Origin: Protonemura montana
Lineage: Eukaryota; Arthropoda; Insecta; Plecoptera; Nemouridae
Length of the DNA stretch: 64,000 bases
Assembly: GCA_947568835.1 (NCBI GenBank)
Contig: OX387603.1
Coordinates: 2,096,201-2,160,200, forward strand
Direction: 5' to 3'
Below the pieces are notes generated by a model. The model searched no databases. It was not told where the DNA came from and saw only the letters and a program-made list of their open reading frames with translations. A program made the position numbers and the translations under genes. Below, piece after piece: positions 1 through 64,000 of the stretch. Every line of letters begins with the position of its first letter. Position 1 is the stretch's first letter.

Positions 1-500
1 CTGATCTCAAATAATCTGGATAGAGCATAGGATCCAGCCAGCTGATCTCAAATAACCTGGATAGAGCATAGGATCCAGCCAGCTGATCTCAAATAACCTG
101 GATAGAACATAGGATCCAGCCAGCTGATCTCAAATAACCTGGGTAGAGCATAGGATCCAGCCAGCTGATCTCAAATAACCTGGATAGAGCATAGGATCCA
201 GCCAGCTGATCTCAAATAACCTAGATAGAGCATAGGATCCAGCCAGCTGATCTCAAATAACCTGGATAGAGCATAGAATCCAGCCTGCTGATCTCAAATA
301 ACCTGGATAGAGCATAGGATCCAGCCAGCTGATCTCAAATAACCTGGATAGAGCATAGGATCCTGCCAGCTGATCTCAAATAACCTGGATAGAGCATAGA
401 ATCCAGCCTGCTGATCTCAAATAACCTGGATAGAGCATAGGATCCAGCTAGCTGATCTCAAATAACATGGATAGAGCATAGGATCCAGCCAACTGATCAA
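1..500. repeat. 41-bp satellite array, about 12 copies
   Basis: Tandem copies of a 41-bp unit beginning CTGATCTCAAATAACCTGGA and ending AGGATCCAGCCAG, cut by the left edge of the window. A second array of the same unit lies at 48,020-48,762. Both arrays run into a similar non-repeated flank (GATCAAAATTAAAGTCAGGC), so the array is part of a dispersed element. Confidence 0.97.
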
Positions 501-765
501 AATTAAAGTCAGGCAATCCATTGTTGGCAACAGGTAGGAGTCCCTAAATCCGAGGTGTCTCTATGATTTCTATGCTAATTTTAGAATTTTTTAAACACGT
601 TTTGAACCAATTTTGAACATTAAAAAAATATGTAAACTACGAAAACCACTGAAAACACTTAAAAAAACACAGGCTTTTCTGAGAAATCCAAATAAGAGAC
701 TCTCAAGATGGCTGCCTTGGCTTCAAAGTCTTCTCATGGCAACCGTTATCCAGGTTATGGAGATC
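500..765. mobile_element. Right part of a dispersed element carrying the 41-bp array
   Basis: The sequence after the array (TTGTTGGCAACAGGTA, CCGAGGTGTC, AAGATGGCTGCC, then GGCAACCGTTATCCAGG) recurs after the second 41-bp array near 48,765-48,990 and, inverted, at 61,394-61,560. The right end carries an inverted copy of the CTCAAATAACCTGGATA core of the 41-bp unit, which looks like a terminal inverted repeat. No transposase is visible, so a non-autonomous DNA element is inferred. Confidence 0.6.
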
Positions 766-802
766 AATGAGCTAGCCTAGATGTGATTGATGTTTGGTGT
801 AC

Positions 803-1059
803 CGCAAGCAGGTCCGTGTAGTTGCCGCACGGGAAGCCGACCAGGGGGCAGTCCACGTTGCATACAGACTCGATGTAGTATTTGAAGGCGCGCTTGTGAC
901 TGCACCCGGGCAGCACCTGGCCGTGGTGCAGCGAGCCTGGCTTCAGTTTGTCAAGAGGTGGGAACGTGTGGTTCACTGCGCAGCCCGGCTGCGCTGACCC
1001 ACCGTTAGGGTAGAAGTCGACGTGGCCCAAGGGTTGCAGCGTCCCTTGGTGCAGTTTGG
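803..1059 (-). CDS. Lipase exon 6: [10 protein letters not shown] and catalytic His region
   Basis: Acceptor CTTGCAG; two bases complete an Ala codon. [16 protein letters not shown], then [16 protein letters not shown] with the triad His, then [10 protein letters not shown], the normal order of the family. The donor is placed at GCG|GTACAC, with moderate certainty; read-through would stop at 764-766 after LAH. Confidence 0.85.
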
Positions 1060-4000
1060 CTGCAAGGAACAGGTCAACTCTGGGCTGAAGTTTTTAGGAC
1101 ACTAGAATGACACTAGTCAGGTATTGGATGAGCGACCATCATACACATGACCAGTTCTGTTCGGGAGAGAGGTTGGAGGGATGAAAGTTAAGCAACACTG
1201 CACTGGGTCAGGTATTGGATGGGTGACCATCATACACATGACCAGTTCTGTTCGGGAGAGAGGTTGGAGGGATGAAAGTTAAGCAACACTGCACTGGGTC
1301 AGGTATTGGATGGGTGACCATCATACACATGACCAGTTCTGTTCGGGAGAGAGGTTGGAGGGATGAAAGTTAAGCAACACTGCACTGGGTCAGGTATTGG
1401 ATGGGCGACCATCATACACATGACCAGTTCTGTTCGGGAGAGAGGTTGGAGGGATGCAAGTTAAGCAACACTGCGCTGGGTCAGATATTGGATGGGTGAC
1501 CATCATACACATGACCAGTTCTGTTCGGGAGAGAGGTTGGAGGGATAAAAGTTAAGCAATACTGCGCTGGGTCAGGTATTGGATGGGTGACCATCATACA
1601 CATGACCAGTTCTGTTCGGGAGAGAGGTTGGAGGGATAAAAGTTAAGCAATACTGCGCTGGGTCAGGTATTGGATGGGTGACCATCATACACATGACCAG
1701 TTCTGTTCGGGAGAGAGGTTGGAGGGATGAAAGTCAATCAACACTGCTCTAGGTCAGGTATTGGATGGTCGACCAACATACACATGACCAGTTCTGTTTG
1801 GGAGAGAGGTTGGAGGGATGAAAGTTAAGCAACACTGCACTGAGTCAGATACTGGATGGGTGACCATCATACACATGACCGCTCACCCTTGTCCTCGCCG
1901 TCCGTGTGGATCACGTCTACGAAGAGTGCGTCTGACTCGTCCAGCCGTACGCACGACGGCATCCCCTCGAAGTGCGTGCCGGTCGGATCGAGCCCCGAGA
2001 TGCGTCCGAGACCGGACAGTTCTTCCCCCACGTAGCCGGCGATGTGGGCGCCCACACCGTGTCCGATCACGTGCACGTCCTCCAGTCGCAAGCACTGCTT
2101 GTCCTGCACCGGCCAGTTCCAACCAGTTCCAATTGGTTCCAATAAAATGTTCGCAGTATATCTCAAGATCCCTGACTTGCTGAAAATACTGGTCAGTCAT
2201 ATGTGTATGTGCCCTTTCCACTTGGTTGAAGTAAGGGCAGGAAAGATTGAAATATATTACTTATTTTTCTGCTTAACTAAGCAACTTCTTATGTAAAAAG
2301 TAAAAAAAAAAACGACGGTTAAAAATGTCCGCACAATTTAAATTCAAAGGCTAGAAATATAGACAAATATATATTTTTTTAATCAAATTTATAGCAGACA
2401 AGCAATGAACTTATGATAGTTTTTAGACTCATGTCTACTTGATGTAAACTTAGCACTAGTTTTAACAAAAACTATTTCAACTGGGTTTTCAATGCTAAGT
2501 GAAGAACAACTAAATTTCCCAACGTTTCGTAACTTGTACCTGTTACTTTATCAAGGGTAAGAGCAGTCCTGACAATTTTCCAATAACAAAAGAACCACAC
2601 AAAATTATAACAATTACCAAGTTCAAGCTTCCTAAATGCATCTAAATAAAATAATCAGAGTCATCGTCAAGAAATTTTAGTTGCCCTTTACTTAGAAACT
2701 GTGCTGTATTATGAAATCTTTGACTGCACTCCGAAAACTAACGTATTGTTGATAATCTGGAGTCACCATGAGAAAGGCAACAATGGCAACAACGCAACAA
2801 TGAAATGTCAATGCGGGGTATCGAAGGTAAGTGCAGGTCTGGGGTTACAACAAGGACCTACCATGAGCAGGTCGAGCATGAAGATGACCTGCAGAGCTAC
2901 CAGCCGCGCGTTGGCGATCGCCTGCAAGAAGGGGGGCTCGGCCCCGTTGCCCCAATCCACGACGATGACGTTCCACTCGCCCTTGGCGAAGATCGACTTC
3001 ATGAAGTGCTGTACGGAAAGGACAGAACGTTAGGATGGGGCGTTTCACTACCCTCCTAGCTAGGATGGGGCGTTTCACTACCTTCCTAGCTAGGATGGGG
3101 GTTTTCACTACCTTCCTAGCAAGGATGCGGCAATTCACTACCTTCCACGATAGGAAGGGGCGTTTCACTACCTTCCTCGCTAGGATGAGGCGTTTCATTA
3201 CCTTCCTCGCTAAGATGGGGCGTTTCACTACCTTCCTCGCTAGGAAGGAGCGTTTTACTACCTTCCTCGGAAGGAGGAGGCGTTTCACCACCTTCCTCGC
3301 AAGGATGAGGCGTTTCACTACCTTCCTCGCTGGAATGGGGCGTTTCACTACCTTCCTCGCTAGGATGGGGCGTTTCACAACCTTCCTCGCTAGGATGGGG
3401 CGTTTCACTACCTTCCTAGCTGGGAAGGGGCGTTTCACTACCTTCCTCGCTAGGTAGGGGCGTTTCACTACCTTCCTCGCTGTAATGGGGCGTTTTACTA
3501 CCTTCCTCGCTGATATGGGGCGTTTCACTACCTTCATCGCTACGATGGAGCGTTTCAATACCTTCTTCGCTAGGATGGGGCGTTTCACTACCTTTCTCGC
3601 TAGGATGGAGCGTTTCACTACCTTCCTCTCTAGAATGGGACGTTTCACTACCTTTCTCGCTAATATGGGGCGTTTCACTACCTTTCTCGCTAGGATGGGG
3701 CGTTTCACTACCTTCTTCGCAAGGATGGGGCGTCATACTACCTTCCCCGCTAGGATGGGGCGTTTCACTACCTTCCTCGCAAGGATGGGGCGTCATACTA
3801 CCTTCCCCACTAGGATGGGGCGATTCACTACCTTCCTCGCTAGGATGGGGCGTTTCACTACCTTCCTGCTAGGATGGGGCGTTTCACTAACTTCCTAGCT
3901 AGGATGGGGCATTTCACTACCATCCTAGCTAGGATGGGGCGTTTCACTACCTTCCTAGCTAGGATGCGGCAATTCACTACCTTCCACGATAGGAAGGGGC

Positions 4001-7000
4001 GTTTCACTACCTTCCTAGCTAGGATGAGGCGTTTCACTACCTTCCTCGCTAGAATGGGGCGTTTCACTACCTTCCTCGGAAGGAGGAGGCGTTTCACCAC
4101 CTTCCTCGCAAGGATGAGGCGTTTCACTACCTTCCTCGCAGGATGGGGCGTTTCACTTCCTTCCTCGCTAGGATGGGGCGTTTCACTACCTTCCTCGCTA
4201 GGATGGGGCGTTTCACTACCTTCCTCGCTAAGATGGGGCGTTTCACTACCTTCCTCGCTAGGAAGGGGCGTTTCACTACCTTCTCGCTAGGATGGGGCGT
4301 TTCACTACCTTCCTCGCTGATATGGGGCGTTTCACTACCTTCCTCGCTACGATGGAGCGTTTCACTACCTTCTTCGCTAGGATTGGGTGTTTTTTCTAGC
4401 TAGGATGGGGCGTTTCACTACCTTCTTCGCTAGGATGGGGCGTCATACTACCTTCCCCGCTAGGATGGGGCGATTCACTACCTTCATAGCTAGAATGGGG
4501 CCTTTCACTACCTTCCTCGCTAGGATGGAGCGTTTCACAACCTTCCTCGCTAGGATGGGGCGTTTCACTACCTTCCTCGCTAAGATGGGGCGTTTCACTA
4601 CCTTCCTAGCTAGGATGGGGCGTTTCACTACCTTCCTCGCTAAGATGGGGCGTTTCACTACCTTCCTCGCTGGAATGGGGCGTTTCACTACCTTCCTCGC
4701 TAAGATGGGGCGTTTCACTACCTTCCTCGCTAGAATGGGGCGTTTCACTACCTTCCTCAGAAGGAGGAGGCGTGTCACTACCTTCCTAGCTAGGAAGGAG
4801 CGTTACACTACCTTCCTCGGAAGGAGGAGGCGTTTCACCACCTTCCTTGCAAGGATGAGGCGTTTCACTACCTTCCTCGCTAGGATGGGGCGTTTCACTT
4901 CCTTCCTCGCTAGGATGGGGCGTTTCACTACCTTCCACGATAGGAAGGGGCGTTTCACTACCTTCCTCGCTAGGATGAGGCGTTTTATTACCTTCCTCGC
5001 TAGGATGGGGCGTTTCACTACCTTCTTCGCTAGGATGGGGCGTTTCACAACCTTCCTCGCTAGGATGGGGCGTTTCACAACCTTCCTCGCTAGGATGGGG
5101 CGTTTCACTACCTTCCTCGCTAAGATGGGGCGTTTCACTACCTTCCTAGCTAGGATGGGACGTTTCACTACCTTCCTCGCTAGACAGGGGCGTTTCACTA
5201 CCTTCCTCGCTGTAATTGGGGCGTTTCACTACCTTCCTCGCTGATATGGGGCGTTTCACTACCTTCCTCGCTACGATGGGGCGTTTCACTACCTTCCTCG
5301 CTAAGATGGGGCGTTTCACTACCTTCCTCGCTAGGATGGGCCGTTTCACTACCATCCTCGCTAAGATGGGGCGTTTCACTACCTTCCTAGCTAGGATGGG
5401 GCGTTTCACTACCTTCCTCGCTAGGAAGAGGCTTTTCACTACCTTCTCGCTAGGATGGGGCGTTTCACTACCTTCTTCGCTGATATGGGGCGTTTCACTA
5501 CCTTCCTCGCTACGATGGAGCGTTTCACTACCTTCTTCGCTTGGATGGGGCGTTTCACTACCTTTCTAGCTAGGATGGGGCGTTTCACTACCTTCTTCGC
5601 TAGGATGGGGCGTCATACTACCTTCCCCGCTAGGATGGGGCGATTCACTACCTTCCTAGCTAGAATGGGGCGTTTCACAACCTTCCCCGCTAGGATGGGG
5701 CGATTCACTACCTTCCTCGCTAGGAAGGAGCGTTTCACTACCTTCCTCGGAAGGAGGAGGCGTTTCACTACCTTCCTCGCTAAGATGGGGCGTTTCACTA
5801 CCTTCCTCGCTAGGATGGGGCGTTTCACTTCCTTCCTCGCTAGGATGGGGCGTTTCACTACCTTCCACGATAGCAAGGGGCGTTTCACTACCTTCCTCGC
5901 TAGGATGAGGCGTTTCATTACCTTCCTTGCTAAGTTGGGGCGTTTCACTACCTTCCTCGCTAGGAAGGAGCGTTTCACTACCTTCCTCGGAAGGAGGAGG
6001 CGTTTCACCACCTTCCTCGCAAGGATGAGGCGTTTCACTACCTTCCTCGCTGGAATGGGGCGTTTCACTACCTTCCTCGCTAGGATGGGGCGCTTCACAA
6101 CCTTCCCCGCTAGGATGGGGCGTTTCACTACCTTCCTCGCTAAGATGGGGCGTTTCACTACCTTCCTAGCTAGGATGGGGCGTTTCACTACCTTCCTCGC
6201 TAGAAAGGTGCGTTTCACTACCTTCCTCGCTGTAAAGGGACGTTTCACTACCTTCCTCGCTGATATGGGGCGTTTCACTACCTTCCTCGCTACGATGGAG
6301 CGTTTCACTACCTTCTTCGCTAGGATGGGGCGTTTCACTACCTTTCTCGCTAGGATGGGGCGTTTCACTACCTTTCTCGCTAGGATGGGTCGTTTCACTA
6401 CCGTCTTCGCTAGGATGGGGCGTTTCACTACCTTCCCCGCTAGGATGGGGCGATTCACTACCTTCCTCGCTAGGATGGGGCGTTTCACTACCTTCCTGCT
6501 AGGATGGGGCGTGTGACTACCTTCCTAGCTAGAATGGGGCGTTTCACTACCTTCCTCGGAAGGAGGAGGCGTTTCACCACCTTCACTACCTTCCTCGCTA
6601 CGATGGAGCGTTTCACTACCTTCTTCGCTAGGATGGGGCGTTTCACTACCTTCCTTGCTAGGATGGGGCGTTTCACTACCTTCTTCGCTAGGATGGGGCG
6701 TCATACTACCTTCCCCGCTAGGATGGGGCGATTCACTACCTTCCTCGCTAGGAAGGTAGTGATGGGGCGTTTCACTACCTTCCTCGCTAGGATGGGGCGT
6801 TTCACAACCTTCCTCGCTATAATGGAGCGTTTCACTACCTTCCTCGCTAAGATCGGGCGTTTCACTACCTTCCTAGCTAGGATGGGGCGTTTCACTACCT
6901 TCCTTGCTAGGATGGGGTGTTTCACTACCTTTCTCGCTAGGATGGGGCGTTTCACTACCTTTCTCGCTAGGATGGGGCGTTTCACTACCTTCCTCGCTAG

Positions 7001-10000
7001 GATGGGGCGTTTCACTACCTTCCTCGCTAGGAAGGAGCGTTTCACTACCTTCCTCGGAAGGAGGAGGCGTTTCACTACCCTCCTCGCTAAGATGGGGCGT
7101 TTCACTACCTTTACCGTTAGGATGGGGCGTTTCACTACCTTCTTTGCTGGAATGGGGCGTTTCACTACCTTCCTCGCTGGAATGGGTTGTTTCACTACCT
7201 TTACCGTTAGGATGGGGCGTTTCACTACCTTCTTTGCTGGAATGGGGCGTTTCACTACATTCCTTGCTGGAATGGGGCGTTTCACTAATTTTCTCGCTGG
7301 AATGGGGCGTTTCACTACCTTCCTCGCTGGAATGAGGCGTTTCACTACCTTCCTCGCTAGATTGTGGCGTTTTACGACCTTCCTCGCTGGAATGGGGCGT
7401 TTCACTACCTTTACCGTTAGGATGGGGCGTTTCACTACCTTCTTTGCTGGAATGGGGCGTTTCACTACCTTCCTCGCTGGAATGGGGCGTTTCACTACCT
7501 TTACCGTTAGGATGGGGCGTTTCACTACCTTCCTCGCTGGGATGGGGCGTTTCACTACCTTTTCCGTTAGGATGGGGCGTTTTAATACCTTCCTTGCTGG
7601 AATGGGGCGTTTCACTAATTTTCTCGCTGGAATGGGGCGTTTTACTACCTTCCTCGCTGGAATGAGGCGTTTCACCACGTTAGTTTTGCAATACCCTGTA
7701 TTTGGGTACAGTTGGTTTACACTGTGTTTTGTTTTTAGGTAGTGGAAAAATACAATATTTTACAAAATAAAATACAATCGGCAACGGACGTCAGTGTTTA
7801 GAAAACCACTTTCGTTGCTTTCTTGTCAGGAACATAAAAGTCGACTGACAAACGCATTGTTGAAAACCACGGCACAAGGCAAACAAAACGCATTATGCGT
7901 TTCCAAGGTAACTAGGTCAGCAGGTTCATAAAGAACACTTTCCTTCAGTTTTTTATTGCCTATCTTTTGAAATGACCTCTTCAAGAATGTGTAGTATAAT
8001 GCGTCAAAATAAGTTGGTCTTTGGTCTGAGTTGGACATGTGGCATTTGAAAAGGAGGCGTTGAACATTCGTAGCTCATCTTAGCCTCGTTGAGTGCTTTT
8101 ACCTGAATTATTATTGCTATTTGTGGTGATTAACGACGCACTGTTTTGACATCTGGTCATGCGGCACTGGTCTAATGGCGTCGGTGAATGAGTGGATGAT
8201 GATGAACCTAACCTAGCCTAGAAGGGAGGAGGGGAAACCCGGTGCCGGCACGTAGCCTACTCCTGTCGAAGAGCACCAAGGGGACCACCGGCTTAACGTC
8301 CCTTCCGAAGGACGGTACAACGCGAACAACAGGATTCCTTCACAAATCCATGCTGTCGAGAGGTTGATAAGCAAGGCGAATGAAGTTGCTGTACTAACTT
8401 TTATCCCTCCAACCTCTCTCCCGAACAGAACAGGTCATGTGTATGATGGTCACCCATCCAATACCTGACCCAGCGCAGTGTTGCTTAACTTTCATCCCTC
8501 CAACCTCTCTCCCGAACAGAACTGGTCATGTGTATGATGGTCACCCATCCAATACCTAACCTAGCGCAGTGTTGCTTAACTTTCATCCCTCCAACCTCTC
8601 TCCCGAACAGAACAGGTCATGTGTATGATGGTCACCCATCCAATACCTGACCCAGCACAGTGTTGCTGAACTTTCATCCCTCCAACCTCTCTCCCGAACA
8701 GAACTGGTCATGTGTATGATGGTCGCCCATCCAATACCTGACCCAGCGCAGTGTTGCTTAACTTTCATCCCTCCAACCTCTCTCCCGAACAGAACTGGTC
8801 ATATGTATGATGGTCACCCATTCAATACCTGACCCAGCGCAGTGTTGCTTAACTTTCATCCCTCCAACCTCTCTCCCGAACAGAACTGGTCATGTGTATG
8901 ATGGTCACTCATCCAATACCTGACTCAGCGCAGTGCTGCTTAACTTTCATCCCTCCAACCTCTCTCCCGAACAGAACTGGTTATGTGTATGATGGTCACC
9001 CATCCAATACCTGACCCAGCGCAGTGTTGCTTAACTTTCATCCCTCCAACCTCTCTCCCGAACAGAACTGGTCATGTGTATGATGGTCACCCATCCAATA
9101 CCTAACCTAGCGCAGTGTTGCTTAACTTTCATCCCTCCAACCTCTCTCCCGAACAGAACAGGTCATGTGTATGATGGTCACCCATCCAATACCTGACCCA
9201 GCACAGTGTTGCTGAACTTTCATCCCTCCAACCTCTCTCCCGAACAGAACTGGTCATGTGTATGATGGTCGCCCATCCAATACCTGACCCAGCGCAGTGT
9301 TGCTTAACTTTCATCCCTCCAACCTCTCTCCCGAACAGAACTGGTCATATGTATGATGGTCACCCATTCAATACCTGACCCAGCGCAGTGTTGCTTAACT
9401 TTCATCCCTCCAACCTCTCTCCCGAACAGAACTGGTCATGTGTATGATGGTCACTCGTCCAATACCTGACTCAGCGCAGTGCTGCTTAACTTTCATCCCT
9501 CCAACCTCTCTCCCGAACAGAACTGGTTATGTGTATGATGGTCACCCATCCAATACCTGACCCAGCGCAGTGTTGCTTAACTTTCATCCCTCCAACCTCT
9601 CTCCCGAACAGAACTGGTCATGTGTATGATGGTCACCCATCCAATACCTGACTCAGCGCAGTGTTGCTTAACTTCGGTGATCTAACGATAACCGGTGTTT
9701 CCAACACGCCAAACCGTTCGGTCTTTTACCTGAAGATCTCACGGCAGCAACACTTTCACTAACTCCCACTAAAATTCTGATTTGAAATAGTAATTACACC
9801 AACAGGTTTAATTCGTATTAGTCGGATGCATTAGTTTTAGCAATTTCTTAAATAACAATATCTTACCAATGAACAAAACTGTGCGCTGTAAAAAGCAACA
9901 AATAAATAAATAACATTTCAGTGACTAAAGATGGAATGAGAGTTGAGGAACCTTCATCCAGCCGGCGTCTCCGCTGCTCGTGAAATCGTGGATCAGAATC

Positions 10001-11247
10001 TTGGTCTCCAGAGCGTTGGAGAAATGCAAGCACTTCAGTCCCTCTTCTGTTAAGACCATCTCGGTGCCTTTAGGGATCCCCTGCAACGGATAATGTCGAC
10101 TGTCGGCATGCTCTATCTCTAGGCTTTAGCAATTCAAGAAAATGCATTAATTTCTCGTGTTTTTGTTGTTAAATGTCAAAAGAAACTTCTTTATTGCCTG
10201 CGATTAGACGACAGAATCAAGTCTGGCAAACAGATGTGTTTTTTTTATAAACACGCATTTTTCAAATAAGTAATTTGATTAGGATGAACTCTTATTTAAA
10301 TTGCAAACGCTTTCAATGCGCGGGGTATTTTATTATTAACATCACTATAACCGTCTCAAAAATTGATGCCCAATCGCGGACTAGAACCCCGATCTCCACC
10401 TGTCGCTGGTGTTGCTCTAACCAATTGAGCTACTTGGACACTCTTTTTGAGACGATTTTAGTGTATTTGATGAATCGTCTCAAAAGGCCAGTGTCCAGAT
10501 AGCTCAATGGTTCAGAGCTACACCCGCGAAAGGTGGAGATCGGAGTTCGAGTTCGCGTTTGGGCATCAATTTTTGAGACTGTTATAGTGTTGTTAATAAT
10601 AAAGTAATTTGATGTCCTGCATTTTTTCCGGCATTGGTATTCGAATTGAAATAACAGGCTCACGAGATGAACGTACCTTCTTGTCGCAATGACCTTTCTT
10701 GAACAGGAAGAATCGGGTGCGAATGTCGTATGGATTTTCAGGGTCTAAATTGTCTGGCCGCAGTTTTTTATCGTACCAGTCGAGAGTGGTTTTCAAGCAT
10801 CCGAGCTCGCCGTAACAATGCTCGCTTGCCACTTGAAATTAGGGCACATAAATCAGGTGAGGCCAAAATTGCACAAGCGTTGCTTCTTGTCGTTGGTATT
10901 CGTGTGGTCTCAGGTTCGACCATTGCAGGCAAAAGCTGGGATAGTTATTGAACAATGGGGGTATATGACCCCCGCCCTAGACTATAATCACCACTCTATT
11001 TATTAAAAACTCCTAAACATTTCACTTCAACCTGGCAGAGATGAGATCAAAGTGAGTGTCGGTTCCCTTTGACCACGAATAAGTTTTGGCACTGAGTGCT
11101 GTTGCTATTGTTCAAAAGTGAAACTAACTGACAGGAGTGGTTAGATCAGCTGAGCTTACCTGGTTTCCCCTTCTTGTCGTTTTCCTGGAAGGAGTATTTC
11201 GCTAAAGAAAGCACTAATAAAATAATATGAGCGGTTTTGGAGGCCAT
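803..11247 (-). CDS. Pancreatic-lipase-family secreted protein, six exons, partial at 3' end, catalytic Ser replaced by Gly
   Basis: Exons in coding order: 11247-11160, 10831-10677, 10080-9952, 3008-2862, 2103-1887, 1059-803; phases agree at every junction and give 331 codons. The product starts with a hydrophobic signal peptide ([16 protein letters not shown]), then shows family landmarks [31 protein letters not shown] and [10 protein letters not shown], and a [10 protein letters not shown] segment before the His region. Animal lipases of this family hydrolyse acylglycerols or phospholipids outside the cell with a Ser-Asp-His triad. Here Asp (about residue 212) and His (about 300, in [10 protein letters not shown]) are kept with normal spacing, but the nucleophile motif is GHGVG (Gly at about 189). 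An inactive, binding or yolk-protein-like role is therefore inferred. The frame after the last exon meets a stop at 764-766 if unspliced; the family normally continues, so more exons probably lie to the left. It could instead be a decaying gene, but no frameshift or internal stop was seen. Confidence 0.85.
1111..1879 (+). repeat. 5S-rRNA-derived 91-bp units, about 8-9 tandem copies, in lipase intron 5
   Basis: Each unit contains GTTAAGCAACACTG and GGTATTGGATGGGTGACC, matching box A and the intermediate element/box C of 5S rRNA genes, joined to a non-5S stretch (CATCATACACATGACC, GGGAGAGAGGTTGGAGGG). No SINE tail is present here. The array occupies nearly the whole intron between lipase exons 6 and 5. 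Confidence 0.9.
1887..2103 (-). CDS. Lipase exon 5: nucleophile elbow (GHGVG) and catalytic Asp
   Basis: Acceptor GGTGCAG, donor G|GTGAGC, phase 0 to 1. It encodes [18 protein letters not shown], where active enzymes have GHSLG, then [10 protein letters not shown] with the catalytic Asp, and [17 protein letters not shown]. The Gly codon is GGT, read directly. The donor is 7-8 bp from the end of the 5S-derived repeat array that fills intron 5. Confidence 0.9.
2410..2672 (+). mobile_element. Short inverted-repeat element family 2, copy in lipase intron 4
   Basis: It starts near GTTTTTAGACTCATGTCTAC and runs through CAACTGGGTTTTCAATGC and CCCAACGTTTCGTAACTTG to GCATCTAAATAAAATAATC. The same sequence recurs at about 23,010, 24,393, 29,718, 49,710 and 51,925 in both orientations, sometimes with facing arms, as in MITE-like elements. 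No coding capacity. Confidence 0.75.
2862..3008 (-). CDS. Lipase exon 4: NVIVVDWG segment
   Basis: 49 codons, phase 0 on both sides, acceptor CCGTACAG, donor [27 protein letters not shown] is a clear pancreatic-lipase signature, followed by the helix [17 protein letters not shown]. Its acceptor lies only about 22 bp from the edge of the 30-bp satellite array in the upstream intron. Confidence 0.9.
3031..7680. repeat. 30-bp satellite array, about 155 copies, in lipase intron 3
   Basis: The unit is GGATGGGGCGTTTCACTACC plus TTCCTCGCTA. Variants (CGTCATACTACCTTCCCCGC, AGGAGGAGGCGTTTCACC, TTTACCGTTAGG) recur at intervals, indicating higher-order duplication. Because 30 is a multiple of 3 and the unit lacks stops, frames stay open on both strands as repeated decapeptides; these are artefacts, not genes. 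Occasional 29-bp units shift the frame. Confidence 0.97.
7681..8107. other. Non-repetitive intron sequence
   Basis: Part of lipase intron 3 between the 30-bp array and the SINE. I see no exon, RNA gene or recognisable repeat; a 70-codon minus-strand frame at 7826-8038 has no family resemblance. Confidence 0.5.
8108..9715 (-). mobile_element. 5S-rRNA-headed SINE with about 14-fold amplified head
   Basis: Reading on the minus strand, the element opens with a degenerate but recognisable 5S rRNA 5' half (AACACCGGTT, GATCACCGAAGTTAAGCAAC near 9,665-9,715), followed by about 14 tandem 91-bp head units (9,675-8,400), then a unique body (CTTCACTCGCCTTGC, CCGTCCTTCGGAAGGGACG, CCGGCACCGGGTTTCCCC) and a 3' end near GTTAATCACCACAAATAG. 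The same body is found at about 18,140, 25,180 and 39,135. A Pol III-transcribed, SINE3-like (5S-derived) retroposon is inferred. Confidence 0.85.
9952..10080 (-). CDS. Lipase exon 3: [11 protein letters not shown] strand and oxyanion-region loop
   Basis: 43 codons, phase 0 on both sides, acceptor TTGCAG, weaker donor [27 protein letters not shown] matches the TKVLIHGFxSSGDxSW segment of pancreatic lipases; the usual HGF is HDF here. The following intron is about 6.9 kb and consists mainly of satellite arrays. Confidence 0.85.
10278..10604. mobile_element. tRNA-carrying inverted-repeat element, head-to-head copy (lipase intron 2)
   Basis: It opens with the family end GATGAACTCTTATTTAAATTG and GCAATGCGCGGGGTATT, then has two facing tRNA-like segments, each flanked by CACTATAACCGTCTCAAAAA-type inverted repeats. 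The minus copy (10,367-10,440) and the plus copy (10,490-10,565) make a palindrome. The A-box-like TAGCTCAATTGGTTAGAGC and a T-arm-like GTTCGAGT are visible. No transposase. Confidence 0.75.
10677..10831 (-). CDS. Lipase exon 2: CYGELGC and RTRFFLF segment
   Basis: It begins after a CAAG acceptor and ends at AAG|GTACGT, phase 0. It encodes the conserved N-terminal CYGELGC motif and the strand [13 protein letters not shown] that opens the alpha/beta-hydrolase fold in pancreatic lipases. Confidence 0.85.
11160..11247 (-). CDS. Lipase exon 1: start codon and signal peptide
   Basis: ATG at 11247-11245 followed by a hydrophobic stretch (IILLVLSLA) typical of a secretion signal, then a charged QENDKKGKP segment. 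It ends in a strong donor (G|GTAAG) in phase 1. An in-frame codon is completed by the first two bases of exon 2 (Val). The start is chosen because the signal peptide follows it directly. Confidence 0.75.
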
Positions 11248-14200
11248 TATCTTTATAAAATGACAGGAACCTTTGTAAAATGATGTAAACTTTTAAAAGT
11301 AACCGTGCGAAAACATTTGGAATGGAAGCTTGTTGATCAACGCCATCTGGGGGCTTGATCTGGGGGTAAAGTTTGAAATTTTCAGACACATTTGGAATAA
11401 AGTTCGTTGACTCTGTCGGATTCTGCGCGTTGCGTTTTGGATTGTAAAAAATGGATGTCACTTTTTAATGATTTCCACTTTAATTTGTTTAACAATTAAT
11501 AAGTTTATAAATATTTTCTTCATCTCTAAAACACTATTTACACTATTTACATGTTATTCGAATATTTTTCGTGGAAACATTCAGAAGAGTTATGTCAATA
11601 ATCAACAATTATTTAAAATTTGATCTGAAATGTTTTGGATAAAATTTCTGTGATGATAAAACAGACGAATAAAATAATTTCTCGTCGAGTCAAATTTTTT
11701 CAAACACATACACCAGTAAAATTTCAACCGCAAAATCCACATTTTGGATAACATTCTATAAATACAATTCTACTTTTAAATCGTGTGTTTTATTGTGTAT
11801 TACGTGATTACTTATAAATATTCAGAAAATCAAAATTATTTCTTTACCAAACATTTGATGTACGTCCATATTTCCGTCATCGAAAACGAGAATGTTCTGA
11901 AATGCAAACGAACTGGTTCTCCATAAGCCAGGTTGGCTTATAAAAGTTGGCCACATTTTCGCCAATACTTTGTGATCATCTATTACTTCTATCAAGGCTA
12001 AAGGTCAAAGAATTGACCCAGAAGATCTAGATTTAGTGGCCTACCTATTCTCTAGGAAGAAAGTGGTCCATCAAAATATGAACCTGATGTCAAAATCCCA
12101 AGTCAATGCTTCGTTCATCTAATTATTAAAGATGACGCGAGAGAAATCAAATCACTCTCGTTCGTCTTTGTTTTCTTAGAATTTATGTCTCACAGCTTTT
12201 GTTCTATTTAGTATTTTTTTTTTTTTTTTAGTTCAAGATCCCAAAAACTGTGAAATTAAAGATTATTCAATTTAAACTTTTCTAATTTTAAGTTCATGGT
12301 GTCTACAAGGTGTTTAAATATTTCCATTTATTACCGATTACTTTAAAAAAAAATCCAATCAGTAATTGAATTAGTCAACTTACTTATTAGTTAAGTGCTT
12401 TATTATTATTCTTAAATCCCAACAGATGACTTGTGGTAAGTCACATCCCAATCCGGTGCCAGTTAGATAGATGAGCACAATATGGTGTTGTTCTACACAT
12501 TTTTGTTCTTTATTATAATTATTAATATAATAATTTCACTCGCTAATAATTATTATCAGTCCTATTTATGTTCACTAATTTCATTTTTAAACGCCGTTGA
12601 ATTCTATTGAATGTTCACTTGGTATTTGCACGTTTAAATTCCTTTCCTACCGAGTCTAGTTTGAAATTGGATTCAGAATGCAGTTAATTTCTTGCTGACC
12701 AGCGTTCATTTCGAACTCTATACGTTAGCCTTGAATGAAGCATCTAGAAAAGTTTGATTAGTTCGCATTAAGGAGACTAAATAGCGGATGTCACACTTGC
12801 ACCGCGATAAAACGGAGCATTACCGACATTTTCTTTCCATAGAAAATCATGAAACACAGAATTCCATTGTTGGCAAGAAGTAAAAATGATAACAACAATA
12901 GTTTACTCTCGAGAATGCAAACATGAGTACAGTGACATTCCACATATATCAAATACTTTGCGCGGCGAGAAACAAACAACAGTTTAGGCTCCTCAATACT
13001 TGAACAAACCACCTAATTAATCAAGTAATTAACGGGTAATTATCTAGTAAGTGGCCTGGTTGGTCCCGCGAGTCCCTAATAAATCTAACACGTTTTCTTT
13101 CTCTGTTCTCGTAGAGACAGATAAGAAACGTTTGCATGTGTTCTTCACTGAGTTGAACCTATTGTTGTGGCTATTTCAATGTCTTCGAGGGTTAAGTATG
13201 TGGAGTAATGAGGCGTAGCGAAGTCTAAAACAAGATTGGTGGAACCACAGACCTGTTTATAAAGATAATCCATGTGCATGTTTAGAGTCACCAAGCTATA
13301 GCCACAAATAAATGCAAACATCTCTCTTATGATGTATCACACGCCACCCCTATTTTCCTACCTCATAAATCCAGTTATTTCCAGCGAAACTTCTATTCCA
13401 TGCAAACGGATTCTCTGTGAAAGACATATCTGTGGTGCAAATACAAAGTATATTTTTTAAACAGCATCCAAACCAAACCACAGCATTCTTTACAAAGCGA
13501 TTCTGACAGGTGAAATGTTTCAATTAGGCTGTGGGCTGCCATTTTAATATTCTTAAAAAGACAGGTCGTTCAGTTTCTGCACAATTTGACGTGGCAGTCC
13601 ATAGACATTCAACCAGTTTCACTATCACTCGAGTCACCAACAGCAAATCACCAACATCACGACACGAGACAAACGCGGATTGCAAATCAATCTCTGAGAA
13701 ACGAAGGTCGAACGTCAAAAAGTCAGAAATACCTTAATTACCATCAAAATACAAAACATTGTTCTGTAGGTTTAGGTAAATAGACGTCCGAAAGATCTTT
13801 TAGCAATAAATAACTAAATAAACAAGTTCAGATGAGAATAATTTGAACTCATTTGATTTTCTGGCAGTTACAGAGCTGTCAGATCGCAAGCAATGGACAC
13901 TTGTCTTGAAAATTGCAGCTGCCGATGAGAACACTGCTGATAAACGCCCTATAAAAATGCTCACATCGATTTCATCAGAATCTTCAGGCTGGCAGGACCC
14001 CGACCGGCGACGTAGCGCCAGTCAATCTGGATTTCGGGCAATCGCAAGACATTACCATCGCGATAGAAAAAGTTAAGAGTTATTTCGTAGCTATGCGTTG
14101 GTTCTGAACCCATCTTCAGGACAGGGGTTTAAATAGAAGACAGCAGAAAATGAGGATCTTGAGTTACCAGTGGTCGTGAAGACCAAACGCATGTTTCCCC

Positions 14201-14368
14201 GGAAACACTTGCCAGCATGACTTTGAGTATTTTGGAAGTTTTTTTTGGCAAGTCGAGCCAGCCCCCCGCCCAACCTCACGCCACCCCAGACGTACACGGG
14301 ACACTTTAACATCGCTGTAACCATCACTATCACCAGCAAGGCTCAGTCTTTGAAACTAGCAAACCAAT
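11248..14368. other. Intergenic region between lipase start and GluN3 stop
   Basis: About 3.1 kb of mostly AT-rich sequence upstream of the lipase start and downstream of the GluN3 stop, both on the minus strand. It should hold the lipase promoter and the GluN3 3' UTR, but I cannot place a TATA box or a poly(A) signal with confidence. Short frames at 13,524-13,783 overlap on both strands and show no domain. Confidence 0.5.
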
Positions 14369-15860
14369 TCAAGGGGGCTCGGCCGCTTGCTCCCCCTTGG
14401 CTTTGATTGCCCTCAACAAGTGGCTCCTCAACTCAGTCTCAGAGCTCCGCCACAACGCCACCAGCTCTTCTTTGTTGAGTCGCTCTAACGGCGTCACTCC
14501 GCCGTTGCCGTTCTTCACGTTGCACGCGGGCGGCGGCGGCGGCGGAGGTATATCGTCGAACACGTTGTCGGAGTCCTGCGGCGAGTCCGGGAACCGCTGA
14601 CGCCTCGGATACGGCGATGACATGTCAGACGAAGAGTTAGCATCGCACTCCCGGATCGGATTGCTGGAGTGACGACGGCGTCCCGGACTGACCACGTCGT
14701 GACGTTGTACCGGAACCAGGAACTCTTTGGCGTCGTTATTCGGACTGACTTCCCGACTCGGTCGCCGCATCGTCGCCGTCACCGAGTCGGTCTCCAAGCG
14801 CTGCTGATGACTTTGACGTCGCTGTTTGGGTTGCGTCTTCTTGAGCGTGCCGCTCGGACTTGCGCCCAGCACCATCTTTGTTTCAAAGTCTTTCGCCAGC
14901 TTCTTGACGCGGCCGCTCGAAGCGCTCTCGTCGGATTCGCAACAAGTGACGTTCACCTCGACGACCGACTTGCGCTTGTCCTTCTTCGCCTTGGCCTTCG
15001 GGTCAACGAACGGCGTGATCTCGTCATAAAGGAACTGATCGCCGAGGCTTCGGCTGCGCAAGTTGGCGCCGAAACGCCCCTCGGGGCTCGGCGTTCTGAG
15101 CCGCGCACGCCCCTTGACCTTGCCCTTGCAGTTGTTGTCGGAGCGCACGCGTCCGCGGAACTTGGGCGGCATCGTCGACACGACCATGCCCGGACTCGGT
15201 TTCTGCAGACTTATCGGAGGACCTTTCCTCGTCGACTGCGGCCCTCGACTGTCCGCTTTCTTCGCGACCAACTCGTCCGCATGAGTTTCCTCTACTATCT
15301 TCGTGGTTAGCGCTATGTTAGAACTGCTCAGACTTCCCGTCGGATACACCTGCACCTTCAATCGCGGCGTGTTGTCCAGAATGATCTTCGGCGACAGGAT
15401 GTTCGGATTGGACGAGGTGGCACTGTTCATGCTGTCACGTTTCTGCAAACGAGGATTGAGGTCGAGGTTGCTGCTACGTCGCGAGTTTATGTCTGGTGGA
15501 CTGTTAGACCAGCAGCCGCTCGAGTCCTTGCTGAGACGCCGCCCGATGGCGCTGCTGGGACAGTCTTGACGCACTCTCCTGGGACTGAATACCAGGTCGG
15601 TGCTGAAGCGTCGCTTCTTCATCGGCAACGGGCTGCGGGATGCGCGTCGGCTGCCGCTCAACGTCAGGTAGTCTCGCAGGGTCTTCGGCTCGGTGTTCGG
15701 ACTCTTGAACAGCTTTGGACTGGTCCTGCCGGGTGGACTGCGCGAGCGCAGTGGACTCAGCAGGTGTGTTTTCAATATGGCGATCGGGTTGTGACGGTCC
15801 GGGTTCGAGTCTTGTGGCGGGTCTTCTGGGTTGATGTGGTCCTTCTCTTCTTGCTGCACT
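14369..15860 (-). CDS. GRIN3-like: GluN3-like last exon: long cytoplasmic tail and stop
   Basis: 1492 bp, 496 codons plus the completed junction codon, ending in TGA. Rich in Ser, Pro and Arg with many potential phosphorylation sites, a run of seven prolines ([13 protein letters not shown]) and a predicted C-terminal helix [20 protein letters not shown]. The C-terminus (AAEPP) is not a PDZ-binding sequence. The GC-rich exon keeps frames open on the other strand; those are shadows. Confidence 0.85.
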
Positions 15861-18800
15861 CTGTGGGGGTGTGGATGGTGGACAAACGGTTAGTGTTAGA
15901 CGCATGACAAATTATTCACGATCAGTGCTTACTTTGTTCGCCAGGTGTGACGCAATATTAATGTCATGTTAGTTTATTTAATCTAATATTATCTCGCCAG
16001 AAAGTTTGTTAATATTTCGACAAATTGATTATAAATTTATTCTGTCACTTCGCCGCCAACTTTAAGTCCAGGGGAAATTAAATCAATTCATTGCAAATAT
16101 TCTAAGACAATAATAAGTAACGACCTACAGACAGTAGGAGAAACTTAAAGATGGAAAAGCGTTCGAAACGAAAACTCGGTGCAGCTCGGTAAAGCTCAGA
16201 AAATTTGGAAAAGCTCGGGAAAGCTAGGAAAAGCTTGATAAAACTTAAAAAATCTCGGAAAAGCTCGGAAAAGTTAGGTAAAGTTAAGTAAAGCTTGAAG
16301 AAGCTCGAGAAAACTCGGGAAAGTTTGGTAAAGCTCGAAATAGCTCGTGAAAGCTCGGCAAAGCTCGGAAAAGTTCGGTTTTGTTCGGTTTTGTTCGGTT
16401 TTGTTCGGCGCCCGCCAGACTCTACCCTGTGATACTGACCGTCGGATCTCCTGGATCATCTCGAAGAACTGCGCCTTGCTTTTCCTGCGCCGACGCTGCT
16501 CGTGCTCCTTCTGAAACAAGGCACGCGTTCTTGGACTCCGATTGACGCACGCGCAACACATATTCTGATCGGCTAGAAAGACTAGAAGTACGCCGAGGGT
16601 GGACCCGGTGCCCGCATGACCTTGACCCTTTGACAAACTGCAGTGGCGTTTCACAAAGACACTTAAAGCTAACCACGAAGATAAAGAATTTGGCAAAGAA
16701 AGCCAGTTTGTTAGGAAATAGGAAATTGATTAAATTAATTTCCTGTAAAACCTATGGTGATCTTGTGGATTAAAAGCATGTTCCCGCCAAAAATCATCGA
16801 TGGCAGGCCACCACCAAGCCTTGTCCCTTCCAGAGGGTGGCTATCAACACCTTCTTTGAAGTCTCCTGCCTCCGAATCTCACCCTTTTGACGGATTTCTG
16901 GAAGAGGCTGGTGACGTTCCCCTGACGTAGCGTGTGGACCAACTCCCTGGCGGCGTGATGTGGAGATACCAGCTCCACGCAGTTGATGAAGCGATACAGT
17001 TTCTGTGAGAACAAAAACAAAACAACTGACAATCAGCGACACGGCCTCTGTTTCCAACTGACCGTTGACTGGAACCACTGGAACACTATAACCGTCTCAA
17101 AAATTGATGTCCAAACGGGGACTCAAACCCCGATCTCCACCTGTCGCGGGTGTTGCTCTAACCAATTGAGCTAATTGGACACTGGCTTTTTGAGACGATT
17201 CTAGTGTATTTGGTGAGAATGACGGATCTCCAAGGAGTAGAACCAAGAGGCTGTGAATACTCACAGTCACATGCAGTGAAATTCAGATGTTTCTGTGCGC
17301 TAGAGATCCAACTTATAGTTGAACATTTTGTTGAAACTGTTGCCATGACGACTTCCAATCACATGTAGTGAAATTCAGATGTTTCTGTGAGCTAGAGATC
17401 CAACTTATAGTTGAACATTTTGTTGAAACTGTTGCCATGACGACTTCCAATCACATGCAGTGAAATTCAGATGTTTCTGTGAGCTAGAGATCCAACTTAT
17501 AGTTGAACATTTTGTTGAAACTGTTGCCATGACGACTTCCAATCATATGCAGTGAAATTCAGATGTTTCTGTGAGCTAGAGATCCAACTTATAGTTGAAC
17601 ATTTTGTTGAAACTGTTGCCATGACGACTTCCAATCATATGCAGTGAAATTCAGATGTTTCTGTGAGCTAGAGATCCAACTTATAGTTGAACATTTTGTT
17701 GAAACTGTTGCCATGACGACTTCCAATCACATGCAGTGAAATTCAGATGTTTCTGTGAGCTGTGTTATTGTATCTGACATGGTTTTTCAGATACATGTAT
17801 CTATTGAGAGATATATATTGGAGATTGTCGGGTATTGGAAAAAGTCGCCTGACTAGCGAATCTAAAATGTCAAGGCTCTTATTGCTTTTCAACACTGAAT
17901 GTTGAGTCGATCATTTCCTCGCTGTTTCAGCGCGTCTCGGGCAAGATTGCAGATTCACTTATCTAGTGACGTACAGCGGTGGTGAAAACATCGACTCTGT
18001 CTTGAGTGGAAACCGATAGTGAGCTTGATGACAGGTGACCCGAATGTACGGCCAGAGACACGTGACTTGATGTTAAATCAGTCTTGTGTTTTATCTTAGT
18101 TAAAGAAATCTTCAGCATAATTTGTGTTGCTTGATTGATTATTTGTGGTGTTCAACAACGCACTGTTTTGACATCTGGCCATGCGGCACTGGTCTAATGG
18201 CGTCGGTGAATGAGTGGATGATGATGAATCTTACATAGCTTAGAAGTGAGGAGGGGAAACCCGGTGCCGGCTCGTAGCCTACTCCTGTCGAAGTCCAAGG
18301 GGACCACCGGCTTAACGTCCCTTCCGAAGGACGGTACAATGCGAACAACAGGATTCCTCCACAAATCCATGCTGTCGAGAGGTTGATAAGCAAGGCGAGT
18401 GAAGTTGCTGTACTAACTTTAGATTGTATAGACATAAATTTCAATTTCAGAACGAAATGTATGGTTACAAAATGTGAAGCTCTTTCATCAGCATCGAAAG
18501 TTTTAAAACTATTGACGTTTTGATTGTGAAATTATTTGGTGATTTTTGTAAGTATTATCAGAAGAACAAATTTGAGAATACATCTTCAGAACATACCTGA
18601 ATACGCATTTGAAATGTACAGTCTGAATTCTCGCCTAGTTGTTATGACACGTGTTAAAGTGGATACTTATTATTTGGGGTTTAAAATTGAAACGTTTAAG
18701 AATGTATAAGAAACGGAATGTAAACTAGTTCCTAAGCTGTATTAGGATGAAATTTTATTTAAATTGCAAACGCTTGCAATACGCATTTTATTATTAACAA

Positions 18801-21800
18801 CACTATAACAGTCTCAAAAATTGATGCCCAAACGCGGACTCGAACCCCGATCTCCACCTATCGCGGGTGTTGCTCGAACCAATTGAGCTATTTGGACACT
18901 GGATTTTTGAGACGATTTTAGTGTATTTGATGAGAATGACAGTTCCTAAGCTGTTCTCACAAATAAAGTGAATAAATAAGGGAATCGGGCAAGTTTATGT
19001 GATTGGTCTTCACATTGGTTTGAATGACCGCGGCGGGCGCAGATCACGTCGCACCGTCACATCGACCAAACAACGCGACGAGTTGATATTGATCAAACAT
19101 TGAAAATGGCGAGCGAAGTGGAAGAAACGTTAAAAAGAATTCAAGCGCTTAAAGGAGTGATAGGTAAGCAAATAACGGCCGCCGCTCGGAGTCAAATGCA
19201 GACGACGATTTCAAAAGGGCGAACCGTTTAGCCAGGTTTGCCGATATTTTACGACGGCCAATATCTCTTTCAAACGGGTTTTTCACCAACGTTGACGGCG
19301 TGTGGCAGACGTTTTTTACAACCTGACGCTTCGCCTCGAAGCATGTGCGTTCTATGACGTTCTTTTCACTTGTTTAGTAAAACTATTGAACCAAAATCAA
19401 CTTGGTTTGCTTTGTTTTCACTTCTTTTGTCAAAACAAAAGACAACTGTCGCAACTTTCTCCTGTCTTCGCCACTTTTGGGTTTCTAACTTTTTTTGACA
19501 GGTTTTACTTTCTGTTTTTCATGACATGTTTGTCTCGCAAAGTGACAGCTCTTGTCAACAAACGTCTTCACGAGGTAAATACGAGTGGTTAATTGTCTTT
19601 CAGGTACAATGGTCATCAACTCTGAGGGGATACCAATCAAGACCAATATGGACAATACGACCACCGTGCAGTACGCAGGTCAGAACTACATTCCTATAGA
19701 AAGTCAGCCGCAGTGGCACATTTGATAAACATACATTGCAAAGCAATTTAACCGAAAAAAATAATCAATCTACACAAATATTTTTGTTGAATATTGTTGT
19801 CTTTGGATTTTTTTATGTTACCTACTCACTAAAATCGTGTTTTTTGAAATCTGATTTAAATGGACAAAGCATTTTATTATTAGAAACACCGATTGCATTA
19901 GGATTAGCATTCTCTATTTTTATGTCCTGTTCTCTTTACAATGTCCCTGCAATTGTTCTAATTTTACTATCGCACACTTGTAGACTTGACTCCATTGTTG
20001 AACAATACAAAATAATCAATAAATAAAGGTTCTTGATTGATTCCAGGACTGATCGGACAGCTGTGCGAGAAATCCCGCAGTGTTGTTCGAGATCTGGACC
20101 CAACCAACGACCTGACCTTCCTCAGGATTCGCTCGAAGAAGCACGAGATTATGGTCGCACCTGACAAAGACTTTGTTCTCATTGTAATCCAAAACCCAAG
20201 CGACTAAAGTATTAGGATGAAATCTTATTTAAATTGCAAACGCTTGCAATGCGCGGGGTATTTTATTATTAACAACACTATAACCGTCTCAAAAATTGAT
20301 GCCCAACTAAAATACACTAAAATCGTCTCAAAAAGCCAGTGTCCAAGTAGCTCAATTAGTTAGAGAAACACCCGCGACAGGTGGAGATCGGGGTCCAAGT
20401 AGGTCAATTGGTTAGAGCAACACCCACAACAGGTGGAGATCGGGGTTCAAGTAGCTCAATTGGTTAGAGCAACACCCGCGACAGGTGGAGATCGGGGTCC
20501 AAGTAGGTCAATTGGTTAGAGCAACACCCACAACAGGTGGAGATCGGGGTTCAAGTAGCTCAATTGGTTAGAGCAACACCCGCGACAGGTGGAGATCGGG
20601 GTCCAAGTAGCTCAATTGGTTAGAGAAACACCCGCGACAGGTGGAGATCGGGGTCCAAGTAGCTCAATTGGTTAGAGAAACACCCGCGACAGGTGGAGAT
20701 CGGGGTCCATGTAGCTCAATTGGTTAGAGAAACACCCGCGACAGGTGGAGATCGGGGTCCAAGTAGCTCAATTGGTTAGAGAAACACCCGCGACAGGTGG
20801 AGATCGGGGTCCAAGTAGCTCAATTGGTTAGAGAAACACCCGCGACAGGTGGAGATCGGGGTCCAAGTAGCTCAATTGGTTAGAGCAACACCCGTGACAG
20901 GTGGAGATCGGGGTTCGAGTCCGCGTTTGAGCATCAATTTTTGAGACGGTTATAGTGTTGTTAACGACTAAAGTTTCTTCATTCTTATTAATTGTTGGAC
21001 TTGTCCGTGAGTTGAAAGGTTTCTAGAAGTACTTAAAGTAATTGTTGTGTTGTAGCTTTGTCCGCTCTGGCATCGGTTCGGAGAATTTATTTATTGATTT
21101 ATTAATTTATTTATTTATTGATCTTGTTTTCATTTGGTGAAGTTTGGGTTGCCCCGCTCTTCCACTTTACCCCTACAATCTTGCAAGTTAGATATAAAGT
21201 TTAGAATAAGAAAATAAACAAATAATTATAATATGTATATTATAATGTTTACTTAAGATAACCAAAAATAAAACTTACGATTATTGAGGCTTGTACACGA
21301 TATTTGAATATTTGAATAGGTATTAGGTATTATATGCTTATGTATCTTTGATGTATCTGACTTTCCAAATTTTACCAAATATGTAATCAATCGGGAAAGA
21401 AATGAGAAATAAAATACAATATTGTACTTGATCTTTGCTTCTGAGCGGAGATCGAAGCAAGCTTCGGTGAAAGCACTTTAATAAACTCGCTGTGAGCTGC
21501 ATGATTTCACTTCAATTATTGTTAGAATATTTGAAATCTTCCGTTTGACTTGAAATGTGACATTGCTCTTGTAATTATTTTGTGATGCGGGGTAAAAATA
21601 CGTGTTTTTGTTGTTTTGCAAAAATAAACGATTGTCGAAAAACTTGAAACGCAAGAGTTCTTTTGTCGAACGCGCCTTGTGGAAAACCAGGCGTAGATTT
21701 CAGGTCTCTGTGGGGGGAAATTCAGGTCTCTTTGGGGGGAAATTCAGGTCTCTTTGGGGGGAAATTCAGGTCTTTTTAGGGACAAACCGTGAAACATGAC

Positions 21801-24800
21801 ATCGAGCGTAACTCACTTCCTACTCTAACTCTAATTGACTTACAAACAGCGGAATTATTAACTTCTTAATCCCCTGAAAGCGACGCGCAACTTTTGCGAT
21901 AATCCAATTTAATAATTACAAATTGCAATTAAACGTGAATCCGTTGTGACGCAGACGCATGCGTCGAGACGCACGCTCTTGTGCACCGAGGAGGCCGAGA
22001 ACGAACACGATCTTGTTGAACGTAGTCAACGTAGCAGAAAACTTGAAGATCGCGCCCAACTCCACAATCTCAGACTGAAATTTTGTCTTCGATTGTCTCA
22101 TAAATTAGATATAAAAATCATGGACCGTGAGAACGAACGTCACAATTAAAATGCGACATGTAACTAATGAACCAATTAATTATTTCAGAGAATCAATGAT
22201 TACCTGACTGAAAAACATGATCTGTCGACTGCGCCAAATTGTTCCCTTCGGTTGATGGCGCAGAATGGGGAGCGAGTACCGGTAGAAGAGATGTTCAAAG
22301 ATCAAGATCAAGATGCCCATGACCATGCCGAGTCCCAGGAGGAGGAAGACCCCGGCGACTGCAGAGAGACCCAGAGGACGAGGCTGGGACACGTCCATGT
22401 CCATGATATCCACTTTAAAGCAGGGAAGTCCTCCGTACCACTTTTGTTGAAGGATGTCCATGTAGCCGTTTGACGAGTACTTTGCTATCACTGCCGAGAT
22501 GCTGTCCTGTAAGTGAGAGTGGAGCTGGTGTTTAACGACGCATTATTGCTGTGGCTTGGCTTGTGGTGACGGGACGGTGGCAAGAATTTGAATTTTACAA
22601 TATAACGAGTTTTGTGTGTTTTTGTTACAATGCTAGAAATGGGCAAATGCTTTGTGATTTAAGACTCAACTGATTGTTTTAGAACTTGACTGATTGTTTC
22701 TACAAGTAGAATGTATAATATTATATAAATTTAACTTTAGAAACCTGTAACATGTCTGAAAATTCAAAGGAATTCTCATGACAATAAGCAAATAAACAAA
22801 TTAAAGATGATAAAATCGAGAAAGAATCTGAAGAATCTCATTTTTATTATTATGAACACTAAACCCGTATAAAAAAAATAAATTATAAAAATAATAATAA
22901 TAGCATACCCCGCGCATTGCAAGCGTTTGCAATTTAAATATGATTTCATCTTGACTACTTCTTCAACAGGACCAAGGATTGGAAAACACATGAAAAGTCT
23001 CAGCGTGATGGTTTCCAGACTCATGCCTACTTGATCTAAACTTAGCACTAGTTTTAACAAAAACTATTTCAACTGGGTTTTCAATGCTAAGTGAAGAACA
23101 ACTAAATTTCCCAACGTTTCGTAACTTGTACCTGTTACTTTATCAAGGGTAAGAGCAGTCCTGACAATTTTCCGATAACAAAAGAACCACATACAATTAT
23201 AACAATTACCAAGTTCAAGCTTCCTAAATGCATCTAAATAAAATAATCAGGGTCAATAACTAAAAAACTAATGAACCCAAAAACCCTTGATAAAGTAACA
23301 GGTACAAGTTACAAAACGTTGGGAAATTTAGTTGTTCTTTACTTAGCATTCAAAACCCAGTTGAAATAGTTTTTGTTGAATATATAAAAAGTCTCTTCCA
23401 AAGAACGGCTTTGACAAGAAAAATGCAGATATTTCAAGAACAGAATCTGGTTCACTGCATGGCAGTCACATAACATGAAAGACTTCAAAACTTCAAGTAT
23501 TCTTTGGGTGAAACCAAGAGTTAAAGTTATTAAATACATCAGCTCGTGAAAAGGTTGAGTCACTTTCAACTTTGCTGTTTATATACAAGAACTATTTGTC
23601 CAGTTTGGCTCGAATAACTCGCGTACCTTGAGAGGAAACCCTTTTGTCATGCCGACAGCGTAGGTGTCTTCGTTGATAGCCTCACCGATCTTCTGCAGCT
23701 TGCACCCGTGGTCCGTGGCCCGGTAGTAATCCAAGATGGGCGTGTCGGCGATCAGAATGTCCAGTGAACCGTTCTTCAAATGTTGGATACCTGCAAACAT
23801 CGGCGCTATCAGCTAGGCAGTCACATCCATGGCATTGTCATTTTATCAATTGTCCAATTTAACAATTTGGTTATTGTTTCGGCGTAGCATTCTTTATGTT
23901 CAATTACTAGTTAATTACTTTTGGTCCCTTGAGCCGGAGCTATACAATGACCTAACTTTTCCTTCCTCACGTTCAGTAGCACTCAGTCTCAGTATTATTC
24001 AACCTCTGTTTGTAATTACAAATATACAGTTTAAAGGTAAGTTCTGTCTCTGTGTGATTCGCCTTCAATCCACGCACCAGAAACATAAAATAAGTGTTTT
24101 GTTCAATAGGTTAATAGTCAAATTTGGTCAGTTTACCAATTTGCTATTGTCATGAACCAGTCATTAGCACGGTACCACGCGTAGGTTGGGTCTTGCGTTC
24201 GATCCTGGTGGACGGCTATCCTGGTTGAGAATTTTTCGCTGTTTTTTTTTCTAAATCTTCTCAAGGATCAGGAAAGTTACTCTAACAAAAGGTTTACCTA
24301 TTACCTTGCCTACCACTTCTGTATCGATTCCCAACCCGGCCAAAGAACTTGGGATAGAAAACTGGTTACTTTCTCAAGTTCCTAAAAGTATGATTGTTTT
24401 TAGACTCAAGTCTACTTGATGTAACCTTAGCACTAGTTTTGATAAAAACTATTTCAACTGTGTTTTTAATGCTAAGTGAAGAAATTTCCCTAAAAGTAGT
24501 TCTTTGATATTTTGCCCGACGTCTCTCGGCCCCGATCGCGCTATGTTTTGCCATCACCATTCCTGTTTTCGTGTGAAAAGTTAGACAAGAGATTTGCCAA
24601 CGAAGCTTGCACTAAAACTGCCATCCCTAGACAATGAACAGCGACATATTTACCATCTGCAAACTTTTCAAACTGGCACACGTCCCGGAAAGAAGGCCAA
24701 GTGGATTACATTTGAATATCGCCAGACCAACAGATAGGTATTATTGATGTGTTTCCTGACTCGGCTGGCTGGTAATCCGCAGCCTCGGGTGCTGTTAGAA

Positions 24801-27800
24801 ACACCCTACTTCCCACGTTCTCAGCGAGATAAGTCCTCGGATTGAAGGTCCCTGGCTTGCCGCGTTTGTTGTCTTACTATTTACATGACGTTCTCTTATG
24901 CAAACCAAGGTGAAGGCTGTGTCCGCTGAGTCAGGTATTGAATGGGTGACCATCATACACATGACCAGTTCTGTTCGGGAGAGAGGTTGGAGGGATGAAA
25001 GTTAAGCAACACTGCGCTGGGTCAGGTATTGGATGGGTGACCATCATACACATGACCAGTTCTGTTCGGGAGAGAGGTTGGAGGGATGAATGTTAAGCAA
25101 CACTGCGCTGAGTCAGGTATTGAATGGGTGACCATCATACACATGACCAGTTCTGTTCGGGAGAGAGGTTGGAGGGATGAAAGTTAGTACAGCAACTTCA
25201 CTCGCCTTGCTTATCAACCTCTCGACAGCATGGATTTGTGGAGGAATCCTGTTGTTCGCGTTGTACCGTCCTTCGGAAGGGACGTAAAGCCGATGGTCCC
25301 CTTGGTGCTCTTCGACAGGAGTAGGCTACGTGCCGGCACCGGGTTTCCCCTCCTCCCTTCTAGGCTAGATTGGGTCCATCATCATTCTCATCATCATCCA
25401 CTCATTCACCGACGCCATTAGACCAGTGCTGCAGGGCCAGTTGTCAAAACAGTGCATCGCTAAACACCACAAATAATAATAATAATAATAATAGTAAAGG
25501 CTGTGCGAATGGACATTGAGGTTCGGGGACATACCGTCGGCAACGTCCCGCATCGAGTAGCGTTGCATCTGCTCCCATAGCAACTGGTTCGCCCGATGGA
25601 TGTAGTCGTCAGCGGCGGAAGCTCTGGGTGCTCCCACGCGTTGACTTAGAAGCTGAAGACAGGCACGATTGTACAGTGGTTAGGTTATAGGTATAGGTTA
25701 TTGCGAGCGGCTTGCCAGCTGGGAGATGGATTAGTATTTACTTAATGTCAGAGCATGTTTGGCTGACAAGACTGTAGCTAGAGTAGTTTGTATCAAAGCT
25801 AAGCTGCATTGACAAGGAAAGATAAGCGTTTTCACTCATTTTATTAGAATTTATTGCTGATGTGCACTAAAAATGCGACGCAGCGGTTAACTTTGCTGAT
25901 TGCCTCTATTTCTTTTTTTACCTTCCACACGAAATAGTGCAAATACCTAGGATGCTCTCGAGGGTGTCGGTGGTGGTAGGGTTTGGGGGTGGAGTAGGGG
26001 GCGGGGGGATGCAGTGGTCTGGTTCATTGGTCCACATTTGATGAAATCAATAACCGAACAAGTGGCAATTGGCCGCATTACGGTTTAGTTTTGTTGATGC
26101 TTTGAGCTTGGTCGTTGCCGTGGCATGATTTCACAGTACCGCTCTTCGTGGTCAATCGGTCACCGTCACGGATTATGAGGTTTTATATCATTTATATTGT
26201 ACGCGATCACCTGCAAGCATTATGCACACGACAGGATGTCGTTTTGTTACTTTAACACCTCGCCAGAACCGACCGCGGCTTTATTTTATCGTGTTTAACT
26301 TTAACTAGCTTGTTGTCAGTGGTAATAAAACTGCTTTCCCGTTCCCATTCCTATTCAAGTGATTCCCCATTTCAGGTTTTGATGTATATTATCTCCAAAA
26401 TCGTAAATTTTAGCAAATTAAATATAAGAGATCAGATCAGAGGACAGGTTAGTCGATATTTTTTAAAAAATACAGAAGTATTGAGTTTCCCGTCATTTGC
26501 TTTCAAGTGATTGGCGACGTGTTATGAGTTCAGAAAGCTACTCAAGCTTAAATTAAGTTGTAGCGGACAACGAACTGAGCCAGCCAACCAGTAACACCTT
26601 CGTGTGTTTAGTTCATTACACTTGAATTAACAAAGCAAAGGCTTGCCCTTTATCCGTCAAACACATCTTGTAAATACAATTTGCCGACAAAAGACGGGCG
26701 ATGACGTTTATTTTTGAAAGAAACTAAGCCACGTGGAAACTTCATCGTCTGTCAGAAGATCTTGTTCGACAGAACAAATAAAGTCGGTGATATTTCACTG
26801 CAAGGCTAGCGGATGTTCTGGTGAACCTCAATACTTGAAAAGTTGTTTCAATCCCACGAAGTGGTCCGAGCATCTCTCACATCAAACTCGTGTGATTCAT
26901 GGAATGGAGAAAAAACTCCTCCACTTGTTTCAATATTTACACGCTTCAACGCAGATCGTAGCTACCATGTGTACACTTGCAAGGAATACTTGAATTACTT
27001 CATCTAATTAAACGGGTATTATGTGTCTTTGATAAACTGTATGAAATCACATCAATGCTCTGGGCCAACATGCATAATGTAAAGTGTGTGAGTGGAAGAA
27101 CATATTCTTCATTGTTGGCGGTATTTGATAAACGTGCCGAGTTACAGAAGTTTTGACAGCACATAGGACATGTCTTATGGGGGGACAAGTTGCGCCAAGA
27201 AACTTTGCAAGATTAATCAAAGACGGAGCAAGTATGAATCAAGACGAAGACATGAAAGTTTACTCACGCTGCGGTCGTGGTAGTTGACGTTGTTGTGAAA
27301 GAACAGTCCGGCAATCAACGCCGCAATGTTGGCAGTGTAACTAGCAACAAAAATAACTGAAAATCCGCCCCACACGTTGATTAAAAACTTGTTCGGCCAG
27401 CTTTTGGGCGCTTTGAAAGCGACCAAATGCCCGCAAAGCAGACCCCACATGACCCACAACGCAGACGCGATACTAAAGTTTTTCGAACGCTGACGACCCC
27501 ACGGATTCAAACCAAACGGACTCAACCACTCGTAGATTGCGACGGCCATCGCGGTGATGTTCAAACTGGTGAAGATCGCGATCCACAACTCGGGACTGAA
27601 CGGCAAGAGAAACGCGAGCAACGGCACCTCGCTCTTCTGCGTCGGCGCCGCCAGGAAAGAGACGCCGCTGAAGAAGTACGGTGCCGAGAAGTCGATGACC
27701 TCCGAGCGGGCACTACTGACGCTCAACGCGGCGAACGACATGTGAGCGGCGCCCGACGCCAGATCCCCGACGATGCCGTTCCACTTTGTCTTCGTCGACG

Positions 27801-30800
27801 CCGGCGTCGTCTTTGTTTTGTCCGGATACTTAGTACCAAACAATCCATCGTAAACAATATAAAGATGGACGTCAAACTCGAGCTCTTGTGCGACGTTTTC
27901 TAGCAAATCCATGGCGATGCCGTAACAACAATTCGTTCTGTACTTGTAACGCGTCGGGTTCGGCAAGTCGAAGCTGACGTAATCATCGCGTTGCGTCTGC
28001 AATCTTGGAGGCTGCGTCTCGGCCGTGTTCTCTTCGTCTTCGAGACGCTCTTGCGTGTCCATCTCGTTGAACACCAGCGTGAGGTTGTCTTTGTCTGAGG
28101 TCAGCACTCGGTGACAGGGGAGACCGCGAAGACATTGACCATCCTCGTCGAGTTCCCCTTCCATGACGAATGGGGGTGCTAGGGCGGTGACAACGCGGAA
28201 CACAGAGCGGGCACTGCCCGAGAGACCGGCGACTACGAGGTCCCCGCCTGGCCAGACGATGCTGTCCAGCCGGACGGAGTGCCCGGTGATTGAGCCGACC
28301 ACGCGCCAGCGGAGGTCGCTGTCGTCGTCTGTTAAGAGGGGAAGTTGTTAGGTGATTGGTTGACAAGGGGCAGTTTACCAGGTTCCTTTCAGAGACTGGC
28401 AAAGCATTATCATTGAGATATCTTCACTTCTCTACTCTGCTCGCTCCAATCTGTGGGAGCTTGTATTCACGTTTGAGGGAGAGATTTGATTTTTAATCTG
28501 CCGTGCAGTTCAATAACTGAGAGATGGCTCGGTGAGTTGAGTTAATATCAAATATTCCCAATTTGATTTTGATAAATTTAGTATAATAATTTAATTTGTT
28601 TAGCTAATTATTCGATAATACTCGATTATACTGTGAGGTAATAAAAAAATGTTTATGCTAGGATAATTGCGTGTTGGGTTATTATGGTAAAATATCCAGT
28701 AGGTTTATAAGTGAAATTATAATCACTTCTTTTAAATAACTTTGTTATTAATTGACATATTTTGCTACTATTTCAACCAACTATTCAACTATTCAACTTT
28801 TACTCACTCATTGTTACTCTTGTCTTTGTTATTAGTGGTATAATCCATCTTTAACTTTATTATTATTATTTGGTAATATAATTAATTATACTTTGTGTTT
28901 ATGTTCATTTAGAAATTAGTCTGTACTTTCTGCTGAAGGTATTCCCTACCTACAGAATGTCCTATGTCGATTAAGTCCTATTGTGGACAATCAGAGTTCA
29001 ACGTTATGGCATGTTACACACTGGTACAGAAGGGTATTAAACTAGAAACCAAAGATCGGTTTAAAAGATGGAACAAAAGATTTTATTGAAACTAGTGATC
29101 GTTGAATCTGCACTTATTTTGAATTAACCATAAACACGGAGAGATCTGCACAGAAACAAAAGCAAAAGGTAAAGTCGAATCCTTCAGAGCATGAGATCGT
29201 TCTTTGTGAAGAATTCAAATCTTTTCACAGCCTGTTGGAAAACTGGTTCGACTTTGACATGCGCATTGCAGCGAGAGTTCGAAGTGGAGGTGCCAGGTAT
29301 GCTATGCGGGCTGCGTTCAGGGGCACGCGGGAATAATCGAATTTTGAGGTTTTATTCAACTTTTTGGTAGATTCGAACGCAGTGAATCATGCATTATTTC
29401 CCAGCTTTGGTTTGTAATTTATGAAAAACGTCTCAATTCTATTCTTATCCATTGCTAGTCTTAAACTTGACATGAGATGAACTGGAACTGTCATATTCTG
29501 AACGTTCTATTCACAGATCTGGTGGAAAATTCATAAGTGGCAGAATGTTTTGATTCGATTACCACACTCGATCTTATTTCTGGAAACGTGAATAAGTTAT
29601 TTAATTTTGTAATTTTATTTTCAGTTTTGCCTTTAGTTCCTCTTCGCCTTGACTTGCACCATGTCACCATGATACAGAACGAGTATATCCGGGTAAAATC
29701 CCGGATAAGGATACCGTTTTAACAAAAACTATTTCAACTGGGTTTTTAATGCTAAGTGAAGAACAACTGAATTTCCCAACGTTTCGTAACTTGTACCTGT
29801 TACTTTATCAAGGGTTAGAGCAGTCCTGACAATTTTCCAATAACAAAAGAACCACATAAAATTATAACAATTACCTAGTTCAAGCTTCCTAAATGCATCT
29901 AAATTAAATAATCAGGGTTAATAACTTAAAAACTAACGTATTTTGTATTTTCTGAAATAAGAACTCGAACACATTGGCGTTTTTTAACTAACTAATTATG
30001 TGTATGGAAAATAATGTGTTAAGGATAAATAAAGTAGACATGAGTCTAAAAACCATCATAAAGGATACCGTTGGTTAGGGAGCTAAGAGATCTTACCCTC
30101 CTTGGTGTTGTAGTCGTCTACGAAGCTATTGTGAGCCTCGGGGACCAAGTTCAAGATGCTGAACGAGGCCATCATGTTCTTGTCCATCCTGTCTCTGGGC
30201 TCAACACCTCGTGACCTCCCGGCCAGGACATCAGCTACTGATGTACGCAACTCACTGCAATCAAAGAACACAAGTTTGTTTATTAAAATTATCAACACTA
30301 AAACAAAGTGAACTTCTTCAGAAGAGGATCATTCGGGCCATGATCGGTTTGTCTAATTTAACATCGTGTTATAGACCACTATCAAAACAGTTGGAGATTT
30401 TAACAGTGTTGGCAATTTTTATCTACCAGATGATTGTATTTTCTCTTTTCAATGAAACGACACACGGATCACCATGACACTAGAAGACCCACTGACTTTG
30501 CAGTTCAAGCTAAACATTTCAAGAAAACATCCAGCATAAAGCAGCGCCACCATCGTGTTAACCATCGTGTTAACCATCGTGTTAACCTCAAAATCAATAG
30601 GGCTCGAATTCCCGAATTGAACAGGGCACAACAATAATAAAATATTATTTTTAAATAAAAGTATAGAAATAATATCAATATAAAAATAAATATAAATAAT
30701 ATTGTATAAATAATAATTTTTAAAAATAAAATATTATTTTGTATAGAACTGACAGGGTACAAAACAAATTTGTTTTCACTTTTCTAAATGGGTTAATGTG

Positions 30801-33800
30801 TATGTATATCCAACCCATCTTGTTTATATAAAACCAAACAAATAAAATAACTGTCTCATTGCAAGCATTGCATTGCAAGCATTGCATTGCAAGCATTGCA
30901 AGCATTGCATTGCAAGCATTGCAAGCATTGCATTGCAAGCATTGCAAGCATTGCATTGCAAGCATTGCAAGCATTGCATTGCAAGCATTGCAAGCATTGC
31001 ATTGCAAGCATTGCATTGCAAGCATTGCATTGCAAGCATTGCATTGCATTGCATTGCAAGCATTGCATTGCAAGCATTGCATTGCAAGCATTGCATTGCA
31101 AGCATTGCAAGCGTTGCATTGCATTGCAAGCATTGCATTGCAAGCATTGCATTGCAAGCATTGCATTGCAAGCATTGCATTGCAAGCATTGCAAGCATTG
31201 CATTGCAAGCATTGCATTGCAAGCATTGCATTGCAAGCATTGCAAGCATTGCATTGCAAGCATTGCAAGCGTTGCATTGCATTGCAAGCATTGCATTGCA
31301 AGCATTGCATTGCATTGCAATTTAAACAAGGTTACATCTTAATACAGGAGGGAAGTTAGCTGACGACACATCCAGCTCCTAACTCCAAGTTAAGTTGTTA
31401 AACAATGACAGGGACATGACGGGCAAGTTTGAAACTTAAATTGTGTCTTGGAGTTAATAATTTCTTGTTTTGTAGCCAGTCACGCAAAGTAAGCAATGAC
31501 TAAACTTAATTGCAGACGAGAATATTTACAGTGACAGCTCGACTTTAAGCGTACAATGATTCCCAATGGTTAGCTCAGTAACTAGAATGGAAGGTATTTA
31601 GGATGAATCTGATTTAAATTGCAAACGCTTGCAATGCGCGGGGTATTTTATTATTAGCAACACTATAACCGTCTCAAAAATTGATGCCTAAACGCGGAAA
31701 ATTGTCTCAAAAAGACAGTGTCCAGATAGCTCAATGGTTCAGAGCAACACCCGCGAAAGGTGGAGATCGGGGTTCGAGTCGGCGTTTCGGCATCAATTTT
31801 TTGAGACGGTTTTAGTGTTGATAATAATAGAATGGAAGATATTTAGGATTATTTATTTATAAAGAGGTTAGTAGAGGAATTGGCTGAGAAGAGAAATGAT
31901 CAAAGTGAAGAATATTGTTCTCATTATTTCTTTGCAAAGGAGATTGGTTCTTCGGTTTGGTGGAAGACTCAAGCTCTACTGGTGAAGAGGCTCACTCACA
32001 AGGACTGCGTGCGTATAGGTTTTAAACCTCGGCAAATCTTGCATCGGTTTTAAAGTTGGAACTTTGGACAACAGTCTAGCCGTGGTGGCGTTTAAAGAAA
32101 ACCTCCAGTTCAACATGCAAGGACTGTTCAGTAGTTGGTTGAGTGAAAAATTAACTGGTAAGATAAAACCCTTCGGTAAAACAGTGACGCAGTTGAACAA
32201 AGAAACCATGATATTGTTTAAGTTCAGTTATTTGAATAAATTTTAGCGCTTCTCTGTGTTAATCGCCTTCAGATCAAGAGATTCTACGGCTTAAAGTTAC
32301 CACTGCATTTTGTTGAATTTCACACAGAGGAGAAATTTGTCACTATGCATTATACACTTCAATGAAACTGTCAGGAAAAACTAAGTTGGTTTTCTTATAT
32401 GAAAATCTTTGGGTTCACTAAAGTAAATTTAAAGTTATTCAGGCTAATTAACTAATTCAACTAATTAACAATGTATTACATTTCTTGCTTCAGTTCTGGG
32501 TTCTATTCGATGCGTCGAATGGGAAACCCAAACTAAAACATTAGAGAAGTTGGGACTGTTTTGAGCCGGGCAAAAGTCCACACACACGAGCGACGGCGAG
32601 CGACGGCGAGCGACGGCGAGCGGCCGCTCATTGGAAATACATTGGAATTTTATTTCCTGAGGTTTCTTTAATTTATAGATCGTGATTGATCACTGAAATG
32701 AAAATCCTCTGCTGCAAGATCTGATTGAGATACGATATCCTGTCTTTCTTTTGCCATACAAGCGCCGAGTAGCTTCATTATGACCGATCTGGATTTGAAT
32801 TTGTGGTAAATCCTGCTAAGAATCTATCTTCAGAAAAGACGGTTGAATACCGGCTGTAAGAAGTTGAGCAAACAACTAAGATGAGCTTTAAAGCCCGTCT
32901 ATCGGCATAAGACTCAGCAGACTGAGATCCGGCCATCAGCGAGCAAGATCCACTAAAGAGCTCATCGGTTCAAATCCAGGACAAGCCAGACGACGTGGCT
33001 TCCAACAATTCCATCTCGGTTCTCCGCACGCTTTCCTAGACGACCGCAGAAAACACGCACAAAAAACACACGCACGCAAGCATCATCCTTACTTGCGAAT
33101 CGCAACTTTTCATGTCGAAACTTTCAAAGAGAATATCCGTTCTGCGGCCATCAATATCTTCGGGTAGACCGAGTTTTTACGAATGAATTGGAGGTTTTTT
33201 GGCGCCAGAGAGGGGGGTGGGGGGGGGAGAGGGGTAAGACATTAACCGTAAGTCCAATCAATCAACGCTGGCATTTCACCCCTCAGAACTCCCCCCCCCC
33301 CTTTCACCAAAACTACCCCTTCCGATCGAACTTTCAAGGTGTCTAAATCGGCATTTTTTTCTCTCCACGCAAAGGAGTGGACACTCGCCGTCGCCTCTGT
33401 GCTGGACATTCCGTGACAGGGCGCTTGTTTCGCTCCACGCAAAGGAGCGGACACTCGCCGTCGCCTCTGTGCTGGACATTCCGTGACAGGGCGCTTGTTT
33501 CGCTCCACGCAAAGGAGCGGACACTCGCCGTCGCCTCTGTGCTGGACATTCCGTGACAGGGCGCTTGTTTCGCTCCACGCAAAGGAGTGGACACTCGCCG
33601 TCGCCTCTGTGCTGGACATTCCGTGACAGGGCGCTTGTTTCGCTCCACGCAAAGGAGCGGACACTCGCCGTCGCCTCTGTGCTGGACATTCCGTGACAGG
33701 GCGCTTGTTTCACTCCACGCAAAGGAGCGGACACTCGCCGTCGTCTCTGTGCTGGACATTCCGTGACAGGGCGCTTGTTTCGCTCCACGCAAAGGAGCGG

Positions 33801-36800
33801 ACACTCGCCGTCGCCTCTGTGCTGGACATTCCGTGACAGGGCGCTTGTTTCGCTCCACGCAAAGGAGCGGACACTCGCCGTCGCCTCTGTGCTGGACATT
33901 CCGTGACAGGGCGCTTGTTTCGTTCCACGCAAAGGAGTGGACACTCGCCGTCGCCTCTGTGCTGGACATTCCGTGACAGGGCGCTTGTTTCGCTCCACGC
34001 AAAGGAGCGGACACTCGCCGTCGCCTCTGTGCTGGACATTCCATGACAGGGCGCTTGTTTCGCTCCACGCAAAGGAGCAGACACTCGCCGTCGCCTCTGT
34101 GCTGGACATTCCGTGACAGGGCGCTTGTTTCGCTCCACGCAAAGGAGCGGACACTCGCCGTCGCCTCTGTGCTGGACATTCCGTGACAGGGCGCTTGTTT
34201 CGCTCCACGCAAAGGAGCGGACACTCGCCGTCGCCTCTGTGCTGGACATTCCGTGACAGGGCGCTTGTTTCACTCCACGCAAAGGAGCGGACACTCGCCG
34301 TCGTCTCTGTGCTGGACATTCCGTGACAGGGCGCTTGTTTCGCTCCACGCAAAGGAGCGGACACTCGCCGTCGCCTCTGTGCTGGACATTCCGTGACAGG
34401 GCGCTTGTTTCGTTCCACGCAAAGGAGCGGACACTCGCCGTCGCCTCTGTGCTGGACATTCCGTGACAGGGCGCTTGTTTCGCTCCACGCAAAGGAGCGG
34501 ACACTCGCCGTCGCCTCTGTGCTGGACATTCCATGACAGGGCGCTTGTTTCGCTCCACGCAAAGGAGCAGACACTCGCCGTCGCCTCTGTGCTGGACATT
34601 CCGTGACAGGGCGCTTGTTTCGCTCCACGCAAAGGAGCGGACACTCGCCGTCGCCTCTGTGCTGGACATTCCGTGACAGGGCGCTTGTTTCGCTCCACGC
34701 AAAGGAGCGGACACTCGCCGTCGCCTCTGTGCTGGACATTCCATGACAGGGCGCTTGTTTCGCTCCACGCAAAGGAGCAGACACTCGCCGTCGCCTCTGT
34801 GCTGGACATTCCGTGACAGGGCGCTTGTTTCGCTCCACGCAAAGGAGCGGACACTCGCCGTCGCCTCTGTGCTGGACATTCCGTGACAGGGCGCTTGTTT
34901 CGCTCCACGCAAAGGAGCGGACACTCGCCGTCGCCTCTTTGCTGGACATTCCATGACAGGGCGCTTGTTTCGCTCCACGCAAAGGAGCAGACACTCGCCG
35001 TCGCCTCTGTGCTGGACATTCCGTGACAGGGCGCTTGTTTCGCTCCACGCAAAGGAGCGGACACTCGCCGTCGCCTCTGTGCTGGACATTCCGTGACAGG
35101 GCGCTTGTTTCGCTCCACGCAAAGGAGCAGACACTCGCCGTCGCCTCTGTGCTGGACATTCCGTGACAGGGCGCTTGTTTCGCTCCACGCAAAGGAGCGG
35201 ACACTCGCCGTCGCCTCTGTGCTGGACATTCCGTGACAGGGCGCTTGTTTCGCTCCACGCAAAGGAGCGGACACTCGCCGTCGCCTCTGTGCTAACTTGA
35301 TAATATGGCTCGTTCTTATAACACCTATTCTTACAACACCTACGATACCTGCGACCCTTATTTTTCTCACAACACCTACAGACCTTCTCCGGGTCTCTCG
35401 CGGTCAAAAGTTTTCTCATAAGACCTATTCTTGTAACACCTACGAAGGGAGGTGGTCACGTGGAGCCGAACATTTCCGAACTCGCCAGCGGCTGACGGTA
35501 GAGGAGCCATTCCGGTGTCGGTCGGTTGCCGGGCGTTTTAACACGTGAGTGGCTGCGGCGCGACCTTCCGGGCCTGATTCCGGGCGCCGACGCACTTCAA
35601 GGGGACGCTCTCGGCCGCGCACCCCATCTTGGCGCCGTCATCGCCGACGTCGTGCCTTACTCTTCGACTAGAGTCATGCTCACAAACCATAGTGGGGGCG
35701 TTGACGACGCTCTCGGCCGCGCACCCCGTCTTGGCGCCGTCATCGTCGACGTCGTGCCTTACTCTTCGACTAGAGTCATGCTCACAAACCATAGTGGGGG
35801 CGTTGACGACGCTCTCGGCCGCGCACCCCGTCTTGGCGCCGTCATCGTCGACGTCGTGCCTTACTCTCCGACTAGAGTCCTTATGATCCTTATCACGCAC
35901 AAACCCTTAATTTGTGAAATCCCCGTTAGGTGAAATGTTTGTTTGATGAATCTGTAATTTAAAAATTGTATAGTTAGTTAATCTTGAAACTCTTAATGAG
36001 TGGTATTTCCATGTTACATACTTCCGCAAGGATTTAACCTGGATTTCTTCGCACGTAGGTATTTACTACCTGTCACCCCAAGTGTCATACAATTTTTAAA
36101 TTACAGATTCATCAAACAAACATTTCACCTAACGGGGATTTCACAACTTAAGGGTTTGTGCGTGATAAGGATCATAAGGACTCTAGTCGGAGAGTAAGGC
36201 ACGACGTCGGCGATGAAGGTGCCAAGACGGGGTGCGCGGCCGAGAGCGTCGTCAACGCCCCCACTATGGTTTGTGAGCATGACTCTAGTCGAAGAGTAAG
36301 GCACGACGTCGACGATGACGGCGCCAAGACGGGGTGCGCGGCCGAGAGCGTCGTCAACGCCCCCACTATGGTTTGTGAGCATGACTCTAGTCGAAGAGTA
36401 AGGCACGACGTCGACGATGACGGCGCCAAGACGGGGTGCGCGGCCGAGAGCGTCGTCAACGCCCCCACTATGGTTTGTGAGCATGACTCTAGTCGAAGAG
36501 TAAGGCACGACGTCGGCGATGACGGCGCCAAGATGGGGTGCGCGGCCGAGAGCGTCCCCTTGAAGTGCGTCGGCGCCCGGAATCAGGCCCGGAAGGTCGC
36601 GCCGCAGCCACTCACGTGTTAAAACGCCCGGCAACCGACCGACACCGGAATGGCTCCTCTACCGTCAGCCGCTGGCGAGTTCGGAAATGTTCGGCTCCAC
36701 GTGACCACCTCCCTTCGTAGGTGTTACAAGAATAGGTCTTATGAGAAAACTTTTGACCGCGAGAGACCCGGAGAAGGTCTGTAGGTGTTGTGAGAAAAAT

Positions 36801-39800
36801 AAGGGTCGCAGGTATCGTAGGTGTTGTAAGAATAGGTGTTATAAGAACGAACCGATAATATAGGGTATTGTTTTCTTCAGGTAAATCGCAGTACAAAGCT
36901 TGGCAAATCGCCAACCCGTCCTGGGTGTTAATTCTCTGCGTGAAAATCTCTCGCACGCACGTGACCAGGAGCTCTAAGTTTGACGCCAGGAAAAGTTGTA
37001 AAGTCTTGACTTGAAGCAACTGGAAGGCGGTGTGAAGAAATACAAGACGAGTTTTCATTCTCCATTAGACACAAGTCAGGTGTCTTTTTATAAATTTGTT
37101 TTACCTTTCAATGCCAGCAAAGACTTGTCTATTTCATTAACGCCGTTCATGTCTAATTGCCGTTTCAGAGAGATTTTCTTGGGAAAAACTGATTTTCACC
37201 GCCTGGCGGAAATGTTGAAAGATTTGAAAGCGGATGTTTGAATTTGAATTTTGAATTTGGTTATGCTTCAGGAAGGCTTTGTTTGTCCTGTCACATAAAA
37301 GAAATTTGATTCAGCGCTGTCACTTTTATCTCTGCCCTGATCGCCATTCTAAACTTTTAAACTTTGAAAGTTACGGTAAGAAGTCCCGTTCATATTTTGT
37401 TTGCATCTTCATGTCACCAAATAAAGTTGTTGAAAAACACATTTTTATTGTTCTTATTGTTTAGTCTTCAATAAATCAAATTACTGCGCCGTTTAAGCTC
37501 ATATCTAAACGTCGTTCGTATTTTGTATTTATTTTCCGTAGTTTTTTATTCATGCCATTAATGTTTTTCACCATTTTGGTAAAGCAGGCGTTGGAAATTG
37601 TCAGCTTATACATCAAAACATCAAAATGTATACAGGCTAAAACATCTTGTATATACATCTGGTAGTTTTAAGGTAATTACATTCTTGTAAGGTAATTTAC
37701 TCTTTAATGGCAGCATAAGAGCCTTGAAACGGTGTTGGTGAAATCGGTCCCAAGGTTTAAAAGTAATGACTTGACGCATTCAGTTCAAGTCTAATCACCC
37801 ACGGATATAGATCAGTCTTTGCGTGGCGCGAATCGGGCGACAGCGTTAGCCACCTTTTCCCAATTTTCTCTTCTCATCAAACCTCGGTAAGAAACCACAA
37901 GGCCGTGCGGCCGGCGGCATCATGTACTACACGAGTCCAAGACAACGCCTTCAGAGAAAGAAAAGGAATTTACCAACTTGCCGTACCTCGAGCTCTGGGT
38001 TCTAACAAGAAAAAGTTAGTCTCTAAGATTCCTCTCTTCTCCAGTTTGCACTTCTTCTTGTAATCGAATTGATCGGCGAGCAGGGATCGATGTCGAGAGG
38101 TATCTCGCCTCGATTGGGAGGAGGATGAAAACTAAATCGAACTAGAGCTAAAGAATTCAAACTGATTTTCTATCTGGGAAAAGTTATTTTTTGCCAAGAC
38201 AAGCTTTGTGATGGCAGTTGGAATGGCTGGACGGCAACAGGAGTAGGTTTATAATGACCAAGCTTCCTTTTTAAGCCGTTTTTCTTTGTCGCTGCTTTTT
38301 ATTTAAAACAAAATATATATAAAATGTAAGTAATAAATGTAACGAAGCTTGAATTCCCTCTGTTCTGAAAGAAATTCCAGACTGTTTTCTGTATTGCATC
38401 TCGCCAAAATTCATATCTCATATATGAAAGCAGATGAACTTGGCTGAAAATGGCCAACTGGTAACATCTACCAACGATTAATCACAATTCTTCATGTCAT
38501 AAAATATGAATCATTCGTAATTTGCCAAGACTTATTGCTGTGAAATTTTACTTTCCGAGCAACCTTTCCGTCTCTCGAGGGACCTGTATTTTCTCAGCCG
38601 TTTCGTAGTTCCTAGCGCTGGATTATGCAGCCAATCCAGACTAGCGGCAACACATGTTACTGCACGGTCTTTGAATGGGGCTGTAAACACTCGATTGCAG
38701 TTTATACGGGTCGTAGCAATCATGGTTCCCGTCGTCCAATGGTGTCGACCCATCGGCCCATTTACATAGATACCCGGTGCACGGAATTGTCATAATCTAG
38801 AGCAGGGAATGTTGGATGAATATTTACCCCTCGCTAATGTTACTGTTAACGTCAAGGGCTGGCACGTGATAATGTTCAGTATGTTCAGGCGTTATATAAG
38901 CGCAGTGCAGACCGTAGCGAGGTGGTCAAAACTAACTGGTAGATCACCGAAGTTAAGCGACACTGCGCTGAGTCAAGTATTTGATGGGTGACCATCATAC
39001 ACATGACCAGTTCTGTTCGGGAGAGAGGTTGGAGGGATGAAAGTTAAGCAACACTGCGCTGGGTCAGGTATTGGATGGGTGACCATCATACACATGACCA
39101 GTTCTGTTCGGGAGAGAGGTTGGAGGGATGAAAGTTAGTACAGCAACTTCACTCGCCTTGCTTATCAACCTCTCGACAGCATGGATTTGTGGAGGAATCC
39201 TGTTATTCGAGTTGTACCGTCCTTCGGAAGGGACGTTAAGCCGGTGGTCCCCTTGGTCTTCGACAGGAGTAGGCTACGTGCCGGCACCGGGTTTCCCCTC
39301 CTCCCTTCTAGGTTAGGTTAGCTTCATCATCACCCTCATCATCATCCACTCATTTACCGACGCCATTAGACCAGTTCCGCATGACCAGATGTCAAAACAG
39401 TGCGTCGTTAAACACCACAAATAATAAAACTAACTGGAATTGTTGCTAGGGAATAATCCATGCAATGGAATTTTTTGCGCGTTGGATTTTGTCCCAGGCG
39501 AGTGGCGACAAATGATTGATCGAGCATCTGAGATTTTAAACGTTGATTTTTAACGAGCCCGGCCCGTTGGATTATTAATTGACAGTGAACGCCACTCTGA
39601 TGAGAATGTCAAGTGTTCTGAAGGGAAAGCATCCGGTCGTATCGAACAAAACCAGACGCAGACCCGCGCAGCAACTCAAGTAGACAGTGTTTCATGGCGG
39701 TCGACATTCTGCGACGTTGATAAGAAAGTCAAATATTATGCCGCGTGGCAATGTGTACACCAGCGTCGAGTGAAATCGAGCCAAATGTTGACTTTCAAGT

Positions 39801-42800
39801 CAAGGAAAGTGACCACGTTTTGCCGCTCGGGCGATCAAAAGGCCCGCTCTTCACTTATATGGCTTGGATCCATGAATACGAGATTGGTAATAGAAGAAAT
39901 AAAACGCCTAGCTATGTAGTGTGGGCCCAGCCTAACCTAACCTCAAACACTAAGTAGTCTCGTAGATCAACAGGCAGACGGCATGAGTTTCAGGAGCAAG
40001 TAGAGATTAGTCAGCTCGGTTCGGGAACAGCAGACTAACGCCGAGCTCTGCTTTCTGGAGTTAATTCGTAGTTCGTGCTGGCGTAGTTGCAGTGACCGGA
40101 TGCTGGCCACGTGGACTTCACTCCTGTGAAGAGCTTTGTGTCTGATGACGCTGTACATGAGTTCACTCAGGCAACACTGCAGCTGCCGGGCGCTAGCTGT
40201 TCCGCCGGGGGATATTGCAAACATGGCGATTTAAAACTGAATTTCGTTCAGAAACTCGCACTCTTTTTGACAAAAAAAAAAACAGTCCGTGACTTCACGT
40301 GTTCACTAAGATCAAAAAGCCTAACGAGAGGCACATTTTCTGTGATTAAGTCTAAATTTAGCGAAACAAGCGCCCTGTCACGGAATGTCCAGCACAGAGG
40401 CGACGGCGAGTGTCCGCTCCTTTGCGTGGAGCGAAACAAGCGCCCTGTCACGGAATGTCCAGCACAGAGGCAACGGCGAGTGTCCGCTCCTTTGCGTGGA
40501 GCGAAACAAGCGCCCTGTCACAGAATGTCCAGCACAGAGGCAACGGCGAGTGTCCGCTCCTTTGCGTGGAGCGAAACAAGCGCCCTGTCACGGAATGTCC
40601 AGCACAGAGGCGACGGCGAGTGTCCGCTCCTTTGCGTGGAGCGAAACAAGCGCCCTGTCATGGAATGTCCAGCACAGAGGCGACGGCGAGTGTCCGCTCC
40701 TTGGCGTGGAGCGAAACAAGCGCCCTGTCACGGAATGTCCAGCACAGAGGCGACGGCGAGTGTCCGCTCCTTTGCGTGGAGTGAAACAAGCGCCCTGTCA
40801 CGGAATGTCCAGCACAGAGGCGACGGCGAGTGTCCGCTCCTTTGCGTGGAGTGAAACAAGCGCCCTGTCACGGAATGTCCAGCACAGAGGCGACGGCGAG
40901 TGTCCGCTCCTTTGCGTGGAGCGAAACAAGCGCCCTGTCACGGAATGTCCAGCACAGAGGCAACGGCGAGTGTCCGCTCCTTTGCGTGGAGCGAAACATG
41001 CGCCCTGTCACGGAATGTCCAGCACAGAGGCGACGGCGAATGTCCGCTCCTTTGCGTGGAGCGAAACAAGCGCCCTGTCACGGAATGTCCAGCACAGAGG
41101 CGACGGCGAGTGTCCGCTATTTCACGTTGATTGGCTACGAACCACTTAAAAACTCTGACCAGGTCTGGGAGATCCGCACCTAATTGAGTGTTGTTCGTAA
41201 AGTCACGCCGCGGGTTGTAATTTCATTGAGGAGCAGAAACATGGCGTCGTGGGATTTGTTTCGCCGCGTCCAATATTAAAACTGTGTCGACACCCGCGAC
41301 CGGCGCTTCATTATTTCGAAATTGAAGGCAACAATTTTGTTCGAGCAAGTTTTAAATTGAATCAAAAGTTACGCCACGGCGAAGATGTCGTACAAAGATG
41401 CTCGTAACGGGCGACAAAAATGAATCAGGAACTTGGCGTGTGATCTTAATTTTAAAAGGCTGTCGGCTTCTTCTGAAAATGTAAACACACCTTTTCAAAA
41501 CGTCGTTAAATACTTTGTGAAATGCCCGCAATTCAATGGACAATTTAAATGTGAATTCGGTTTGTGTGCTTTCATTTCGCTCGGAATATAACAATTTTGG
41601 TCGCACGTGTCACGCATTCGCCCGCGAAACGAAATAGCAAATTGGAAGACCGAACGCTTTCTGCTTGATTAACTGCGTTTATACCGATAAATTGCTGGTG
41701 TGAAAGACATTTCAAGTTGGTCGCAATGCCACGGTGCTAAGATTTCTTGACCAAGAGCAAATACTTGAACAATAAAAATAATAAAGCTTGGCTTCTTCAG
41801 AAAAGAACATCTTGAACTTTCCGCTTCGTGGCAGACAGGAATTTAGGAGAAAGTTCGCTGCAAAAATAGCTTTCAGTCATTGTGTTATTGTTGGTTCACA
41901 TACTCGTAAGTACATCGTGGCAACAATACTTGTGATATTACAATTTCATTTGAGGCTATGGTTGCTATCCGGAACTTACTGGATATCCTGAATCCACAGT
42001 AAAGTCTATTAGGTACAGAAACATCCAGCTAACTGACTTTCCAGTGACATTATCTTGAATTTAAGCAAAGTACATTGTTGTGATTGCACTGTGGATTCAA
42101 CAATACTTTAAAGTCACGGAATGCTATCGTTGTCTGCAGGAAATATGATCAATGTCAGGATTGCAACAATGGGGAATGCACAAGGGATAGTTTGGATTCT
42201 GTACAAAGCACTCAGTAATACCACCCTCTAAGTCACTCACCGCGAGAACATAGCAGAGAAGTTTTTAAGCGCCACCGCCGGATCGCGCCAGCAACTCGCG
42301 TTGTACCCATAGTCCCGAACTCCACCACCAGGTGGCACTATCCACTCGGCGCACTGCGTCAACACGGTCTTGAGCGTGTCCACGAGAAGTCGTACGGAGC
42401 CCTTGACAAAGTTCCTGTCCAGCTTTAGCGGCTGCAACTTGATCGCAAGCAGCCCGATAGGCAAGGAGTCTGTCGCGTTGTCGTCGTAGCTCGCGTGTCC
42501 CTGGTGATGCATTGTCTTCTGGTGGTTCGAGAACGGCCACTCGTTCTTCATGTGTTGGTTCCGCCGCTCGATCGGTCGTCGCGTGTCCCGGAGGTCGAGC
42601 GGTTCGTTGGCTTTGTCTTGAGCCACGTTTCCGCTCGGGTTCAGTCGGTTCAGTCTCAGGCCATTTCTGTTTAAAGCAAACCGGTCTTGCGTGACACTGG
42701 CCAGGTAGTAGCGCGTGTTCGCTTCCGCCCTGTCGCTTTGCATTTCCTCGTCAATGTCTCTTTTATTACCCGTAATCAATTTCTTATCACTTTTCAAACT

Positions 42801-43714
42801 GTCGCCAACTAAGCCCGCCGAGCTGCCAGTCCGTTTCCGGTTCGTGGCCGGACGCGCGTTCACTAATTGACCTTGAACATCAGTCTTTGACGGGTCGCTA
42901 CCGTCGTCGTCACTTCCGTTCGATTGCCGCAACAAACTCAAATAATCAACTTCGGAGGCGAATGTCGACGAGCCGTTCCCGCGACCACCGCCTTCTTGCG
43001 CCGCGCGCCGCGCTTTTGTATCCTCTCCGTCACCGCCACCTTCATTTATCGCAACTTCGTCGCGCGTTTCCCGTGACCTTCGATTGTTTTTGGCGCGGTT
43101 TTTCAAACTGCTCACTGGGGACTTGGTGACGTTTGTCTTCGCCTCCCCCTTGCCGTGGATTGTTGACGAGTTGGTCACCCCTGCGGCATCTTTCCCACTG
43201 AACGTATCGTTCCGCCCCTCCTCGAACCCAACCGAGGCACTCGTGTCGACCCACAACCAGACAAAATGGCCGCCCATCATGTTCAGCCTCCTCGCCTCGG
43301 CCATTATCCGTTTGGCCACTTTGATCTCGCAGAGCAAGAGCACAACGCCGCGGGTCGACCGCGAGATGTCGGCGAGACGGCGGAAGATCGTGTTCGGCGG
43401 CGAGTGTGGCTGGAGAACGATCAGAGTCGGGTTGAGAGGCGGCGAGTCCAAGATGGCGGACACGTGGCGGTGCATGGACACGCCGGTGGCGGCGCTGGTG
43501 TCGGCCAGGACGGTGAACGAGTGCCAGTGCGCGGCGAGGAGGAGGGACCGGACGGCGCCGAGCATCTCTTGACCACCTGGCTCGAAGCGTACTTCTAAAG
43601 GTGAGGTTTCCTGGAAAGATAAATGGACAGAGTTAGGATTGTAGTTTGTGATATTCTGTGTTAGATTTGTACTAGGATATTGCGAGGGCTGACCCCCATT
43701 ATTTTTGTTCTGTG
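14369..43714 (-). CDS. GRIN3-like: NMDA-type glutamate receptor subunit, GluN3-like; 5' end missing
   Basis: Exons in coding order: 43714-42241, 30254-30097, 28328-27268, 25652-25535, 23790-23627, 22506-22204, 17002-16883, 16510-16440, 15860-14369; all phases match and the frame ends at TGA 14371-14369. Order of parts: amino-terminal domain ([14 protein letters not shown]), a low-complexity insertion, ATD end ([12 protein letters not shown]), S1 ligand lobe ([26 protein letters not shown]), M1, pore loop ([11 protein letters not shown]), M3 (SYTANIAA), S2 lobe ([12 protein letters not shown]), M4 and a long Ser/Pro/Arg-rich cytoplasmic tail. DEDGQC, GDLxSGxAHM, a Gly at the pore N-site and the SPFGLxPxGRxRSK-like linker resemble GluN3 more than GluN2 or GluN1 as I recall them. 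GluN3 subunits pair with GluN1, bind glycine or D-serine and lower Ca2+ flux and Mg2+ block; that role is inferred. The receptor would sit in neuronal plasma membrane. Confidence 0.88.
16170..16410. repeat. Degenerate 10-12-bp repeats (AAAGCTCGGAA)
   Basis: About twenty imperfect copies of AAAGCTCGGAA-like units, ending in three copies of TTCGGTTTTG, in the short intron between the last two GluN3-like exons. They begin about 30 bp from the donor of the 71-bp exon. Confidence 0.75.
16440..16510 (-). CDS. GRIN3-like: GluN3-like exon: short basic tail segment
   Basis: 71 bp, phase 0 to 2; acceptor CCTTGTTTCAG, donor CG|GTCAGT. Encodes [20 protein letters not shown] and EIRR; the arginine run could be an ER-retention type signal as in other NMDA-receptor tails, which is inference only. 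Confidence 0.75.
16883..17002 (-). CDS. GRIN3-like: GluN3-like exon: cytoplasmic tail, first part
   Basis: 40 codons, phase 0; acceptor TTTTGTTCTCACAG, donor AGG|GTGAGA. Encodes [12 protein letters not shown] and [20 protein letters not shown], a membrane-proximal helix-like stretch after M4. Phase matches the M4 exon across a 5.2-kb intron that holds the roadblock gene. Confidence 0.75.
17084..17222. mobile_element. tRNA-carrying inverted-repeat element, compact copy
   Basis: Bounded by CTATAACCGTCTCAAAAA and CTTTTTGAGACGATTCTAGT, facing ends of the same family. It encloses a minus-strand tRNA-like segment at 17,109-17,180 and adjoins the 92-bp array. Confidence 0.75.
17109..17180 (-). tRNA. 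tRNA-like segment inside the inverted-repeat element
   Basis: On the minus strand: GTCCAA pairs with TTGGAC in the acceptor, the D arm is GCTC..GAGC within TAGCTCAATTGGTTAGAGC, the anticodon stem is CACC/GGTG around CGCGACA, and the T stem CGGGG/CCCCG is perfect in this copy. Position 33 is G instead of T, so it is probably a tRNA-derived module, not a decoding tRNA. Confidence 0.5.
17267..17765. repeat. 92-bp tandem array, about 5.5 copies
   Basis: Unit begins CACATGCAGTGAAATTCAGA and contains CCAACTTATAGTTGAACATT and GCCATGACGACTTCCAAT. Copies are nearly identical, so expansion is recent. Lies in the GluN3-like intron. Confidence 0.95.
18138..18425 (-). mobile_element. 5S-headed SINE, body only (truncated head)
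   Basis: Same body as the elements at 8.1 and 25.2 kb, minus strand, including GGGACGTTAAGCCGGTGGTC and CCGGCACCGGG-like stretches; breaks off at GTACAGCAACTTCAC with no 5S units. Probably a 5'-truncated insertion. Confidence 0.85.
18743..18942. mobile_element. tRNA-carrying inverted-repeat element, single copy
   Basis: Family end TTTATTTAAATTGCAAACGC, then CTATAACAGTCTCAAAAATT, a minus-strand tRNA-like segment (18,822-18,897) and GATTTTTGAGACGATTTTAG. It lies just upstream of the roadblock gene. Confidence 0.8.
19106..19163 (+). CDS. DYNLRB: Roadblock exon 1
   Basis: The ATG opens [19 protein letters not shown], the conserved first helix; donor G|GTAAGC, phase 1. Confidence 0.93.
19106..20207 (+). 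CDS. DYNLRB: Dynein light chain, roadblock type (complete, three exons)
   Basis: Exons 19106-19163, 19604-19678 and 20047-20207, phases 1 and 1, 97 codons plus TAA, the usual length. Reads [38 protein letters not shown] and then [20 protein letters not shown] and LIVIQNPSD, nearly matching animal roadblock chains. Roadblock homodimers bind the dynein intermediate chain and help cargo attachment in microtubule transport. The gene lies on the opposite strand inside a 5.2-kb GluN3-like intron. A tRNA-carrying element begins within a few bases of the stop, so the 3' UTR probably runs through it; the first AATAAA I see downstream is near 21,212. Confidence 0.95.
19604..19678 (+). CDS. DYNLRB: Roadblock exon 2
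   Basis: Acceptor TTGTCTTTCAG, donor G|GTCAGA. Encodes [20 protein letters not shown] and VQYA, the central beta hairpin. Confidence 0.95.
20047..20207 (+). CDS. DYNLRB: Roadblock exon 3 and stop
   Basis: Acceptor TTGATTCCAG. Encodes [20 protein letters not shown], then the most conserved part [19 protein letters not shown] and the stop TAA at 20205-20207. Confidence 0.95.
20211..20970. mobile_element. tRNA-carrying inverted-repeat element with internal tandem expansion
   Basis: Starts with TTAGGATGAAATCTTATTT and GCAATGCGCGGGGTATT about 4 bp after the roadblock stop, contains CTATAACCGTCTCAAAAA, and ends ATTTTTGAGACGGTTATAGT. The interior is a 52-bp tandem array. Confidence 0.85.
20341..20932 (+). 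repeat. 52-bp tandem array of partial tRNA-like units, about 11 copies
   Basis: Unit GTCCAAGTAGCTCAATTGGT through GGTGGAGATCGGG: D arm, anticodon arm and half of the T arm of the element's tRNA-like segment. Only the last copy (20,861-20,932) keeps a full T arm and 3' acceptor half. Each unit retains an A-box-like sequence. Confidence 0.93.
21699..21785. repeat. 22-bp tandem repeat, about 4 copies
   Basis: CAGGTCTCTTTGGGGGGAAA-type units with a G run in each. Around it (20,970-22,200) the sequence is AT-rich intron with no other recognisable feature. Confidence 0.9.
22204..22506 (-). CDS. GRIN3-like: GluN3-like exon: end of S2 and M4
   Basis: 101 codons, phase 0, acceptor TCACTTACAG, donor [29 protein letters not shown] corresponds to GFMDxLHDKWY..xPC; M4 is [20 protein letters not shown] followed by EHLFYRY, then basic [12 protein letters not shown]. 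Confidence 0.93.
22893..22952 (-). mobile_element. Terminal fragment of the tRNA-carrying element
   Basis: Only the end is present, inverted: ATACCCCGCGCATTGCAAGC and GTTTGCAATTTAAATATG. A solo end suggests truncation or internal deletion. Confidence 0.6.
23010..23395. mobile_element. Inverted-repeat element family 2, facing copies
   Basis: A plus copy (about 23,010-23,265) is followed by an inverted copy of the same outer part (about 23,280-23,390; CAACGTTTCGTAACTTG versus CAAGTTACAAAACGTTG), giving a hairpin-forming pair. A partial copy lies at about 24,393-24,490. Confidence 0.75.
23627..23790 (-). CDS. GRIN3-like: GluN3-like exon: S2 ligand-binding Asp
   Basis: Acceptor ATGTTTGCAG, donor AAG|GTACGC, phase 1 to 0. 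[21 protein letters not shown] contains the conserved Asp that contacts the amino group of the ligand, then [20 protein letters not shown] matches the CKLLTVGKPFAIEGYGIG segment. Confidence 0.9.
24918..25495 (+). mobile_element. 5S-headed SINE with three head units
   Basis: About three 91-bp 5S-derived units (to 25,185) are followed by the full body (CTTCACTCGCCTTGC, CCTTCGGAAGGGACG, GCCGGCACCGGGTTTCC) and a 3' end AAACACCACAAATAAT with an (AAT)n tail. The polarity and tail fit a retroposed Pol III transcript. Confidence 0.88.
25535..25652 (-). CDS. GRIN3-like: GluN3-like exon: S2 lobe, first part
   Basis: Acceptor CTGTCTTCAG, donor G|GTATG, phase 0 to 1. Reads [20 protein letters not shown] and [15 protein letters not shown], aligning with the region between M3 and the S2 ligand site (SSAEDYV, MRRY, PDGV in vertebrate GluN3). 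Confidence 0.85.
27268..28328 (-). CDS. GRIN3-like: GluN3-like exon: S1 ligand lobe, M1, pore loop, M3
   Basis: 1061 bp, phase 1 in, phase 0 out; acceptor CTCTTAACAG, donor AGC|GTGAGT. Reads [18 protein letters not shown], then [36 protein letters not shown], the carboxylate-binding Arg in [16 protein letters not shown]1 ([20 protein letters not shown]), pore loop [20 protein letters not shown] and M3 [17 protein letters not shown]. This single exon carries nearly all the channel core, the strongest evidence for the gene's identity. Confidence 0.95.
28400..29715. other. GluN3-like intron, no recognised feature
   Basis: AT-rich sequence; I see no repeat or homologous exon. An exon-like plus-strand stretch at about 29,231-29,300 (acceptor-like TTTTCACAG, donor-like CCAG|GTATGC) matches nothing I recognise. 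Confidence 0.45.
29718..30062. mobile_element. Inverted-repeat element family 2 copy
   Basis: Runs from AACAAAAACTATTTCAACTG to GTAGACATGAGTCTAAAAAC, giving facing ends; ends about 35 bp before the donor of the GluN3-like exon at 30,097. Confidence 0.75.
30097..30254 (-). CDS. GRIN3-like: GluN3-like exon: end of amino-terminal domain
   Basis: Acceptor TTGATTGCAG, donor G|GTAAG; phase 2 in, phase 1 out, fitting both neighbours. It encodes [19 protein letters not shown] and [27 protein letters not shown] corresponds to the strand before the W..VG.W.. segment in GluN3 proteins. Confidence 0.8.
30856..31320. repeat. ATTGCAAGC / ATTGCATTGCAAGC array
   Basis: About 465 bp of 9-bp ATTGCAAGC and 5-bp ATTGC units in mixed order, open in all frames. 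It ends in GCAATTTAAAC, the inverted end of the tRNA-carrying element, whose own end contains CATTGCAAGCGTTTGCAATT. The array is probably an expansion of that end. Confidence 0.93.
31599..31830. mobile_element. tRNA-carrying inverted-repeat element, plus-oriented tRNA-like segment
   Basis: Family end TTAGGATGAATCTGATTTAA, CTATAACCGTCTCAAAAATT, tRNA-like segment 31,719-31,793 (GTCCAGATAGCTCAATGGTT ... GGGGTTCGAGT), and end TTTTTTGAGACGGTTTTAGT. The tRNA-like variant matches the plus copy at 10.5 kb, so subfamilies exist. Confidence 0.8.
32589..32628. repeat. 10-bp repeat GAGCGACGGC, about 3.5 copies
   Basis: ACGAGCGACGGCGAGCGACG-type short tandem repeat. It shares CGACGGCGAG with the 60-bp satellite unit 0.8 kb away. 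Confidence 0.85.
33360..35293 (-). repeat. 60-bp satellite array, about 32 copies
   Basis: Unit in minus orientation contains AAACAAGCGCCCTGTCACGG, TCCAGCACAGAGGCGACGGC and GAGTGTCCGCTCCTTTGCGT. Copies differ by single substitutions; the length (a multiple of 3) keeps several frames open, giving false proteins of up to 660 codons. A sister array in the opposite orientation is at 40,363-41,120. Confidence 0.97.
35310..36850. mobile_element. Large foldback element (arms 662 and 764 bp, spacer 115 bp)
   Basis: The left arm 35,310-35,971 is the reverse complement of the right arm 36,087-36,850, with few mismatches. Each arm holds a 102-bp tandem repeat, about 3 copies on the left and 4 on the right, which accounts exactly for the 102-bp difference in length. 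The outer parts contain CTTATAACACCTATTCTT-like short repeats. No transposase is visible. Confidence 0.9.
35607..35880. repeat. 102-bp tandem repeat in left foldback arm
   Basis: Unit GCTCTCGGCCGCGCACCCCG ... ACTAGAGTCATGCTCACAAA, about 2.7 copies; the counterpart at about 36,180-36,555 is inverted with one more copy. High GC and CpG compared with surrounding sequence. Confidence 0.9.
37059..38900. other. GluN3-like intron, no recognised feature
   Basis: Mostly AT-rich unique sequence. Short frames at 37,011-37,464 and 38,532-38,753 lack family resemblance and splice support. Confidence 0.45.
38903..39425 (+). mobile_element. 5S-headed SINE with fuller 5S start
   Basis: Begins with a diverged 5S-like 5' region (GACCGTAGCGAGGTGG, then GATCACCGAAGTTAAGCGAC), has about two further head units, then the complete body and a 3' end AAACACCACAAATAATAAAA. 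This and the 9.7-kb copy show that the head derives from 5S rRNA. Confidence 0.88.
40363..41120 (+). repeat. 60-bp satellite array, about 12.6 copies, inverted relative to the 33-35 kb array
   Basis: Same unit as at 33,360-35,293 but on the plus strand. Ends sharply at GAGTGTCCGCTATTTCACG. Flanks are not shared with the first array. Confidence 0.97.
42241..43714 (-). CDS. GRIN3-like: GluN3-like exon: amino-terminal domain with large insertion
   Basis: It ends at CG|GTGAGT (phase 2), matching the next exon. Residues [24 protein letters not shown] and [10 protein letters not shown] follow the ATD fold and resume at [12 protein letters not shown] after about 256 residues of Ser/Asn/Arg/Asp-rich sequence (about 42,465-43,232). 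The acceptor is uncertain: ATGCCAG at 43,715 keeps the homologous HLSFQ strand; TTTCCAG just upstream of 43,610 is a stronger site but would drop it. Confidence 0.8.
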
Positions 43715-43799
43715 CTGGCATAGAAGACAGTTTAGCAACAAGTATGCGCCAAATAGCTGCTTTTGTTTGTTTTACAAAATTCAATACGATATTACCCGA

Positions 43800-46700
43800 C
43801 TGTCATTTTAATATGCTATCAAAGAATGTTTGAAAAAACAGCTGAAAACTAGTTCAGCAGATGTCAACTTTTTCTTTTTAGGAAAATTATCCTGGGATTT
43901 GTTCCCGCTGCAAGAATATTTCACCGACTTTGCGACTTTCAAGGCGAACAGATGACATGAAGTAAAATAATGAGTATCAGGACTACATTGATCCTTTGTG
44001 CCGTGCATTTCATGCGATGTATTCTGTTTTCAAAAAACAAAATGGTTAATACCCGTCCACGCAACGCCGAACCAAACTTCAAAGAAGTTACCTAAGAAGA
44101 AGCTTACTCTTTTAAGTGAGATGCTATTATTTTGGACTGCACCACGAACCTGCCTTTAAGTCTCACTCGTGCAGAAAGCGGCCATCCTAGGCTTGAGTGT
44201 AAACGATCCTGTTAATAGCTACCCGCCCTTAGCACCGGCGTCTCCCTGTCATGTCCCGAGGCGCCTTATTGAAATTATAATTTCATTCCAGACCGCTTAG
44301 CGTCGCTATCAACCCCCGCGCCTCTCTTTGCCACCCTCTCCACGCGTCCCGGGAGCAGTTCGGCACACACTCTGTCCCGTTTGTAAGCAGTAAACACCTG
44401 GTTTACCAGCGGCGGACAGACGTGCTCGTCGACGGCGAGAGAAGAGAGTCACGAGACCAACACTGATCTTTTCAAAGCAACTGGCCACTCTCGATAGATT
44501 CTCGAATTATAAATGTAAAGCTTTTAAAACCTGTATGCAAAACCAGTGGACGCAATGAAGCGAGATTAAATTAAGGCCGCATTTGGTTAATTTGTTATAA
44601 TTGATAAAGGTCAGTGTAATTTCATGACCTTTAACTGTTAATTGTGTTATACTTTGATTAAGTAAAGCCCCACCTAGCGGTACTACCCTTGTATAGGTAG
44701 ATCACCCCATGCTGCCCTATAGCAGTTCACTAGATATTCTCGCTCACTGCAGGTATATGATGCAACTTTGCGGCAAACGGCTGCAAAGTGGTTATGCTTT
44801 GATATTTTGAAGGTAGAAAATGTGTTTCTCAACACTGGAATGAGTCATCTAGAGAGGAACAAACAAACATTTTTGAATTGATAATCAAAAAAGGAAAAAG
44901 TTCTCTCGATTTTTAGGTATCTGTTCGTAGATCGAACCTTGCTTGTACCTGAATGTCAGTAGCTCGTAGCATCAATATATATTTTTGTGACAAGCCCAGA
45001 CACAAGTGTAACTTAGGTGGGATTTTTTTACAGTTTAATTATTTTTTCTTTGTTTGAACCTAAACTGTATTGCATGTATATAATTGTGAAAAATTAAAAT
45101 AACAAATCAATAAATAATGGTGATAATGATTCAACGTGGACGCTCTGTCAGAGTTGTGCCCACCTCTCTGATATGAAACGTTTGTCCTCACGCCACTGGC
45201 TAAGCCAGATGCTTAATTCGGCAGCATGGCGATGGCTCAGCAGACAGCATTCACAGCAAATGGCATTTCGCACAGATGGAAGGCTGAGCAGGCATCTAGT
45301 TCGAGTAAATCAACTTAATCGCACGTCGCGACTCTAAGGAGGCTTGAACGACGCGTGGTTCGCCCCCTAAGAAGTGTCCTCTTCTCCAGAGGTAGTTCAT
45401 AAGACGAAGACAAAACCTGCTACGGTGCTGAAGGGTCTTCGAGTTTCACCTAAAGCTATCAGTTATCGAGGGGGAGAACCGTGACACGACATTTTATATC
45501 CTGAAGATAAAGTTAGGACAAGTTTTGACTCTTAAGATTTGTCGACAGGTCACCGCAAGACGTTCAAGTCACTGTCTTCTGATTGATACTCGCGCAGCCA
45601 GCGTAGCGTTTTGTTTTTAGCAAAAAAGACAAAGGCTAAAGTGGTCGATGCTTTTTATTTGACAAAATTATCAGCAAAGTGCAGTAGATTTAATGTCAAG
45701 GCAAAAAATGTTTCTAGAAACTTGTTTCGATTTGTAACTCAATTTTAACCCGAACGAAATTTGTTTGCTAAAAAGTCAAGCGACATAAAGTTAACATTGG
45801 TTTTTCGTAGTGGTTTAGTAATTAACCATCAAAACGTCACAATTGGCGACCGGTGTTGTTACAACTGGTGGCATCGGTGGGATTCTCGTTACAAGCTGCG
45901 TTTGATCTGCTCATTGGTGCGTTAATAATTGGTGTGTGATTCTCGATCACATTCGAATCTCTGTTACTCTATAAACTTGCTGCACGGACAAATTAAAGTT
46001 GCTGAGGAGAGTTTTTGATGCGTATCAAAATGACTCGACGGATAAAACAGCTTACATTCCTCCTTAAAATCAACAATTCATTCGTCATGGAATTACGCGC
46101 TTGAATAGCTCGATCGGAAAAACAAATTCAAACTGGGGTGAAAAAGAAGATGTAGATTTTAAATGGCTTCACTTGCTTCTGCAAACAAAATGACATGCAG
46201 AGATTAGCGTTAACTGACAAAATGACAGACTTTAGATCTCTTTACCAGCGATAATCACATCTGTGTACACGATCGCTCCGTTCATAATGCCGCATTCATT
46301 CTGCACGTTCATTCCACGGCGCGTTTAATGATGAATATTGATTTGTAAAATTAAACCAAAAAAAACCTACTCGAGATTTCGCGCTGATGAGATTGAGCTC
46401 GACTCCAGAAAACAAATGGCAATACACATCAGTGCCATGAAGATCTCTTCTCAATGTTCACACAAAAACCCGTTGAACTGAAGGAAAAAAAAAATCCAAT
46501 CGCATTAAAAGGCGTCAAAACGGAGTATTTTTTTAAATTTTTTTTCTCTGTAAGTTGTTCGCCATTTATTCTTCGGCTGTTTGCGTTCGTCTTCTTTCTC
46601 TGTCACTCTCCGCTACATCTCGCACTCGGTTTATGATTTATTGTCAAAACTCAAGGAAAATGGAACTTTTCTACGTTTCGTTTCATCACGCTCGGGCCGT

Positions 46701-46900
46701 GATCCTGACGTGCTTGCGTGGATAGCGCGGATCTCGGGGAACAAAAATAAATGCTGAGAATTTGGCAGGGGGTTTTGGTTTTTTCTGGTGTTTCCACTTG
46801 GAAGCTGAATCCAGCAAGCGGTGGATGGAAGGGGAGCAAGATTGAAAAAATGTGAAACCGGACTGTAATACGAGTCGCCTCGGCTTCTTCCCCCTTTGAG
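43800..46900. other. Unique sequence, no supported gene
   Basis: Two GC-rich patches (about 44,200-44,460 and 45,120-45,420) interrupt AT-rich sequence. I found no convincing exon of GluN3 or another gene; the missing GluN3-like 5' exons could be here or further right. Confidence 0.45.
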
Positions 46901-46940
46901 GGAATCCCTTAAACCACCCGGCGAAAGCTGACATCTGTGT

Positions 46941-47015
46941 GTCCGGATAGCTCAGTTGGTAGAGCACCTGGGCAATTGGGAGGTCCCTGGTTCGTATCGC
47001 GGTTCGGTTGCACAT
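46941..47015 (+). mobile_element. tRNA-derived sequence (SINE head or degenerate tRNA)
   Basis: GTCCGGATAGCTCAGTTGGT and GGTTCGTATC give recognisable A- and B-box regions, but the anticodon stem does not pair well and the acceptor stem has mismatches. A SINE relic is more likely than a working tRNA. Confidence 0.5.
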
Positions 47016-47558
47016 TACTCAAGTCTAGCTTGCTTTCCTAAACTTATAATGTCTTCCTAACCAATAGGTCTTCTGAAATGAAAACAACATATTTTTACAT
47101 GATATCATTATATTCCTAAATAGTAAATTCTAAAATACAGTATTAAACATTGTCCCGTAAGTATTCGTCCAATGAATGAAATCATTTTCTATTTAAATAC
47201 ACTTTAATACCTTGGTACTGCATTAACAAGCTGGGAAACTGATCTATGGGACGTTGGTACTTCTTGGTCCTAGCGCTTTTCATTCTTATGTCTCTCCCTT
47301 ATGTGGCAATACATTAATGTATGTTATATTCATGATTAGCTAACATGAGCTGAAGTCGACTTCTATTCCAATGTAGGGACCAATCACTAGCACTCTTCCA
47401 TAAGACCATTTCTTTCCCTATTTCACATCTAAAATTAAGTGAACGAAATGTTAAACGGATCCTGCATCGAAAGGTGTTTAAGTCATTGAACCTTAAGACC
47501 AATGCGTCATAATTACTCTGCGGTAAAACGTCAAAATAATCAGAATCCTCCAACGCTA

Positions 47559-47840
47559 TCAGCAAAACCAGCCGTTGACTTCATCAACGTCATCCACGCT
47601 GGTATTTCCCAGATCGGCGCGCGGTGCTCTGTCCTTGCACAATGACGAGAGTAAGTGGGTGTAGGAGGAGGAGAAGATGGCATTGCCGGTGACGTAACGT
47701 GGTAATCTCAAGTCCCAATGCGGCGCGAGGTGTCGGCAATGAGACGCAGGCGACAACGCAATGTCTGTTTTAATAATTTGATGAGAAGCTCCGACCATTA
47801 CACGGCCCTCTTTCAGTACGATCACCGATACGAGATAAAA
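47559..47840 (-). pseudogene. Possible first amino-terminal-domain exon of the GluN3-like gene, boundaries unsure
   Basis: The minus-strand frame reads GRVMVGASHQ ... HCRHLAPHWDLRLPRYVTGN and SSSYTHLLSSLCKD, which resembles the start of GluN3 amino-terminal domains (VRVGA, LAPxLPxxLxLE, SLxxGLCQ). Position and strand fit. The frame closes soon after DVDEVNG, and a plausible continuation (VLLIALEDSDYF) lies in another frame two bases away. So either the exon ends early, or there is a frameshift or sequence error. The type is a placeholder: pseudogene or genuine exon cannot be told apart here. Confidence 0.3.
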
Positions 47841-48019
47841 GACAAAATCATTCAGATGGCAGTGGGCCGACCGACATAGACCAGTTGGACATGGGCTTGC
47901 TGACAATGAATAGACAGACTCCTAGATGCAACCCGCAGAGCAATCTCGGCTCCTCCACCTCGTGCCCCTGAATGCAGCCCGCAAAGCACACACTACTTCC
48001 TAAGAGAATTGACATTCAC

Positions 48020-48762
48020 TGATCCCAAATAATCTGGATAGATCATAGGGTCCAGCCAGCTGATCTCAAATAACCTGGATAGAGCATAGGATCCAGCCAG
48101 CTGATCTCAAATAACCTGGATATAGCATAGGATCCAGCCAGCTGATCTCAAATAACCTGGATAGAGCATAGGATCCAGCCAGCTGATCTCAAATAACCTG
48201 GATAGAGCATAGGATCCAGCCAGCTGATCTCAAATAACCTGGATAGAGCATAGGATCCAGCCAGCTGATCTCAAATAACCTGGATAGAGCATAGGATCCA
48301 GCCAGCTGATCTCAAATAACCTGGATAGAGCATAGGATCCAGCCAGCTGATCTCAAATAACCTGGATAGAGCATAGGATTCAGCCAGCTGATCTCAAATA
48401 ACCTGGATAGAGCATAGGATCCAGTCAGCTGATCTCAAATAACCTGGATAGAGCATAGGATCCAGCCAGCTGATCTCAAATAACCTGGATAGAGCATAGG
48501 ATCCAGTCAGCTGATCTCAAATAACCTAGATAGAGCATAGGATCCAGTCAGCTGATCTCAAATAACCTGGATAGAGCATAGGATCCAGCCAGCTGATCTC
48601 AAATAACCTGGATAGAGCATAGGATCCAGCCAGTTAATCTTAAATAACCTGAATAGAGCATAGGATCCAGCCATCTGATCTCAAATAACCTGGATAGAGC
48701 ATAGGATCCAGCCAGCTGATCTCAAATAACCTGGATAGAGCATAGGATCCAGCCAGCTGATC
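48020..48762. repeat. 41-bp satellite array, about 18 copies
   Basis: Same unit as at 1-500 and the same orientation, with low divergence between copies. Confidence 0.97.
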
Positions 48763-48990
48763 AAAATTGAAGTCAGGCAATTCATTGTTGGCAACAGGTA
48801 GTAATCCTTTCATCCGAGGTGTCCCTGTGATTTCAATGCTAATTTAAGTGTTTTTCAAACACGTTTTCAACCAATTTTGACCATTAAGGAGATAACAACT
48901 GGTAAAAACACTTAAAATAGTACGTGCTCTTTGAGAGAACTAACAATCAGGGACTTTCAAGATGGCTGCCTCGGCTTCAAAGTGTCTTTT
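48763..48990. mobile_element. Flank of the element carrying the 41-bp array
   Basis: Shares GATCAAAATTGAAGTCAGGC, TTGTTGGCAACAGGTAG, CCGAGGTGTC and CAAGATGGCTGCC with 500-765, then diverges. Confidence 0.6.
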
Positions 48991-49264
48991 GATGGTATGC
49001 AGGTTGTTTTGTGTCAATGCTGGCGGATTGCCACTGAGCTGTGAAGAGACAGAGTGCGCGAATACATCATCCCCCCGGGGGGACAAAGATGGCAGCCACA
49101 CTTTGATTGTTGTCTCGCCGCGCCGGGTCAGATCAAGATGGATCTCGTCCTCGGATGAGATCCGATTCCATGGTCGACACCCGATGCGTCATTCTAACAG
49201 AGCTCGGCCCGGGATTTCGTATCGATTTCAAATTTATTGGTTTAGTTATAAAGTAATCTTCGGT

Positions 49265-49348
49265 CATCCATTCGTTATCATGCGTTACCATTCGTTAACA
49301 TTCGTTAACATTCGTTACCATGCGTTACCATGCGTTAACATTCGTTAT
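49265..49348. repeat. 10-bp repeat (ATTCGTTAAC / ATGCGTTACC), about 8 copies
   Basis: Alternating ATTCGTTAAC- and ATGCGTTACC-like units. The GC-rich sequence before it (49,050-49,220) has no recognised coding content. Confidence 0.85.
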
Positions 49349-49709
49349 CGAGGGTCGCGGGAGATTTTTTTATGGGATTTTTATCGAATTTATCGAAGCC
49401 TTCTAGAAACATTTCAGAAGAACTGTCAGCTTTGATTCAGAAGGCTGTGACTTTGTTTGCTTGTCAGAAACAATAAAGACGCCCGACTTTGTCATGTCTT
49501 TGTTTAATTTTTAACTGAAATGTTAAGCTAGTGATTAAAGCAAGTGTTGATTGCTTTGGTAAATGTCCTCCCTTTTAGTTTGCCTTCCAGCTGGAGAGAT
49601 ATTAGCTGCCCATTGGCAAGCAAAGCAGCCAAAGACAAGACCAACAACTGCCCAGTTTCTTCATCCAGTTATTTTTAAGTTAAGTTAAGTCATGCTAAGT
49701 CTATTATAA

Positions 49710-49990
49710 TATTAACAAAAACTATTTCAACTGGGTTTTCAATGCTAAGTAAAGAACAACTAAATTTCCCGACGTTTCGTAACTTGTACCTGTTACTTTA
49801 TCAAGGGTAAGAGCAGTCCTGACAATTTTCCAATAACAAAAGAACCACAAAAAATTATAAAAATTACCTAGTTCATCTGAAAAAGTAACAGGTACAAGTT
49901 ACGAAACGTTGGGAAATTTAGTTGTTCTCCACTTAGCATTCAAAACCCAGTTGAAATAGTTTTTGTTAAAACTAGTCCCAAGTTTAGATG
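49710..49990. mobile_element. Inverted-repeat element family 2, palindromic copy
   Basis: The left half (AAAACTATTTCAACTGGG ... AACGTTTCGTAACTTG-like) faces its inverted copy on the right (ACAAGTTACGAAACGTTGGG ... CCCAGTTGAAATAGTTTTTG), a near-perfect foldback. Confidence 0.8.
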
Positions 49991-50461
49991 AAGTAAACAT
50001 GAGTTTCCAGAGCGCGGATGACGTCTTGGTAATGACGTGTGTTTTGAGACAAATTAGCGACAAACAGAGAGAATGTAATTAACTTTGCGAGTACAAAGAC
50101 AAGTACAGTCAGTGACAGTTGCACGCGAGTTGGTGTAATTAGTCTCGGGGTAATTGCACGTGGCGATGAGCTAGTGACTGGTAATTGACTGTGATAGGTC
50201 AACTAGTTGATGGCTTACCAATGATTGTCACCGTCCTTCAGAAGGACTTTCATGTATTTGTGTTTTTTAGTTTAATAATTTCTTTGTCAATGTTAAACTT
50301 TCTGCTGAGTAAACGAGGCCGGTAAAACGTGGTAACGGTAGGTGCCACCCGATGGTGCTTCCTACCGTCCTTTTTAAAAAAACCTCTGCAATTAAATAAT
50401 TACAACTCAAAATACCAACACATGTTAATCAATCGTTTAAGTTAGCATTACTAAAGATTCT

Positions 50462-50925
50462 GTGACTCTGACTAAACCTGTAAACCCAATGACAGGACGT
50501 TTAACATTAGCGCTGTGACTCTGACTAAACCTGTAAACCCAATGACAGGACGTTTAACATTAGCGCTGTGACTCTGACTAAACCTGTAAACCCAATGACA
50601 GGACGTTTAACATTAGCGCTGTGACTCTGACTAAACCTGTAAACCCAATGGCAGGACGTTTAACATTAGCGCTGTGACTCTGACTAAACCTGTAAACCCA
50701 ATGGCAGGACGTTTAACATTAGCGCTGTGACTCTGACTAAACCTGTAAACCCAATGACAGGACGTTTAACATTAGCGCTGTGACTCTGACTAAACCTGTA
50801 AACCCAATGACAGGACGTTTAACATAAGTGCTGTTACTCTGACTAAACCTGTAAACCCAATGACAGGACGTTTAACATTAGCACTGTGACTCTGACTAAA
50901 CCTGTAAACCCAATGGCAGGACATG
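50462..50925. repeat. 53-bp tandem array, about 9 copies
   Basis: Unit GCTGTGACTCTGACTAAACC then TGTAAACCCAATGACAGG and ACGTTTAACATTAGC; units differ mainly at one A/G (GACAGG/GGCAGG). Confidence 0.95.
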
Positions 50926-51924
50926 ACCCGACAATGTTTACTTCATTACCATGGTAACTGTGACAGTTGGAAGAGTCAGATACGAGATGCTAAGTATTGT
51001 TGAGACGCCTCCAACTGGATTATTACTGGATTATTCTGCAAGTCGCAATAAAGGTTCGGGGTCTCGAACCGAGGACATGTTTAATGCGACGACCGTTCGT
51101 TTCCAGCATCTTTTATTTCCCAGAAATCCGATGTCGATCTTGATGTGCGAAAAGCGTTTTTATGCGGTTCAGTGGCGCAGATTTTCACAACTCAAGTCGT
51201 AAACTCGCTGGCGTTTTCATCAGGAACTGATGATTATTTATAAGTGTATCTCTGGCAATAAACTTACTTTCCACCGCAAAGTTAAAATATTTGACACTCG
51301 AACATGTGGGTCAGTGCCGATGCTGAACTTGGATTCTAATCAAAAGTTAAAAGTTCCTAAATCAATTACATTTTTGCGAAACTTCAAGCAAGTGCATTTA
51401 GGCAGCAAACCTAAAGCAAGAGAGATATGTAATAACAGAACTATTCAGAATGGGTTTTGAATGCTAAGTAAAGAATACTCTGTATTCAAATAGGCAAGAA
51501 TCGGGAAATCTCATTAAGATTATTATTTAATTATTATCATTGTGTTCAAATACGCGTTTAAAATAAAATCTGATGTATTTTTTCTTTTTATAATCCGATC
51601 ATAACTTTTCTATTTATATTTGTTTTAAGAATGGCTAAAATATGAATTCTCGTGGCGGGATTAAAACGGGCTGTGATTAACTACACGTAGTTCTGACGTC
51701 ATTTTGTTGTATCCTTTGCGTTCGCTTCTGTTTCTTGACGTCATACTGACGTCAGATTTCACTTCATGTCATAAAAAATGGCGACCCTCGTTTTCGTACG
51801 AGATTCAAACGCAAACATTTTAAACAGAGATATTTTATTCAAAATTAGATTTAGAAGAAAATATAAAAAATATGTGTTCATTATTTTCTCACAATAAAAA
51901 AAAAATAATAATAGTTTCAAATTT

Positions 51925-52268
51925 ATAGAGATTTCCCTATTGGTTGTTTAGTGAAAAACGCCAATTTTTCGGGATTTTATTTCAGAAAATACAAAATACG
52001 TTAGTTTTTGAGTTATTGACCCTGATTATTTTATTTAGATGCATTTAGGAAGCTTGAACTTGGTAATTGTTATAATTTTATGTGGTTCTTTTGTTATTGG
52101 AAAATTGTCAGGACTGCTCTTACCCTTGATAAAGTAACAGGTACAAGTTACGAAACGTTGGGAAATTCAGTTGTTCTTCACTTAGCATTGAAATCCCAGT
52201 TGAAATAGTTTTTGTTAAAACTAGTGCTAAGTTTACATCAAGTAGACATAAGTTTAAAAACTGTTATA
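51925..52268 (-). mobile_element. Inverted-repeat element family 2, near full length
   Basis: Inverted copy with both ends: AAAACGCCAATTTTTC region, ATACAAAATACGTTAG, then GTAGACATAAGTTTAAAAAC. About 340 bp, the longest version seen. Confidence 0.75.
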
Positions 52269-52924
52269 GACAAATATGTAGTTTTTACTACAGATTTGAA
52301 TAAAAGTGAATATCTTATGATGTATAAATGTATTACGGTTCAGTCTGGCAATATTTTATTTCAAATCGAAAAGAAAACTCCCATCGGTCGAGGTTTTCAG
52401 CAAAAAATTAATTTTGTTCTATGTGCCTGATCATTTGCTTCTTGATTTTATACCTCATTTGAATGAACATTTCCCATTGTTTTGAGTATTTTCATAATTA
52501 TCTTCTTTCAAAGTTATAAAATATAAATCAGCTATGCTTCAAGATGGCACCAAGCTCAACCTTGGTACCATCTTGAATAAGAGATGTGTTTAAAACTGCA
52601 GACTTGGAGTAAGAAACCGAGACAACCTGGTCTCAAGTCTCCGAGCCAGACAAGCATCTGTGTTGCTAAAAGTTCCCGCGTTAATTTCATCCCCAGAGTC
52701 CAGAGAGACTCAATCGACCTCGAACAGGAAGTTTGCCAAAAAAACACTCGGGCTTTATTTTCAAATCCCCAGCCTTGTTTATTTCCCCGCGTTTACTGCA
52801 TTGCTGGCAAATACAGTAGACTTTGTTCAAGAAACAGATGCCAACCAGATGAACGAATACATTTTCAAAAGTTAACCGGTTGTTTAAAGTTATCTCCTTG
52901 GTGACAAATAATTAGATTATTAAA

Positions 52925-52965
52925 TGACGTCTTATTTCAATTACAAACGCTTGAAATTGCTAAAC
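52925..52965 (+). mobile_element. Left end of a tRNA-carrying-type element at the satellite boundary
   Basis: GACGTCTTATTTCAATTACA and AACGCTTGAAATTGC match the family end ATGAAATCTTATTTAAATTG/CAAACGCTTGCAAT with changes. The TTTGACTCA satellite starts directly after it. Confidence 0.55.
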
Positions 52966-52966
52966 A

Positions 52967-54074
52967 CATTTGACTCATTTGTCTCATTTGACTCATATGT
53001 CTCATTTGACTCATTTGTCTCATTTGACTCATTTGACTCATTTGACTCATTTGTCTCATTTGTCTCATTTGACTCATTTGACTCATTTGACTCATTTGTC
53101 TCATTTGACTCATTTGTCTCATTTGTCTCATTTGACTCATTTGACTCATTTGTCTCATTTGACTCATTTGACTCATTTGACTCATTTGACTCATTTGTCT
53201 CATTTGACTCATTTGACTCATTTGACTCATTTGACTCATTTGTCTCATTTGACTCATTTGACTCATTTGACTCATTTGACTCATTTGACTCATTTGACTC
53301 ATTTGTCTCATTTGACTCATTTGACTCATTTGACTCATTTGACTCATTTGTCTCATTTGACTCAATTGACTCATTTGACTCATTTGTCTCATTTGACTCA
53401 TTTGACTCATTTGACTCATTTGACTCATTTGTCTCATTTGTCTCATTTGACTCATAAGACTCATTTGACTCATAAGACTAATTTGTCTCATAAGACTAAT
53501 TTGTCTCATTTGACTCATTTGTCTCATTTGACTCATTTGACTCATTTGACTCATTTGACTCATTTGACTCATTTGACTCATTTGACTCATTTGTCTCATT
53601 TGACTCATTTGACACATTCGACTCATTTGACTCATTTGACTCATTTGTCTCATTTGTCTCATTTGTCTCATTTGACTCATTTGTCTCATTTGACTCATTT
53701 GTCTCATTTGTCTCATTTGTCTCATTTGACTCATTTGTCTCATTTGACTCATTTGACTCATTTGTCTCATTTGACTCATTTGACTCATTTGTCTCATTTG
53801 ACTCATTTGACTCATTTGTCTCATTTGACTCATTTGACTCATTTGACTCATTTGACTCATTTGTCTCATTTGACTCATTTGACTCATTTGTCTCATTTGA
53901 CTCATTTGACTCATTTGACTCATTTGACTCATTTGACTCATTTGTCTCATTTGACACTTTCGACTCATTTGACTCATTTGTCTCATTGGACTCATTTGAC
54001 ACATTCGACTCATTTGACTCATTTGACTCATTTGTCTCATTTGACTCATTTGACTCATTTGACTCATTTGACTC
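52967..54074. repeat. 9-bp satellite TTTGACTCA / TTTGTCTCA, block A (about 123 units)
   Basis: Units alternate irregularly between TTTGACTCA and TTTGTCTCA with rare TTTGACACA. All frames stay open, so long frames here are artefacts. The majority unit contains the heptamer TGACTCA. Confidence 0.97.
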
Positions 54075-57000
54075 GACGAAGGGGAAGACGGGAAGACGAA
54101 GGGAAAGACGGGGAGATGAAGGGGAAGACGGGAAGACGAAGGGGAAGACGGGAAGACGAAGGGGAAGACGGGAAGACGAAGGGGAAGACGGGAAGACGAA
54201 GGGGAAGACGGGAAGACGAAAAGGAAGACGGGAAGACGAAGGGGAAGACGGGAAGACGAAGGGGAAGACGGGAAGACGAAGGGGAAAACAGGAAGACGAA
54301 GGGGAAGACGGGAAGACGAAGGGGAAGACGGGAAGACGAAGGGGAAGACGGGAAGACGAAGGGGAAGACGGGAAGACGAAGGGGAAGACGGGAAGACGAA
54401 GGGGAAGACGAAAAGACAAGGGGAAGACGGGAAGACGAAGGGGAAGACGGGAAGACGAAGGGGAAGACGATGGGGAAGACGGTAAGACGAAGGGGAAGAC
54501 GGGAAGACGAAGGGGAAGACTGGAAGACGAAGAAGAAGACGGGAAGACGAAGGGAAAGACGGGAAGACGAAGGTGAAGACGGGAAGACGAAGGGGAAGCG
54601 GGAAGACGAAGGGGAAGACGGGAAGACGAAGGAGAAGACGGGAAGACGAAGGAGAAGACGGGAAGACGAAGGGGAAGACGGGAATATGAAGGGGAAGACG
54701 AGAAGACGAAGGGGAAGACGGGAAGACGAAGGGGTAGACGGGAAGACGAAGGGGAAGACGGGAAGACGAAGGGGAAGACGGGAAGACGAAGGGGAAGAAG
54801 GGAAGACGAAGGGGAAGACGGAAAGACGAAGGGGAAGAAGGGAAGACGAAGAGGAAGACAGGAAGACGAAGGGGAAGACGTGAAGACGAAGAGGAAGACA
54901 GGAAGACGAAGGGGAAGACGTGAAGACGAAGGGGAAGACGGGAAGACGAAGGGGAAGACGGAAAGACGAAGGGGAAGACGGGAAGACGAAGGGGAAGACG
55001 GGAAGACGAAGGGGAAGACGGGGAGACGAAGGGGAAGACGGGAAGACAAAGGGGAAGACGGGAAGACAAAGGCGAAGACGAGAAGACGAAGGGGAAGACG
55101 GGAAGACGAAGGGGAAGACGGGAAGACGAAGGGGAAGACGGGGCTGACGAAGGGGAAGACGGGAAGACGAAGGGGAAGACGGGAAGACGGGATGCCGGCA
55201 AGACGGGAATACGGGAAGACGGAAAGACGGGAAGACGGGAAGACGGGAAGACGGGAAGACCAGAAGACCAGAAGGGGAAGGGGAAGGGGAAGGGGAAGGG
55301 GAAGGGGTAGGGGAAGACGGGAAGACGAAGGGGAAGACGGGAAGACGAAGGGGAAGACGGGAAGAAGAAGGGGAAGACGGGAAGACGAAGAGGAAGACGG
55401 GAAGACAAAGAGGAAGGCGGAAAGACGAAGGGGAAGACGGGAAGACGAAGGGGAAGACGGGAAGACGGGAAGACGGGAAGACGGGAAGACGGGAAGACGG
55501 GAAGACGGGAAGACCAGAAGACGAAGGGGAAGGGGAAGGCAAAGGGGAAGGGGAAGGGGAAGCAGAAGACGAAGGGGAATACGGGAAGACGAAGGAGAAG
55601 ACGGGAAGACGAAGGTGAAGACGGTAAGACGAAAAAGAAGACGGGAAGACGAAGGGGAAGACGGGAAGACGAAGAAGAAGACGGGAAGACGAAGGGGAAG
55701 ACGGGAAGACGAAGGGGAAGACAGAAAGACGAAGAGGAAGACGGGAAGACGAAGGGGAAGACGGGAAGACGAAGGGGAAGCCGGGAAGACGAAGGGGAAG
55801 ACGGGATGACGAAGGGGAAGACGGGAAGACGAAGGGGAAGACGGGAAGACGAAGGGGAAGACGGGAAGACGAAGGGGAAGATGGGAAGACGGGAAGACGG
55901 GAAGCCGGGAAGACGGGAAGACGGGAAGACGAAAAGACGGGAAGACGGGAAGACGGGAAGACGGGAAGACGGGAAGACGGGAAGACGGGAAGACCAGAAG
56001 ACCAGAAGGGGAAGGGGAAGGGGAAGGGGATGGGGAAGGGGAAGGGGAAGGGGAAAAGAAAGGGGAAGGGGAATGGGAAGGGGAAGACGAAGGGGAAGGG
56101 GAAGGAGAAGGTGAAGGGGAAGACGGGAGGACGGGAAGACGGGAAGACAAAGGGGAAGACGGGAAGACGAAGGGGAAGACGGGAAGACGAAGGGGAAGAC
56201 GAAGGGGAAGACGGGAAGGGGAAGGGGAAGACGAAAAGACGAAGGGGAAGACGGGAAGACGAAGGGGAAGACAGGAAGACGAAGGGGAAGACGGGAAGAC
56301 GATGGGGAAGACGGTAAGACGAAGGGGAAGACGGGAAGACGAAGGGGAAGACGGGAAGACGAAGGAGAAGACGGGAAGACGAAGGGAAAGACGGGAAGAC
56401 GAAGGGGAAGACGGGAAGACGAAAGGGGAGGCGGGAAGACGAAGGGGAAGACGGGAAGACGAAGGAGAAGACGGGAAGACGAAGGGAAAGACGGGAAGAC
56501 GAAGGGGAAGACGGGAAGACGAAGGGGAAGACGGGAAGACGAAGGGGAAGACGGGAAGACGAAGGGGAAGACGGGAAGACGAAGGGGAAGAAGGGAAGAC
56601 GAAGGGGAAGACGGGAAGACGAAGGGGAAGACGGGAAGACGAAGGGGAAGACGGGAAGACGAAGGGGAAGAAGGGAAGACGAAGGGGAAGAAGGGAAGAT
56701 GAAGAGGAAGACAGGAAGACGAAGGGGAAGACGTGAAGACGAAGGGGAAGACGGGAAGACGAAGGGGAAGACGGGAAGACGAAGGGGAAGACGGGAAGAC
56801 GAAGGGGAAGACGGGAAGACGAAGGGGAAGACGGGAAGACGAAGGGGAAGACGGGAAGACGGGAAGACCAGAAGACCAGTATGGGAAGGGGAAGTGGAAG
56901 GGGAAGACGGGAAGACGGGAAGACGGGAAGCCGGGAAGACGGGAATACGGGAAGACGGAAAGACGGAAAGACGGGAAGACGGGAAGCCGGGAAGACGGGA

Positions 57001-57358
57001 AGACGGGAAGACGGGAAGACGGGAAGACGGGAAGACCAGAAGACCAGAAGGGGAAGGGGAAGGGGAAGACGGGAAGACGAAGGGGAAGACGGGAAGACGA
57101 AGGGTAAGACGGGAAGACGAAGGGGAAGACGGGAAGACGGGAAGACGGGAAGACGGGAAGACGGGAAGACGGGAAGACGGGAAGACGGGAAGACGGGAAG
57201 ACGGTAAGGCTGGAAGACGGGAAGACGGGAAGACCAGAAGACGAATGGGAAGGGGAAGGCGAAGGGGAAGGGGAAGGGTAAGGGGAAGCAGAAGACGAAG
57301 GGGAAGGGGAAGACGAAGGTGAAGGGAAAGACAGGAAGACGAAGGGGAAGACGGGAAG
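54075..57358. repeat. 20-bp purine-rich satellite (GGGGAAGACGGGAAGACGAA), 3.3 kb, with subrepeats
   Basis: The main unit is 20 bp. Five or so inserts (about 55,190-55,310; 55,450-55,560; 55,880-56,110; 56,860-57,060; 57,120-57,310) follow a common order: GGGAAGAC runs, then CAGAAGACCAGAAG, then GGGGAA runs, indicating higher-order duplication. The plus strand is nearly free of T. The 1,592- and 884-codon minus-strand frames here are repeat artefacts. Confidence 0.96.
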
Positions 57359-58346
57359 TCTCATTTGACTCATTTGACTCATGTGACTCATTTGTCTCAT
57401 TTGTCTCATTTGACTCATTTGTCTCATTTGACTCATTTGTCTCATTTGACTCATTTGACTCATTTGTCTCATTTGACTCATTTGACTCATTTGTCTCATT
57501 TGACTCATTTGTCTCATTTGACTCATTTGTCTCATTTGACTCATTTGTCTCATTTGACTCATTTGACTCATTTGTCTCATTTGACTCATTTGTCTCATTT
57601 GTCTCATTTGACTCATGTGACTCATTTGTCTCATTTGACTCATTTGACTCATTTGACTCATTTGTCTCATTTGACTCATTTGACTCATTTGACTCATTTG
57701 ACTCATTTGTTTCATTTAACTCATTTGACTCATTTGACTCATTTGTTTCATTTGACTCATTTGACTCATTTGACTCATTTGTTTCATTTGACTCATTTGA
57801 CTCATTTGTCTCATTTGACTCATATGACTCATTTGACTCATTTGTTTCATTTGACTCATTTGTCTCATTTGACTCATTTGACTCATTTGTCTCATTTGTC
57901 TCATTTGACTCATTTGTCTCATTTGACTCATTTGACTCATTTGACTCATTTGACTCATTTGACTCATTTGACTCATTTGTCTCATTTGACTCATTTGTCT
58001 CATTTGACTCATTTGACTCATTTGACTCATTTGACTCATTTGACTCATTTGACTCATTTGACTCATTTGACTCATTTGTCTCATTTGACTCATTTGACTC
58101 ATTTGACTCATTTGACTCATTTGACTCATTTGACTCATTTGTCTCATTTGTCTCATTTGACTCATTTGTCTCATTTGACTCATTTGACTCATTTGACTCA
58201 TTTGACTCATTTGACTCATTTGACTCATTTGACTCATTTGACTCATTTGTCTCATTTGACTCATTTGTCTCATTTGACTCATTTGACTCATTTGTCTCAT
58301 TTGACTCATTTGTCTCATTTGTCTCATTTGACTCATTTGACTCATT
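57359..58346. repeat. 9-bp satellite TTTGACTCA / TTTGTCTCA, block C (about 110 units)
   Basis: Same unit and orientation as block A, with a TTTGTTTCA variant added. The purine-rich block thus interrupts one satellite. A short relic (CATTTGCCTCATTTGACTCA) occurs at about 58,666-58,690. Confidence 0.97.
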
Positions 58347-58714
58347 GGCATATCCCTGTCGGAAACTGGGTGGTAGTGGGCGGTGGCTGGTCGGTGCTCG
58401 GGGAGGAATACAGTCCTACTTCACTTACTTCCTCAAGCGTTTCTTCATCTCGCTCTCAATATTTGATTCAATAGTTCCTACCATTCTTAAATCATCAATT
58501 TGCATCTTACACAACCATTTGTACAACAACAATTCAAAATTACAATGTGTTCATTTCATAACCATAATCATAAATAATATTAATAACAAATTGAAATAAG
58601 TATAGACCTTAATGGTCAACCATATCTATGGAAAGCTGTCGATTTTCAAATAAATTGTTTTTCTCTCATTTGCCTCATTTGACTCATTTGGGGCTCATGG
58701 GGGCCGTGCGGCTT

Positions 58715-58775
58715 ATAGGGCATTGATCCCCGTTTGGCTATCAATTTTTGAGACGTTTATAGTGTTCTTAAAAAT
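58715..58775 (+). mobile_element. Right end of a tRNA-carrying-type element
   Basis: GATCCCCGTTTGGCTATCAA then TTTTTGAGACGTTTATAGTG matches the right end of the family (GGGCATCAATTTTTGAGACGG). With the left end at 52,925 it brackets the 5.4-kb satellite. Confidence 0.65.
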
Positions 58776-58820
58776 AAAATAAAAATTGACTATTCTCTAT
58801 TTCCTCTGTTTTCTTCCTAG

Positions 58821-58891
58821 TTTAGATATCGTCGAGACTGGACGTGTTAAGGTCACTCCTGATGGAAGGTTTCACCGTTTGTTTTACAAAG
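58821..58891 (+). CDS. Candidate internal exon of an unidentified gene
   Basis: 71 bp between a good acceptor (GTTTTCTTCCTAG) and a good donor (AAAG|GTAAAC), open as LDIVETGRVKVTPDGRFHRL FYKG in phase 2 to 1. I recognise no family, and no companion exon was found nearby, so this may be chance. Confidence 0.25.
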
Positions 58892-58899
58892 GTAAACTG

Positions 58900-61390
58900 A
58901 CTTTACAAGCATTACTCGTTTTGACACAAATCACAAATCGTTAACTACAAGTAATTTCACTAAATAAATGACATGCCTAGGCGTCTCATAACCTGTACTT
59001 ATAAAGTATTAACTCATTAAACTCTCCGAGCAAATATCAAAGAAAGGTCGCTTTGCTTCACTCAAGCAAAGTTTCGAATATTAAATTCCCAGAAGCGCAC
59101 CAATGAAATGTCATTTTATAATGCCTCTAAAGCTACCGTCGCCACGGGATTCTGCATACAAAAGTCTGGAGATTAATATCTTCGATGATGACGTCGAAGA
59201 TATCGATTGTGACGTCACGACTTCGTTGGGATGCTGGGAACGGGTTAAGTACATGTGAACGTGACAGAACGCTGGAGGAATGTTCTGGGTTGGGTTCGGA
59301 GAACGGGGAACGGGGAACGCTTTGTTTTCTATGAATCTAGACCGAGATCCAGAACGTTTGTCAGGAGAAAACTATTATTTTAGAATACCCTGCCAACGGC
59401 ACGTCTTACCAATGCTGAAATTTACAATAACACTAAGATTTAAAGAGATTTACACTGTTTTTGACAGCTAGACAATTTGAAAAACAAGCTAATAAACATA
59501 GTTTAATGTTTGACATCTTTTCAGCAGATAAATTTATAATTAATTAAAGTATTCAATGACTTTAGCTGTGTAATTGAAAGTCGTGACGTTAACATTGTGA
59601 TAGATTAGTTTACGACCAACATTACAAAGGGAACAAAGTGTAAATAACATTTTCGACGTGGTTGAGTCTTTCATCGCCGCAGCGCTGTCGTCGCACATAA
59701 TTGAGATTAAGGTGAGCTTGCAGCCCAATTAAGCAATGTTCCGACGAATGAAATAATTGGTGTAATAATCTCCGTCACTGCTTCAGTGCTTCAGAGGCAA
59801 AATAATGACGCGTTCTCTCCGCTGGTTTTATGTGCCGATCTAATTGGTCTACGCCGCATTTCTTTCTCTGTAATCGTCGCTCCACCACTGCGTTGAAAAT
59901 ATTGTGGTAAATATTTCGACAAAGACTTGGGACTATTTAATTAGTGTGTTGCCAGTGACAGTTACCTGTCTTCTTTAATAATTCACGGCGCACACGAGCG
60001 CGAGATCGCACTGTCACCTGCTCGACTCTGGAGCGGCAGAGGCGATTAATTTGGCATTATGTGTTCATGGCAGAGCAAGAACAAGAGAAGTTGTATTTTC
60101 CCAGGTAGAAAGAGAGGTTGAAAATGCGTGTTACTGACAATGAAGGAGAAAGAACTACAAGCTAGTTTCTGGATTCTTTTATTAGGTACATACCTAACTA
60201 CACAGCTGGGGACTGGGGTTAGATTCCTTGTATGAGACATATTTTTGAGAAATTTAGGATACAAATTGAGTTAAGTGTGTTGCCAATTAAGAGTGTTTGT
60301 ATCCTTTCAATTTTTTTAGTTATTTGTCGGTCAACTTTGAAGATTTGAACCCAAACTTCCTGTGTCAATTTGCTCAGGCCGAGTTTAAAGTTATAATTGA
60401 CAAGCAGAGAAGACTTTTCCTCGAAGTTAAAGCTGAAAGGTTGCTTGTATAAAATGTACAACTACAAATAATTGAATCAGTTGTAAACCTACACCTCATA
60501 TTGTTTTCAATGCTTGTTAGTCGTGTGATATTACGGTATTTGCTGCTGCCTTATTTTGAGCCGAAGCCAATTTACCTCTCAAATTGTTTGCCTTATTTTT
60601 CAGTATCCATGTTTTTACATAATACCACGAGACTGAAACGAGCCAACGCAGCGAGACTCAAATTGATTGTCAAAAATCAAAACATTTGCTTTTCTTGCAG
60701 AGCCATGCGGATACTTTGAGCTGTCGTTTTGAGCGCGGCGTGTGAAACAATCCCGGCAGCGTGGATCGTGGAATGGGCCGGGCTCGCCCAACATCGATCC
60801 AGCCACCCTGGCCGTCGAGAATTCGGCGAGATGAGCGCTCCAGCTCACAGTGGAGAGGGAGATGAACCCTGAGTGGGGTTCAGATATACCCCAAAATTGT
60901 GTGATGCTTTTCAGCTGTTTTGATATCATTCGATTTTAATTTAAAATGTCAGGTTTGATGATGCCGACTGCTCGTGTATGCAACTTTATCAGAACCTGTC
61001 TTACCATTAAATAAATCTAGCTAACAATATAGTTACTATGCTGTAAACATTTGTAACAATCGTTAATTGGGCTCTGATGAAAAGATGCAAGAAAATCACT
61101 GCCTACTTTGTTTCTGTTAAGCTCAAGCAACAAAAGTGCTTCTGCATGTTAATTCAGTTTTAATCCCACAAAGATCTAGTACATGTTTTGAAATCAGCCA
61201 ACTTTTGAAGTGTCTTTGATTTCTCTCACATCTGTCCCGTTCAATGTGTTTCTAGAGCAACGCCCCATTCACTACTTTCCTGGTTTCCCGCTCTGCGTGG
61301 TCGATTTGTTTCTGTATGGGTTTTGTTCGGCAAGGGGAACCTCACTCGGGTGTATCGGCAAGAACCGGGACCTACATGTTGTGTTTGTTC
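58900..61390. other. Unique sequence, no supported gene
   Basis: AT-rich sequence with a few GC patches (59,990-60,040 and 60,740-60,870). Frames of 60-104 codons occur on both strands, without domains or splice support. Confidence 0.45.
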
Positions 61391-61393
61391 ATC

Positions 61394-61560
61394 CAGGCCA
61401 CTAATCTCGAATAGCCTGGATAGCGGTTGCCATGGAGAGGCTTGAAAGCCAAGGCAGTCATCTTTCGGGTCCCTGATTTCGAGTACTCTCGAGGTGCCCG
61501 TGATATTTTCAGTGTTTTAAAGTAATTTTTGTAGTTTTAAACGGTTTTTAAATGGTTGAA
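61394..61560 (-). mobile_element. Inverted fragment of the 41-bp-array element family
   Basis: CTCGAATAGCCTGGATAGCG, GGTTGCCATGGAGAGG and GCCAAGGCAGTCATCTT are the reverse of the 690-765 end. There is no 41-bp array here. Confidence 0.6.
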
Positions 61561-61911
61561 TCTTACCAAGTAAGTGGTCGTCTCAAAAGAACGCTTACAA
61601 CAGATGGCTAAAGTAAGCCAATCAGGGAATTTGGCCCCGAAACACCTCAGAGCTCGGTGGTTACCATTAACGGGCTTCAAACGCTAGAGACATTCAATTT
61701 ATTTCCTACCCTTGGTGTACCCTTTCCTACCTTTCGACGAGTTCGTCGCAGTTCAGAGGATTGGCTTCAGATCATACTAAATAATACCAGCAATTCGAGA
61801 TGTGTGGTTGAAAATACACCGCTAGCTTCATTCGATTCCGTGAGATCTCCTGGCATTCTGTGCAAGCAGGGGTGGCTGTCTCGCTGTCATAGCTTGTTTC
61901 AGGTATGCTAG

Positions 61912-63045
61912 GTAGGCTCTTGCACTAGGAAGCTAGGTAGGTTAGGTAGGTTAGGTAGGTTAGGTAGGTTAGGTAGGTTAGGTAGGTTAGGTAGGTTAGG
62001 TAGGTAAGGTAGGTTAGGTAGGTTAGGTAGGTTAGGTAGGTTAGGTTAGGTTAGGTAGGTTAGGTAGGTTAGGTAGGTTAGGTAGGTTAGGTAGGTTAGG
62101 TAGGTTAGGTAGGTTAGGTAGGTTAGGTAGGTTAGGTTAGGTTAGGTAGGTTAGGTAGGCTAGGTAGGTTAGGTAGGTTAGGTAGGTTAGGTAGGTTAGG
62201 TAGGTTAGGTAGGTTAGGTTAGGTTAGGTAGGTTAGGTAGGTTAGGTAGGTTAGGTAGGTTAGGTAGGTTAGGTAGGTTAGGTAGGTTAGGTAGGTTAGG
62301 TAGGTTAGGTAGGTTAGGTTAGGTTAGGTTAGGTTAGGTTAGGTTAGGTAGGTTAGGTAGGCTAGGTAGGTTAGGTAGGTTAGGTAGGTTAGGTAGGTTA
62401 GGTAGGTTAGGTAGGTTAGGTAGGTTAGGTTAGGTTAGGTAGGCTAGGTAGGTTAGGTAGGTTAGGTAGGTTAGGTAGGTTAGGTAGGTTAGGTAGGTTA
62501 GGTAGGTTAGGTAGGTTAGGTAGGCTAGGTAGGTTAGGTAGGTTAGGTAGGTTAGGTAGGTTAGGTAGGTTAGGTAGGTTAGGTAGGTTAGGTAGGTTAG
62601 GTAGGCTAGGTAGGTTAGGTTAGGTTAGGTTAGGTAGGTTAGGTAGGTTAGGTAGGTTAGGTAGGTTAGGTAGGTTAGGTAGGTTAGGTAGGTTAGGTAG
62701 GTTAGGTAGGTTAGGTAGGTTAGGTAGGTTAGGTAGGTTAGGTAGGTTAGGTAGGTTAGGTAGGTTAGGTAGGTTAGGTAGGTTAGGTAGGTTAGGTAGG
62801 TTAGGTAGGTTAGGTAGGTTAGGTAGGTTAGGTAGGTTAGGTAGGTTAGGTAGGTTAGGTAGGTTAGGTAGGTTAGGTAGGTTAGGTAGGTTAGGTAGGC
62901 TAGGTAGGTTAGGTAGGTTAGGTAGGTTAGGTAGGTTAGGTAGGTTAGGTAGGTTAGGTAGGTTAGGTAGGTTAGGTAGGTTAGGTAGGTTAGGTAGGTT
63001 AGGTAGGCTAGGTAGGTTAGGTAGGTCAGGAAGTAAGGTAGGCAC
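61912..63045. repeat. 9-bp array GGTAGGTTA (about 125 units) with TTAGG stretches
   Basis: Mainly GGTAGGTTA with occasional GGTAGGCTA and several runs of pure TTAGG (for example near 62,315-62,350). The reading (PNL)n on the minus strand is an artefact. It resembles an interstitial telomere-like repeat of arthropod type, but the main unit is 9 bp, not 5 bp. Confidence 0.95.
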
Positions 63046-63225
63046 TTGCACTAGGTAGGCTAGGTAGGGACTTGCACTAGGTAGGTTAGGTAGGGACTTG
63101 CACTAGGTAGGCTAGGTAGGGACTTGCACTAGGTAGGCTAGGTAGGGACTTGCACTAGATAAGTTAGGTAGGTTAGGTAGGGGCTTGCACTAGATAGGTT
63201 AGGTAGGGAGTTGTAGTAGGTAGGT
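63041..63225. repeat. About 28-bp degenerate repeat with CTTGCACTAGGTAGG, about 6 copies
   Basis: CTTGCACTAGGTAGGCTAGG-type units continue from the 9-bp array; the same GGCTCTTGCACTAGG motif precedes it at about 61,915, so the 9-bp array grew inside a longer unit. Confidence 0.85.
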
Positions 63226-64000
63226 TTAACGAAATGGTTAAACCTTGTTGTGCACTTTTAAGCGACCTGCGATGGCTCAACTACAGCACAAATATCTGGG
63301 CGTTGAGGCAACGTGACTTGAAATCAGGCAGAGTTAACAAGGTTTTCACGACACGTGAAGGTCACCAGCTTCGACAGAGAACTTCAACACAACCTTGAAT
63401 TTCCTGAAATCAACGTCACTTCCGGTCGATTTCTGCAGGCATATGTTTCACAAATTTAAGTGAAAAGAATGGAGACGGTGACTTTAGATCTTAATACGGG
63501 TGTAAGAGATCGAAAATAAGGAAAGTAATTCAGTAACCGCTTTATTTCCTTTTACTGAAAATTCATGATAAATTTTACATTCATATTGCTCACCCCTTGT
63601 GCACAATACCACGTTGAAGGAGGGGATGTCCCCACTTCAAAATTGGGTCATTATTCGTGTGCGTTCAGAGCGCCGAGTGTATGTTGTGCGGTTGGGGGGC
63701 TGGGGTGACAAGAGGGGGGGGGGGGGGGGGCGGTGGCTGGAAGGGAATCCCGTGAGAATAAAGTGGTCCATAGGCATCAAAAAAACCGCTATAGACGTCT
63801 AGAGATGTATCGCATTTCTTTCTCTGTTATTTATTGTCATTTTTGTCGAATTGTTCGATACATTTTCGTCGAGTGAACGTGAATAGATGTTGGTTTGTAT
63901 GGCCTGGACTCTCTGGACTCGCTGGTAAAGTCGAGATGAGATTGTTGAAAGGCAACAGGGAAATCTTTTTAGAGGCCGCGGAAGTCATTCAATTTACTTT
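63226..64000. other. Unique sequence to the window end
   Basis: Nothing recognised apart from a run of about 18 G at 63,714-63,731; the 67-codon frame across it looks spurious. Confidence 0.45.

What the first reader, a model, noticed from the sequence alone, without database searches (positions are those of the whole stretch)
20211..20970. One tRNA-carrying element appears to seed several satellites
The 52-bp array (20.3-20.9 kb) lies inside this element; the ATTGCAAGC array (30.9-31.3 kb) ends in its inverted terminal sequence and repeats its CATTGCAAGC core; the 5.4-kb composite (53.0-58.35 kb) is bracketed by its left end (52,925) and right end (58,715-58,775). Three unrelated satellites at one element family suggest its termini or hairpins promote tandem amplification.
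Basis: partly seen in the sequence, partly recalled or inferred. Interest (0 to 1): 0.75.

Follow-up and report, generated by a model that had tools for sequence, protein, structure and literature searches.

The report
tRNA-bearing retroposon with internal satellite
A small mobile DNA element that carries a tRNA-like sequence and exists in thousands of copies in this animal genome often holds a stack of repeats of part of that tRNA, mostly near chromosome ends, which is a clear case of a mobile element turning into satellite DNA.

Summary
In detail: all three arrays touch copies of one family. The family is abundant: 4,951 hairpin-arm and 4,906 TIR-arm matches at up to 2 mismatches, controls 0. 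Of 50 copies chosen for an intact hairpin end, 29 carry direct repeats of 9-22 bp (re-paired flanks 1.0%) and 36 end in the arm with the A-rich tail. That fits a tRNA-bearing foldback retroposon, SINE-like but not a standard SINE.

The 52-bp array is a recurrent family trait: 14,124 junctions and 959 array 3' ends. Arrays keep one frame inside the element, from the tRNA-like start to the B box.

The other two arrays look local: the ATTGCAAGC pattern matches only here, and the CATTTGACT composite's junctions are unique. In 47 other loci, other arrays were not significantly closer to element ends than chance. Arrays follow chromosome zone: 12 of 20 loci within 3 Mb of a contig start, 2 of 27 beyond. 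So 'termini seed satellites' is only partly supported. Closest known: SINE-derived satellites of reptiles (PMC10702118).

The parts
20211..20964 (+). Element copy that carries the 52-bp array: reversed hairpin arm and TIR arm, then forward tRNA-like array and 3' arm
20201..20210 (.). Left direct repeat (target-site duplication) CGACTAAAGT
20965..20974 (.). Right direct repeat CGACTAAAGT
20341..20912 (+). 11 units of 52 bp: tRNA-like sequence from its 5' start to just before the B box
20861..20933 (+). Last unit continued into a complete tRNA-like sequence (ARAGORN tRNA-Ser, Rfam tRNA 36.2 bits)
10278..10606 (+). Element copy without array, tRNA-like parts in both orientations, 12-bp direct repeat AAGTAATTTGAT
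17082..17270 (-). Element fragment (tRNA-like reversed) abutting a 92-bp array at 17267-17761
18741..18940 (-). Element copy with 14-bp direct repeat AGTTCCTAAGCTGT and a different 3' end
22842..22950 (-). Short element copy without tRNA-like part
30857..31319 (+). ATTGCAAGC array inside the hairpin arm; a 30-base pattern from it matches nowhere else in the assembly at up to 1 mismatch
31307..31343 (+). Hairpin arm with the element's outer end, in register with the array
31598..31833 (+). Element copy with a single tRNA-like sequence, 22-bp direct repeat with one mismatch
52924..52957 (+). 34-bp decayed fragment of the hairpin end left of the composite
52967..58346 (.). Composite array: CATTTGACT units, GACGAAGGGGAAGACGGGAA units, CATTTGACT units
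58727..58781 (+). Decayed 3' arm (end of the tRNA-like part, TIR, tail) right of the composite

Best explanation
The element is a non-autonomous foldback retroposon with a tRNA-like part. In its insertion orientation typical copies begin with a 48-bp hairpin arm and an inverted copy of the 3' arm, have a variable middle with none, one or more tRNA-like parts, and end with the 3' arm and TTAATAATAAAA. It inserted with target-site duplications of 9-22 bp, so most likely by target-primed reverse transcription with a LINE's enzymes (mechanism inferred, LINE not identified). The tRNA-like part starts with GTCCAAGT and has GTTCGAGT, its B box, 52 bp later. Slippage or unequal exchange between these two similar 8-mers duplicated the 52 bp between them (inferred from the junction). 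Once two units existed, unequal exchange lengthened arrays to dozens of units inside the element, and copies with an array could be mobilised again (inferred). Long arrays gather in the outer few Mb of the contigs. The ATTGCAAGC array is a separate small expansion of the palindromic hairpin arm. The 5.4-kb composite is a separate array that replaced or entered the middle of an old copy (inferred, weakest part).
For: Insertion type: of 63 different copies, 50 were kept for an intact hairpin end (position 37 or beyond, a selection rule; 31 of 50 reach 47-48). 29 of 50 have direct repeats of 9-22 bp, 19 of the 29 being 12-14 bp (re-paired flanks 1.0%; three of the 29 share one repeat and are one duplicated locus), and 36 of 50 end in the TIR arm. 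Array frame: of 14 array pieces, 10 have a true left boundary, 8 of them at CAGT|GTCC; 11 have a true right boundary, all of which run into the B box, 8 at exactly GTTCGAGTCC (pieces ending at a run break or locus end were set aside by hand). Abundance: 14,124 junctions, 4,224 tRNA-like 3' ends, 2,949 starts, 959 array 3' ends, controls 0. Units differ by 2.78 bases within and 3.39 between nine pieces of 4 or more units: a shared unit with some local homogenisation. Zone: on the five contigs of known length, 28 of the 29 exact array 3' ends listed lie within 4 Mb of a contig end, where 0.37 of their length lies. Head-to-tail 331-bp dimers also occur, 531 junctions.
Against: 21 of 50 copies gave no direct repeat at that threshold. 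The 3' arm holds TTTTT, a Pol III stop signal (recalled knowledge), before the tail, and the tRNA-like part is not at the 5' end, so ordinary SINE transcription does not explain the whole element. No LINE partner was looked for. The 8-mers match at only 6 of 8 places, so the duplication step is inferred. Junctions read TCCAAGT in most contexts but TTCAAGT in some (70 and 12 with the full AGCT continuation). One founder duplication spread by retroposition and repeated independent duplication are not separated. Only the first 100 places of each search are listed.
Confidence: 0.7

Rival explanations
1. One reading: the element's termini or hairpins actively promote tandem amplification of whatever DNA lies at them, so unrelated satellites arise at its copies.
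For: 4 of 9 window fragments within 10 bp of an array against 0.09 expected; a TTGCAATTG x 5.9 run overlapping the hairpin arm at L062:1187-1240; 2 and 3 of 50 sample fragments within 50 and 100 bp of a foreign array, above the null means of 0.58 and 1.10 but not significant.
Against: 0 of 50 fragments in the other loci within 10 bp of a non-internal array; the recurrent array amplifies the inner tRNA-like part; the window is in an array-rich zone (32% of its bases).
Confidence: 0.15
2. Chromosome zone alone: subterminal regions accumulate both elements and tandem arrays, and contacts are coincidence or insertion into old arrays.
For: Arrays in 12 of 20 sample loci at 0-3 Mb of C1 and 2 of 27 at 3-14 Mb; of 71 exact tRNA-like starts listed on C1, 46 lie beyond 30 Mb, 13 in the first 3 Mb and 12 in the 27 Mb between.
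Against: The 52-bp array is made of element sequence and lies between fixed element boundaries; the ATTGCAAGC array repeats the arm that it abuts; the within-window null already uses local array density.
Confidence: 0.1
3. The element is a TIR or Helitron-type DNA transposon with internal repeats, like the oyster Helentrons or Tetris.
For: Inverted arms of 36-38 nt, 92-97% complementary, in two window copies; a hairpin followed by CTAA-like letters at one end, seen by eye in several copies; head-to-tail dimers.
Against: Direct repeats of variable length, 9-22 bp; the two ends are not symmetrical, the hairpin arm being present at one end only in typical copies; an A-rich 3' tail.
Confidence: 0.05

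Closest known systems
SINE-derived satellites (sSats) of scaled reptiles, Vassetzky et al. 2023, PMC10702118 (abstract, passages and Discussion read)
   Same: Tandem repeats of part of a tRNA-related SINE; longer terminal unit that continues to the SINE's end; wide range of unit numbers; preference for subtelomeric regions; partial homogenisation.
Tetris foldback transposon of Drosophila virilis, PMC4079207 (abstract and one Discussion section read)
   Same: Foldback structure with internal tandem repeats that vary in number; amplification said to be favoured by chromosome environment.
   Different: Tetris is described as a DNA transposon with repeats inside its TIRs and kb-size arrays beyond it. 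Here variable-length direct repeats point to retroposition, and the arrays whose ends could be read stay inside the element.
Cg_HINE Helentron elements of the Pacific oyster, PMC7492417 (abstract read)
   Same: Non-autonomous elements that carry central tandem repeats through the genome.
   Different: Helitron superfamily; no tRNA-like part is mentioned in the abstract. The direct repeats found here do not fit Helitron insertion (recalled: no target-site duplication).
PolIII/TAN of newt, OAX of Xenopus, Rana/polIII, Hy/polIII (as described in PMC10702118 passages)
   Same: Tandem repeats with tRNA-related sequence (for Hy/polIII that paper doubts it).
   Different: By that paper's account, units of about 200-360 nt where a length is given, and no confirmed SINE relative.

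Membership tests
tRNA-derived SINE | Variable-length target-site duplications | tested here: met
   29 of 50, 9-22 bp, null 1.0%
tRNA-derived SINE | tRNA-like head at the 5' end with A and B boxes | tested here: not met
   A tRNA-like part is found by ARAGORN and Rfam and both boxes can be read in it (box motifs recalled), but in typical copies the 5' end is the hairpin arm and the tRNA-like part is internal, in either orientation
tRNA-derived SINE | Simple A-rich tail at the 3' end | tested here: met
   36 of 50 end in the TIR arm, 34 of them at positions 39-44, TTAATAATAAAA
tRNA-derived SINE | 3' part shared with a partner LINE | not tested
   No LINE search was made
SINE-derived satellite (sSat) | Tandem units derived from part of an interspersed retroposon, terminal unit continuing to the element's end | tested here: met
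   11 of 11 true right boundaries run into the B box; the 3' arm follows, broken off early in one, L086
SINE-derived satellite (sSat) | Preference for subtelomeric regions | tested here: met
   28 of 29 exact array 3' ends on contigs of known length within 4 Mb of a contig end; that contig ends are chromosome ends was not shown, and only listed places were used
TIR DNA transposon or MITE | Symmetrical terminal inverted repeats at both outer ends | tested here: not met
   The hairpin arm lies outside the inverted repeat at one end only in typical copies
TIR DNA transposon or MITE | Target-site duplication of fixed length | tested here: not met
   Lengths 9 to 22
Helitron or Helentron | No target-site duplication | tested here: not met
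Helitron or Helentron | 3' hairpin close to a CTRR end | tested here: inconclusive
   Hairpin plus CTAA-like end seen by eye in several copies; not counted
Hammerhead retrozyme | Self-cleaving hammerhead motif in the unit | tested here: not met
   No ribozyme family among the matches at E up to 2 in L007, L010, L013, L062

The most novel reading that the evidence does not exclude
This is a distinct kind of retroposon, an inverted-dimer tRNA element whose RNA would fold back on itself. In this genome Pol III gene parts turn into satellites by one rule: a segment lying between two short similar words, one inside a Pol III control region (recalled), is duplicated and then expanded. The tRNA part (52 bp between GTCCAAGT and GTTCGAGT) and a 5S rRNA part (91 bp between GAAGTTA and GAAAGTTA) would both follow it, in subterminal zones.
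Probability: 0.3. Interest if true: 0.6.

Novelty: new variant of a known kind. Interest (0 to 1): 0.42.

Why it matters
It gives many stages of satellite birth from one mobile element in one assembly: single units, pairs, short and long arrays, nearly all in one frame and between the same boundaries in the copies read. That makes the first duplication step and the effect of chromosome position testable. It also extends SINE-derived satellites, described for reptiles, to a very different, palindromic retroposon. Five paper searches listed no paper whose title or abstract opening describes such a palindromic tRNA element with tandem arrays; most listed papers were not opened.

Tried and rejected
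Rejected: MITE/TIR transposon and Helitron (variable-length direct repeats, asymmetrical ends). Hammerhead retrozyme (no ribozyme hit). Long 331-bp satellite: dimer junctions exist (531), but no two of the 100 listed lie within 1 kb of each other. One composite insertion with intact duplication at 52.9-58.8 kb: flanks not similar beyond chance. Led nowhere: 100 random 10-kb regions drawn could not be fetched. Flanks of the two other CATTTGACT loci could not be read, so whether they lie in element copies is open; a decayed fragment there would escape. Paper search found nothing.

Weaknesses: the 47-locus sample (from 60 loci L009-L068 after removing overlaps) is all from contig C1, 0.26 to 13.95 Mb, and from copies with exact anchors. 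One search used positions and rounded contig lengths typed from listings; for C1, C3, C11, C12 and C14 the length was only the largest coordinate seen, for C11, C12 and C14 an array hit itself, so its 66 of 67 is biased towards ends. One search repeats the count on the five contigs of known length (28 of 29), and I rest on that. Base totals by zone take every locus as 3,032 bases, which is slightly too long for some. TRF threshold for the array tests was score 100. L002-L008 were picked by a query holding the tRNA-like unit and are biased toward arrays; they were left out but are. L069-L098 were picked by the array junction and used only.

Full report
What is there. The window comes from a 258.5-Mb assembly, 2.10 Mb into contig C2, and holds genes with ionotropic-glutamate-receptor-type domains, so I take it for animal DNA. 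Nine fragments of one repeat family lie in it. Described with the tRNA-like part forward, the family has modules A5p (163 bp), tRNA-like (70), TIR arm (44) and hairpin arm (48), with 6 bp more to a 331-bp head-to-tail period seen in dimers. The hairpin pattern occurs 4,951 times and the TIR pattern 4,906 times at up to 2 mismatches, reversed controls 0.

How it inserts. Typical copies start with the hairpin arm reversed and the TIR arm reversed, have a variable middle, and end with the forward TIR arm and TTAATAATAAAA. Of 63 different copies, 50 have the hairpin end. Of these, 29 have a direct repeat of score 9 or more at both ends, lengths 9-22 bp with 19 at 12-14, against 1.0% for flanks re-paired between copies. 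Three of the 29 (L002, L003, L008) share one repeat and flank, so they are copies of one locus by later duplication. 21 of 50 show none at that score. Variable-length duplications with an A-rich 3' end fit target-primed reverse transcription. They do not fit a TIR transposon or a Helitron. The tRNA-like part gives four ARAGORN calls and four Rfam matches of 29-47 bits in the window, but it is internal and TTTTT follows it, so it is not a textbook SINE head.

The 52-bp array. Its unit is the tRNA-like sequence from GTCCAAGT to the base before GTTCGAGT. In 14 array pieces from the held loci and window, 8 of 10 true left boundaries read CAGT|GTCC and all 11 true right boundaries run into the B box, with the 3' arm after it (broken off early in L086). 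Unit numbers seen run from 2 to at least 33. Genome-wide there are 14,124 internal junctions (about 0.73 Mb at 52 bp each, my arithmetic), 4,224 tRNA-like 3' ends and 2,949 starts at up to 2 mismatches, and 959 array 3' ends at up to 3 mismatches of a 72-base pattern. The last is likely a low count, since units differ. In the sample anchored on the hairpin and TIR patterns 3 of 47 loci have such an array.

The other two arrays. A 30-base pattern from it matches at this locus only (21 of 21 hits). Another copy, L062, has a different short run overlapping the same arm. CATTTGACT units appear at three loci among the 100 places listed of 550. The window's two junctions are unique at up to 3 mismatches. 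Nothing seen shows that the composite grew from element sequence.

Test of the interpretation. Within the window contacts exceed chance (4 of 9 within 10 bp, mean 0.09), but the window suggested the test. In 47 other loci, 0, 2 and 3 of 50 fragments lie within 10, 50 and 100 bp of a foreign array, against 0.13, 0.58 and 1.10 by chance (P 1.0, 0.11, 0.09): no significant excess, though the last two lean that way. Arrays inside the element are 3 of 22, expected share 0.092, P 0.33. Zone matters more: 12 of 20 loci at 0-3 Mb of C1 have an array (7,163 of about 60,640 bases) and 2 of 27 at 3-14 Mb (370 of about 81,864), Fisher P 2e-4. The three array-bearing element copies of the sample are all in the first group, but that alone is not significant (P 0.07). 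Of 29 exact array 3' ends listed on contigs of known length, 28 lie within 4 Mb of a contig end, where 0.37 of the length lies.

Mechanism. Shown: the frame, the boundaries, the similar 8-mers, the direct repeats, the zone. Inferred: slippage or unequal exchange as first step, growth by unequal exchange, re-mobilisation of array-bearing copies, LINE enzymes. A parallel fits the first step: the 91-bp satellite repeats the last 73 bases of a 5S-like sequence plus 18 bp. In 2 of the 6 arrays held (8395-9722 and L013) the first 45 bases stand once, at one end; the other 4 lack them. In the two places read, its unit too lies between short similar words, GAAGTTA and GAAAGTTA.

Known relatives. SINE-derived satellites in reptiles show the same logic, including the terminal unit and the subtelomeric bias (PMC10702118, Discussion read). 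Tetris and oyster Helentrons show it for DNA transposons. What I did not find there is the palindromic retroposon and the sub-tRNA unit of 52 bp.

Verdict.

Noticed in passing
window 1116-1880, 8395-9674, 24924-25186, 38950-39137; L013:448-726; L017:97-287: A dispersed 91-bp satellite made of the last 73 bases of a 5S rRNA-like sequence plus 18 bp; a 5S-like first part stands at one end of two of these six arrays (8395-9722 and L013). The geometry resembles the tRNA-like array.
   Followed up: partly
contig C1 of G000: Exact tRNA-like starts listed on C1 crowd towards its ends: per Mb, 4.3 at 0-3, 0.44 at 3-30 and 15.8 beyond 30 Mb (contig length is a lower bound).
   Followed up: partly
window 33358-41118: Arrays in mirror order: 70-bp units, a 15-bp repeat pair and 102-bp units on one side, the same units reverse-complemented on the other. 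It looks like a large inverted repeat.
   Followed up: no
window 1-498 and 48019-48762: The same 41-bp unit in two separate arrays about 47.5 kb apart.
   Followed up: no
window 17267-17761: A 92-bp array starts at the broken end of an element copy; its origin is unknown.
   Followed up: no
L062:1187-1240: TTGCAATTG x 5.9 overlapping the hairpin arm of another copy, perhaps an independent small expansion of the same arm.
   Followed up: no
L007:339-421: mir-219-like match, 36 bits, below the family's gathering score.
   Followed up: no
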